36,029 nucleotides of DNA, taken from a virus. The notes under the pieces are model-generated. The model was not told the DNA's origin, made no database searches, and saw only the letters and a program-made list of their open reading frames with translations. Each line of letters begins with the position of its first letter. The first letter of the stretch is position 1. A program made the translations under genes and the position numbers. Positions 1 through 36,029 of this stretch are shown one piece after another. The DNA lies in the IMG/VR virus record IMGVR_UViG_3300048592_000319, positions 1-36,029 of that record; one strand, given 5' to 3'.

Positions 1-201
1 GGGGTAGCCACCACGGACGTCATCACCTGGACCCCCAACGCGGATATCTCGACCGTCCTTGGGTACGCCCCGGTGACTACGGGGGCTCTCATCATCTACC
101 CGTACCCGACCGCGAACAACGTCAACTTCAAGGTCTGCAATCCGACCGCCAGCTCGATCACTCCCGGCGCGGTCACGCTCAACTGGAGGGTCGTGCGGTG
201 A
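1..201 (+). CDS. C-terminal end of a virion or receptor-binding protein (partial)
   Basis: Frame 1 is open from the first base to a TGA at 199-201, giving the last 66 residues of a longer protein. The tail reads as a beta-rich, Thr/Asn/Pro-rich segment ending in NFKVCNPTASSITPGAV then LNWRVVR, a style common at the C-termini of phage fibre or appendage proteins. It is followed by exported and LamG-type genes, so a tail-fibre role is plausible, but this is inferred from composition and position only. The stop overlaps the next gene's GTG start (GTGA). Confidence 0.6.
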   Translation, partial: GVATTDVITWTPNADISTVLGYAPVTTGALIIYPYPTANNVNFKVCNPTASSITPGAVTLNWRVVR

Positions 202-1082
202 TCCGCAATCTGCTGATCTTGATCATCGCGTGTCTTGCTGCCCCGGCGACGGCTCAGATGTGGCCCTCGCCGGGGCCTGGGCATGCTGCCTACAGCGCGC
301 CTGGGGGCGGCGGCGCCTGCTCGACGCCGACCGACTTCTCCGCCACGGCCGTGCACCTCTACTTCTGGCAGGATTCGAGCTGGACGACTGCGGGTGACCC
401 AGACGACGAAGCTGGGGCCACGCCGCTTGAGGACTCGGCCAACCTGACCGAAGCCGACCTGACGACCGCGGATCTGCCGGCCGGCACGCCGACTGCCAGC
501 ACCTACGTCGCGGTCGATATGGACGGTTCGACCGAAGAAGCGCACACCATCACGGCCACCGAGGGATTCATCGTCGCGTCGGATTTCGGCGACTACACGA
601 GCTGCGCTTGGGTCAAGCTCAGCGAGTTCGACGCCGGCGTCGACCACATCACCTTCTACTCGCACGGCCAGAGCGACGATGGGTGGATCGGATACAACTC
701 GGACGGGTCCGTCCAGGCCAACAGCCCAGGCGCCTCTGCGCTCACATCGACGGCCGGCGACGTGTCGACAGGATCGTGGCATCACGTCTGTCTGACTTCC
801 GATGGCGACGGCGGCGGAACGAACGTCCGGCGCATCTACGTCAACGGTTCCGAGGTTGCTGCTGACGGTGGCGCGACGCTGAACCTCTACTACGACGGAA
901 CCGCCTCGACGCCGCAGGGCATCAACGCGGTTCACGCCTCGCTCAACCATGGGTGGGGCATCTGGCATAGCGCGCTTTCCGCCGCCGACATCAAGACGAT
1001 GGCCTGCTGCGGCCTCGGTGGGGAGGTCGATGACCTATCTGCGCGCGAGACGTTGACAGGTCTCGACTGCTCGGGAGAATGA
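198..1082 (+). CDS. Exported LamG/concanavalin-like jelly-roll protein
   Basis: 294 residues from a GTG that overlaps the preceding stop (GTGA). The N-terminus MIRNLLILIIACLAAPATAQ looks like a Sec signal peptide with a cleavage site after APATAQ. Residues about 100-275 follow the LamG (Laminin_G_3) pattern: SCAWVKLSEFD, then WHHVCLTSDGDG, RRIYVNGSEV and GWGIWHSALSAADIK. LamG folds usually bind glycans or proteins, so surface recognition is likely. A signal peptide is unusual for a phage structural protein: the product may be exported by the infected cell, or the hydrophobic N-terminus may serve another purpose. Position beside tail genes suggests an adsorption-related role (inference). Confidence 0.7.
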   Translation: MIRNLLILIIACLAAPATAQMWPSPGPGHAAYSAPGGGGACSTPTDFSATAVHLYFWQDSSWTTAGDPDDEAGATPLEDSANLTEADLTTADLPAGTPTASTYVAVDMDGSTEEAHTITATEGFIVASDFGDYTSCAWVKLSEFDAGVDHITFYSHGQSDDGWIGYNSDGSVQANSPGASALTSTAGDVSTGSWHHVCLTSDGDGGGTNVRRIYVNGSEVAADGGATLNLYYDGTASTPQGINAVHASLNHGWGIWHSALSAADIKTMACCGLGGEVDDLSARETLTGLDCSGE

Positions 1083-1083
1083 G

Positions 1084-2442
1084 ATGATCCGACTCGTCCT
1101 ACTGATCCTGCTGCTCGCGCTGCCCGCGCAGGCGGCGACGATCACTGGTGGCAAGGTCTATGGGGGCAGCGTCGGGGCTGCTGGTGGCGCGCCTCCGTCC
1201 GGCGACTGGGCCGCGACGTTCGGCCCTTGCACGGCTGGGACCGACTGCTTCTGCGATCAGCTCCTCGGCGACGGCCTTGGGCCTGCGACCGGAACCAACT
1301 ATGGCGCAGGCACCATCGCCTACTGCGAGGACTACGACCACGACGCCTACTACGCGACGACTCCGACAGACGTGGATGATGCGTTCACCAACGAAAACTG
1401 GATCAGCACCGCCGGCGCCGTGTTTGGCTCCGGGGATCGAGGTGGAGGCAGTCGCTTCGTGAAGAAGTTCGGTCTCGCAACATGGGACGGACTTACATGG
1501 CAGGACGGAGAGCCGACGACGACTTGCGGTGGCGTTATAACGAGTGTGGGCGGCTCTGGCATCGGTTCGGGGATCATGGAGTGGGACGCCGACGATAGGT
1601 GGTGCGCGAACGCCTACAACCCGCGCATCGACATCATCCACCTGACGACCGATTTCTCGGCCGAGAACGGCAGTGCGGTCCCGACCATTCCTGGGTCGGG
1701 TGGAGCATCGATCTTCGGAGACAACCTGCTCGCGCTCCGAAACGTCAGATTTACCCAGCAGGGAAAGGCGTCCAAGGAGTTCGACCTCGGGTCCTCGAAC
1801 ATCATCAGCGGCACAGTCGCCCTCGGCTATGAAAGCAACGTCAGCGCCAGCGGCATCCTGGCGGGGCCGTGGAAGCACGATGAGTACGGCGGTGTGAGCG
1901 GGACCAACGATGACGGCTTGTGGATGTTCCGGCAGAGCAACTCCTCTATCAACACGTTCCCGTATCAGGGGTTCATGTTTGCGAGCGGGCTAGGGGTTCC
2001 GTGCTCCACGATCGTCGCTGGCACGACCGGGATCGGCACTGTGTTCTGCACCGTCGACGGTCACTTGGTCTTCCATGCCGCCGACGGGCTCGGCACAAAT
2101 CAGTACCGGTGGCCGAATGACTTCGACCTAACGGAGCTTCACTGCGCCTCGATGGAGTGGGACTTCACGACCATCGACTCCGTTCGCGTCAGGATGTGGC
2201 ACGACGGCGAGCTGATCATGGACCTCGACGGGATCGACCTGACGGGCAGCTACTACGATGGGGGAGGCGGCACGAACGGTCTCGACTACTTCGTCTACAA
2301 CAACTACGCCAATCTGGCGACGGGAGGCGGGATCGCAGACGAGACGCGTCGCTACATGGACAACTACGTCTACCGACGAGGCTCACCAGTCCTCTGCTCA
2401 GACATCGGGTTCCCGTCCAGCTACAACCAGGCGGGGCTCTGA
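1084..2442 (+). CDS. Exported protein of unknown function, possibly jelly-roll
   Basis: 452 residues. ATG lies one base after the previous stop. The N-terminus MIRLVLLILLLALPAQAA is a clear signal-peptide-like segment and opens like that of its neighbour (MIR-LL). The rest is Gly/Asp/aromatic-rich. A C-terminal section with WDFTTIDSVRVRMWHDGEL and RRYMDNYVYRRGSPVLC resembles the layout of concanavalin-like glycan lyases or binding domains, including a final DN-Y-R strand, but I cannot assign a family. It probably acts with the upstream LamG protein. The stop overlaps a possible ATG (2442) of the next reading frame. Confidence 0.65.
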   Translation: MIRLVLLILLLALPAQAATITGGKVYGGSVGAAGGAPPSGDWAATFGPCTAGTDCFCDQLLGDGLGPATGTNYGAGTIAYCEDYDHDAYYATTPTDVDDAFTNENWISTAGAVFGSGDRGGGSRFVKKFGLATWDGLTWQDGEPTTTCGGVITSVGGSGIGSGIMEWDADDRWCANAYNPRIDIIHLTTDFSAENGSAVPTIPGSGGASIFGDNLLALRNVRFTQQGKASKEFDLGSSNIISGTVALGYESNVSASGILAGPWKHDEYGGVSGTNDDGLWMFRQSNSSINTFPYQGFMFASGLGVPCSTIVAGTTGIGTVFCTVDGHLVFHAADGLGTNQYRWPNDFDLTELHCASMEWDFTTIDSVRVRMWHDGELIMDLDGIDLTGSYYDGGGGTNGLDYFVYNNYANLATGGGIADETRRYMDNYVYRRGSPVLCSDIGFPSSYNQAGL

Positions 2443-2492
2443 TGGTCTTCGAGACGCGCGACATCATCCAGATCCTCATGAAGGAGCAACCC

Positions 2493-2684
2493 ATGCGCCG
2501 CCTGACCCTTCTACTCATCATTCTCGCCGCCATCCTCGGCTGCCAGTCCGAGCGAGACATCTGCGACGCGACGCTGGAAGACTTCATCGCGGCCTACGGC
2601 AAGGACGTGCCGCGCTTCGACCTCGACCAGAGCGGGCGCGTCGATGGGGCGGATCTGGAGCTGTGGCGCGCGGAGTGTCAGTGA
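2493..2684 (+). CDS. Small lipoprotein with a dockerin-like calcium loop
   Basis: 63 residues from ATG 2493, chosen because AAGGAG (2481-2486) sits upstream at normal spacing. An in-frame ATG at 2442 would overlap the previous stop and hide the signal peptide. MRRLTLLLIILAAILGC is a lipoprotein signal with Cys17 as the likely lipidated residue (lipobox ILGC, slightly non-canonical). The C-terminal half carries FDLDQSGRVDGADLELW, which matches the D-x-D-x-S-G-x-V-x-x-x-D loop of dockerin/EF-hand repeats, present once. A membrane-anchored, Ca-binding or protein-docking role is possible. The function in a phage is not known to me. Confidence 0.6.
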   Translation: MRRLTLLLIILAAILGCQSERDICDATLEDFIAAYGKDVPRFDLDQSGRVDGADLELWRAECQ

Positions 2685-2695
2685 GGAGATAAGCC

Positions 2696-3121
2696 ATGCC
2701 CGCCGATCCCGAAACGATGGCCGCTATCCACGCGCTCGGAGAGAACCTCCGCAACGCGATCGACGGGCGTCTCAACGCCCACAAGGAGGAGTCGGATCGG
2801 GCTCGACAACGGATCTATGACCGCATTGATCGTCATGCGGATGAGTCGCGCAGCCAACTCGCCGAAGCGTCGGCAGAATTCCGAGGCGCGATCCAGGCGG
2901 TAGGCGTTCAAGTAGCGACCGTCGCGACGGAGCTCCGTGCGCACACGGCTCACGATGACGAGCGATTTCGCCGTCAAGATCGTGAGATCGAGGCTGCGAA
3001 AGCGGCGAACGCGCGAGGTGCAGAGGACCGCGGGCGGATGTGGCGGATGCTGGCGTGGCTCGTCGGCGCAACCGGTATCGGGACTGGACTGCTGTCGAAG
3101 TGGGGCGGAGGGTCGAGCTGA
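2696..3121 (+). CDS. Coiled-coil protein with C-terminal membrane anchor (lysis-associated)
   Basis: 141 residues with a good ribosome site (GAGGAG at 2686-2691). Residues 1-115 are highly charged and helical with heptad-like spacing (DRARQRIYDRIDRH, RRQDREIEAAKAAN). Residues about 117-136 (MWRMLAWLVGATGIGTGLLS) form one hydrophobic helix. This cytoplasmic-coil plus C-terminal TM plan recalls XhlA-type lysis accessory proteins, and the gene directly precedes the amidase, overlapping its start by one base (TGATG). A lysis accessory role is inferred from architecture and position; a tail or host-take-over role is not excluded. Confidence 0.55.
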   Translation: MPADPETMAAIHALGENLRNAIDGRLNAHKEESDRARQRIYDRIDRHADESRSQLAEASAEFRGAIQAVGVQVATVATELRAHTAHDDERFRRQDREIEAAKAANARGAEDRGRMWRMLAWLVGATGIGTGLLSKWGGGSS

Positions 3122-3528
3122 TGCACCCGCTCATGAACGTCCGACGCCTGATCGTCCACCACTCTGCGAGTCCGCACGGGACCACGATCGGCATGATCCG
3201 CGAGTGGCACAAAGACCGCGGATTCGATGACGTCGGATACCACTGGGTGATCGAGAGTGACGGAGCGATCAGAGCTGGACGCCGACCAACGATGCAGGGC
3301 GCGCATGCCCGCGGCGCGAACGGCGACTCGTGGGGCGTCTGCGTCGTCGGCGACAACACGATCGAGGGTCGCCGCTGGAACGAGGCGCAGATCGCCTCGC
3401 TGCGGCGCGTGGTCGAGGCGTGCCGGGCGCTCGTGCCCGGAATCGAGGTGCTCGGGCACAGGGACGTGCCCGGCGGAACGAGGACCGAATGTCCCGGGCT
3501 CGATGTCCGGGCGCTACTGGGGGGCTGA
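3121..3528 (+). CDS. N-acetylmuramoyl-L-alanine amidase (T7-lysozyme-like endolysin)
   Basis: 135 residues starting at ATG 3121, which overlaps the previous stop; a longer in-frame start at 3040 would run deep into the upstream gene. This is an Amidase_2/PGRP fold close in length and motif order to T7 gp3.5. VHHSAS supplies zinc ligand His13, DVGYHWVI matches the T7 GYH motif (Tyr40), LGHRDV gives His103 and TECPG gives Cys114, the other two expected zinc ligands. The position equivalent to T7 Lys128 is Thr112, as in many bacterial amidases. It cleaves the bond between muramic acid and L-Ala in peptidoglycan. There is no signal peptide, so release needs the holin next door. Confidence 0.93.
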   Translation: MHPLMNVRRLIVHHSASPHGTTIGMIREWHKDRGFDDVGYHWVIESDGAIRAGRRPTMQGAHARGANGDSWGVCVVGDNTIEGRRWNEAQIASLRRVVEACRALVPGIEVLGHRDVPGGTRTECPGLDVRALLGG

Positions 3529-3531
3529 GAG

Positions 3532-3735
3532 ATGGCTGACGAGACGAAGTCGGAAAAGACTGGCATCACAGAGGTCGCGATCGTCGCGGCGGGGTTGAGC
3601 TTCCTCGAACCGGCGGTCGAGGCGCTGACGAATGGCGCGGTCGCGCTGCCGGATCCGTGGGGGAAGTTCGCAATCGGCCTGCTGGCCGTGGCGATCTACT
3701 TCCTGCGGCGCCGCCAGAAGACGGCCGGGGCATGA
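3532..3735 (+). CDS. Putative holin
   Basis: 67 residues, starting 3 bases after the amidase stop. It has a charged N-terminus (MADETKSEKTG) and two hydrophobic stretches, about residues 13-36 and 45-60 (KFAIGLLAVAIYFL), then a basic tail RRRQK. Size, two-helix plan, basic C-terminus and position between amidase and spanins fit a holin that permeabilises the inner membrane. No specific holin family is recognised. The stop region overlaps an alternative ATG (3732), and the i-spanin start follows 2 bases later. Confidence 0.65.
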   Translation: MADETKSEKTGITEVAIVAAGLSFLEPAVEALTNGAVALPDPWGKFAIGLLAVAIYFLRRRQKTAGA

Positions 3736-3736
3736 C

Positions 3737-4057
3737 GTGGCGGCGTGGTGGCCGCTCGCGGTGGCCTGCGTGGCCCTCGTCCTGGCGCTCGTCTTCGGGT
3801 TCTCCTCTCGCCGCGCGCAGCGGCGGATCGGAGAGCTCGAGGGCGAGCTCGCTGCGCTCAAGGCCGTGCTCGAGCGCGTGCAGGACGATCTTGCTCTGCT
3901 CGACGAGCCTGATCCTACTGACGGCGAGCTGTCGGACGCCGCACGAGCCGCCGCCGGAGCCGACGCTCCAGGCGGTCTGCCAGCCGTGGAACGTGGACGA
4001 GTTGAAGGGTTGGCGGCTCTTGCGCGAGATGTCGGACGTGCTGCGCGGGAGGGGTGA
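3737..4057 (+). CDS. i-spanin, Rz-like
   Basis: 106 residues from GTG 3737, just after the holin stop. N-terminal residues about 3-22 (AWWPLAVACVALVLALVFGF) form one membrane helix, followed by SSRRAQRR and a coiled-coil rich in Glu, Leu and Arg (GELEGELAALKAVLERVQDD). This is the standard plan of an inner-membrane spanin: a short cytoplasmic tip, a TM helix and a periplasmic coiled coil that contacts the outer-membrane lipoprotein partner. A second gene in the +1 frame encodes a short Pro-rich lipoprotein, as in lambda Rz/Rz1. Both together fuse the two membranes at the end of lysis, so the host has an outer membrane. Confidence 0.75.
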   Translation: MAAWWPLAVACVALVLALVFGFSSRRAQRRIGELEGELAALKAVLERVQDDLALLDEPDPTDGELSDAARAAAGADAPGGLPAVERGRVEGLAALARDVGRAAREG

Positions 4058-4148
4058 GGAGCTCGAGGTGCAGGCGGCGATCCGCCGAGCGGGCCTGATG
4101 CTCCACCGCTGCGGGATCGTGCGGGCTCGGCCCGAAGGGGCGGGCTGA
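3891..4148 (+). CDS. o-spanin, Rz1-like lipoprotein, overlapping Rz in the +1 frame
   Basis: Read in the +1 frame relative to the i-spanin gene. A TTG at 3891 has AGGA five bases upstream (3882-3885) and opens LLCSTSLILLTASC, a hydrophobic stretch ending in a TASC lipobox with the Cys codon at 3930-3932. The mature part starts CRTPHEPPPEPT, the Pro-rich signature of Rz1 proteins, and runs 72 residues. An ATG at 3732 in the same frame would give a longer Arg/Ser-rich leader and is less likely. The gene continues 91 bases past the Rz stop, so the pair is overlapping rather than fully embedded. The start codon is the uncertain part. Confidence 0.7.
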   Translation: MLCSTSLILLTASCRTPHEPPPEPTLQAVCQPWNVDELKGWRLLREMSDVLRGRGEELEVQAAIRRAGLMLHRCGIVRARPEGAG

Positions 4149-4200
4149 TGGCCCGGTCGATGCGCGAGCGCGTGCGGGACCCGCAGTGGCAGCCGTCTCT
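4148..4200 (+). pseudogene. Truncated gene start cut by the HNH gene
   Basis: ATG 4148 overlaps the Rz1 stop (TGATG) and opens MARSMRERVRDPQW. This aligns with MSRDLRHRMKDPRW, the first 14 residues of the membrane-protein gene at 4727 (7 of 14 identical and several conservative changes). After this point the frame runs antisense to the HNH gene and stops at 4354 with non-protein-like sequence. I read it as the 5' stump of a copy of the downstream gene, interrupted or displaced when the endonuclease gene arrived. Confidence 0.55.
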
Positions 4201-4710
4201 CTACGGGATGTGCGCCCAGGAATATCGGCGCGTGATGTTCGTTATGTACCCCTTGGACACTCCGAACTGCCTGGCGATTTCCCTTCGGAGCCGCCCCTGC
4301 GCGCTCAGCGATCGAATCTCCAGCACATCGGCTTCCGTCAGTCTCGCGCAGTGATGCTTCTCGCCCGCCGGTCGATAGGCGCGCCTCAGGCCCAACGAAT
4401 AGGCGTGGGCAAGGTTCTCGGATTGAGTAGCCCATTCGAGGTTCGAAGCACGGTTGTTCAGCCGGTTTCCGTCGATGTGGTTAACCGTCTCCTTTCGGCC
4501 AGCAGGGTCCAAGAATGCGATGGCGATCATCCGGTGGGTGTTCTTGGTGATGTACCTGCCATCGTCAGACCGGATCCTGAGACACGGATATCCGTGCGTG
4601 TCGAGATGCTGCGAGATGATCCGGCCGCTCGATGCGATTCGCACATCGCCATCAGTCGATGCCTCGTAGCGCGCGAAACCAGGGATCGATCTCCAGATGG
4701 TCTTAGGCAT
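4201..4710 (-). CDS. Homing HNH endonuclease (NUMOD4-HNH type)
   Basis: 169 residues on the strand opposite to all neighbours. Residues about 5-50 (IWRSIPGFARYEASTDGDVR) are a NUMOD4 module. The HNH core lies at about 75-110, with NTHRMIAIAFL, then VNHIDGNRLNNRASNLEWAT (His and Asn of the motif). The C-terminal part (LTEADVLEIRSLSAQGRL, then EIARQFGVSKGYITNI) is a helix-turn-helix DNA-binding module. Such free-standing nucleases cut phage DNA and spread by copying themselves. The codon and base composition is visibly less GC-rich than the flanks, supporting recent transfer. Related gene starts on both sides show where it inserted. Confidence 0.9.
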   Translation of the reverse strand: MPKTIWRSIPGFARYEASTDGDVRIASSGRIISQHLDTHGYPCLRIRSDDGRYITKNTHRMIAIAFLDPAGRKETVNHIDGNRLNNRASNLEWATQSENLAHAYSLGLRRAYRPAGEKHHCARLTEADVLEIRSLSAQGRLRREIARQFGVSKGYITNITRRYSWAHIP

Positions 4711-4726
4711 GGGAGGATCTTACTCG

Positions 4727-5029
4727 ATGTCGCGTGATCTCCGTCATCGAATGAAGGACCCTCGTTGGTATTTGGAGCAGGTCGGGCACCTGGCCCTCGG
4801 CGCATCGGCGCTGGCCCTCGTGGCGGCCCTGTCGCGCGCCAGATTCCGCGGCTGGCAGCTCGTGGCCGGCCTGCTGACGGCGCTCGTCTGGGTAGTTGTC
4901 CGCGAGCTCGTAGACGGTCTCCCGATCGAGAGCGTCGGCGACATGCTGGCCGACTCCGCGTTCACGCTCGCCGGGGGCGCGCTCGCCGGCGGAGCGTGCT
5001 GGGGGCTGGGATGGGGGGATCGACGGTGA
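4727..5029 (+). CDS. Small multi-pass membrane protein
   Basis: 100 residues from ATG 4727, with GGAGGA at 4712-4717; the in-frame ATG at 4697 lies inside the HNH region. After a basic N-terminus (MSRDLRHRMKDPRW) there are about three hydrophobic segments (18-35, 42-58, 74-95). The layout, with REL-DGLP-ES-GDMLADSAF between the last two helices, recalls the VanZ-like/phage inner-membrane family in which acidic residues precede the final helix, but the match is weak. It follows the lysis cassette and the HNH insertion. Its function is unknown; lysis control or exclusion would both fit. Confidence 0.6.
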   Translation: MSRDLRHRMKDPRWYLEQVGHLALGASALALVAALSRARFRGWQLVAGLLTALVWVVVRELVDGLPIESVGDMLADSAFTLAGGALAGGACWGLGWGDRR

Positions 5030-5178
5030 CGCTCGACCCGCGCGTGCGGGCCGTCGTCGAGGCGGCGGAAGCGGTCGTCGAAGCATGGGCCCGCCGCACC
5101 GACCCGTCCCTCGCGGCTGTCGTGGGTGCGCTGACGGTCGCCCTGAGCGATCTCCGGGAGGGGGACGACGATGCGTGA
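5026..5178 (+). CDS. Small helical protein, unknown
   Basis: 50 residues from GTG 5026, which overlaps the previous stop (GTGA) and is preceded by a G-rich ribosome site (5013-5019). An in-frame ATG at 5011 is an alternative. The product is Ala/Val/Glu-rich and probably two amphipathic helices (VRAVVEAAEAVVEAWARR, then AAVVGALTVALSDLREG). The acidic tail EGDDDA overlaps the next gene start. No family recognised. Confidence 0.5.
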   Translation: MTLDPRVRAVVEAAEAVVEAWARRTDPSLAAVVGALTVALSDLREGDDDA

Positions 5179-5617
5179 ACCGATCTACGGGTGGGCGGGC
5201 CTCGCCGCGGCGACGGTCTGCCTCGGGATGATCTCCTACATCGCGACCTGCGGTGTCGCCCGGGCGGCCGAGCACGAGATTCGGTGGATCAACGCCGACC
5301 CGGACCGGGCCGCCGGCGCGCTGCGCGTCTGCCAGCTCGAGCGCTGCGTGGACGTGCCGGCCGACTGCGGGCCGGGCGATACGTGCTCGACGGTGGTCGA
5401 CCTCGAGCCGGGGGTCTGGGTCACGACGGCCTACGCGGCCGAGGACGGCGCCGGGCCGTGGTCCCCGTCGAGCAACGCCCTCTCGATCCGGGTCCAGATG
5501 GCGCCGGCCGACTGCCTCGAGCTCGACGTCTGCCGGTTCGACGCGGACGGGGATGGCCTCGTGGGCGGCTCCGACTTCAACCGCTTCGTCCAGGCGTTCG
5601 GTGGGGCATGGCCGTAG
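5171..5617 (+). CDS. Secreted protein with one dockerin-like calcium loop
   Basis: 148 residues. The N-terminal stretch about 7-33 (GWAGLAAATVCLGMISYIA, then CGVARA) is a signal peptide or anchor. Residues 34-117 form a Cys-rich, beta-type domain (VCQLERCVDVPADCGPGDTC, ending GPWSPSSNALSIRV) resembling a fibronectin-III-like strand pattern. The C-terminus has CRFDADGDGLVGGSDFNRF, a single dockerin/EF-hand Ca loop like that in the lipoprotein at 2493. Such repeats are common in exported proteins of environmental bacteria, which suggests capture from a host. A role on the surface of the lysogen or in virion attachment is speculative. Confidence 0.65.
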   Translation: MREPIYGWAGLAAATVCLGMISYIATCGVARAAEHEIRWINADPDRAAGALRVCQLERCVDVPADCGPGDTCSTVVDLEPGVWVTTAYAAEDGAGPWSPSSNALSIRVQMAPADCLELDVCRFDADGDGLVGGSDFNRFVQAFGGAWP

Positions 5618-5988
5618 AGGTCCCCGTCAACGCGATCTACCGGTTCGCCCGGCGGCGGATCCGCGACCCGTGGCTCGCCGAGGACGTGGCGCAGACGGCG
5701 TGCCTCTACGCGCTGACGCAGCGGCCGGCGAGGCCGTGGCAGTACGTCTTCGACGCGATCGACGCTGAGCTTGGGCGAGGCGGGTCGAAGGTGGTTCGTG
5801 CTGCCCTGCCGATGCAGCACCCTGAGTGGATCGCTGGCGGATACGCGACCGAGGCCGACCTGATCGAGCGGTGGCTTGACGAGGAGAGTGAAGATCAGGC
5901 CGACGAGTGGCGGAAGCTGCCGGCTGCTGAGCGCGACAGCCGGGCAGCCGAAGCCGCGCGGGGTCTTGGGTCTAGCTCAACTCCGTAA
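5608..5988 (+). CDS. Protein with sigma-70 region-2-like segment
   Basis: 126 residues from ATG 5608, overlapping the upstream gene by 10 bases. Residues about 8-35 (AIYRFARRRIRDPWLAEDVA, then QTACLYALTQ) match the pattern of sigma-70/ECF region 2 (a basic helix, D-LAEDV-Q, then an alpha helix). A C-terminal segment with DLIERWLDEESEDQADEWRK and LPAAER is acidic and helical, but I see no clear region 4. It could be a shortened sigma factor, an anti-sigma-like decoy or a late-gene activator. It is the last rightward gene before the convergent integrase operon. Confidence 0.5.
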   Translation: MAVEVPVNAIYRFARRRIRDPWLAEDVAQTACLYALTQRPARPWQYVFDAIDAELGRGGSKVVRAALPMQHPEWIAGGYATEADLIERWLDEESEDQADEWRKLPAAERDSRAAEAARGLGSSSTP

Positions 5989-6080
5989 CCTCGTCGATCG
6001 CGGCGACGAGGTCGGCGCGCGTGCCGTCGTTCGGCCTGTGCCAGGCGCAGCCGTTCCCGGGAGACCTCGTAGCCGGTCAC
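5972..6080 (-). pseudogene. Possible small gene with a +1 frameshift, downstream of the integrase
   Basis: GTG at 6080, four bases after the integrase stop, opens MTGYEVSRERLRLAQAE. After this the frame becomes Arg-rich and unconvincing, while the neighbouring frame continues DGTRADLVAAIDEVTELS and stops at TAG 5974-5972. Removing one base near 6032 joins the two into a compact, protein-like 35-residue product. This may be a frameshift mutation, a sequencing error or programmed shifting. The product is convergent with, and overlaps by 17 bases, the sigma-like gene. The evidence is composition only. Confidence 0.35.
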
Positions 6081-6084
6081 GCGG

Positions 6085-7608
6085 CTATGATGGGCTTTCG
6101 TTGTAGATTACGGCATTGCCGAGTGACCCGATCTCGATCCTGACGACTCGTGCGGCGGCACGCCTCCCCCTTCCGTCCTTCTCGACCCAGAGCCGGATCC
6201 CGAACGATTCGAGTAGCCTGCGCCGCCTGGCGCGGCCCAGGCGGCCCCAGCGCGCGAAGGCATAGGCCACGTCCACGCACGCCGACTCGTCGATCTCGGG
6301 GCCTTCCGCGGCCTCCATCTGGAGCTCGATCGCGTTGCGCTCGGCGTCGACGCCCGCGAGGCGCTTCCGCATCTCGGCCAGCTCGTAGTCGCCCGCCTCG
6401 TAGCCGTCGAGGATGCGTGCGCGGCGGTTGGCGAGGAGCGTCAGCCGGCGTGCCAGCTCGGCCGCCGGAGGGGCCGCCAGCGCGCCCCGCTCGATCCCCT
6501 TTCGCACGAGTCGGATGACCGTGTCCGCGTCGCTCAGGCCCCGCCCGATGGCCTCTCCCGCGGCCTCGTCGACCTTCCGCGACACGAACTCGCCAAGGTC
6601 GCAGCGGTGGGTCCGGCCGCGCTTGTCGCGCGCGCAGCGGTAGACCCAGCGGGCAGGGCGGGGTTGGCGGAGTACCATCATCCGAGAGCCGCAGCGCGCG
6701 CAGTAGGCGAACCCCGCATAGTCGACGGGGCGAGCCTCGAGGGCCGGGACTTTCGGCCGCGCGCCCGCGATCTCGCCGAGCCGGGCCTGCACTCGGGCGA
6801 ACTCCTCGGGTGTCACGAGGGGCGGGCTCAGGACCGTGTGCTCGTAGCAGTCCTCAGGATCTCGAGGCACCCACCGCCCGCCGGCGAGCCAGCGCCGATC
6901 GACGCGGTAGACGCCCGCGTAGAGCCGCTGGCGCAGCATGGAGCGGACGGCGAAGGCCTTGCGCTCCCCGAGCCCGATCCGACGCCCAATCTCCGTGAGG
7001 TTCGTCTCGCCCGACAGGAAGAGATCGAACGCCCGTCGAACCTGACCGGCCGCCGGGTACTCGTAGCGCCACTCCGGCGGGTCGGTCGCACGGTCGAAGA
7101 TGACGCCCCGCGGCATCGAGGTCCGGCCGTCGCCCTCGGCGCGCACCCCGAGCTCGCGGCGCTTCCGCTCCCGGCCCGCCATCGTCCGGCGCCGGATCGC
7201 CTCGCGCTCCTGCCCCGCCAGATGCCCAGTGATGAGGCCCAGCAGCCCATCATTGGCCGAAGCGGGGTCAAGCACGCCGGAGGCCGTGAAGATCCGGCAC
7301 CCCGAGTCGCGGAAGGCGTCAAGGATCGCGAAGTCGGCGAAGCGGGAGGGGCGGAAGAGGCGGTCGAAGGCGGCGGCGACCACGCCCCCGATCGCCGGGT
7401 CGGCCAGGCGCTCGAGCAGACCGCGGAACCGGGGATCGGCAAGCACCGCGGCGCCGGAGACGCCGTCGAGCTCGACCCACTCGACGATGTGGACCCGGTG
7501 CGCAGCGGCAATCCGCTCGCACGCCTCCCGCTGCGCCGGGAGTCCCTGTCGATCAGCTCCGGCCTGCGCCTCGGTCGAGACGCGCAGGAGCGCGATCACG
7601 TTCGTCAT
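6085..7608 (-). CDS. Large serine recombinase (phage integrase)
   Basis: 507 residues from ATG 7608, preceded by GAGGAA; a longer in-frame start at 7656 has no support. The catalytic domain spans about 1-145: LLRVST places the nucleophile at Ser11 with Arg9, and FDRLFR (81-86) and GQEREAIRRR are resolvase motifs. A Recombinase domain follows (EIGRRIGLGERKAFAVRSML). A zinc ribbon (YCARCGSRM, then YRCARDKRGRTHRC) and a coiled-coil region near 390-440 follow. Size and domain order are those of large serine integrases, which join attP and attB without host factors. It makes this phage temperate. It is the last large gene of the leftward operon, so repressor control would extend to it. Confidence 0.93.
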   Translation of the reverse strand: MTNVIALLRVSTEAQAGADRQGLPAQREACERIAAAHRVHIVEWVELDGVSGAAVLADPRFRGLLERLADPAIGGVVAAAFDRLFRPSRFADFAILDAFRDSGCRIFTASGVLDPASANDGLLGLITGHLAGQEREAIRRRTMAGRERKRRELGVRAEGDGRTSMPRGVIFDRATDPPEWRYEYPAAGQVRRAFDLFLSGETNLTEIGRRIGLGERKAFAVRSMLRQRLYAGVYRVDRRWLAGGRWVPRDPEDCYEHTVLSPPLVTPEEFARVQARLGEIAGARPKVPALEARPVDYAGFAYCARCGSRMMVLRQPRPARWVYRCARDKRGRTHRCDLGEFVSRKVDEAAGEAIGRGLSDADTVIRLVRKGIERGALAAPPAAELARRLTLLANRRARILDGYEAGDYELAEMRKRLAGVDAERNAIELQMEAAEGPEIDESACVDVAYAFARWGRLGRARRRRLLESFGIRLWVEKDGRGRRAAARVVRIEIGSLGNAVIYNESPS

Positions 7609-7750
7609 CGTCTTCCTCGAAGAGCTCTCTAGCCGCCTGGAGGATCGCCGCGGCATCCCCCGACGCTACCGCAGCACGGAGGGCGTCCTCCCGGGCGCGC
7701 ATGGCGCGCGCCTCGTGCACGACCTCTCGGATGGCTTCGGCGGTCGTCAT
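7553..7750 (-). CDS. Small helical protein overlapping the integrase start
   Basis: 65 residues from ATG 7750, which overlaps the upstream stop (ATGA). It is almost wholly helical and charged: MTTAEAIREVVHEARAMRA, then REDALRAAVASGDAAAILQ, with an acidic FEEDDDERD stretch. The last 56 bases overlap the integrase in another frame, and the integrase ribosome site lies inside it, so the two are translationally linked. No family recognised. A recombination-directionality role would suit the position but has no sequence support. Confidence 0.55.
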   Translation of the reverse strand: MTTAEAIREVVHEARAMRAREDALRAAVASGDAAAILQAARELFEEDDDERDRAPARLDRGAGRS

Positions 7751-8391
7751 CCCGCGACCCTCTCCGCCAGCTTCCGAATCCGGTGCGCGTTGCGAACCGT
7801 GATCCGCTCTCGAGCCGGCAGCCCGTAGCTCCGGTAGCCGAGCGCCTTCGAGAGATTCAGCTTCGTGAGAAACTCGGGCTCGAGCTGCCGGAGGATCTCC
7901 CGCGTCTCCCCGGCCGGGATCAGTGCGTGGTCGGCGCGGGCGCCCTCGTCGACCGAAAGGATCCTGTCGAGCGTCGACTTCCGGATTCGGCGCTTCTCGC
8001 CCGTCATCACCTGGCGGACGGTGGTCGAATTGACGCCGGCGGCATCGGCGAGCGTTCGATAGCCCACGCCCTTGCGGCTCATCGCGCGGATGTGGAGCCG
8101 AGCCGGCTTCGCGTCGACAAGGCCGTTCCACGCAGCGCGCTTCCGGCAGCTCGCGCAGACGCCGGCCGAGTCGCTCCGGAGCTTCTTCCGCGTCGGGCAC
8201 GGGACGCCATCCCAGCCGGGACAGATCGTGCCGGGGGCGAGAGGCACGCTTGCCACGGCCTCGCGCGAGATCCGCTCTCGCTCGTGGTAGGCTCGCGCGT
8301 TGGCGTCCCTGCATGTCCGGCAGCGGCAGCCTCGGACGTAGGAGGCGCGGGTCCCGTGGTCGAAGTGGTCCGAGAGGTAAGGCAGGGTCAC
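7747..8391 (-). CDS. Zinc-motif helix-turn-helix DNA-binding protein
   Basis: 214 residues from GTG 8391 (GTGA overlap with the upstream stop). The N-terminal motif HGTRASYVRGCRCRTCRDAN resembles the Cys-rich HGT-x-GCRC-xx-CR segment seen in many actinophage and environmental phage regulators. CPGWDGVPCPTRKK and CASCRKR add further Cys pairs. An HTH follows at about 115-140 (YRTLADAAGVNSTTVRQVM), then a basic segment TGEKRRIRKSTLDRIL. The C-terminal ITVRNAHRIRKLAERV repeats the ending of that family. It is likely a DNA-binding regulator. Its target is unknown. Confidence 0.65.
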   Translation of the reverse strand: MTLPYLSDHFDHGTRASYVRGCRCRTCRDANARAYHERERISREAVASVPLAPGTICPGWDGVPCPTRKKLRSDSAGVCASCRKRAAWNGLVDAKPARLHIRAMSRKGVGYRTLADAAGVNSTTVRQVMTGEKRRIRKSTLDRILSVDEGARADHALIPAGETREILRQLEPEFLTKLNLSKALGYRSYGLPARERITVRNAHRIRKLAERVAG

Positions 8392-8780
8392 AGCTCGACC
8401 TTCCTCGCCTTCGCGGTGTCCACGCACCGCCACGCCGGCCGTTCGCCGAGGACCTGGCGCAGGGCGTTTGCGAGGATCCGATCGCGGTCCTTGAGCATGC
8501 TCCCCGAGTGCCACCCCTCGTCGGGATCGAGCCATCCGTCCTCGACGAGGGTCTCCTCCGCATTCTCGACTCCCCACACGAGGAGGTGATCGGCGAGCGC
8601 ATCGAAGAACGCATCCTCGTCATCGAGCTCGGGGTCGGCGGGAGCGATCCAGATTTCGTCCGTGTCCGAGTCTGCGTCGCCCATCCCCTGCGAGCGTGCG
8701 TCCGCGATCGCATCGGCTTCCGACTCGAACGGTCCCTCCCATGACTCCGAATCGGGATCGGTGGCCCAGTAGAGCTTCAT
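8388..8780 (-). CDS. Acidic phage protein of unknown function
   Basis: 130 residues, very rich in Asp and Glu (SDTDEIWIAPADPELDDEDA), opening MKLYWATDPDSESWEG. There is no motif I can place. The high negative charge and small size recall DNA-mimic or inhibitor proteins of phages, but that is only an analogy. The stop overlaps the next gene's GTG by four bases, so the pair is probably translated together in the leftward early operon. Confidence 0.6.
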   Translation of the reverse strand: MKLYWATDPDSESWEGPFESEADAIADARSQGMGDADSDTDEIWIAPADPELDDEDAFFDALADHLLVWGVENAEETLVEDGWLDPDEGWHSGSMLKDRDRILANALRQVLGERPAWRCVDTAKARKVEL

Positions 8781-8782
8781 CC

Positions 8783-8971
8783 CTAGATCGCCTCCACGGT
8801 GACGCGGACACTGACGGCCTTCGCCGTCGGGTCGCTGCAGTAACGTCTGATAACGTTGGCTGCGTTCTCGGCGTCGCTGAGCTTGTCAAATGTGTCGACG
8901 ACGTTGCCGCTGAAACAAAGCCGGTCGCGAGAAATAACGGCCCATGCTGTAAACGATTGAGTCGCAGCCAT
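8783..8971 (-). CDS. Small protein of unknown function
   Basis: 62 residues from ATG 8971, with GGAG just upstream on the coding strand; a longer in-frame version would overlap its upstream neighbour. The sequence MAATQSFTAWAVISRDRL, then DKLSDAENAANVIRRY, suggests a small alpha/beta fold. The start overlaps the upstream stop (TGATG), so translation is coupled. No family recognised. Confidence 0.5.
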   Translation of the reverse strand: MAATQSFTAWAVISRDRLCFSGNVVDTFDKLSDAENAANVIRRYCSDPTAKAVSVRVTVEAI

Positions 8972-9162
8972 CACTCCATCTCCTTCTTTTCGATCTTCGT
9001 GTGCGCCTTCACGCGATCGAAATGGAGGCCGAGGTGATCGACGAGAAGATCGAAGTCGTGCTTGAGCGCCCAATACCGCTCGTTCAGCCGGTCGTAATTC
9101 CGCTCGTGTCTCTCATCGACCATGTTAATCCAGTCACGAAGATGCTTTCTGATGAACCTCAC
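8971..9162 (-). CDS. Small basic helical protein, unknown
   Basis: 63 residues from GTG 9162 (GTGA overlap with the upstream stop, G-rich ribosome site before it). It is a single long amphipathic helix by appearance: MRFIRKHLRDWINMVDERHE, then NYDRLNERYWALKHDFDLL, ending IEKKEME. The pattern suggests an oligomerising or partner-binding helix. No family recognised. Confidence 0.5.
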   Translation of the reverse strand: MRFIRKHLRDWINMVDERHERNYDRLNERYWALKHDFDLLVDHLGLHFDRVKAHTKIEKKEME

Positions 9163-9509
9163 CCCTCCCCCTTCCCCGCGGCGCGGGCGCGCTTATCGAA
9201 GTAGTCGGCCGTTTCGCACCAGTATTCGCTCTTCGTGGGAATGGCGGACCACGTCGCGGCAGCGGAACGGCAGGCGACTGCAGCCCGTTGCAGCATTTCT
9301 ACGCTTACGTCCTGCCCCCGCTCCTCCCGCGCGCCGGTGCGCTCGCGCCACTCGGACATGAGAGCGTCCGCTGCGGCAAACGAACACGCCGCTATGGCTT
9401 CAATATCGGTTGCGCCGTCAGCCTTCGCGGTGACCTTGAGAGTCTGGTTGCCTAGAATCCCCGCCATCAGCCTCGTCGCAATCTCCAGCAGTCTCTCATC
9501 GTCGGTCAT
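9159..9509 (-). CDS. Protein of unknown function
   Basis: 116 residues from ATG 9509, preceded by AGGAGACCGAAC; an in-frame upstream start at 9539 lacks a ribosome site. Opening MTDDERLLEIATRLMAG is shared, at DNA level, with the start of the Cys-rich gene at 9846. The body is Ala-rich and mostly helical (AIAACSFAAADALMSEWRER), ending KSEYWCETADYFDKRARAAG. No function assigned. Confidence 0.55.
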   Translation of the reverse strand: MTDDERLLEIATRLMAGILGNQTLKVTAKADGATDIEAIAACSFAAADALMSEWRERTGAREERGQDVSVEMLQRAAVACRSAAATWSAIPTKSEYWCETADYFDKRARAAGKGEG

Positions 9510-9594
9510 GTTCGGTCTCCTCGCTGCGGACCCACTCAATCAGAGCGTCAACTCCGGCCGGAGTCGGCACCCATCTGCCCTTGGCATCCCGCTT

Positions 9595-9846
9595 CTACGG
9601 GATCGATCCATCGACCCGGCCGCAGCCGAAGCAGGGCTCGCCGGGCGGCACCCGCCGGCCGCAGACGCACTCCGTCCACGACAGGCTGGCCCGCCACCGG
9701 GCCTTGCGCGCCGTCCGCCAGTAGTCCCCCGCGTCACCCATGGAATCGGTCCCTCGGGCTGCCGTCGCCGCGCGCGGCCGCTGGCAACGCGGCCCGCAGC
9801 AGCCGGAGCAGCCGACGCACTCCAGCAGTCGGTCGTCGTCGGTCAC
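9595..9846 (-). CDS. Cys-rich zinc-binding protein, with protein-like sequence beyond its amber stop
   Basis: 83 residues from GTG 9846, preceded by AGGAGACCGAACC. Cys clusters ECVGCSGCCGPRC (about 9-21) and ECVCGRR with CFGCGR near the end could hold one or two zinc ions. The frame stops at TAG 9597-9595, but the same frame continues as KRDAKGRWVPTPAGVDALIE and on to a TGA at 9496. This is good protein-like sequence that fills the gap to the next gene. So the gene may be longer and broken, or read through. No function recognised. Confidence 0.5.
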   Translation of the reverse strand: MTDDDRLLECVGCSGCCGPRCQRPRAATAARGTDSMGDAGDYWRTARKARWRASLSWTECVCGRRVPPGEPCFGCGRVDGSIP

Positions 9847-9857
9847 GGTTCGGTCTC

Positions 9858-9938
9858 CTAACGCCACCATCGTTGCATGAACGCATACGATAGAAATCCG
9901 AGCAGATACCAGAGCCACCAGTCCGGCTCACTCCCCAC
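9858..9938 (-). CDS. 26-residue single-helix membrane microprotein
   Basis: GTG at 9938 is preceded by GGGAGG at six-base spacing. The product is MGSEPDWWLWYLLGFLSYAF followed by MQRWWR, a single hydrophobic, Trp-rich helix with a basic end, ended by TAG 9860-9858. The stop codon lies within the ribosome site of the next gene, and the start overlaps the previous gene by 11 bases, which is the packing seen throughout this operon. It could be a small inhibitor or membrane tag. There is no similarity I can name. Confidence 0.45.
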   Translation of the reverse strand: MGSEPDWWLWYLLGFLSYAFMQRWWR

Positions 9939-10272
9939 GTCGCGCCTCCCGGATCGCCGCATCGAATGCAGCCCTAAACCCGATCCGCATATCCTCATGT
10001 TGCGCAACGGTCTCGAAGAACACGTCGGCAATGTTGTCGTCGGCGAAGGTCAATCCCGTGCATCCAGTGATGATGAAGTCGAGCCGCTCCCGATCCGCCC
10101 GCAGCTCGTCCAGCTCCCGCTGCGCCTCGGCGAGCGCGGCGCTTGTCTCGCGCAGCTTGTCGTGCCACGGCTGAGTCACGACCGCGTGACAACGGGAGCA
10201 AAGGGCGAGACAGTCCGCGCCAACGTCGAACCAAGTCATTCCGGTCCCGGTGTGCCCGCAATCCCTCGCCAT
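9928..10272 (-). CDS. Zinc-motif plus coiled-coil protein, unknown
   Basis: 114 residues from ATG 10272 with GGGAGG upstream; GTG 10278 is a weaker alternative. The N-terminus MARDCGHTGTGMTWF and CLALCSRCHAV resembles a small zinc ribbon or an HNH-like cluster. Residues about 42-68 form a coiled coil (KLRETSAALAEAQRELDELR). The C-terminal region is helical (FRAAFDAAIREARRGE). It may bind nucleic acid. No catalytic motif is evident. Confidence 0.55.
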   Translation of the reverse strand: MARDCGHTGTGMTWFDVGADCLALCSRCHAVVTQPWHDKLRETSAALAEAQRELDELRADRERLDFIITGCTGLTFADDNIADVFFETVAQHEDMRIGFRAAFDAAIREARRGE

Positions 10273-10318
10273 CCCCACCTCCCTGCCGGCGACGCCCCGT
10301 GAGGGTCGGGCTAGGCGT

Positions 10319-11740
10319 CTATCGAATCCAATCGCGCCACTGCTCGCCGAGCACCTCGGATGCCACGTCGAACTTCGAGCGCAGAGCGTCGAGAATCCGC
10401 TCGTCGACCGTGCCCGGCGCTACGAGGTCGATGTACGTCACGCTCCGGGTCTGGCCGATCCGGTGCGCGCGGTCTTCGCTCTGAAGCCGCTCCTCGAGCT
10501 TCCAGCCGTTCGCGAAGTAGATGACGAGCGACGCCTCGGTCAGCGTCAGGCCGTACCCGGCCGTCTGGGGATTCCCGACGAAGAAGCGGCAAAACGGGTC
10601 GTTCTGGAAGCGATCGACCGCGGCGACACGCTCTTCCTGGTCGGTCCCGCCGTAGTAGGTGACCGTCGACTGTCTGCCGTGCGTCTTCACGAGCCAGCGC
10701 TCGATGGCGCGGATCGCCGCCCGATACGGAGCCCAGACGATCGCCTTCTCGGCGCCCGACTCCTCGACCACGTCGAGCAGCGCGTCGAGCCGGTGGCTGT
10801 CGAGCTCGTGGTCGACTCCGTCGTCAGACCGGACGAAGCCGCAGGCGACCTGGTGGAGCCGGAGGACCTGAGTCAAGGCGATCGCCGCCGTCACGTTGGC
10901 CGACGACTCGAGGACGGCGCGCGCCTCCTTCGCGATCTGCGCGTAGACCGAGCGCTGCTCGTCGGTCAGCTCGACCTCGCGCCGCTCGTAGACCTTGGGC
11001 GGAAGGTCGAGGCAGTCTTCTTTCAGCACGCGGCTGGAGATCCCAGAAAGCTTCGCTTGGAGCTCGTCGAGGCGCTGGTAGCCGACGACCTCATGGAAGG
11101 TGCGGTCGCCCATCGTCCGTTTTACGAGGCGCGCGTAGCGGTTGCGAAAGGCGTAGAAGCTCGAGAACCCGAGCGGGCTCGGATGCAGCACGCAGAGCTG
11201 CGCGAAGAGGTCGAGCGGACTCTGGGTGACAGGGGACCCGGTCAAGATTCGTCGGTAGGCGGCTCTCCGCGCGAGCTGGGCGAGCGCCTTCGTTCGCTTC
11301 GCCTTCGGATTCTTGATGCTGGTCGACTCATCGACGACGAGCAGCACCCGCTCGAGGATCATCCAGCTCTCGAGCTCGGCCGCGCCCCGCTTCGTCGCGA
11401 GGGCCTCGACGTTCATCAGGTAGACGCGGAAGCGCTCCGGACCGCCACGGAGCGGCTTCCGCGCGCTTCCCCAGACAGTGACCACCGGCTCCGTCGCCAT
11501 CGGCCAGTGGGCCGCAATCTCCCGCTCCCAGTTGCGATAGACGCCCTTGGGCGCGACGACGATCATCGCCTCGATCTTCCGGGCCTCGTAGAGCGCCGCG
11601 GCCTCGTGGATCGTCGCGTAGCTCTTCCCGGTGCCCATCTCCCAGAAGCGCGCGCGGCCAGCGTCCTGCCAGTGCTCGGTGACCTCCGTGCGCTGATGGG
11701 CGTAGGGCGTGCCTTTGAACGCGAATGTCTCGGGGAGCAT
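10319..11740 (-). CDS. SNF2/DEAD-type DNA helicase
   Basis: 473 residues with GAGGAGG before ATG 11740. Helicase motifs are in order: Walker A WEMGTGKSYAT (GTGKS at 36-40), motif II VVDEST (Asp137, Glu138; DEST rather than DEAH), motif III LTGSPVTQS, and in the second lobe GYGLTLTEASLVIYF and motif VI SEDRAHRIGQ. This is the SNF2-like family found in many phages as a DNA translocase or helicase acting in replication, recombination or repair. Neighbours include an ssDNA-binding candidate and HNH genes, consistent with a DNA metabolism operon. No extra nuclease domain is visible. Confidence 0.92.
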   Translation of the reverse strand: MLPETFAFKGTPYAHQRTEVTEHWQDAGRARFWEMGTGKSYATIHEAAALYEARKIEAMIVVAPKGVYRNWEREIAAHWPMATEPVVTVWGSARKPLRGGPERFRVYLMNVEALATKRGAAELESWMILERVLLVVDESTSIKNPKAKRTKALAQLARRAAYRRILTGSPVTQSPLDLFAQLCVLHPSPLGFSSFYAFRNRYARLVKRTMGDRTFHEVVGYQRLDELQAKLSGISSRVLKEDCLDLPPKVYERREVELTDEQRSVYAQIAKEARAVLESSANVTAAIALTQVLRLHQVACGFVRSDDGVDHELDSHRLDALLDVVEESGAEKAIVWAPYRAAIRAIERWLVKTHGRQSTVTYYGGTDQEERVAAVDRFQNDPFCRFFVGNPQTAGYGLTLTEASLVIYFANGWKLEERLQSEDRAHRIGQTRSVTYIDLVAPGTVDERILDALRSKFDVASEVLGEQWRDWIR

Positions 11741-11792
11741 CGTGATCCTCCTCGGGAGGCGAGCGGTATGCGGAACCGCCCGCCTCCGTCGG

Positions 11793-11972
11793 TCATGCGA
11801 GCTTCGCCTGCAGGCTCTTCGAGTTGGCGAGTCCGTCCTGGACCTCGCCGTACGTCCAGCCCTTCGGCGCGTTCTTCCTGTCGCGCATGTCCTTGTCGAA
11901 CTCGCGCAGCAGGCGTCGAAGCAGAGCGGCCTCTCCGCTCGTGACCTCGACCTTCATCTCTTCCTCGTTCAT
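11793..11972 (-). CDS. Small charged helical protein
   Basis: 59 residues from ATG 11972, with a strong AGAGGAGGAA ribosome site. The sequence opens MNEEEMKVEVTSGEAALLRR, then LLREFDKDMRDRKNAPKGW, and ends QDGLANSKSLQAKLA. It is acidic at the N-terminus and basic later, probably two helices. It lies between the helicase and the ssDNA-binding candidate, so a helper role in DNA metabolism is possible. No family recognised. Confidence 0.6.
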   Translation of the reverse strand: MNEEEMKVEVTSGEAALLRRLLREFDKDMRDRKNAPKGWTYGEVQDGLANSKSLQAKLA

Positions 11973-12003
11973 CGTTCCTCCTCTCGTGCCGCATCGCGGC
12001 GGT

Positions 12004-12795
12004 TCAGGCGTCCTCGTCGCCCGTCTCGACGACCGATCCGCTCGCCACCATCTGGTGGAAGTCGCGAGCCTGCATGTAGAGCTGCGCCTCGCTCTCGATG
12101 TTCATCGGATCGAGCTTGCCGGCCGACACGATCTCGTAGCCGTACCAGCTCCCGTCCTCGTTCTCGAAGCGCCGCGTCGAGAGCGTCCAGATCGAGATGA
12201 AGGTCGGGGCCTGGACCTTGCGCACGCCCTCGGCCGTCGGGACGTCCATCGTCATCACCGAGAGCATCGAGTTCCACGCCTTCGCCGCCTTGATCTGCGA
12301 CCCCTTGAACGTGAGGCAGATCGGCTGAGGCGTATCGACCGGCGACACGAGCAGGCAGTAGAACCGCATGATCTGGTTCGCGTGCGTCCCGTCGTGGCAG
12401 ATGTGCCGGCGCAGGCTCCCGTCGAACTCGGCGCCCTTCGCCTTGCTCCAGTTGGCCGGGTGCTCGGCGATGAACTTCGGATTCTTCGCGTCCGTCGTGA
12501 TCTCCCGCCAGAAGCGGCGGAAGTGGCAGGGGATGACCTCGATCCCCTTCTCCCCGTCGTAGAGCTCCTTCGTGATCGCGTGGACGAACTGCCCGGGCTT
12601 GCCCTGGAACGCGGGGTTGTCGAGCAGCTTGCTCTGCTTCTGGAGGATCGAGAGGTAGGGCACGGCGATGTCGTCGGCGCCCACCTCCTCGAGTCCCGCG
12701 CCCGAGTCGGCGATGAACTCCTCCATCGGAATCGCGAGCGCGCTCGGCGCCTGGGTGGTCAGTGCGGTCTCTTCCTGCTGTGCGGCCTTGGCCAT
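12004..12795 (-). CDS. Probable ssDNA-binding/recombination-type phage protein
   Basis: 263 residues from ATG 12795 with GGAGACC upstream; longer in-frame starts lie inside the upstream gene. The region VPYLSILQKQSKLLDN, then RRFWREITTDAKNPKFI and ICLTFKGSQIKAAKAWNSML, matches a widespread family of phage proteins encoded next to replication genes and usually thought to bind ssDNA. The C-terminus is acidic (VVETGDEDA), as in many SSB-type proteins that recruit partners. It contains conserved-looking His/Cys residues (RRHICHDGTHANQI). The function is by family resemblance and context only. Confidence 0.6.
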   Translation of the reverse strand: MAKAAQQEETALTTQAPSALAIPMEEFIADSGAGLEEVGADDIAVPYLSILQKQSKLLDNPAFQGKPGQFVHAITKELYDGEKGIEVIPCHFRRFWREITTDAKNPKFIAEHPANWSKAKGAEFDGSLRRHICHDGTHANQIMRFYCLLVSPVDTPQPICLTFKGSQIKAAKAWNSMLSVMTMDVPTAEGVRKVQAPTFISIWTLSTRRFENEDGSWYGYEIVSAGKLDPMNIESEAQLYMQARDFHQMVASGSVVETGDEDA

Positions 12796-12835
12796 GTCGG
12801 TCTCCTTCGTCTTTCGTCTTGCGTGAAAACGCGCC

Positions 12836-13393
12836 CTACTTGGCGCGAGTGATCTTCGTTTGCCTTCCGATGAACACGCCCAGCAGGTCATTGGGCAGCG
12901 GGACCCCCGCCTCGATCTGCTCGCGCACGAATGCGGAGAGCGTCCCGGGATGGACGCTCCGCTTGTCCTCGGGCCCGAAGCCGAGCGTGCGCAGCGCCTC
13001 GATCGCGGCAGCCGCCTGGTCGTCCTCGCCCCGGCCGAACGACGCGCTGACCTCGTGCTTGATGAGGTCGCCGTGGCCCTGCGCCGCGAGCCATGCGTAC
13101 GCCTCGTCACGCCGATCCTTCGGGATCGAGGCGCGCACCACGTCCTGCACCCGGACGCGGGAGCCGTCGGCCATCGCGATCTCGGACAGGCCGTGCTCGA
13201 AGAGCGCAAGCGGAAGCTCGTGGTCGCGGACCCGGACGAGCTCGGCGTTGAGCGCCTTGAGCTGCTCCTCGGTCGCGGCGATCGCGTCTTCGAGCTCGAT
13301 CTGCCGAGCGGCGAGCTGGCTGACCTCGGTCAGCGCGTCGCGCGAAGGCGCGCTGCTGGAGTCGGCGAGAAGGTCGGCGGCGTCGAGGGTCAT
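12836..13393 (-). CDS. Coiled-coil phage protein of unknown function, paired with the ssDNA-binding candidate
   Basis: 185 residues from ATG 13393 with AGGAGACC upstream. Residues about 25-58 are a coiled coil (QLAARQIELEDAIAATEEQL). The middle has ASIPKDRRDEAYAWLAAQGH and GDLIKHEVSASFGRG, a pattern I know from a conserved phage family that accompanies replication proteins in podoviruses, without an assigned role. The C-terminus HPGTLSAFVREQIEAGVPLP completes that family. It probably works with the neighbouring gene. Function not known. Confidence 0.6.
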   Translation of the reverse strand: MTLDAADLLADSSSAPSRDALTEVSQLAARQIELEDAIAATEEQLKALNAELVRVRDHELPLALFEHGLSEIAMADGSRVRVQDVVRASIPKDRRDEAYAWLAAQGHGDLIKHEVSASFGRGEDDQAAAAIEALRTLGFGPEDKRSVHPGTLSAFVREQIEAGVPLPNDLLGVFIGRQTKITRAK

Positions 13394-13422
13394 AGTGCTG
13401 GTCTCCTGTCTGTCGAATCTTT

Positions 13423-13465
13423 GGACTGCGCGAGACGTTCCCAAGCTGGTCGAATCGCGCAGTCC
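13423..13465 (-). terminator. Perfect 11-bp stem with 21-base loop between two leftward genes
   Basis: GGACTGCGCGA (13423-13433) is the exact reverse complement of TCGCGCAGTCC (13455-13465). It lies between the stop of the membrane-protein gene and the ribosome site of the next leftward gene. There is no T-run, so it is either a weak terminator/attenuator, a processing site or a binding site. It is the only non-overlapping junction of its size in this part of the operon. Confidence 0.4.
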
Positions 13466-13482
13466 CGGAGCGGACTTCGCCC

Positions 13483-13854
13483 CTAACTGAGTGCGTTCTC
13501 GATCGTGCGCTTGATCGTTTCGAGGTCATCGCCGAGGTCGACGTCGATCGTCGGACCCTGCTTCTCGGGCCACTCCTCGAGCTGCCCGTCACACGGCTTC
13601 TCGCTCTTGACTCGGCGCGTGATCGCGCGACCGAGCTCCTCCTCCTCGAGCTCGAGGCTGCCGGTCATCCAGCGCCATGCGCCGTGCATGAGGCCGAGCC
13701 CGAGGGCCGCGCCGAGATAGGCGCCGCCCACCGCGAAGGGCAGGACGCGCTCCATCACCCACTTCGCGGCGAGCGGAGCGGCGATCAGGCCGTAGACGGT
13801 CGCGTAGGCGGTGGCGATCACGGCGGGGAGCACGACGAGGGCGTTGAGAGTCAT
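13483..13854 (-). CDS. Membrane protein with cytoplasmic acidic tail
   Basis: 123 residues from ATG 13854, overlapping the upstream stop (ATGA). The N-terminal half carries two hydrophobic segments, about 3-28 (LNALVVLPAVIATAYATVYG) and 38-60 (LPFAVGGAYLGAALGLGLMH), followed by a charged, acidic half (SLELEEEELGRAITRR, then GDDLETIKRTIENAL). It may sit in the inner membrane and act on host or superinfecting phage. No family recognised. Confidence 0.55.
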   Translation of the reverse strand: MTLNALVVLPAVIATAYATVYGLIAAPLAAKWVMERVLPFAVGGAYLGAALGLGLMHGAWRWMTGSLELEEEELGRAITRRVKSEKPCDGQLEEWPEKQGPTIDVDLGDDLETIKRTIENALS

Positions 13855-14072
13855 CGGGCAGTCTCCACGCGCAGCCGCGCGCGCAATGTTCCGGGACGGT
13901 CGATGTGATTCGGGTCTCGCTTGTGCTCGACCTCGAGGTCCGGGAATTGGCGCCGCAGCCTCGAGGCCGTCGACTGCGCCGAGTTGTGGTTCTTCGGGAC
14001 GCCGATCCACGGCACCCACTCGCCCGCGGCAGCGCGAACACGCGCGGCGTAGAAGTTCCAGCGGACGCGCAT
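13851..14072 (-). CDS. Small basic protein, unknown
   Basis: 73 residues from ATG 14072, overlapping the upstream stop (TAATG). MRVRWNFYAARVRAAAGEW, then PWIGVPKNHNSAQSTASRLR, and a very basic C-terminus. The arginine-rich pattern suggests nucleic-acid contact. No family recognised. Confidence 0.5.
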   Translation of the reverse strand: MRVRWNFYAARVRAAAGEWVPWIGVPKNHNSAQSTASRLRRQFPDLEVEHKRDPNHIDRPGTLRARLRVETAR

Positions 14073-14542
14073 TACCGCGGCACCCGCCCGCCGCGGCAGC
14101 TCCCGCACTCGCCGGCTACGCGCACGGTCGAGTACCCGTAGCGGGTGCCGGGGTCGCCGATCATCCGTTCGTCGGCGACCTCGCCGACGCCTTCGCAGAC
14201 CTCGCACTCGGCGCCGTGCTCGGCGACGAAGTCGCGCAGCAGGTCGGCCACGTCGTCGATCGTGGGGGCCTTCGTCGTCTCGATCAGGTCCCAGAGGTTG
14301 CGGACGAAGTCACGCGCCGCGCGCAGCTCGACCGCCTGGTGGCTCGCGGGCAGCCGCGCGATCCGCGCCTCGGCAATCTGGTTGCGGGCCTCGTCGCGCT
14401 CGCGGGCGGCGTCGACGTAGTTGCCGGTCGAGCGGCGCAGGGCGGCGCGCAGCTCGGCGTTCGCCTCGTTCAGACGGCGCAGCTCGCCGGGAATTTGCGT
14501 GAGGCGGATCTCGTCGGTGGGGGCGGGGAGCGGGGTCGACAT
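14072..14542 (-). CDS. Coiled-coil protein with DnaJ-type zinc motif
   Basis: 156 residues with GGAGG before ATG 14542. Residues about 15-60 form a coiled coil (ELRRLNEANAELRAALRR). The C-terminus has two CxxCxGxG-like repeats, CEVCEGVGEV and CGSCRGGRVPR, the zinc-binding pattern of DnaJ central domains and of many small phage proteins. The combination suggests a DNA- or protein-binding adaptor. No enzyme motif is seen. Confidence 0.6.
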   Translation of the reverse strand: MSTPLPAPTDEIRLTQIPGELRRLNEANAELRAALRRSTGNYVDAARERDEARNQIAEARIARLPASHQAVELRAARDFVRNLWDLIETTKAPTIDDVADLLRDFVAEHGAECEVCEGVGEVADERMIGDPGTRYGYSTVRVAGECGSCRGGRVPR

Positions 14543-14560
14543 GCGGGGCCTCCGGTGGGG

Positions 14561-14998
14561 TTAAGCGGACTTCTTGCGGAGTTCGGCGTGGTGCAGTTGG
14601 TGGCAGGAAGGACAGAGCCATCTGACATCGAGCCATCGATCCGGCTCGTAGCTGTCGTGGTGTGCATCCAATCGCTTTGATTTGCGGTTACATGCTGAGC
14701 AGCGTGCGGGCGGCGTCAGGACGCCAGATGCGCGGGCATGGGAAACGGCGGCATGTGCCATCGCCCTATCTCGGTCAGCGTGGTAGTAGGCGCTGCTAAC
14801 CTCGATATTCCGGCACCGCCTGCAGCGGTCGTGCCCAGCGCTCGGCTGCATTCGCCCGTCGCATTCAGGGCATTGGACCCGCTTGCGAGCCGAGACCCGG
14901 CGGCACGCGAAACACTCATCGTGGCCAGACCCGGGATTGACGAGTCGATCACAGCCAGCGCCCGGACAGTTCACTCTGGTCAGCTGGTAGGGAGCCAT
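14561..14998 (-). CDS. HNH-type protein with zinc ribbons; first gene of the leftward operon
   Basis: 145 residues from ATG 14998. The N-terminal half holds Cys pairs (CPGAGC, CFAC, CPEC, CRRC) typical of zinc ribbons. The C-terminal half has CSACNRKSKRLDAHHDSYEP, then WLCPSCHQLHHAEL, an HNH-like core in which paired CxxC motifs bind structural zinc and AHH, CHQLHH supply His residues. It could be a nuclease or a DNA-binding derivative. It lies just downstream of the leftward promoter/operator block at 15013-15052, so it would be the first product made on induction. Confidence 0.65.
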   Translation of the reverse strand: MAPYQLTRVNCPGAGCDRLVNPGSGHDECFACRRVSARKRVQCPECDGRMQPSAGHDRCRRCRNIEVSSAYYHADRDRAMAHAAVSHARASGVLTPPARCSACNRKSKRLDAHHDSYEPDRWLDVRWLCPSCHQLHHAELRKKSA

Positions 14999-15012
14999 CG
15001 GTCATCTCCGTT

Positions 15013-15052
15013 GGTTCATGCGTAATGAACCATTGGAGCGACCCATCGTCAA
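15013..15052 (-). promoter_or_regulatory. Leftward early promoter and operator
   Basis: On the minus strand this block reads TTGACGATGGG (15052-15042), seven bases, AATGGTTCAT, five bases, ATGAACC (15019-15013). TTGACG is an excellent -35 hexamer, and the symmetric GGTTCAT-N5-ATGAACC site (15013-15031) covers the -10/start region where a bound repressor would block RNA polymerase. It matches the block at 15618-15657 at 32 of 40 positions. The first gene begins at 14998. I do not see a strong -10 hexamer, so the exact start is uncertain. Confidence 0.7.
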
Positions 15053-15058
15053 GAGAAA

Positions 15059-15077
15059 AGATCATTAAAGATGAACT
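15059..15077. promoter_or_regulatory. Second left operator site
   Basis: AGATCAT (15059-15065), five bases, ATGAACT (15071-15077): one mismatch from the symmetric consensus RGTTCAT-N5-ATGAACY. Its centre lies 46 bases from the centre of the operator in the left promoter block, against 45 bases for the right-hand pair. It sits just upstream of the -35 hexamer. Confidence 0.65.
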
Positions 15078-15119
15078 TTTCTGCGGGGCGGGATTAGCCG
15101 GCGGCGAGTGCTGGCGTAA

Positions 15120-15545
15120 CTAGACGGTCTTGCTCGACTTTTCCCGCGGCATCGCGCGCAGGCGCTCGAGCTCCACGCGGTCGCGTGCGGCGCGCATCGC
15201 AGAGCGGTACTCGGATTTCGAGAGCCCAGACAGCCATTCGAGGTCGCGCGCGCCGTTGCGCTCGACGATCTCGGCCGCGAGCCGGTCGACGTCGCGGTTC
15301 TTCGCGAGAAGCCGCTCCTCCAGCACCTTGGACGTCGGCGTGTGGATGGCCTGGCAGTACGCCAGGAAGAGGGGCAGGGAGAGGTTCTGCTCGCCGTTCT
15401 CGGCCATCGAGATGTTGCTCTTCACGGTCCCGATCTTGTCGGCGACCTGGAGCTGGGTCAACCCAGCGGCCTTCCTCCACTTTCGCATGCGCCGTCCGAC
15501 TGACTCAGGGTCAATCTGAATCCGGCTCTCCGTCTCAATTGCCAC
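15120..15545 (-). CDS. XRE-family repressor (lysogeny regulator)
   Basis: 141 residues from GTG 15545, chosen for GGGAGGT six bases upstream; a TTG at 15593 would be longer but lacks a ribosome site. The HTH spans about 16-62: SVGRRMRKWRKAAGLTQLQ, then VADKIGTVKSNISMAENGEQ, the Xre/Cro pattern. The C-terminal part (residues about 70-141) is helical and charged, without a LexA-type Ser/Lys peptidase motif, so induction may not be by self-cleavage. It is transcribed leftwards between two mirrored operator pairs, like cI in lambda, and its own promoter probably overlaps the operator at 15594-15612 (TATATG there on the minus strand). Confidence 0.85.
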   Translation of the reverse strand: MAIETESRIQIDPESVGRRMRKWRKAAGLTQLQVADKIGTVKSNISMAENGEQNLSLPLFLAYCQAIHTPTSKVLEERLLAKNRDVDRLAAEIVERNGARDLEWLSGLSKSEYRSAMRAARDRVELERLRAMPREKSSKTV

Positions 15546-15593
15546 CGGGTGACCTCCCGAGGGAAGTGCACCACTCCTCGCGGGGAACCGCAA

Positions 15594-15612
15594 AGTTCAT
15601 ATAGGACGAACT
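15594..15612. promoter_or_regulatory. Second right operator site, overlapping the likely repressor promoter
   Basis: AGTTCAT (15594-15600), five bases, ACGAACT (15606-15612): one mismatch from perfect symmetry. On the minus strand it contains TATATG (15603-15598), a plausible -10 for the repressor gene, so repressor bound here could regulate its own synthesis. It sits five bases upstream of the rightward -35 hexamer. Confidence 0.65.
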
Positions 15613-15617
15613 AAGGG

Positions 15618-15657
15618 TTGACGATGGGCCTCCGCTATGGTTCATACTGCATGAACC
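15618..15657 (+). promoter_or_regulatory. Rightward early promoter and operator
   Basis: TTGACGATGGG (15618-15628), seven bases, TATGGTTCAT, five bases, ATGAACC (15651-15657). The symmetric GGTTCAT-N5-ATGAACC site occupies 15639-15657, where the -10 and start should lie; CATACT (15643-15648) is a poor -10 candidate at 19-base spacing. The block mirrors 15052-15013. It would drive the Cro-like gene and the downstream replication genes. Confidence 0.7.
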
Positions 15658-15671
15658 GGAGGAGCGAGGCA

Positions 15672-15908
15672 TTGGACGATCCGCATCCGCTCGTCGTCTT
15701 CTGCGTGGTGAAGGGCATCAGCCGCCGCGAGGGCGCCGCTGCGCTCGGGGTGCGGTACGGTGTCTTCCGGCAGCTCGTGGCCGGGCATGCCGGCACGTCC
15801 TTCGCGCGCGCGGAGCGCTGGGAAGAGAAGTCCGGCGGCCTCATCAAGGCCATCGACGTGATGCGCTGGCAGGAGCGCAACCGCAAGTCAGGGCGGGCCG
15901 CAGCATGA
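15672..15908 (+). CDS. Cro/CII-like regulator, first rightward gene
   Basis: 78 residues from TTG 15672, with GGAGGAG (15658-15664) upstream. An in-frame ATG at 15651 lies inside the operator and could be an alternative start. HPLVVFCVVKGISRREGAAA, then LGVRYGVFRQLVAGHAG, forms an HTH of the YdaS/Cro type (helix, turn with GISR, recognition helix V-Y-V-R-Q-L). It probably competes with the repressor for the shared operators. The position directly after the rightward promoter/operator is the cro position. Confidence 0.65.
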   Translation: MDDPHPLVVFCVVKGISRREGAAALGVRYGVFRQLVAGHAGTSFARAERWEEKSGGLIKAIDVMRWQERNRKSGRAAA

Positions 15909-15976
15909 TGAACCGACGTCGTGACACGACCGGTCACGCGACACGATCGGGCAGCGATTGTGGCGATCATGATCTG

Positions 15977-16276
15977 CTATCGCGCACGAATGCGCGCGAT
16001 GAGGCGATCCAGGAAGACCGCGAGCGCGACGATGGGCGACGTCAGAATCAGGCCGGCGAGAACTCGGCCGATCGCTTGCTGAAGGCCGTCGGGTTCGAGC
16101 GCGAAGGCAGAAGCGAACATGCCAACCGATGGTGGTGCGACAGTCACGATGGCGAGCACCAGTGCGGCCTTCGTCAGCCACCCCTCAGGCGCATAGCGTC
16201 GCCAGATTCGCACGATCAGGTAGATACTCGCCGCGAACCCAGCCAGGATCGCGAGGACGACTGCAATCGCCTCCAT
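15977..16276 (-). CDS. Three-helix membrane protein on the minus strand (possible exclusion protein)
   Basis: 99 residues from ATG 16276, with a strong GGGAGGT ribosome site seven bases before it. Hydrophobic segments at about 3-22 (AIAVVLAILAGFAASIYLIV), 34-58 (ALVLAILVTVAP-like) and 70-92 (VLAGLILTSPIVALAVFL). It is transcribed against the early rightward operon and next to the immunity genes, the usual place of genes expressed from the prophage. Superinfection exclusion or another lysogenic trait is a reasonable guess. No family recognised. Confidence 0.6.
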   Translation of the reverse strand: MEAIAVVLAILAGFAASIYLIVRIWRRYAPEGWLTKAALVLAIVTVAPPSVGMFASAFALEPDGLQQAIGRVLAGLILTSPIVALAVFLDRLIARIRAR

Positions 16277-16395
16277 CCGGCGACCTCCCGCCCGACCTCT
16301 CGACGCCCCCACGCGTTGCGATTCCTACACCACGCGGAAGCGGACGTCGAGTCACGATTGCGTGGCGGGAATGCTCTTCCGCAGGCAGGTGCAGC

Positions 16396-16728
16396 GTGAA
16401 CGCGCGCGAAACAGCACGGCAAAGAAGCCGTCCGGTGAAGGGACGACTCGTCAGCGGTCTCCGCGCCGGGCTCAGGCAATTCGACTTCGACGATGTGCTC
16501 GTGTGCAGTAGAAGCGTCGCCTTTGACATCGACCGCTTCGCGATCGCGACGCATTTCGGCGAGTACCCGGTGATTCCGGTGCGAATTCCGTATGCCGGTG
16601 CGCGCGCGCGTGAGGTCTCGGGTGAGGTCGACGGGAGGCGGAACCACGTCGCTCTCGGATCAGACGATCCGATCGAACGGACGAGGGCCTGGGCGATCTT
16701 CATGCAGCAGACGGGACGAATGGGTTAG
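16396..16728 (+). CDS. Protein of unknown function
   Basis: 110 residues from GTG 16396, with GCAGGT nearby; the frame upstream is antisense to the membrane gene, so a longer start is unlikely. N-terminus is Arg-rich (NARETARQRSRPVKGRLVSG), followed by FDFDDVLVCSRSVAFDIDRF and PVIPVRIPYAGARAREVSGE. Probably a small alpha/beta protein. It is divergent from the membrane gene, with a 119-base gap holding both promoters (16277-16395). No family recognised. Confidence 0.45.
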   Translation: MNARETARQRSRPVKGRLVSGLRAGLRQFDFDDVLVCSRSVAFDIDRFAIATHFGEYPVIPVRIPYAGARAREVSGEVDGRRNHVALGSDDPIERTRAWAIFMQQTGRMG

Positions 16729-16802
16729 GCAACCGAATCGCCAGAGGGGGGCGAGGGGTTGGGATCACAGAGCATCGAGATTGACGGTTTGGCGGGGCGG
16801 TC

Positions 16803-18350
16803 GTGAGCGCCGTGGTCGAACTGTCATCTCCGCAATACGACCTCGACTCGGACTTCGAGCAGCGGCTCGTATCGTGTCTGCTGCTCGATATGAGCGAGTA
16901 TCCGCTCGTAGCTTCCATCCTCTCGCCGCGCGACTTCGAGAATCCCCGCGCACGGCTGCTCTTCGAGACGCTCGGGCGTCTCGGTGATCGCGCCGACAAC
17001 CTCGAGGGCCACGTCGACACGCTGATGGTCGCTCGCTACCTCGCCGAACGAGGTGAGCTACAGGCGATCGGTGGTCCGGCCGGGCTCGGCGACTTCCTGA
17101 ACCTCGAGGCGGTCTCAGCCTACGCCTTCCGCTATGCGAAAGAGGTGAAGCGGGCCAGCGTCCGCAGGCAGGTGAAACTCAACCTGCGACGTGTCGAGCT
17201 CGACCAGGACGACGTCGAGGCATTCGACTCCCTGACCCAGCGCTTCCACGAGCTCAAGAAGCTCGAGGACTCGGCGTGGTGGCGCGAGTCCGACGACGCC
17301 GACTCGCTCTTCTTCACAGGCGATCGCCTCTCCGCGCTGCTCGAGGAGCCGGAGCCCGAGCCGGTCTACCCGGGCACGCCACCGCAGGGCCACTTCTCCC
17401 TGCTCATCGCACCCTCGTTCTCGGGAAAGACGTCGCTCGCCCTCTGGGTCGCCATGGCCCGCGTCCGCGGTCAGGCGCCGTGGAAGGGAGCGCCAGCGCG
17501 CGAGCCAGGTCGGGTGCTCTTCTACTCGATCGACGAGCCGCCCGGGCAGGTCGCCCACCGCATCCGCGCGCTCGCCGTCAAGCACACCGCCGGGCGCTTC
17601 TTCCAGGACTACGCCCACCGCTTCTCGATCACCGGGCCGCATCGGACCGTCGACCCCGACAAGCTCGGCGCCCTGCGCTTCACCGAGGACGGCCTGCGGA
17701 TCCTCGGCTCCATCCTCGAGCGGGCCCGGCTCGCGGGCGACCCCTACACCGACGTCATCGTGGACGCCTATTCGGACATGCTGCCGATCGGCGAGTCCGA
17801 CTCCTCGAACGAAGAGGCCACCCGCATCGGCGGCGCCCTTGAGCGGCTCGCCGTCACCCACGGCTGCGCCATCCAGGTCATCCACCACGCCGGCAAGCCG
17901 GTCGCCGGCGCCGAGACCCCGGACCCACGCGACTACGGCCGCGGCGCCTCGGCCCTCGCTGCCAAGGCCCGCGCCATCTTCACGCTCGAGGAAGAGCCGG
18001 GCATGTCCAACGTCCGGCGCATCCGCACCCGGACGAATCTCACCGTCTCCCCCGGGCCGCTTCTGCTCCAGGTCTCCGACGAGCGCGGCGAGGGGACCCG
18101 GATCGACTACTTCCGGCCCCACGACGTGGCCACCGCCTACCGGATCGACGAGTACGTCTCGGCCGACGACGACTGGATCAGCGTGTCCGAGCTCGCCCGG
18201 CGCATGGCCGGCGACACCCTCGCCGAGGGGGCGAAGGTCCCGGGCAACCTGCACCGCAAGGCGATGGAGCTCCGCGGAATCTGGCATGGCGCGGGGCTCG
18301 TCGAGATCCGCGAGGGGAAGAGGGGGGCGCATGAATTCCGACGCATTTAA
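16803..18350 (+). CDS. Replicative helicase: DnaB N-terminal domain fused to RepA-like ATPase
   Basis: 515 residues from GTG 16803. Residues about 10-120 match the DnaB N-terminal domain (DFEQRLVSCLLLDMSEYPLV, then FETLGRL and GGPAGLGDFLN). Residues about 185-420 are a RecA-fold ATPase of the AAA_25/RepA type: Walker A APSFSGKTS (Lys209), VLFYSIDEP, Walker B VIVDAYSD, then VIHHAGKP and YGRGASALAAKARAIFTL. The C-terminus (about 440-515) looks like a winged helix. DnaB loads at origins and interacts with primase; this protein probably recruits the host replisome, since no polymerase is present. A dense repeat region follows its stop. Confidence 0.8.
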   Translation: MSAVVELSSPQYDLDSDFEQRLVSCLLLDMSEYPLVASILSPRDFENPRARLLFETLGRLGDRADNLEGHVDTLMVARYLAERGELQAIGGPAGLGDFLNLEAVSAYAFRYAKEVKRASVRRQVKLNLRRVELDQDDVEAFDSLTQRFHELKKLEDSAWWRESDDADSLFFTGDRLSALLEEPEPEPVYPGTPPQGHFSLLIAPSFSGKTSLALWVAMARVRGQAPWKGAPAREPGRVLFYSIDEPPGQVAHRIRALAVKHTAGRFFQDYAHRFSITGPHRTVDPDKLGALRFTEDGLRILGSILERARLAGDPYTDVIVDAYSDMLPIGESDSSNEEATRIGGALERLAVTHGCAIQVIHHAGKPVAGAETPDPRDYGRGASALAAKARAIFTLEEEPGMSNVRRIRTRTNLTVSPGPLLLQVSDERGEGTRIDYFRPHDVATAYRIDEYVSADDDWISVSELARRMAGDTLAEGAKVPGNLHRKAMELRGIWHGAGLVEIREGKRGAHEFRRI

Positions 18351-18351
18351 A

Positions 18352-18571
18352 TCGTCCCTCCTCGTCCCTCCCAACAAGGGGGAGAGTCGGAAGCGGCGGC
18401 GCGAGTCCGGTCCCGATCGTCCCTCCCACCAACCCTTCTACCCCCCCTTTAGGGGGGGTAGAGGATGGGAGGGTCGTGAGGGCCGAACGGTCGGGGGGCG
18501 GAACGCGCCCGGAGCCGACCTCCTCATCCGCCTCGACTCTCCCCGACTCTCCCCCTCGAATGGGAGGGACG
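18352..18571. repeat. Nested inverted and direct repeats after the helicase gene (possible origin)
   Basis: The outer inverted repeat has a left arm CGTCCCTCCC (18363-18372), then GGGGGAGAGTCGG (18378-18390), and a right arm CCGACTCTCCCCC (18543-18555), then GGGAGGGACG (18562-18571). Both blocks are exact reverse complements with 5-6 bases between them. The decamer CGTCCCTCCC also occurs at 18418-18427, a shortened copy is at 18353-18361, and an inverted variant GGGAGGGTCG is at 18467-18476. At the centre is the palindrome at 18438-18461. A frame is open across it (ATG 18331 to TGA 18579), but its product is low-complexity. Confidence 0.75.
18438..18461. repeat. Perfect 11-bp inverted repeat with two-base loop
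   Basis: CTACCCCCCCT (18438-18448) and AGGGGGGGTAG (18451-18461) are exact reverse complements separated by two T bases. The C7/G7 tracts make this one of the most stable hairpins in the window. It sits centrally in the larger inverted repeat. Confidence 0.85.
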
Positions 18572-18575
18572 TCGG

Positions 18576-18746
18576 GTGATCCGCTGCCAGTGCTTGTCCC
18601 CCGCCTGCGACCACCACGCCGAGCTCGAGTGCGCGGCCGATGGGACGGTCGCGCTCTACTCGCGGGACTTCGACGGGTCCGATCTGAGTTTCTGCATGCC
18701 CTGCGCCGCAGACGCGGTCGCCGAGGGGATGTTCGGGAGGTGGTGA
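18576..18746 (+). CDS. Small zinc-ribbon protein
   Basis: 56 residues from GTG 18576. MIRCQCLSPACDHHAELEC, then FCMPCAADAVAEGMFGRW, gives CxC, Cys, HH and CxxC ligands for a zinc ion. It has no ATG, which is why short-ORF scans miss it. The stop lies two bases before the next ATG, whose ribosome site GGGAGGT is inside this gene. Probably a DNA-binding accessory of the replication module. Confidence 0.6.
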   Translation: MIRCQCLSPACDHHAELECAADGTVALYSRDFDGSDLSFCMPCAADAVAEGMFGRW

Positions 18747-18748
18747 CC

Positions 18749-19132
18749 ATGAGCGAGACGACGACGATGCATCTGATCTGCGAGCTGACCGACGACGAGA
18801 TCCGGGACCGGGCCTTCCAGGCCGGGCAGGTCGACCAGGAACTCGAGGCCCTGGCCGACCGGTTCGAGGTCGCCAAGAAGGACCACAAGGCCGAGGTCGG
18901 GGTCCGGGAGGAGATGCGAAAGACGCTGCTCCGCGAGATCCGGACGAAGCAGACTACGCGGCCGGTCGAGTGCGAGATCGAGCGCGTCTACGCGCCGGCC
19001 TTCGTCGTGCGCACGGTGCGCACCGACACCGGGGAGTTGGTCCACGAGCGGCGCATGACCGACGACGAGCGGCAGGAGAAGCTCTACGAGCTCCGGGGCC
19101 GCGACGTCGTGGCCGAGGGTCCCGCGGCGTGA
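18749..19132 (+). CDS. Helical phage protein of unknown function
   Basis: 127 residues from ATG 18749 with GGGAGGT upstream. MSETTTMHLICELTDDEIRD, then ALADRFEVAKKDHKAEVGVR, is a long charged helix. The C-terminal part has VECEIERVYAPAFVVRTVRT and RRMTDDERQEKLYEL. The layout, with a helix preceding a small beta unit, is seen in phage proteins coded beside recombination genes. Function unknown. The stop overlaps the next gene's GTG (GTGA). Confidence 0.55.
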   Translation: MSETTTMHLICELTDDEIRDRAFQAGQVDQELEALADRFEVAKKDHKAEVGVREEMRKTLLREIRTKQTTRPVECEIERVYAPAFVVRTVRTDTGELVHERRMTDDERQEKLYELRGRDVVAEGPAA

Positions 19133-19341
19133 TCGAGGGGGACGGCGACGAGACGGTCTACGCCAGCCCGTTGAAGGGTCCGGCTCCGACGACGTGCTCG
19201 GGGTGCCACTTCCTCGCGCGGGTCAAGGACACGGTCAATCCGGCGATCGAGTGGTCCGACTGTTGGCGGTTTCCGAAGCGGGTCTCAATCGAGGATCCGG
19301 CGACGCACTTTTGCGGCGAATGGAGGTCCAAGGTCCGATGA
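19129..19341 (+). CDS. Small Cys-rich phage protein
   Basis: 70 residues from GTG 19129. Pattern TCSGCHFLARV, then DCWRFPKRVSIEDPATHFC and GEWRSK. The CxxC-F, C-RFP, and DP---FCGEW order is a recurring motif of short phage proteins that probably hold zinc or iron. The start and stop overlap both neighbours by four bases. It lies directly before the Holliday-junction resolvase gene. Confidence 0.6.
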   Translation: MIEGDGDETVYASPLKGPAPTTCSGCHFLARVKDTVNPAIEWSDCWRFPKRVSIEDPATHFCGEWRSKVR

Positions 19342-19733
19342 AGCTCGACCTCACCATCTATGGCCTTCCGCCCATAAACACGAGCAACAGCCGAGGATCG
19401 CACTGGTCGCACTCGAAGCTGAAGCGGTCGTGGGGTGACAAGGTCGTGGCGGCCGTGCTCGGGGAGCTGAGGCGGTGGCCGGAGAAGCCGCTCGATCGAG
19501 CGATGGTTACGATCACGCGCTGCAGCATGGCCGAGCCGGACTACGACAACCTCGTCCAGGGCGGGAAGTTCCTACTCGATGGCCTGATCCGGGCTGGGGT
19601 CATCAAGGACGACGCTCCGAGCGTAATCGGCCGACCGGACTACCAGTGGGAGAAGGCGCCGCGCGGGAAGGGCTGCGTGCGAATCCGGGTGGAGAGCGCC
19701 GAGGCCATCGACGTTACGGGTGGCGTCGGGTGA
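19338..19733 (+). CDS. rusA: RusA-family Holliday junction resolvase
   Basis: 131 residues from ATG 19338 (ATGA overlap). The RusA core is present: EPDYDNLVQGGKFLLDGL, with Asp68, Asp70, Asn71 and Lys77, followed by IRAGVIKDD (Asp91, Asp92). These match the catalytic acidic residues and lysine of E. coli RusA. N-terminal GLPPINTSN is also typical. The enzyme cleaves four-way junctions made in recombination or replication, so that DNA can be packaged by the terminase downstream. Confidence 0.92.
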   Translation: MKLDLTIYGLPPINTSNSRGSHWSHSKLKRSWGDKVVAAVLGELRRWPEKPLDRAMVTITRCSMAEPDYDNLVQGGKFLLDGLIRAGVIKDDAPSVIGRPDYQWEKAPRGKGCVRIRVESAEAIDVTGGVG

Positions 19734-19921
19734 GCGAAGGAAAGCGCCGGCGGCGCAAGACGGGGCACTCCAAGGTGACGCCAGCGATCGTGATCGAGAT
19801 GCGCTACCGGCGCGCGCGCGGCGCGAAGCTGATCGTGCTCGCGATCGACTATCAACTGAGCGAGTCCACAGTCTCGCGGATCTGCCGCGGGATCTTGTGG
19901 CCGGAGGTTGAGCTGGCATGA
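19730..19921 (+). CDS. Small helix-turn-helix protein
   Basis: 63 residues from GTG 19730 (GTGA overlap with the RusA stop). A very basic N-terminus (SEGKRRRRKTGHSK) precedes VTPAIVIEMRYRRARGAKLI, then VLAIDYQLSESTVSRICRG, an HTH of the resolvase/HTH_23 kind. It may bind DNA near the late promoter. The function is inferred from the fold only. Confidence 0.55.
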   Translation: MSEGKRRRRKTGHSKVTPAIVIEMRYRRARGAKLIVLAIDYQLSESTVSRICRGILWPEVELA

Positions 19922-20286
19922 GTTACACGGTCAGCGATGGCGAATGGCGGTCCCTTCGCGATCTGAACCGAGAGGGGAAGTTGAGCGAGCGGAACGAGCG
20001 CATCGTCGATCTGGTGGTGGATCGGGGATTGACCTGCGCTGAAGTCGCTTGGGGGATGCGTCTGTCCGGCAGCATGATCTCGAAAATCGTGAAGGACTCC
20101 GGGAGGGATAACCGGCCGACGCGGGAGCAAATCAGGGCTGCGACGAAGGCACGGAGATTGCGTGCGCTGGCGTTGCGTGAGGGCGGGATGACTTTCCGCG
20201 CGATCGGCGAGGATCTGGGCGTATCGATCGAAAGAGCGCGGCAGGTCGTGAGCATCGCGCGCAGAGTGATGGGTGGATCCACCTGA
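19918..20286 (+). CDS. DNA-binding protein with two HTH units, sigma region-4-like C-terminus
   Basis: 122 residues from ATG 19918 (ATGA overlap). A first HTH lies at about 25-60 (ERIVDLVVDRGLTCAEVAWG, then MRLSGSMISKIVKD) and a second at about 80-118 (LRALALREGGMTFRAIGEDL, then GVSIERARQVVSIARR), close to the sigma-70 region-4 HTH. It could be a late transcription activator or a terminase small subunit, many of which are HTH proteins. It lies one gene upstream of the DUF5681 protein and packaging genes. Confidence 0.6.
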   Translation: MSYTVSDGEWRSLRDLNREGKLSERNERIVDLVVDRGLTCAEVAWGMRLSGSMISKIVKDSGRDNRPTREQIRAATKARRLRALALREGGMTFRAIGEDLGVSIERARQVVSIARRVMGGST

Positions 20287-20603
20287 TGTCACGAGACAAA
20301 GCAGGACGCTTTACCCCGGGGACCTCTGGCAATCCGGGTGGTCGTCCGGGCGGGAAGAGCCGGATGCGTCAGGCGCTCGAAGCGATCCTGAACGAGCCTC
20401 GCGCTGGCTACATGACGACGGACGACGTGCTCGCGCGGAAGCTCGTGACGATGGCCGAAGCCGGTGACCTGAAGGCGATGGAGCTCATCATCAAGCGCAC
20501 GTGGCCCGAGAAGCTCGAGCTCGCGGTCGACGAGGACACGCGCAGCGACCTCGCGCGCGACCTGCTCGAGGCGCGCCGTCGGGCGCGGGAGATGCGGAAG
20601 TGA
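20286..20603 (+). CDS. DUF5681-type phage protein, possible terminase small-subunit role
   Basis: 105 residues. The N-terminus RFTPGTSGNPGGRPGG is the hallmark of DUF5681 proteins, which occur just upstream of terminase genes in many phages. The rest is helical (SRMRQALEAILNEP, then LKAMELIIKRTWPEKLEL). By position, and because no other TerS is obvious, it may help recognise phage DNA for packaging. This is inference: the family has no firm biochemistry I know of. Confidence 0.65.
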   Translation: MSRDKAGRFTPGTSGNPGGRPGGKSRMRQALEAILNEPRAGYMTTDDVLARKLVTMAEAGDLKAMELIIKRTWPEKLELAVDEDTRSDLARDLLEARRRAREMRK

Positions 20604-20926
20604 GGCGCCATCCGACGCCGGGCTACCAGTCTTCGGTGCAGCTTCTCGCGGACCACATCAACCTGCCGTCAGAGATCCACGCCGACGGCAGTCTTGAGGT
20701 GTTCGGCGACGCTGCCGAGGTGCGGGCGGCTTGGCTTGGGATGCTGCCGAAGCTCGGCCTCCACGAGATCGTGAGCGAGATCCGTCCGGGGATGGTGCGC
20801 GCTGTCTGTCCACTTTGCGGTGAGGGGCCATCCGATAGCGTTGCGAAGTGCGACGCCGAGAAGCACCGCGCCTACTACGACGCCATCGAGGCTCAGGATA
20901 GAGACCGTGTGCGTGTATCCGACTGA
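20600..20926 (+). CDS. Protein with CxxC zinc motif, unknown
   Basis: 108 residues from GTG 20600 (GTGA overlap). RRHPTPGYQSSVQLLADHIN, then DGSLEVFGDAAEVRAAWLGM, followed by VRAVCPLCGEGPSD with a single CPLC pair and CDAEKHRAYYDAIEAQD. Only one Cys pair is present, plus Cys and His downstream, which could complete a zinc site. Function unknown. Co-transcribed with terminase genes. Confidence 0.5.
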   Translation: MRRHPTPGYQSSVQLLADHINLPSEIHADGSLEVFGDAAEVRAAWLGMLPKLGLHEIVSEIRPGMVRAVCPLCGEGPSDSVAKCDAEKHRAYYDAIEAQDRDRVRVSD

Positions 20927-21065
20927 GGCGATGCGGGTAGCGATGATGGTCGAGCGCGACCGGCGAGTCGAGAAGGTCGTGGTCGGCGAGCGCATCGACA
21001 CGCCCGCCGAGCCCGAGGCCGAGCGCAAGCGGCTCGGGCTGCCGGATCCGATCGAGAAGCGCTGA
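20907..21065 (+). CDS. Small protein before the terminase, unknown
   Basis: 52 residues from GTG 20907 (AGGATAGAGACC precedes it), or 44 from ATG 20931, which has GAGG upstream. MRVAMMVERDRRVEKVVVGE, then RIDTPAEPEAERKRLGLPD. A short beta-hairpin-like segment and a charged tail. The stop overlaps the TerL ATG (TGATG). No family recognised. Confidence 0.45.
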   Translation: MCVYPTEAMRVAMMVERDRRVEKVVVGERIDTPAEPEAERKRLGLPDPIEKR

Positions 21066-22573
21066 TGGCTCGCTCGCGCAGAGAGCCTGTCACCCAGGAG
21101 GAGCGCGAGCTGCGCGAGCTCGTGGCCTCCTACGCCGAGGATCCCTACGGCTTCGTGCTCGCCGCCTTCCGCTGGGGCGAGGGCGAGCTCGCCGGCCAGG
21201 ACGGCCCGGACGAATGGCAGCGCAAGTTTTTGATCGACTGGGGCGACGAGATCCACGAGCGCGGCTTTGACGGCGCGAAGTCCGTTCTCGCGATCCGCAT
21301 GGCGGCGTCGAGCGGACATGGCGTTGGCAAGAGCTGTCTCGTCGCGTGGATCGTTCTGTTCATCATGTCGACCCGGCCCTACTGCCGCGGCTCGATCACG
21401 GCCTCGACCGTCACCCAGCTCACAACGAAGACGCAGCCCGAACTCGCGAAGTGGCTGAGACGCTGCATCTGCGGCCACTGGTTCAGGCTCGACACGACGA
21501 AGATCGTCGCCATCGAGTCGCCCGAGGACTGGCGCGCGGACTTCATCACGGCGCGCAAGGAAAACTCCGAGGCGTTCGCCGGCCAGCACAATGCGACCTC
21601 GACCTCGTTCTACATCATTGACGAGGGGTCGGGCGTGCCGGATCCGATCTATCAGGTTGCCGAGGGCGGTCTCACCGACGGCGAGCCGATGATCTTCGTG
21701 TTCGGCAACCCGACGCAGCCGACCGGCTACTTCGCGGACATCTTCAAGAAGTTCGGTCACCGCTGGCTCACCTATCGGATCGACTCGCGCAAGGCGAGGA
21801 TGACGAACAAGGCGCAGATCCAGGCGTGGCTCGAGGACTGGGGCGAGGACTCGGACTTCTTCCGCGTGCGCGTGAAGGGCGAGCCTCCGGGCGCCGCGGC
21901 CGAGCAGCTGATCTCGCTCGACGACGTTGCCAGGGCTCGCAAGCGGCCGGCGCGCGCCGACGTCTGGGAGCCGCTCGTCCTGGGCGTCGACGTCGCGCGC
22001 TACGGCAACAACCGCTCGGTGATCGCCATCAGGAAGGGAAACGACGCCCGCACGCACCCGGCCCAGATCTACGAGCAGATCTCGACCATGGAGCTCGCGG
22101 CCCGGGTCGTCGAGACGGCCAACGAGTTCCGGGCCGACGCGGTCTTCGTCGACGGCGGCGGCATCGGTGGGGCCGTCGTCGACCGCTGCGAGCAGCTCGG
22201 CCTGACGGTGATCGAGGTCAACTTCGGCGGGAAGTCGGGCGACCGCGAGTTCTACGACAAGCGCTCCGAGATGTGGGGCCGGCTGCGGGACGCCGTGAAG
22301 GGCCGGCTCGCGATCGAGGACTCGGACGAGCTCGAGCAGGACCTGATCGCCCAGGAGTATCTGATCGACCGCCGCACGCGCCGGACCCGGCTGGTCTCGA
22401 AGGAGGACCTCCACCGGCTCGAGCTCCCGTCGCCGGACTGGGGCGACGCTCTGGCGCTGACCTACGCCTTCCCGGTCTCGAGGGCGGTGGCCGAGGCGGG
22501 CCATGCGGGCGCTGGGGCGATGCGGGACCGTTCGGCGGCGTACCACCCGCACGACGCGCTCGAGCGGCGCTGA
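21065..22573 (+). CDS. terL: Terminase large subunit
   Basis: 502 residues. ATPase: Walker A ASSGHGVGKS (Lys89), Walker B SFYIIDEGSG (Asp186, Glu187), and the coupling motif FGNPTQPTG. Nuclease: LGVDVARYG (Asp309), AVFVDGGGIGG (Asp363) and SPDWGDALAL (Asp458, Asp461), the three acidic clusters of the RNase H-like domain. It translocates DNA into the prohead through the portal and cuts concatemers. It begins a long rightward late operon; a conserved-looking noncoding gap follows it. Confidence 0.95.
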   Translation: MARSRREPVTQEERELRELVASYAEDPYGFVLAAFRWGEGELAGQDGPDEWQRKFLIDWGDEIHERGFDGAKSVLAIRMAASSGHGVGKSCLVAWIVLFIMSTRPYCRGSITASTVTQLTTKTQPELAKWLRRCICGHWFRLDTTKIVAIESPEDWRADFITARKENSEAFAGQHNATSTSFYIIDEGSGVPDPIYQVAEGGLTDGEPMIFVFGNPTQPTGYFADIFKKFGHRWLTYRIDSRKARMTNKAQIQAWLEDWGEDSDFFRVRVKGEPPGAAAEQLISLDDVARARKRPARADVWEPLVLGVDVARYGNNRSVIAIRKGNDARTHPAQIYEQISTMELAARVVETANEFRADAVFVDGGGIGGAVVDRCEQLGLTVIEVNFGGKSGDREFYDKRSEMWGRLRDAVKGRLAIEDSDELEQDLIAQEYLIDRRTRRTRLVSKEDLHRLELPSPDWGDALALTYAFPVSRAVAEAGHAGAGAMRDRSAAYHPHDALERR

Positions 22574-22591
22574 ACGTTCTTCGGGGAACAC

Positions 22592-22674
22592 TAAGGCGCA
22601 AGCGATAGTCCGTAAGGCGCAAGCCAATTGCCTTGCAACCCCCGGCGGTGTAGCCGCACTCTGCGCGCGGGGGT
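22592..22674. other. Structured non-coding gap after terL (possible packaging or RNA element)
   Basis: Between the terL stop and the next gene there are 110 bases without a convincing frame. TAAGGCGCAAGC occurs twice (22592-22603, 22613-22624). ACCCCCG (22638-22644) pairs exactly with CGGGGGT (22668-22674), enclosing GCGG-tgtag-CCGC (22645-22657). In an operon whose genes otherwise overlap, such a folded stretch beside the terminase gene may be a packaging site, promoter or RNA processing signal. Confidence 0.5.
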
Positions 22675-22683
22675 ACGAGGTGG

Positions 22684-22887
22684 ATGTGCTTCGTGGGCGG
22701 CGCTGAAGCGCCGAAGGCCGTGCCTGCGCCCGTGACGGCTGCGTCGTCACGGCGTCGCAAGGACGTCGAGAACCGGGCGCTGAGGGGCTACGCCGCGACC
22801 ATCCTCGGGTCGACGACGTCCGGCGTCGGCGCCACGTCCGGCGCCTCCGGTCGGCTCGGTGAGCTGAAGACGGTGCTCGGAGCATGA
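22684..22887 (+). CDS. Small head-operon protein, Ala/Gly-rich
   Basis: 67 residues with GAGGTGG upstream. It begins MCFVGGAEAPKAVPAPVTA, has a basic middle RRRKD, then GYAATILGSTTSGVG and a KTVLGA ending. Short MC-initial proteins with an ATIL-G and a terminal K--LG are found between terminase and portal in many podoviruses. Their role is not established as far as I know. The stop overlaps the next gene by four bases. Confidence 0.6.
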   Translation: MCFVGGAEAPKAVPAPVTAASSRRRKDVENRALRGYAATILGSTTSGVGATSGASGRLGELKTVLGA

Positions 22888-23153
22888 GCGCCGACCCCGA
22901 CGCCAAGGTGACCGGACTCCAGGTCACCACCGAGGTTCCGGAGCAGATCCTGCGCAACGCGCTCGCCCGCTGCGCCGAGATCCGCGCCGAGGGCCGCGAG
23001 CCCTACGTGGTGGTGCTCTGCTCGGCGGACAAGGACCTCCCCGCGCTGGTCTATAGCCCGATGTTCACGGGCGTCGACGTCGCGTGCGCGGCCCGCCTGC
23101 AGCTCGCCGCCCTCGACCACATGCGCAAGACGTACTCGGAGGACGGCCAATGA
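22884..23153 (+). CDS. Protein of unknown function before the portal
   Basis: 89 residues from ATG 22884 (ATGA overlap). TGLQVTTEVPEQILRNALAR, then YVVVLCSADKDLPALVY and CAARLQLAALDHMRKTYSED suggest a compact alpha/beta protein. The order terminase, small MC protein, this gene, portal is found in podovirus head operons. Function unknown. Its stop overlaps the portal start. Confidence 0.5.
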   Translation: MSADPDAKVTGLQVTTEVPEQILRNALARCAEIRAEGREPYVVVLCSADKDLPALVYSPMFTGVDVACAARLQLAALDHMRKTYSEDGQ

Positions 23154-24913
23154 GCGCCGCCCTCGAAGCCTCGGCCCCCGATTCGCGCGGGCACCCCAGC
23201 GAGGTCGCGCGCGTCCTGCGCCCCTACTCGCCCGAGCTCGGTCGCGCGTTGCGCAAGCGCGCCGACCAGACCCTCGAGGCCCTCAAGGGCGCCCGTGTGC
23301 AGGAGTTCCAGCACTGGAAGGAGATCAGCGAGTGGATCGAGCCGCGGCGCGGACAGTGGCTCCTGACGCACGTGAAGGACCGCGGGAAGCTCCACGGCCG
23401 CATCGTGAACAACCGCGCCGGCTGGGCGGGGAAGGTCGCGGCCGCTGGCCTGCAGTCGGGCATGACGAGCCGCGCCCGCCCATGGTTCCGGCTCACGACG
23501 GCGGACCCCCGGCTGCGTGAGTCGCGGGCCGTGAAGGCGTGGCTCCAGAATCAGGTCGACCTGCTCCGCGAGATCTTCGAGCGCTCGAATTTCTACGAGG
23601 TCGTGCGCACGAATTACAGCGAGCTCGTCCATTGGGGCACTGCCGCCTTCTCGATCTGGCCCGACTACCGCAACGTGATTCACTGCCGGCAGCACACGAT
23701 CGGATCGTACTACCTGGGGGTCGACCACAAGGGGCTGCCCGACACGTTCGCCGAGGAGTTCGTTCTCACGGTCGGGCAGATGGTCGATCGCTACCAGTTC
23801 GATCGGCTGGCCGAGCCCGTCCAGCAGGCCGCGAAGCAGGGCAAGCTCGATCGCACGCGGGTCATCCGCCGCATCGTGCAGCCGAACCGCGAGCGCCGAC
23901 AGGCGGGCTTCGGTTGGCGCCGCGCGCCGTTCATGCTCATGGAGTATGACCACGGCGACCCGACCGGCGAGCTGCTCTCGCTGGCCCCCGAGCACGAGTT
24001 CCCGTTCATCGTGCCGCGATGGGACACGCTCCCCGACTACGCCTACGCGGCCTCGTGCCCCGGCATGGATGCGCTCGCGGACCAGAAGGAGCTCCAGGCC
24101 GAGATGATCAACTGGGCCGCGGCTCGCGAGCAGATCGGCAACCCGACGACCGTGCTGCCGCCCTCGCTCCGCAATTCGATCGGCCCGCGGATCAAGCCCG
24201 GCCAGCAGATCTTCACGTCCGAGCTCGACGGGCAGAAGGGCGTTCGCCGCGCGTTCGAGCCGACGAACCAGATCGCGGAGCTGCGCGAGAGCATCCTCTC
24301 GATCCAGGACCGGATCGACCGGGCTTACCACGTGGACGTCTTCCAGGCGATCACGCGCATCGACGGCGGCAACATGCGGGTCGTCGAGATCGACGCTCGC
24401 GTGCGCGAGCAGATGAGCCAGCTCGGCCCGATCGTCGAGGCGACGGCCGAGCAGCAGAACGATCCGGCCATCCTGCGGACCTTCGCGATCGCCGAGCGCG
24501 CGGGGCTGATCGAGCCGCCTCCGAAGGAGCTCGAGGGGCACCCGGTCAAAATCGAGTACGTCTCGATCCTCGCGCAGGCGCAGAAGGCCGCGGACATCGA
24601 CGTGCTCGACCGCTGGTTCATTGCCGGGCAGAGCATGAAGGCCGTCGACGTCGAGGGCGGATTCGTCTTCAACGGCCGGGAGTGGATGAAGGCCTACGCC
24701 GACAAGCTGGGCGTTCCGACGCCAACGGTGCGCGGCGACCGCGAGGTCGCGGCGCTCACCCAGCAGGCGAATCAGCAGGCGCAGATGGCGCAGGCCGCCG
24801 AGATGGCGCAGATGGGCGCGCGCGCCGCGAAGGATGCCTCGGGCGCCAGCCTCGAAGGCGAGAACGTGCTCACGGCCGCTCGCGACGCCTACGCGCAGCA
24901 GGGGGCGGGATGA
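23150..24913 (+). CDS. Portal (head-tail connector) protein
   Basis: 587 residues from ATG 23150. Podovirus connector features run along it: FQHWKEISEWIEPRRGQWLL near the start, NRAGWAGKVAAAGLQSGMTS and PWFRLTT, FYEVVRTNYSELVHWGTAAF, LQAEMINWAAAREQIGNPTT, and a long helical C-terminus with Gln/Ala-rich QQANQQAQMAQAAEMAQMGA. The size suits the T7-like Head-tail_con family (500-720 residues). Twelve copies should form the DNA channel at one vertex, and the terminase docks on it. Confidence 0.9.
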   Translation: MSAALEASAPDSRGHPSEVARVLRPYSPELGRALRKRADQTLEALKGARVQEFQHWKEISEWIEPRRGQWLLTHVKDRGKLHGRIVNNRAGWAGKVAAAGLQSGMTSRARPWFRLTTADPRLRESRAVKAWLQNQVDLLREIFERSNFYEVVRTNYSELVHWGTAAFSIWPDYRNVIHCRQHTIGSYYLGVDHKGLPDTFAEEFVLTVGQMVDRYQFDRLAEPVQQAAKQGKLDRTRVIRRIVQPNRERRQAGFGWRRAPFMLMEYDHGDPTGELLSLAPEHEFPFIVPRWDTLPDYAYAASCPGMDALADQKELQAEMINWAAAREQIGNPTTVLPPSLRNSIGPRIKPGQQIFTSELDGQKGVRRAFEPTNQIAELRESILSIQDRIDRAYHVDVFQAITRIDGGNMRVVEIDARVREQMSQLGPIVEATAEQQNDPAILRTFAIAERAGLIEPPPKELEGHPVKIEYVSILAQAQKAADIDVLDRWFIAGQSMKAVDVEGGFVFNGREWMKAYADKLGVPTPTVRGDREVAALTQQANQQAQMAQAAEMAQMGARAAKDASGASLEGENVLTAARDAYAQQGAG

Positions 24914-25209
24914 GCGCTGAGCGGTTCGCAGAGCGCCAATTCCTCGACGACGAGGCGCTCCGCGTCGTGCTGTCGACGCGGGAGGGTCGGCACTTCGTTC
25001 GGATGGTGCTCGCGACCTGCGAGTGGAATCAGGAGGTCTTCGCGGCCGATCCGATCATCCTCGCCGGCCGCGTGGGTCGGCAGACGGCGGGGATCCGGCT
25101 GCATCAATTGCTCGAGGAACGCCAGCCCGCGCTGCTGGCGAAGGTCTTCGAGGAAGCGCGCGAGCTCGAGCGCGTGAAGGAGAGCGACGACGATGAGCGA
25201 TCAGAGTGA
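24910..25209 (+). CDS. Bbp19-like head protein
   Basis: 99 residues from ATG 24910 (ATGA overlap with the portal stop). ALRVVLSTREGRHFVRMVLA, then TCEWNQEVFAADPIILAGRV and GRQTAGIRLHQLLE follow the V-x-T-x-x-G-R-x-x-L-L and G-R-x-x-x-x-x-L-L pattern of the Bbp19 family from phage BPP-1. The gene order portal, Bbp19-like, scaffold, capsid is also that group's. The exact role is unclear: it may help assembly. Confidence 0.65.
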   Translation: MSAERFAERQFLDDEALRVVLSTREGRHFVRMVLATCEWNQEVFAADPIILAGRVGRQTAGIRLHQLLEERQPALLAKVFEEARELERVKESDDDERSE

Positions 25210-25954
25210 CGCGACGCTGGCGGATGCCGGTGCGGGCGAGGGTGAAGGCGGCGAGGGCAAGAACAACGCGGCGGCGGCGAAGGGGGCGCAGACAGGCGCC
25301 ACCCCGCTCGGCGCGGAGAAGACCAGCGGCAAGCCCGAGGCGAAGGCCGAGGGCGCCGATGGCGCGAACGACGAAGGCAAGGACGGCGCTGGCTCGGAAG
25401 GCGACCCGAAGGAGGGCGGCGACGAGCCGACCCCCGTCGACCTCTCGACGCTCGTGATCCCGGAAGGGTTCACGGCGAACGAGGAGTGGATGGGGAAGTT
25501 CGGCGAGCACCCGCTCATCCAGAAGGCCAGCCAGGAAGAAGCCCAGAGCATGGTCGACATGGCCGCGGAGTTCGTTTCGGGCGTGAGGGAGCAGATCGAG
25601 CAGGGGATCGTGGCGCAGCAGAACCAGCGCGTCGCGGACTGGACGAAGGCGATCGAAGCGCACGACTTCGTGGTCAAGGAGGGTGGTCTCGAGAAGATCA
25701 TCCCCCTCGCGATCGCGGCGCGCGACGCCCTCTTCGGGGACCTGCCCGAGTTCAACGACCTCATCCAGGCGCTCAACGAATCCGGTCTCGGAGCCCATCC
25801 GGCGATGGTCGTCGGTCTGGCCAAGGCAGCGAAGGCGCTCGAGCTCGCCGAGGGCGTACCCCTCGGAAGCGGTGCGCCGAAGGTGCCGGGCGGGGCGAAG
25901 AGGATCGAGGACAAGCTCTTCCCGAATTACGCGGAAGGCGGCAGGTACGCCTAA
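25193..25954 (+). CDS. Scaffolding / capsid assembly protein
   Basis: 253 residues, overlapping the previous gene by 17 bases. Residues 1-85 are low-complexity Ala/Gly/Glu/Lys (EGGEGKNNAAAAKGAQTG), probably disordered. IPEGFTANEEWMGKFGEHPL, then QKASQEEAQSMVDMAAEFVS is the conserved helical core. The C-terminus is basic (KRIEDKLFPNYAEG), as in scaffolds that bind the capsid protein. Placement between portal and major capsid genes is standard. It should be in the prohead and absent from the virion. Confidence 0.8.
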   Translation: MSDQSDATLADAGAGEGEGGEGKNNAAAAKGAQTGATPLGAEKTSGKPEAKAEGADGANDEGKDGAGSEGDPKEGGDEPTPVDLSTLVIPEGFTANEEWMGKFGEHPLIQKASQEEAQSMVDMAAEFVSGVREQIEQGIVAQQNQRVADWTKAIEAHDFVVKEGGLEKIIPLAIAARDALFGDLPEFNDLIQALNESGLGAHPAMVVGLAKAAKALELAEGVPLGSGAPKVPGGAKRIEDKLFPNYAEGGRYA

Positions 25955-25987
25955 CCTCCGCGCTAGGGAAGTGAGAGGCATCAGACC

Positions 25988-27010
25988 ATGGCGAACGAGA
26001 ATACCAACCCGACCACCTACGCCGACTGGGCGAAGACGCGCGATCCCGATGGGTCGACGGCCGAGATCGTCAAGCTGACGGAGAAGTTCAACCCGATCAT
26101 CTTCGACGCCTACGTGCGCGAAGGCAACATGACCGACGGCCATCGAACGACCGCAGTGTCGAACGATCCGCGCGGTACGTGGACCGGGTTCAACGAGGGC
26201 GTCCAGCCCGTGAAGAGCATGAATCGGCAGGTCACCGATCGCGCCGGCTACGATACGGCGCGCATCGAGGTCGACGTGCGCCTCGCCAATCTGGAGTCCG
26301 ACAAGGCGGCCTTCATGATGGGCGAAGCGGAGTCGGTCATGCGCGGCCTCGCGCTCGACCACGCCGAGACGCTCTTCTACGGCAACTCGAACCTGAACCC
26401 GAAGCGGTTCATGGGTCTGGCGCCCCGCTACAACTCGATGTCCTACGAGTCGGCGCGGAACATCCTGAACGGCCAGCCCGGCGGCGGGCAGTCTGGCACG
26501 GGTGGCCTGACCTCCATCTGGATCATCACCTGGGGTCCGCAGACGGCCTTCGAGTTCTTCCCGAAGGTCGAAGGCGCGCAGGTCGGGATCAAGATGAAGG
26601 ACCTGGGCGAGGAGACGGTCCACGACGCGAACGGCGGACGCTTCCGGGCGTACGTCCACCAGCTCGAGCAGTGGGTCGGCTTCTGTCTGCGCGACTGGCG
26701 CTCGTGCGCCCGCATCGCGCAGATCGAGATCGCCGATCTCGCGTCGCACGCGGTCGACATCCCGACCCTGCTCACGAAGGCGGTCCACCGGCTTCGAGGC
26801 GGCACGGGGCAGCGCGTGATCTACTGCAGCGAGGCGGTCTACACCGAGATCGACATCCTCGCCCAGCAGAAGAGCAACGCCTACTTCCGGCCGATGGAGT
26901 GGGCGGGCACCGAGATCACCTCGTTCCGCGGGATCCCGATCCGCATGTGCGAATCGATCCTCGACACCGAGGGATACGTCACGGGTCTCACGGCGGACGA
27001 CGGCGCCTGA
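25988..27010 (+). CDS. Major capsid protein (Bbp17-like)
   Basis: 340 residues with GAGAGGCAT before ATG 25988. Typical of the BPP-1 Bbp17 group: TYADWAKTRDPDGSTAEIVK and LTEKFNPIIFDAYVREGNM, SNDPRGTWTGFNEGVQPVKS, RVIYCSEAVYTEIDILAQ, and FRGIPIRMCESILDTE near the end. The fold is expected to be HK97-like, and it forms the icosahedral shell. The gene is preceded by its scaffold and followed by a decoration protein and a terminator-like hairpin. Confidence 0.88.
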   Translation: MANENTNPTTYADWAKTRDPDGSTAEIVKLTEKFNPIIFDAYVREGNMTDGHRTTAVSNDPRGTWTGFNEGVQPVKSMNRQVTDRAGYDTARIEVDVRLANLESDKAAFMMGEAESVMRGLALDHAETLFYGNSNLNPKRFMGLAPRYNSMSYESARNILNGQPGGGQSGTGGLTSIWIITWGPQTAFEFFPKVEGAQVGIKMKDLGEETVHDANGGRFRAYVHQLEQWVGFCLRDWRSCARIAQIEIADLASHAVDIPTLLTKAVHRLRGGTGQRVIYCSEAVYTEIDILAQQKSNAYFRPMEWAGTEITSFRGIPIRMCESILDTEGYVTGLTADDGA

Positions 27011-27072
27011 TCCACCCATCTCCGGCTCGCCGCCTAGCGTGGTGGGTCTTCCTCTGAAAGGAGGGACAGAAC

Positions 27073-27516
27073 ATGGCTCTTATCGACAAGGCGCTGATGC
27101 TGGCGGAGAACCAGGCCATTTCGGCCACGGGGATCGTCGGCTCGGCGATCAACTTCGCTCAGTCGGACATCGGATCCGGGAAGAGGCTCAAGATCGTCTG
27201 CGTCGCCACGGCGACCGGGACCGGATCGACGGCCTCGAACTCGTTCATCTACACGGTCCGAACCGCCGACTCGGCTGCCGGCTTGTCCACGGGCACCATC
27301 CTGTACGCATCGCAGACGATCGCCGGCGATGCGCACGTGGCTGGCACGCTCGTGTTCGAGCACACGCTGCCGGCCAGCGGGATCATGAAGTCTCGGCTCG
27401 CGGTGTACGCGACCGAGACCGGCACGGCCACGGCCACGGTGTCGATCTTCGTCGTCGGCGAGGACTGGCAGTGGGGCGAGGGCCAGCGGCTGCCGATCAC
27501 GGCTGCCTCGGCCTAA
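27073..27516 (+). CDS. Capsid decoration/stabilisation protein (Bbp16-like)
   Basis: 147 residues with GGAGGGACAG before ATG 27073. MALIDKALMLAENQAISATG, then VGSAINFAQSDIGSGKRLKI, with Ser/Thr/Ala-rich beta strands and a terminal VSIFVVGEDWQW. These fit Bbp16, the cement protein of BPP-1, a jelly-roll that sits on the capsid surface. It follows the major capsid gene, as there. It should stabilise the shell against DNA pressure. Confidence 0.75.
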   Translation: MALIDKALMLAENQAISATGIVGSAINFAQSDIGSGKRLKIVCVATATGTGSTASNSFIYTVRTADSAAGLSTGTILYASQTIAGDAHVAGTLVFEHTLPASGIMKSRLAVYATETGTATATVSIFVVGEDWQWGEGQRLPITAASA

Positions 27517-27527
27517 CGCTGAAGGCG

Positions 27528-27563
27528 GAAGCCCGGTCGTGCTACTTGCCACGGCCGGGCTTC
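27528..27563 (+). terminator. Terminator-like hairpin after the capsid genes
   Basis: GAAGCCCGGTCGTG (27528-27541) pairs with CACGGCCGGGCTTC (27550-27563): 14 pairs with one G-U, loop ctacttgc. It is GC-rich and lies in one of the few real gaps, between the decoration gene and the next gene. The position corresponds to the T7 terminator after gene 10. No long T-run follows, so termination may be partial, raising capsid transcripts over tail ones. Confidence 0.75.
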
Positions 27564-27588
27564 TCGCCCTGGCTCCAGGAGGACCACC

Positions 27589-28098
27589 ATGTCCGAGACC
27601 GCAGAGACGAAGAGCGAGACGAAGCCCGAGCTGCCGATGCGACCCGTGGTCGTGCTGCGTCGCTGCTTCACCGAGATCGACCACAACCCCGGCGAGATCG
27701 TCCATTGGAAGGGCGACCTCCCCGAGAGCGGGATCTTCCGCGAGCTCACCGACGACGAGCGGGACGAGTTCGATGCGACGCGCGCTCAGCACGCCGACGA
27801 CCCCAGCCTCGAGCCGGAGCCGGATCGCGTCGACGTGCGCGAGGACTTCATCCGCAAGGCCGTCGGCCTGCTCGACCCGAACCTCGACAGCGACTGGCTG
27901 ATGCCGTCGGGGCAGCCGGCGATGTCGGCGATCAACCGCAACCTGCTGAAGCTCGGCGCGGTCCCGGACACCACGACCAGGGCCGAGGTGCGCAAGGTCA
28001 TGGGCGATATCAAGCGCCCCGACCCGCCCGCGAAGGAAGGCGCCGCGAGCGACGTCGCGGTGCCGCTGGTCGGCATGGCTCCGTCCGAGGCGGACTGA
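27589..28098 (+). CDS. Protein of unknown function between capsid and tail adaptor
   Basis: 169 residues with AGGAGG before ATG 27589. An acidic, Lys/Glu-rich N-terminus (ETAETKSETKPELP) is followed by VVVLRRCFTEIDHNPGEIVH, EDFIRKAVGLLDPNLDSDWL and SAINRNLLKLGAVPDTT, which look like two short folded units joined by charged linkers. Its position suggests a head or connector accessory. No family recognised. Confidence 0.55.
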   Translation: MSETAETKSETKPELPMRPVVVLRRCFTEIDHNPGEIVHWKGDLPESGIFRELTDDERDEFDATRAQHADDPSLEPEPDRVDVREDFIRKAVGLLDPNLDSDWLMPSGQPAMSAINRNLLKLGAVPDTTTRAEVRKVMGDIKRPDPPAKEGAASDVAVPLVGMAPSEAD

Positions 28099-28101
28099 CG
28101 C

Positions 28102-28725
28102 ATGGCGACGAGCGTGGTCGAGATCTGGAACCACGCACTCGCGCGGATCAAGAGCGCGGATCGCGTCGCGTCCGAGAACGAGAACTCGGCCGCGGCGAAG
28201 CTCCTGCGCACGCAGTACCCGCTTGCGCGTGACCGGCTGCTCGAGGGCTACGACTGGCTGTTCGCTCGTCGCTACGGCGTTCTCACGCCGATCAACGACG
28301 AGGCCGAGCTCCAGGACGGCTGGCTCTTCGCATACGAGTGGCCGGTCAACGCGCTCGCCTTCCGCGGCATCCTGATGCCGGGCGCAGCGACCGACGGGGA
28401 CGGGGACGACGTTCCCTTCGAGATCTGCATGCGCACGACCGAGGACTCGCGGAAGATCATGACCACGCTCGAGGCGGCCTCGGGCGTCTGGACGGTGCTC
28501 GTCACCGACGTCCACCGCTACCCCCCGACCTTCGAGCACGCGCTCTCGCTGGCCCTCCAGGCCGAGATCGCGATGGCGCTCGCGAGCGACTCGAAGGCCG
28601 TCAACGCGGCGCTCGCCCTGGGCCGGCAGGCCGAGGACTACGCCCAGGTCATCACGGCGCGTCAGGCGCGCTCGAGGTTCGAGGGATCGGCGCACGTGCC
28701 TGCTTCGATCCGAGCGAGGGCCTGA
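28102..28725 (+). CDS. Tail tubular protein A (gp11-like head-tail adaptor)
   Basis: 207 residues. MATSVVEIWNHALARIKSAD is the typical beginning of podovirus adaptors (helix with LA-I), then ARDRLLEGYDWLFARRYGVL (the helix with W-FA) and WLFAYEWPVNALAFRGI (YE-P motif). The C-terminus FEHALSLALQAEIAMALASD completes the helical bundle. It forms the dodecameric ring between portal and nozzle. The stop overlaps the next ATG (TGATG). Confidence 0.88.
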   Translation: MATSVVEIWNHALARIKSADRVASENENSAAAKLLRTQYPLARDRLLEGYDWLFARRYGVLTPINDEAELQDGWLFAYEWPVNALAFRGILMPGAATDGDGDDVPFEICMRTTEDSRKIMTTLEAASGVWTVLVTDVHRYPPTFEHALSLALQAEIAMALASDSKAVNAALALGRQAEDYAQVITARQARSRFEGSAHVPASIRARA

Positions 28726-31700
28726 TGGCGACACCCTTCGCGCACCCGAGCTTCGCGGCGGGAGAGATCGACCCGGACACGCACGGGCGCGTCGACGTCG
28801 ACCGCTTCCACGTGGGGCTCGCGCGCGCGGAGAACTTCCGCGTCAAGAAGACCGGCACCCTCGAACGCCGAGGCGGCCAGCGCTTCCTGGGTCGCGTGAA
28901 GTACGGCGACCGGAGGACCGCATTCTGGAAGCTGAAGCGCGACGCCGCGAACAACTACTCGATCGAAGTCGGCCATCACTACTTCCGATTCTGGAAGGAT
29001 CGACGCCCGATCATGCAGGGCACCGCCACGGCGGCCGCCGACATGCTGCACCTGCTCGGCGGCCACCACGTCTGGGTCGCCTCGGCGACGCCCAGCCTCT
29101 GGTATCTGACCGACGACGTCGGCGGCCCGCCCGCGATCTACGGCCAGCCCGCGACCGTGAAGCGCTATCAGGCGGGAGTCGACGACGTCACGCTGCCGGA
29201 GCAGACGATTGCATCCATCGCGGACGGCTGGGCCTGGGGCGACCGCGACGGCCTCGGCTTCTCGACGCTCTACGTGGCCGACCCGACGACCGACCTGAAC
29301 GACGAGGTCGCGACCGGATACCGCATCGCGATCCCGTGGCACCTCGAGGTCGAGTCGCCCTACGACGAGGCCGACGTGCCCCTCCTCAAGAAGGACATCT
29401 CGGGCGACGTCATCTTCATCACGCGCAGCGGCTACCCGCCCGCGAAGCTCGAGCGCTTCGGCGACTTCGACTGGCGCTATTCGGAGATCGACTTCAACGG
29501 CCAGACCGATCCGGTCGACGACTACAGCTTCGTCTCGGGCTTCGCGCTGCCGACGCCGCCCGCGAGCCCACAGTACGCCATCCAGTACCAGATCTCGCGC
29601 CTCGGAGTCGACGGCAACGAGAGCGAGCCGCGGCAGATCTACGTGCTCGCGAACAACGTCCCCGACGTGGCGACCCCGCCGCCGATCGGCACGCTCGGTC
29701 CGGTCTGGACGATCGAGAGCACCGAGCAGGGCGACGAGCGCAACGTCATCGTCGACCCGAACGATTACGAATGGATCGACGCCTACACCTACAGCGGCGG
29801 CGACGAGTGGCGCTACGAGACGCCTTCGGGTCCGAGCGGCGAGATCCGCATCTGGTTCCTCGCGCGAAAGGGCACGGGACTCGACGGCCCTGGCGCGGGC
29901 GGGACGAACCTCGCGCAGGATCCGGGCATCTTCGACGGGAAGGATCAGAGCGGGCCGGTGCGCTGCTTCGACATCACGAATCTGGGCAGTCCGGCCGGGA
30001 TGACGCGATACAAGAAGACCGGCGCCGGCATCCCGAGCGGATCGAACGGATGGGCCGACCTCGGCGAGTGGGGCTACGGCATCTCGGCCGAGATCCGCAA
30101 CGACTCGCTCTCAAGCGACCGGGGGATCATCAACTTCAAGACGCTGTGGGTGCTCGCGGGGGATTGGATCGGCACGGTCGGCTCGCCGACAGGTCGGGTC
30201 TTCGAGCTCACCGTCGAGGTCGACGCCGGCTACAACCTCTACCGCCGCTACGCGAAGATCGTGAACGTCGACGGCGACGTGCAGGGCGGGCAGTGGTTTC
30301 CGTGGGGCCGGCTCGCGGCGATCGACGCCTACGGCGGCACGCTGCTCGACAACCCGGCGCGTAGCCCCTACGTCGACCCGGCCACGCAGCTCACGCGCAT
30401 CGTCGGTACCTACAAGGACGGCGGCGGGATCTCGCCCGACGAGACCCTCGAGCCGCCCTCGGTGCTGCTCGACTTCGACCAGCCCGGCAAGTATCCCGAG
30501 GCCGTCGGCTTCCTCGGGCAGCGTCTCGTGCTGGCCGGCAGCGACGACGACCCGAACCGCATTCGGCTCTCGGCCACGGGCGAGTTCTACAACTTCAACA
30601 CGCCACAGACGCTCAAGGACGCGGACCCGATCGACCGCGACCTGACGACGCCGGAGCGCATCCTCTACGTGGTCGAGGTCGGCAACGGCTCGGGCATCGC
30701 CTTCACGGCGGGCAGCGAGTGGCGGCTCTGGGGCGAGGGCGGCGTCATCAGCCCGCTCACGATCAACACCGTGCGCATCTCGACCTACGGCTGCCTCGAG
30801 GTCGCGCCCATCAACGTCGGCTCGCGGTTGCTCTACCTGACCGAGCTCGGCCGGGCGCTGCACGGAATCGCCTTCGACCTGGCGCAGGACAACTTCGCGA
30901 GCCGCGACTTCTCGACGATGAGCGGCCACATGCTGCGCGAGTCGGGGATCGTCGCGATGGACTTCGCGCAGACGCCCGACAAGACGGTCTACATGGTGCG
31001 CGAGGACGGCACCGCGATCGGGATCACGTTCGACGAAGACCAGCAGATGAACGCTTGGCACCGGCACTCGACTCCGAACGGCGCCTATCAGTGGGTCCAC
31101 TCCACGCGCTTCGGGCGAGCCGACGACGTCTACTTCGTGGTCCGCCGCACGATCGACGGCGAGACGGTCCAGTACCTCGAGGCGCTCGACCTGATCGAGT
31201 GGACGCGCCAGGAGCAGGCCTGCTTCCTCGATGCCTCGGTCTCGCTCGAGCAGCCGCGTCACGAGGCGTCCGACCTGTTCGTGTCGGGTGGTTACTCGTT
31301 CGTGACGTGCGCCGATTGGGAGTCCTTCGAGGTGGGCGACGAGCTCATCGTCGACGGGGTCGAGGGCGACGACAAGGGCGTTCTCACGGGTTTTCGGTTC
31401 CGGGTGAACGCCACGGGGGCGGGCCTCATTGTGCTGGGCGACCTCAGCACGGGTGCGCCGATCACTTCGTGGGGCGACCTCGAGCTCCCCTTCGCCGGCC
31501 CCTTCGTTCTGCGCAAGCTCGTGACCCGGCTCTGGGGTCTCGACCACCTCGAGGGCGAGACGGTCGCGGTCCTGGGAGACGGGCGCGACCTGGGCGACTT
31601 CGTCGTCTCGGGCGGCAAGGTCGACCTGCTCTTCGGCGTCGCCGACGCGGTCGTGGGCCTGCCCTTCGAGGCCAAGATCGACTCGCTTCCCTTCACGGGG

Positions 31701-31988
31701 GCGGCCGGGACCGACACGATCCTCGACGCGAAGCGCAATGTCACAGCCCTGCACGTCCACTTCCGCAACACCGACGGCATCGAGATCGGGCTGCGCGAGA
31801 GCGAGCTCGTGAGCTTCCGCCCGGAGGACGTCGAGAATCCGAACCTGCCTGCGCCGCTGATGAACGGCGTGAAGACGGTTCAGCCATTCGGATCGTGGGG
31901 CGACGGTCGCCTCTACGTGCGGGCGCGCCGCCCGTTCCCGGCGCACATCCTTTCGATCACCCCGGAGTACGAGATTGGCCGCGGGTAG
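28725..31988 (+). CDS. Tail tubular protein B (gp12-like nozzle), enlarged
   Basis: 1087 residues from ATG 28725. The N-terminus FAHPSFAAGEIDPDTHGRVD, with RAENFRVKKTGTLERRGGQR and FWKLKRDAANNYSIEVGHHY, is the canonical start of T7 gp12-like nozzles. Two middle sections (about 235-420 and 830-1000) rich in Asp/Gly/Tyr look like inserted beta domains. T7 gp12 is 794 residues, so the protein is about 290 longer. The C-terminal GDGRLYVRARRPFPAHILSI is also typical. Six copies form the tail tip through which DNA exits. Confidence 0.85.
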   Translation: MATPFAHPSFAAGEIDPDTHGRVDVDRFHVGLARAENFRVKKTGTLERRGGQRFLGRVKYGDRRTAFWKLKRDAANNYSIEVGHHYFRFWKDRRPIMQGTATAAADMLHLLGGHHVWVASATPSLWYLTDDVGGPPAIYGQPATVKRYQAGVDDVTLPEQTIASIADGWAWGDRDGLGFSTLYVADPTTDLNDEVATGYRIAIPWHLEVESPYDEADVPLLKKDISGDVIFITRSGYPPAKLERFGDFDWRYSEIDFNGQTDPVDDYSFVSGFALPTPPASPQYAIQYQISRLGVDGNESEPRQIYVLANNVPDVATPPPIGTLGPVWTIESTEQGDERNVIVDPNDYEWIDAYTYSGGDEWRYETPSGPSGEIRIWFLARKGTGLDGPGAGGTNLAQDPGIFDGKDQSGPVRCFDITNLGSPAGMTRYKKTGAGIPSGSNGWADLGEWGYGISAEIRNDSLSSDRGIINFKTLWVLAGDWIGTVGSPTGRVFELTVEVDAGYNLYRRYAKIVNVDGDVQGGQWFPWGRLAAIDAYGGTLLDNPARSPYVDPATQLTRIVGTYKDGGGISPDETLEPPSVLLDFDQPGKYPEAVGFLGQRLVLAGSDDDPNRIRLSATGEFYNFNTPQTLKDADPIDRDLTTPERILYVVEVGNGSGIAFTAGSEWRLWGEGGVISPLTINTVRISTYGCLEVAPINVGSRLLYLTELGRALHGIAFDLAQDNFASRDFSTMSGHMLRESGIVAMDFAQTPDKTVYMVREDGTAIGITFDEDQQMNAWHRHSTPNGAYQWVHSTRFGRADDVYFVVRRTIDGETVQYLEALDLIEWTRQEQACFLDASVSLEQPRHEASDLFVSGGYSFVTCADWESFEVGDELIVDGVEGDDKGVLTGFRFRVNATGAGLIVLGDLSTGAPITSWGDLELPFAGPFVLRKLVTRLWGLDHLEGETVAVLGDGRDLGDFVVSGGKVDLLFGVADAVVGLPFEAKIDSLPFTGAAGTDTILDAKRNVTALHVHFRNTDGIEIGLRESELVSFRPEDVENPNLPAPLMNGVKTVQPFGSWGDGRLYVRARRPFPAHILSITPEYEIGRG

Positions 31989-32499
31989 ACGCTGCACCTA
32001 CATCGAGCCGTCGGACGACGTCCTGCGCGTCGTCGCGGCGAGGATGCGTCCCGAGGACGTGGCCGAGGCCCTCGCTCTCGGCTTCTCGACGCCGCTGACC
32101 GCGCTCGAGGTCTCGCGCGAGCAGTCGTCGCTCTGCATCGCGGCGGCCTCGAGCGACGACCAGGCCGACGTCCTGGGCGTGGGGGGGCTGATCACGCGCG
32201 CGGAGTTCGGCGGCGTGGCGGTGCCCTGGGCGATCCTGACCGAGGCCGGAGCTCGTCGGAAGCGATGGGTCATGCGCGAGGCGCGAAGCTGGCTCTCCGC
32301 GTGGTCGCAGCAGTACGAGCTCCGCAACGGGGTCCACGCCGAGAACCGCCGAGGGCGCGAGTTCGTCGAGGCCCTGGGCTTCGTCATCCGTGACGAGCCG
32401 TACCGCCACGAGGCGACCGGAGCGGAGTTCCTGTTCTTCGCGATGCCGCGCTCTGCGCCAATGGGGGTAATGGGGGTGCCGCTATGTGCTTCTTCGTAG
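31975..32499 (+). CDS. Internal virion protein A-like (gp13-like, GNAT-like fold)
   Basis: 174 residues from TTG 31975, with CGGAG upstream and 14 bases of overlap with the nozzle gene. It reads CTYIEPSDDVLRVVAARMRP, DVLGVGGLITRAEFGGVAVP, RRKRWVMREARSWLSAWSQQ and NRRGREFVEALGFVIRDEPY. These match T7 gp13-type proteins, which have an acetyltransferase-like fold without known activity. It may assist internal core or tail assembly. Confidence 0.7.
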   Translation: MAAGRRCTYIEPSDDVLRVVAARMRPEDVAEALALGFSTPLTALEVSREQSSLCIAAASSDDQADVLGVGGLITRAEFGGVAVPWAILTEAGARRKRWVMREARSWLSAWSQQYELRNGVHAENRRGREFVEALGFVIRDEPYRHEATGAEFLFFAMPRSAPMGVMGVPLCASS

Positions 32500-33140
32500 C
32501 GGCCGCGGCGCCGGCCCTGGCCGGGGTGGCAGCGGGAGCCGCGGCCGGAACGACGGCGGCCACCGCCGCGACGGCCGGCACGCTTGCCGGAGTGGCGACC
32601 GGAGCCACCGCCGCGATCGCCGCGCCGGCCGCAGCCGCCACGACCGCAGCGGCGGCCACCACGACCGGGGCCGTGCTCGGCAACATCTCGCTCGCTGGCA
32701 CCATCCTCGGCGGCGTCGGCTCGATCGCGTCGCACGCCGCGCAAGCCTCGGCCGCGAAGCAGGCCGCCGACTTCAACGCGAAAGCCTCGAAGGCCGCTGC
32801 GCTCGAGGAGCGCTCGGCTGCCGCGCAGAGGGCCGGCGTCGCGATCCGCCAGGCGGGGCTCGCCGCGAGCGCGCAGCGCGCGGCGTTCGGCGGCACGGGC
32901 TTCGACGCGACCGTGGGCGACCCGCTCGTGATCATCAAGGACACGCTCGAGGCCGGCTCCCGCGACGCGGCTGCGGAGTTCACTGCCGGCGCCCGCCGGG
33001 CGGCTGCGCGCGAGGTCGAGGGCCAGAACGCGCGGATCGCCGGACGGTCGGCGCGCAATCTCGCCATCGGCTCGAGCTTCGGGACGATCCTCGGCACATC
33101 CGGTCAGGTCGCCGACGTCTGGTATCGGTTCAGGAGGTAG
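32484..33140 (+). CDS. Internal virion protein B-like (gp14-like)
   Basis: 218 residues. The first 95 residues are very rich in Ala, Gly and Thr (AGAAAGTTAATAATAGTLAG), making membrane-seeking helices. Next comes QASAAKQAADFNAKASKAAA and GVAIRQAGLAASAQRAAFGG, long helices with GTGFD-like turns. The C-terminus is basic (SFGTILGTSGQVADVWYRFR). By order and composition it corresponds to T7 gp14, which goes into the outer membrane when DNA is ejected. The family match is by position and style, not by motif. Confidence 0.65.
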   Translation: MCFFVAAAAPALAGVAAGAAAGTTAATAATAGTLAGVATGATAAIAAPAAAATTAAAATTTGAVLGNISLAGTILGGVGSIASHAAQASAAKQAADFNAKASKAAALEERSAAAQRAGVAIRQAGLAASAQRAAFGGTGFDATVGDPLVIIKDTLEAGSRDAAAEFTAGARRAAAREVEGQNARIAGRSARNLAIGSSFGTILGTSGQVADVWYRFRR

Positions 33141-33143
33141 GCG

Positions 33144-34862
33144 GTGCCCGGCGTCATCATTCCGCGCAGCAGGCAGGGGGACGCGGTCGCGCCGGCCGTG
33201 GGCCTGCCCCAGCTCCAGCCCGAGGCGCCTGGCCTCGAGCCGGCGGTGCGTGGTCTTCAGCAGGGGACCGCCGCGGTTGCCGACATCGGCGAGAAGATCC
33301 GCCGGCAGGAGGACGAGGCGCGGGTCACCGACGCGCTGACGCTGGCCGAGCGGCGATGGCAGAACGCCCTCTATGCGGCGGACACGGGGCTGCTACAGCG
33401 GCGCGGCGTGAACGCGCTCGAGGGCGACGGCCGCCGCTCGGTCATCGACGACGGCCTCGAGATGCGGCAGTCGATCCTCGACGAGGCGATGGCGACGCTC
33501 GGCACGCCGCGGCAGCAGACGGCGCTGAAGAGCGCCTGGGCGTCGCGCCAGCGCTTCGCCGTCGACTCGCTGCAGCGGCACATGGACCGCGAGCGCGAGG
33601 TCTATCGGGACTCGGCGGACGAGGGATACATCGCGACCCAGCAGGAGGGACTGATTCTTGCAGAGGATGATATCGCCCGCTCTGTCTTTCTGGCGCAGAT
33701 TGCGGGCAAGGCGCAGGAGATTGCGGATCGGAAGGGTCTAGCGCCCGAGGCCGCGGACGTGATGATCCGCGAGCTGACGAGCCCCGCGCTTGAGTCGGCG
33801 ATCGGGAACATGGCGCGGACCGATCCGGAGGGGGCACGCAAGCTCTTCGAGGACCGGCGCGAGTTCATCAAGGCGGATCGGTTCGAGGCGATCGGCGCGA
33901 AGATCGAGCGCGAGAGCGTAACGCTTCAGTCGCAGGATCTGACCGAGCAGGCATTCAACGCCAACCCGGGCGCCTCGCTTGCGCAGGTCCAGAAGTGGAT
34001 CCGCGCCAACTCGAGCGGTCAGGTCGAGGATGACGCGCTGGCGCGCGCGAGCGCCCGCTGGCAGGTCGAGGACCGCGCGAGGCGCGATGCGCGGGAGAAC
34101 ACGTCGAACGGTCTCGACGCCGGAATCTGGCAGTTCGTTTCACGTCCGCATACGGCTCAGCAAACGGCTGCGTACCGCGACGAGCTCGTGCGTTCGATTC
34201 AGGACCGCGGGCTCGACCTGTCGGACGGCGCAGCGCTGCTGCGCAACTTCGATTCCCTGACCGCTGGGAAGCCGCCAGAGACAGATGCTCAGGTGTTCTG
34301 GCAGCTCTGGAACATCCGGACGAAGGAACCGGAGACGTTCCGAGACATGGATCTGGCGCCTTGGCGCGCGCACTTTGCGCGCGAAGATTTCAACGAGATG
34401 CAGAGCGAGCAGAAGGATCTGCGCGCTGGCGGCGCTGGTCTCAAGTCTTCTCCGAGTGGCCTCGGCTCTCTCGAAGTCGCGAAGAAGGTCGCGATCGACG
34501 CTGGTATCGACGGGAAGGAATGGGAGAACCAGTTCGAGCTCCGAGCGCACCGAGCGATCGTCTCCGCGCAGGACGCGCAGCCGGACAAGCCGCTCACCGC
34601 GAAGCAGAAGGAGGAGATCGCCGTCAGCGTGCTCGCCGAGATTCCCGTGCCCGATGCCGGGTGGTTCTGGTTCGATGGCAAGAAGCGGGTGGGGGAGATC
34701 AGCGCGAAGGAGCGGAAGACGATCGAGTCCGATCCTCCGGATGACCTGATCGAAATGACGCGCCGCGAGCTCGCCCTGCGCGGGTTCCCGAACCCGACCG
34801 ACGAGCAGCTGCGCGACGCGATCAGCGACTTCCTCGACGTCAGCGGGGTGCCCCGTGAGTAG
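33144..34862 (+). CDS. Internal virion protein C-like (gp15-like)
   Basis: 572 residues from GTG 33144, with a strong AGGAGGT site. Mostly helical and charged: GLEPAVRGLQQGTAAVADIG, LTLAERRWQNALYAADTGLL, RQTALKSAWASRQRF-like and EGYIATQQEGLILAEDDI. This corresponds to T7 gp15, which helps form the ejection channel in the periplasm. The assignment rests on position between gp14- and gp16-like proteins and on composition. It overlaps the next start by eight bases. Confidence 0.65.
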   Translation: MPGVIIPRSRQGDAVAPAVGLPQLQPEAPGLEPAVRGLQQGTAAVADIGEKIRRQEDEARVTDALTLAERRWQNALYAADTGLLQRRGVNALEGDGRRSVIDDGLEMRQSILDEAMATLGTPRQQTALKSAWASRQRFAVDSLQRHMDREREVYRDSADEGYIATQQEGLILAEDDIARSVFLAQIAGKAQEIADRKGLAPEAADVMIRELTSPALESAIGNMARTDPEGARKLFEDRREFIKADRFEAIGAKIERESVTLQSQDLTEQAFNANPGASLAQVQKWIRANSSGQVEDDALARASARWQVEDRARRDARENTSNGLDAGIWQFVSRPHTAQQTAAYRDELVRSIQDRGLDLSDGAALLRNFDSLTAGKPPETDAQVFWQLWNIRTKEPETFRDMDLAPWRAHFAREDFNEMQSEQKDLRAGGAGLKSSPSGLGSLEVAKKVAIDAGIDGKEWENQFELRAHRAIVSAQDAQPDKPLTAKQKEEIAVSVLAEIPVPDAGWFWFDGKKRVGEISAKERKTIESDPPDDLIEMTRRELALRGFPNPTDEQLRDAISDFLDVSGVPRE

Positions 34863-36029
34863 CCCCTGGGACATCGTCGCACAGCGCGCGCGGGAGCGTG
34901 AGGGGACGCCCGCGACGTCGCAGCTTCTCGGCGCCTCTGTGCTCCCGACGCTCGGCGACAACCCCGACGAGGTGGCGGCCGCTCGCGACCTCTCAAAGCG
35001 CAGCGGACTGCCGCTGCCGGTTGTGCAGGCCGATCGCGAGCGAGCCGAGCGCGAGGCGAAGCTGCGGGAGATCGACCTGCCGACGCTCGCGCAGCGGTCT
35101 CCGGCGACCGCCCGGGTGCTCGAGGACCGGGACGTCGCGAGGGTCGCTCACGACGACGTTCGGAACATGGGGCTGATCGAGCGCTACGTCCGCGACATCG
35201 GGCAGCGCTTCGAGCGCGGCCAGCGGATCAACGAGCTCGGCCCGCTCGGCGCCGACGCGCTGTTCGGCGCTCTGACGGGCGCTGAGGACGACCAGGCGCG
35301 CGAGTTCCGCATCAGGCAGCTGGAGGGCCAGCAGGCGGCCGAGGTGGACTACGGCGTCGAGCAGGACGGCGTGCTGGGGTTCTTCGCGGGTATCCCGGGT
35401 GCGACGGCCGAGGCGCTCCCGATGATGGGTTCGGGCGTCGTGGCGAGCGCTGAGGGCGGTCTCGCTGGCGCTGCGGGTGGCGCGGCGGTGGGCGCCACGG
35501 CCGGCCTGGCGGGTGGTCCGGGTGCGCCGGCGACGGTCCCGGCGGGCGCCGCGGCGGGTGCTACGGCGGGTTACGTCACTGGGGCAGGGCTCGGTCTCTA
35601 CATCCATTCGGCGAAGATGGAGGCGGGGCATTCGTTCCTCGAGCTTCGCGGGATCACCGACGAGAACGGGCAACCGATCGATCCGAAGCTCGCGGCGGGA
35701 ATCTCGCTCGCGGTTGGCGCCACGGCGGGCGCTGTCGAGATGTTCGCCCTGGGCAAGCTGCTCGAGAAGGTCCCCGGCGCGCGCCAACTGACCGGAGCCG
35801 GATGGCGCGCCGCGGCGAAGAAGGCGGTCAGCAACCCCTCGTTTCGACGCTTCGCGAGCGGTCTCGTCTTCTCGGCTGCAGGTAGCGCGGCGACCGAGGG
35901 CCTGACCGAGGGCGTGCAGGAGCTGATCGCGATCGGCGGCGAGCTCGCTGGCCTGACGGTGACTGGGAAGGGGCTCGACGACTTCCGGTTCGAGGCGCCT
36001 GGGCCGGATGGCCAGCCGATCGAGCTTCG
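34855..36029 (+). CDS. Very large internal virion protein D-like (gp16-like), partial
   Basis: Open from GTG 34855 to the end of the window (391 residues, unfinished). SSPWDIVAQRAREREGTPAT opens it. Ala/Gly-rich membrane-like stretches follow at about 195-250 (GLAGAAGGAAVGATAGLAGG) and near 280-300 and 330-350, alternating with charged helices. This corresponds to gp16-type proteins, which cross the cell envelope and often carry lytic transglycosylase domains. No catalytic motif is in the visible part. It must continue beyond position 36029. Confidence 0.7.
   Translation, partial: MSSPWDIVAQRAREREGTPATSQLLGASVLPTLGDNPDEVAAARDLSKRSGLPLPVVQADRERAEREAKLREIDLPTLAQRSPATARVLEDRDVARVAHDDVRNMGLIERYVRDIGQRFERGQRINELGPLGADALFGALTGAEDDQAREFRIRQLEGQQAAEVDYGVEQDGVLGFFAGIPGATAEALPMMGSGVVASAEGGLAGAAGGAAVGATAGLAGGPGAPATVPAGAAAGATAGYVTGAGLGLYIHSAKMEAGHSFLELRGITDENGQPIDPKLAAGISLAVGATAGAVEMFALGKLLEKVPGARQLTGAGWRAAAKKAVSNPSFRRFASGLVFSAAGSAATEGLTEGVQELIAIGGELAGLTVTGKGLDDFRFEAPGPDGQPIEL

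Follow-up and report, generated by a model that had tools for sequence, protein, structure and literature searches.

A putative OL-repressor-OR immunity region with mirrored pairs of GTTC-N9-GAAC sites in a short-tailed phage

Phage lambda carries three operators per block, about 24 bp apart. In TP901-1, a repressor dimer acts on a few symmetric sites as part of a two-repressor switch (PMC7250872), and the repressor of N15/phiKO2 is devoid of self-cleavage residues (PMC4997575). The repressor of vB_EcoP_ZX5, a relative of phiV10, has been experimentally verified (PMC9782041). The locus described here very probably serves a temperate phage with a short tail as its immunity region, or lysis-lysogeny switch, with the layout OL-repressor-OR and predicted operators. 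This kind of switch is well known; the operator is uncharacterised. The window, i.e. the whole stretch of DNA analysed (36,029 bases), spans an entire IMG/VR virus record, since the contig is itself that record. A second cassette was found in IMGVR_UViG_3300037755_000487 (hereafter G001), a contig from a contractile-tailed phage with sheath and baseplate genes.

A pattern scan of the entire 36,029-base contig detected four RGTTCAT-N5-ATGAACY-like sites, starting at 15013, 15059, 15594 and 15639, where the first-pass annotation had placed four symmetric sites. No further site was present on the contig at up to two mismatches, and thus the search did not reveal many copies at random positions; the reversed pattern, used as a control, gave no match on the entire contig at up to two mismatches. 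When three mismatches were allowed, 7 matches were seen on the contig versus 0.88 expected. In the switch region, no third operator per block was found at up to three mismatches, leaving two per block. The OL proximal operator (15013..15031, minus strand; GGTTCATTACGCATGAACC in the leftward reading) is an exact palindromic site with 0 mismatches and overlaps the expected -10/start region of PL. The OL distal operator AGTTCATCTTTAATGATCT (15059..15077, minus strand) has one mismatch and lies upstream of the PL -35. The OR distal operator AGTTCATATAGGACGAACT (15594..15612, plus strand), located between the repressor start and the PR -35, has one mismatch to the pattern and an exact GTTC-N9-GAAC core, and the OR proximal operator GGTTCATACTGCATGAACC (15639..15657, plus strand) is again exact, with 0 mismatches. 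The centres are separated by 46 bases in the left block and 45 in the right, as had been reported for a second related site upstream of each -35.

The match between the two blocks at 32 of 40 positions, also part of the first-pass annotation, was reproduced; dinucleotide shuffles (n=40) reached a maximum of 27. Within 14600-16000, the best 40-base inverted match is precisely this block pair, and the extended mirrored arms (15006-15052 / 15618-15664) cover 47 nt at 77%. TTGACGATGGG has two exact matches, which are mirror images of each other and carry the -35-like TTGACG of the predicted leftward promoter PL (15042..15052, minus strand) and of the predicted rightward promoter PR (15618..15628, plus strand). 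Both elements occupy the same positions in G001. A standard sigma-70 scan yielded no promoter and recognised no consensus -10 at PL or PR, so that support is missing for the -10 elements and covers only half of each proposed promoter, the mirrored, G001-matched -35-like TTGACG.

The gene located between these two outward-facing operator-promoter blocks, as in the lambda-type layout, encodes a prophage repressor of the HTH_3/Xre type (15120..15545, minus strand; 141 aa, GTG start at 15545, stop at 15120). Its profile matches are PF01381 (HTH_3, 1.5e-9), PF13560 (HTH_31, 6.6e-10) and the transcriptional regulator family phrog_1373 (2.1e-13). A domain search of the 141-aa protein found HTH families alone and detected no S24 self-cleavage domain. 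The structure model is poor (pLDDT 49), and the nearest solved relatives include the PezA and HipB antitoxins and C proteins such as C.BclI. Searches by peptide pattern returned no relatives in viral_contigs or genome_contigs; the repressor remnant of G001 was seen solely by an HMM-scored search of the G001 record.

The first gene of the PR operon (15672..15908, plus strand; 78 aa, TTG start at 15672) is preceded by GGAGGAG a few bases upstream. By sequence, its product matches nothing in Pfam, PHROG or the PDB; by predicted fold, it is a Cro-type HTH protein. The AlphaFold2 model, built from a two-sequence alignment, has a pLDDT of 80; its best PDB matches in Foldseek are YdaS, C.BclI and Xfaso1 Cro, with weak E-values and a probability of ~0.99, and it also resembles phage HTH_XRE proteins in BFVD. 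The Cro-like gene claimed on the right thus finds support in a fold like those of YdaS, Cro and C proteins, which is not proven since the Foldseek E-values are weak. No relatives of this protein were found in phage or plasmid records, and its sole relative among the viral contigs is the G001 homologue (56-57% identity). Between the Cro-like and DnaB genes, an ORF of 99 aa (window 15977-16276, minus strand) encodes a hydrophobic, probably membrane protein; it opposes the direction of the rightward operon and could be prophage-expressed.

To the left, the HNH gene of the first-pass annotation was confirmed as an HNH/zinc-ribbon endonuclease gene (14561..14998, minus strand; phrog_2340 endonuclease, 4.2e-12), the first of the leftward operon. 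The leftward genes beyond it include an SNF2 helicase and, at the far end, a large serine integrase (6085..7656, minus strand; Resolvase + Recombinase + zinc ribbon; phrog_95, 2.9e-52), whose family assignment supports a temperate life style. Right of the switch are a DnaB-type helicase, a phrog_332 connector, a phiV10-type capsid and a terminase with up to 47% identity to recorded phage terminases. No equivalents of N, cII or cIII were identified in the phage.

The control layout of G001 equals that of the window. With the exception of the repressor remnant and the Cro-like protein, no window protein was found in G001 by tblastn at 1e-4; the sites are therefore conserved with the repressor/Cro-like pair and not through general relatedness. 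In all four promoter blocks of the two phages, TTGACG is located exactly 22 bases before GTTC-N9-GAAC, so that both OL and OR proximal operators have the same offset as their G001 counterparts. In both phages the spacing is 46 bases within the left operator pair and 45 bases to the right distal position, which is degenerate in G001 (GTTCAGCCACACCGTTC). The window has three copies of GTTC-N9-GAAC and no more, and the fetched pieces covering the G001 contig likewise have exactly three; all are in corresponding places, in G001 the two proximal and the left distal positions. Read in the direction of transcription, the G001 sites are GTTCACTATCCCCGAAC (twice) and GTTCAGTTTCCCCGAAC (once), with inner bases (ACTATCCCC) unlike those of the window. 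As judged from this comparison, the predicted operator core is the 17-bp GTTC-N9-GAAC: the sites announced by the first-pass annotation exist, but the inner AT bases of its GGTTCAT-N5-ATGAACC motif vary. For TTGAC-N17-GTTC-N9-GAAC, a simple composition model gives an expectation of ~0.0003 per window, versus two occurrences in each of the two phages. Moreover, an SD-like GGAG is found within a few bases 3' of the proximal operator in each of the four blocks, consistent with transcription starting within the operator. The G001 cassette thus supports a function of the window's sites, and with its identical -35-to-operator spacing it is an independent argument for the OL-repressor-OR immunity-region reading, which is well supported.

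The repressor remnant of G001 is 66% identical over 47 aa and frameshifted thereafter, and the HTH-coding half is missing. Provided that the break does not stem from assembly, this repressor can probably no longer keep G001 in the lysogenic state. The G001 repressor gene is interrupted by an IS1-family element of ~5.3 kb (about 3437-8698 of piece L149, G001 24000-35852). Its inverted ends GGTAGTGTCCTTCCCCTGAGGG are 22 bp long and its target duplication AGCAGCCC measures 8 bp; the genes on it include those for an IS1-type transposase and a MAD2-related N6 DNA methylase. Directly 3' of the G001 Cro-like gene, an ORF contains tandem GCCGAACACGA-type units (piece L005, 5382-5819) that encode EHEPNT/EHGA protein repeats.

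No homologous cassette besides G001 was found (n=1). The exact GGTTCAT-N5-ATGAACC occurs in 115 stretches of viral_contigs, none with the paired mirrored layout. A scan for the two-site architecture, covering every viral contig, returned G001 and one chance match; two matches in genome contigs were likewise rejected as chance, all three of these loci being inside coding sequences. The single-block pattern was present in 99 stretches, and a repressor or Cro-like homologue in 0 of the 98 new ones. DnaB and TerL queries did not reveal a near relative carrying the switch. Another viral contig (L112) has two GTTCAT-N5-ATGAAC-type sites 24 bases apart, at 5899 and 5923, which are possible operators of another phage.

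From the sites observed, their geometry and uniqueness, their conservation with a second phage and the gene families, we infer binding, promoter activity, the pairing of protein and site, cooperativity and looping as follows. The 141-aa HTH_3 repressor, probably as a dimer, would bind the GTTC-N9-GAAC operators. Bound to the proximal ones, it would cover the -10/start regions of PL and PR, and both early operons would therefore be off in the lysogen: PL would drive leftward expression from the HNH gene as far as the integrase, and PR would serve the Cro-like gene and then the DnaB-type replication gene. Given the position of GGAG and a start at the downstream end of the operator, with TTGACG as the -35, the proximal operators most likely occlude RNA polymerase. 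The distal sites, just upstream of the -35s, would probably contribute to cooperativity or to OL-OR looping (535-626 bp). The right distal site probably also controls the repressor's own promoter; since the left one is far from the repressor start, it would have no role in autoregulation, and cooperativity or looping is likelier. The Cro-like protein expressed from PR would probably bind the same or overlapping sites and lead to lytic commitment. As the sites persist in G001 while the repressor is broken, it is possibly the main conserved binder.

The retention in G001 of intact proximal sites and of the Cro-like gene next to a broken repressor could also mean that the sites serve mainly the Cro-like protein, and that the HTH_3 gene encodes an independent regulator, for instance antitoxin-like, which does not read them; its kinship with PezA, HipB and C proteins points the same way. 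We consider this unlikely. The sites are on both flanks of the repressor gene, the left block and the repressor remnant remain together in G001, the break there involves an IS element and may be recent, and a toxin gene was not identified beside the repressor gene. C.BclI among the relatives of the repressor, together with the adjoining HNH-type gene, would equally be expected of an inserted control region from a restriction-modification system or selfish element, combining a C-protein-like regulator and an HNH nuclease. The locus is, however, without a methylase, the divergent Cro-like gene is followed by early replication genes, and the HNH homologue is absent from the G001 cassette, all of which make such an origin hardly credible.

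The position of the proximal palindromes, directly 5' of ribosome-binding sites, would suit RNA hairpins acting in attenuation or translational control instead of DNA operators. However, the distal sites are upstream of the -35s and hence outside the PL and PR transcripts, and with the -35 at 15618, transcription should begin close to where the proximal palindrome ends. Furthermore, shuffled sequences fold as well as the leader 15646-15720 does (z 0.91), and a terminator-like T-run was not found after the palindromes. RNA hairpins are thus very improbable, and operators read by the HTH_3 repressor remain our preferred reading.

The window and G001 provide a specific, predicted pair of GTTC-N9-GAAC operator and repressor for uncultured phages that lack a studied immunity system. 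As one immunity cassette is common to phages with unrelated virions, capsid type need not predict the immunity group. A more far-reaching proposal, which we regard as conceivable but rather doubtful, is that the repressor, the Cro-like gene and the mirrored two-site GTTC-N9-GAAC blocks move as a compact unit between short- and contractile-tailed phages, with the Cro-like protein, a family without database match, as the conserved reader of the sites, functional even after loss of the repressor. The general picture of lysogeny switches is unchanged.

Compared with lambda, the locus has the same leftward repressor gene between operator blocks, with a predicted PL on the left, a predicted PR leading into a Cro-type gene on the right, and 17-bp symmetric putative operators. 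Unlike in lambda, each block comprises two sites with a spacing of 45-46 bp, the operator sequence is different, no S24 self-cleavage domain was found, an HNH-type gene occupies the position of N and a serine recombinase serves as integrase. "Lambda-like" therefore applies to the layout only, and the "complete lambda-type switch" of the first-pass annotation was overstated, the more so as no N, cII or cIII was identified. N15/phiKO2 immB shares the lambda-like order, with repressor operators in the repressor-cro interval plus an additional OL block (PMC4997575); it differs by three OR and two OL sites of 16 bp with a T-A-N10-T-A motif, and by plasmid replication controlled by OL. The half-site AGTTCACG of the TP901-1 CI/MOR system (PMC7250872) resembles AGTTCAT of the window, a resemblance only: TP901-1 has three CI sites, OR, OL and OD (the latter in distal mor), without mirrored blocks around the repressor, and its anti-immune state requires a CI:MOR complex.

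Such a switch had been called notable in a phage with a BPP-1-type capsid, which does not hold in view of phiV10, whose capsid is 39.5% identical to that of the window phage and which is temperate. phiV10 differs by its own operator sequence, a repressor with two HTH motifs, extra site copies and a P4-type (tyrosine) integrase. The sites TTACC-N5-GGTAA, likely the phiV10 operators by inference, are found at 13954 and 14016 on one side of the repressor gene and at 14728 and 14776 (one mismatch) on the other (piece L159, 18000-39104); three further places on this piece are 2498, 17071 and 17133, and pairs are 48-62 bases apart. Like the window, phiV10 (with epsilon15 in Uetakevirus) has a leftward HTH repressor (p40), a divergent p41 and an equal gene order, and paired symmetric sites with an N5 spacer flank its repressor on both sides.
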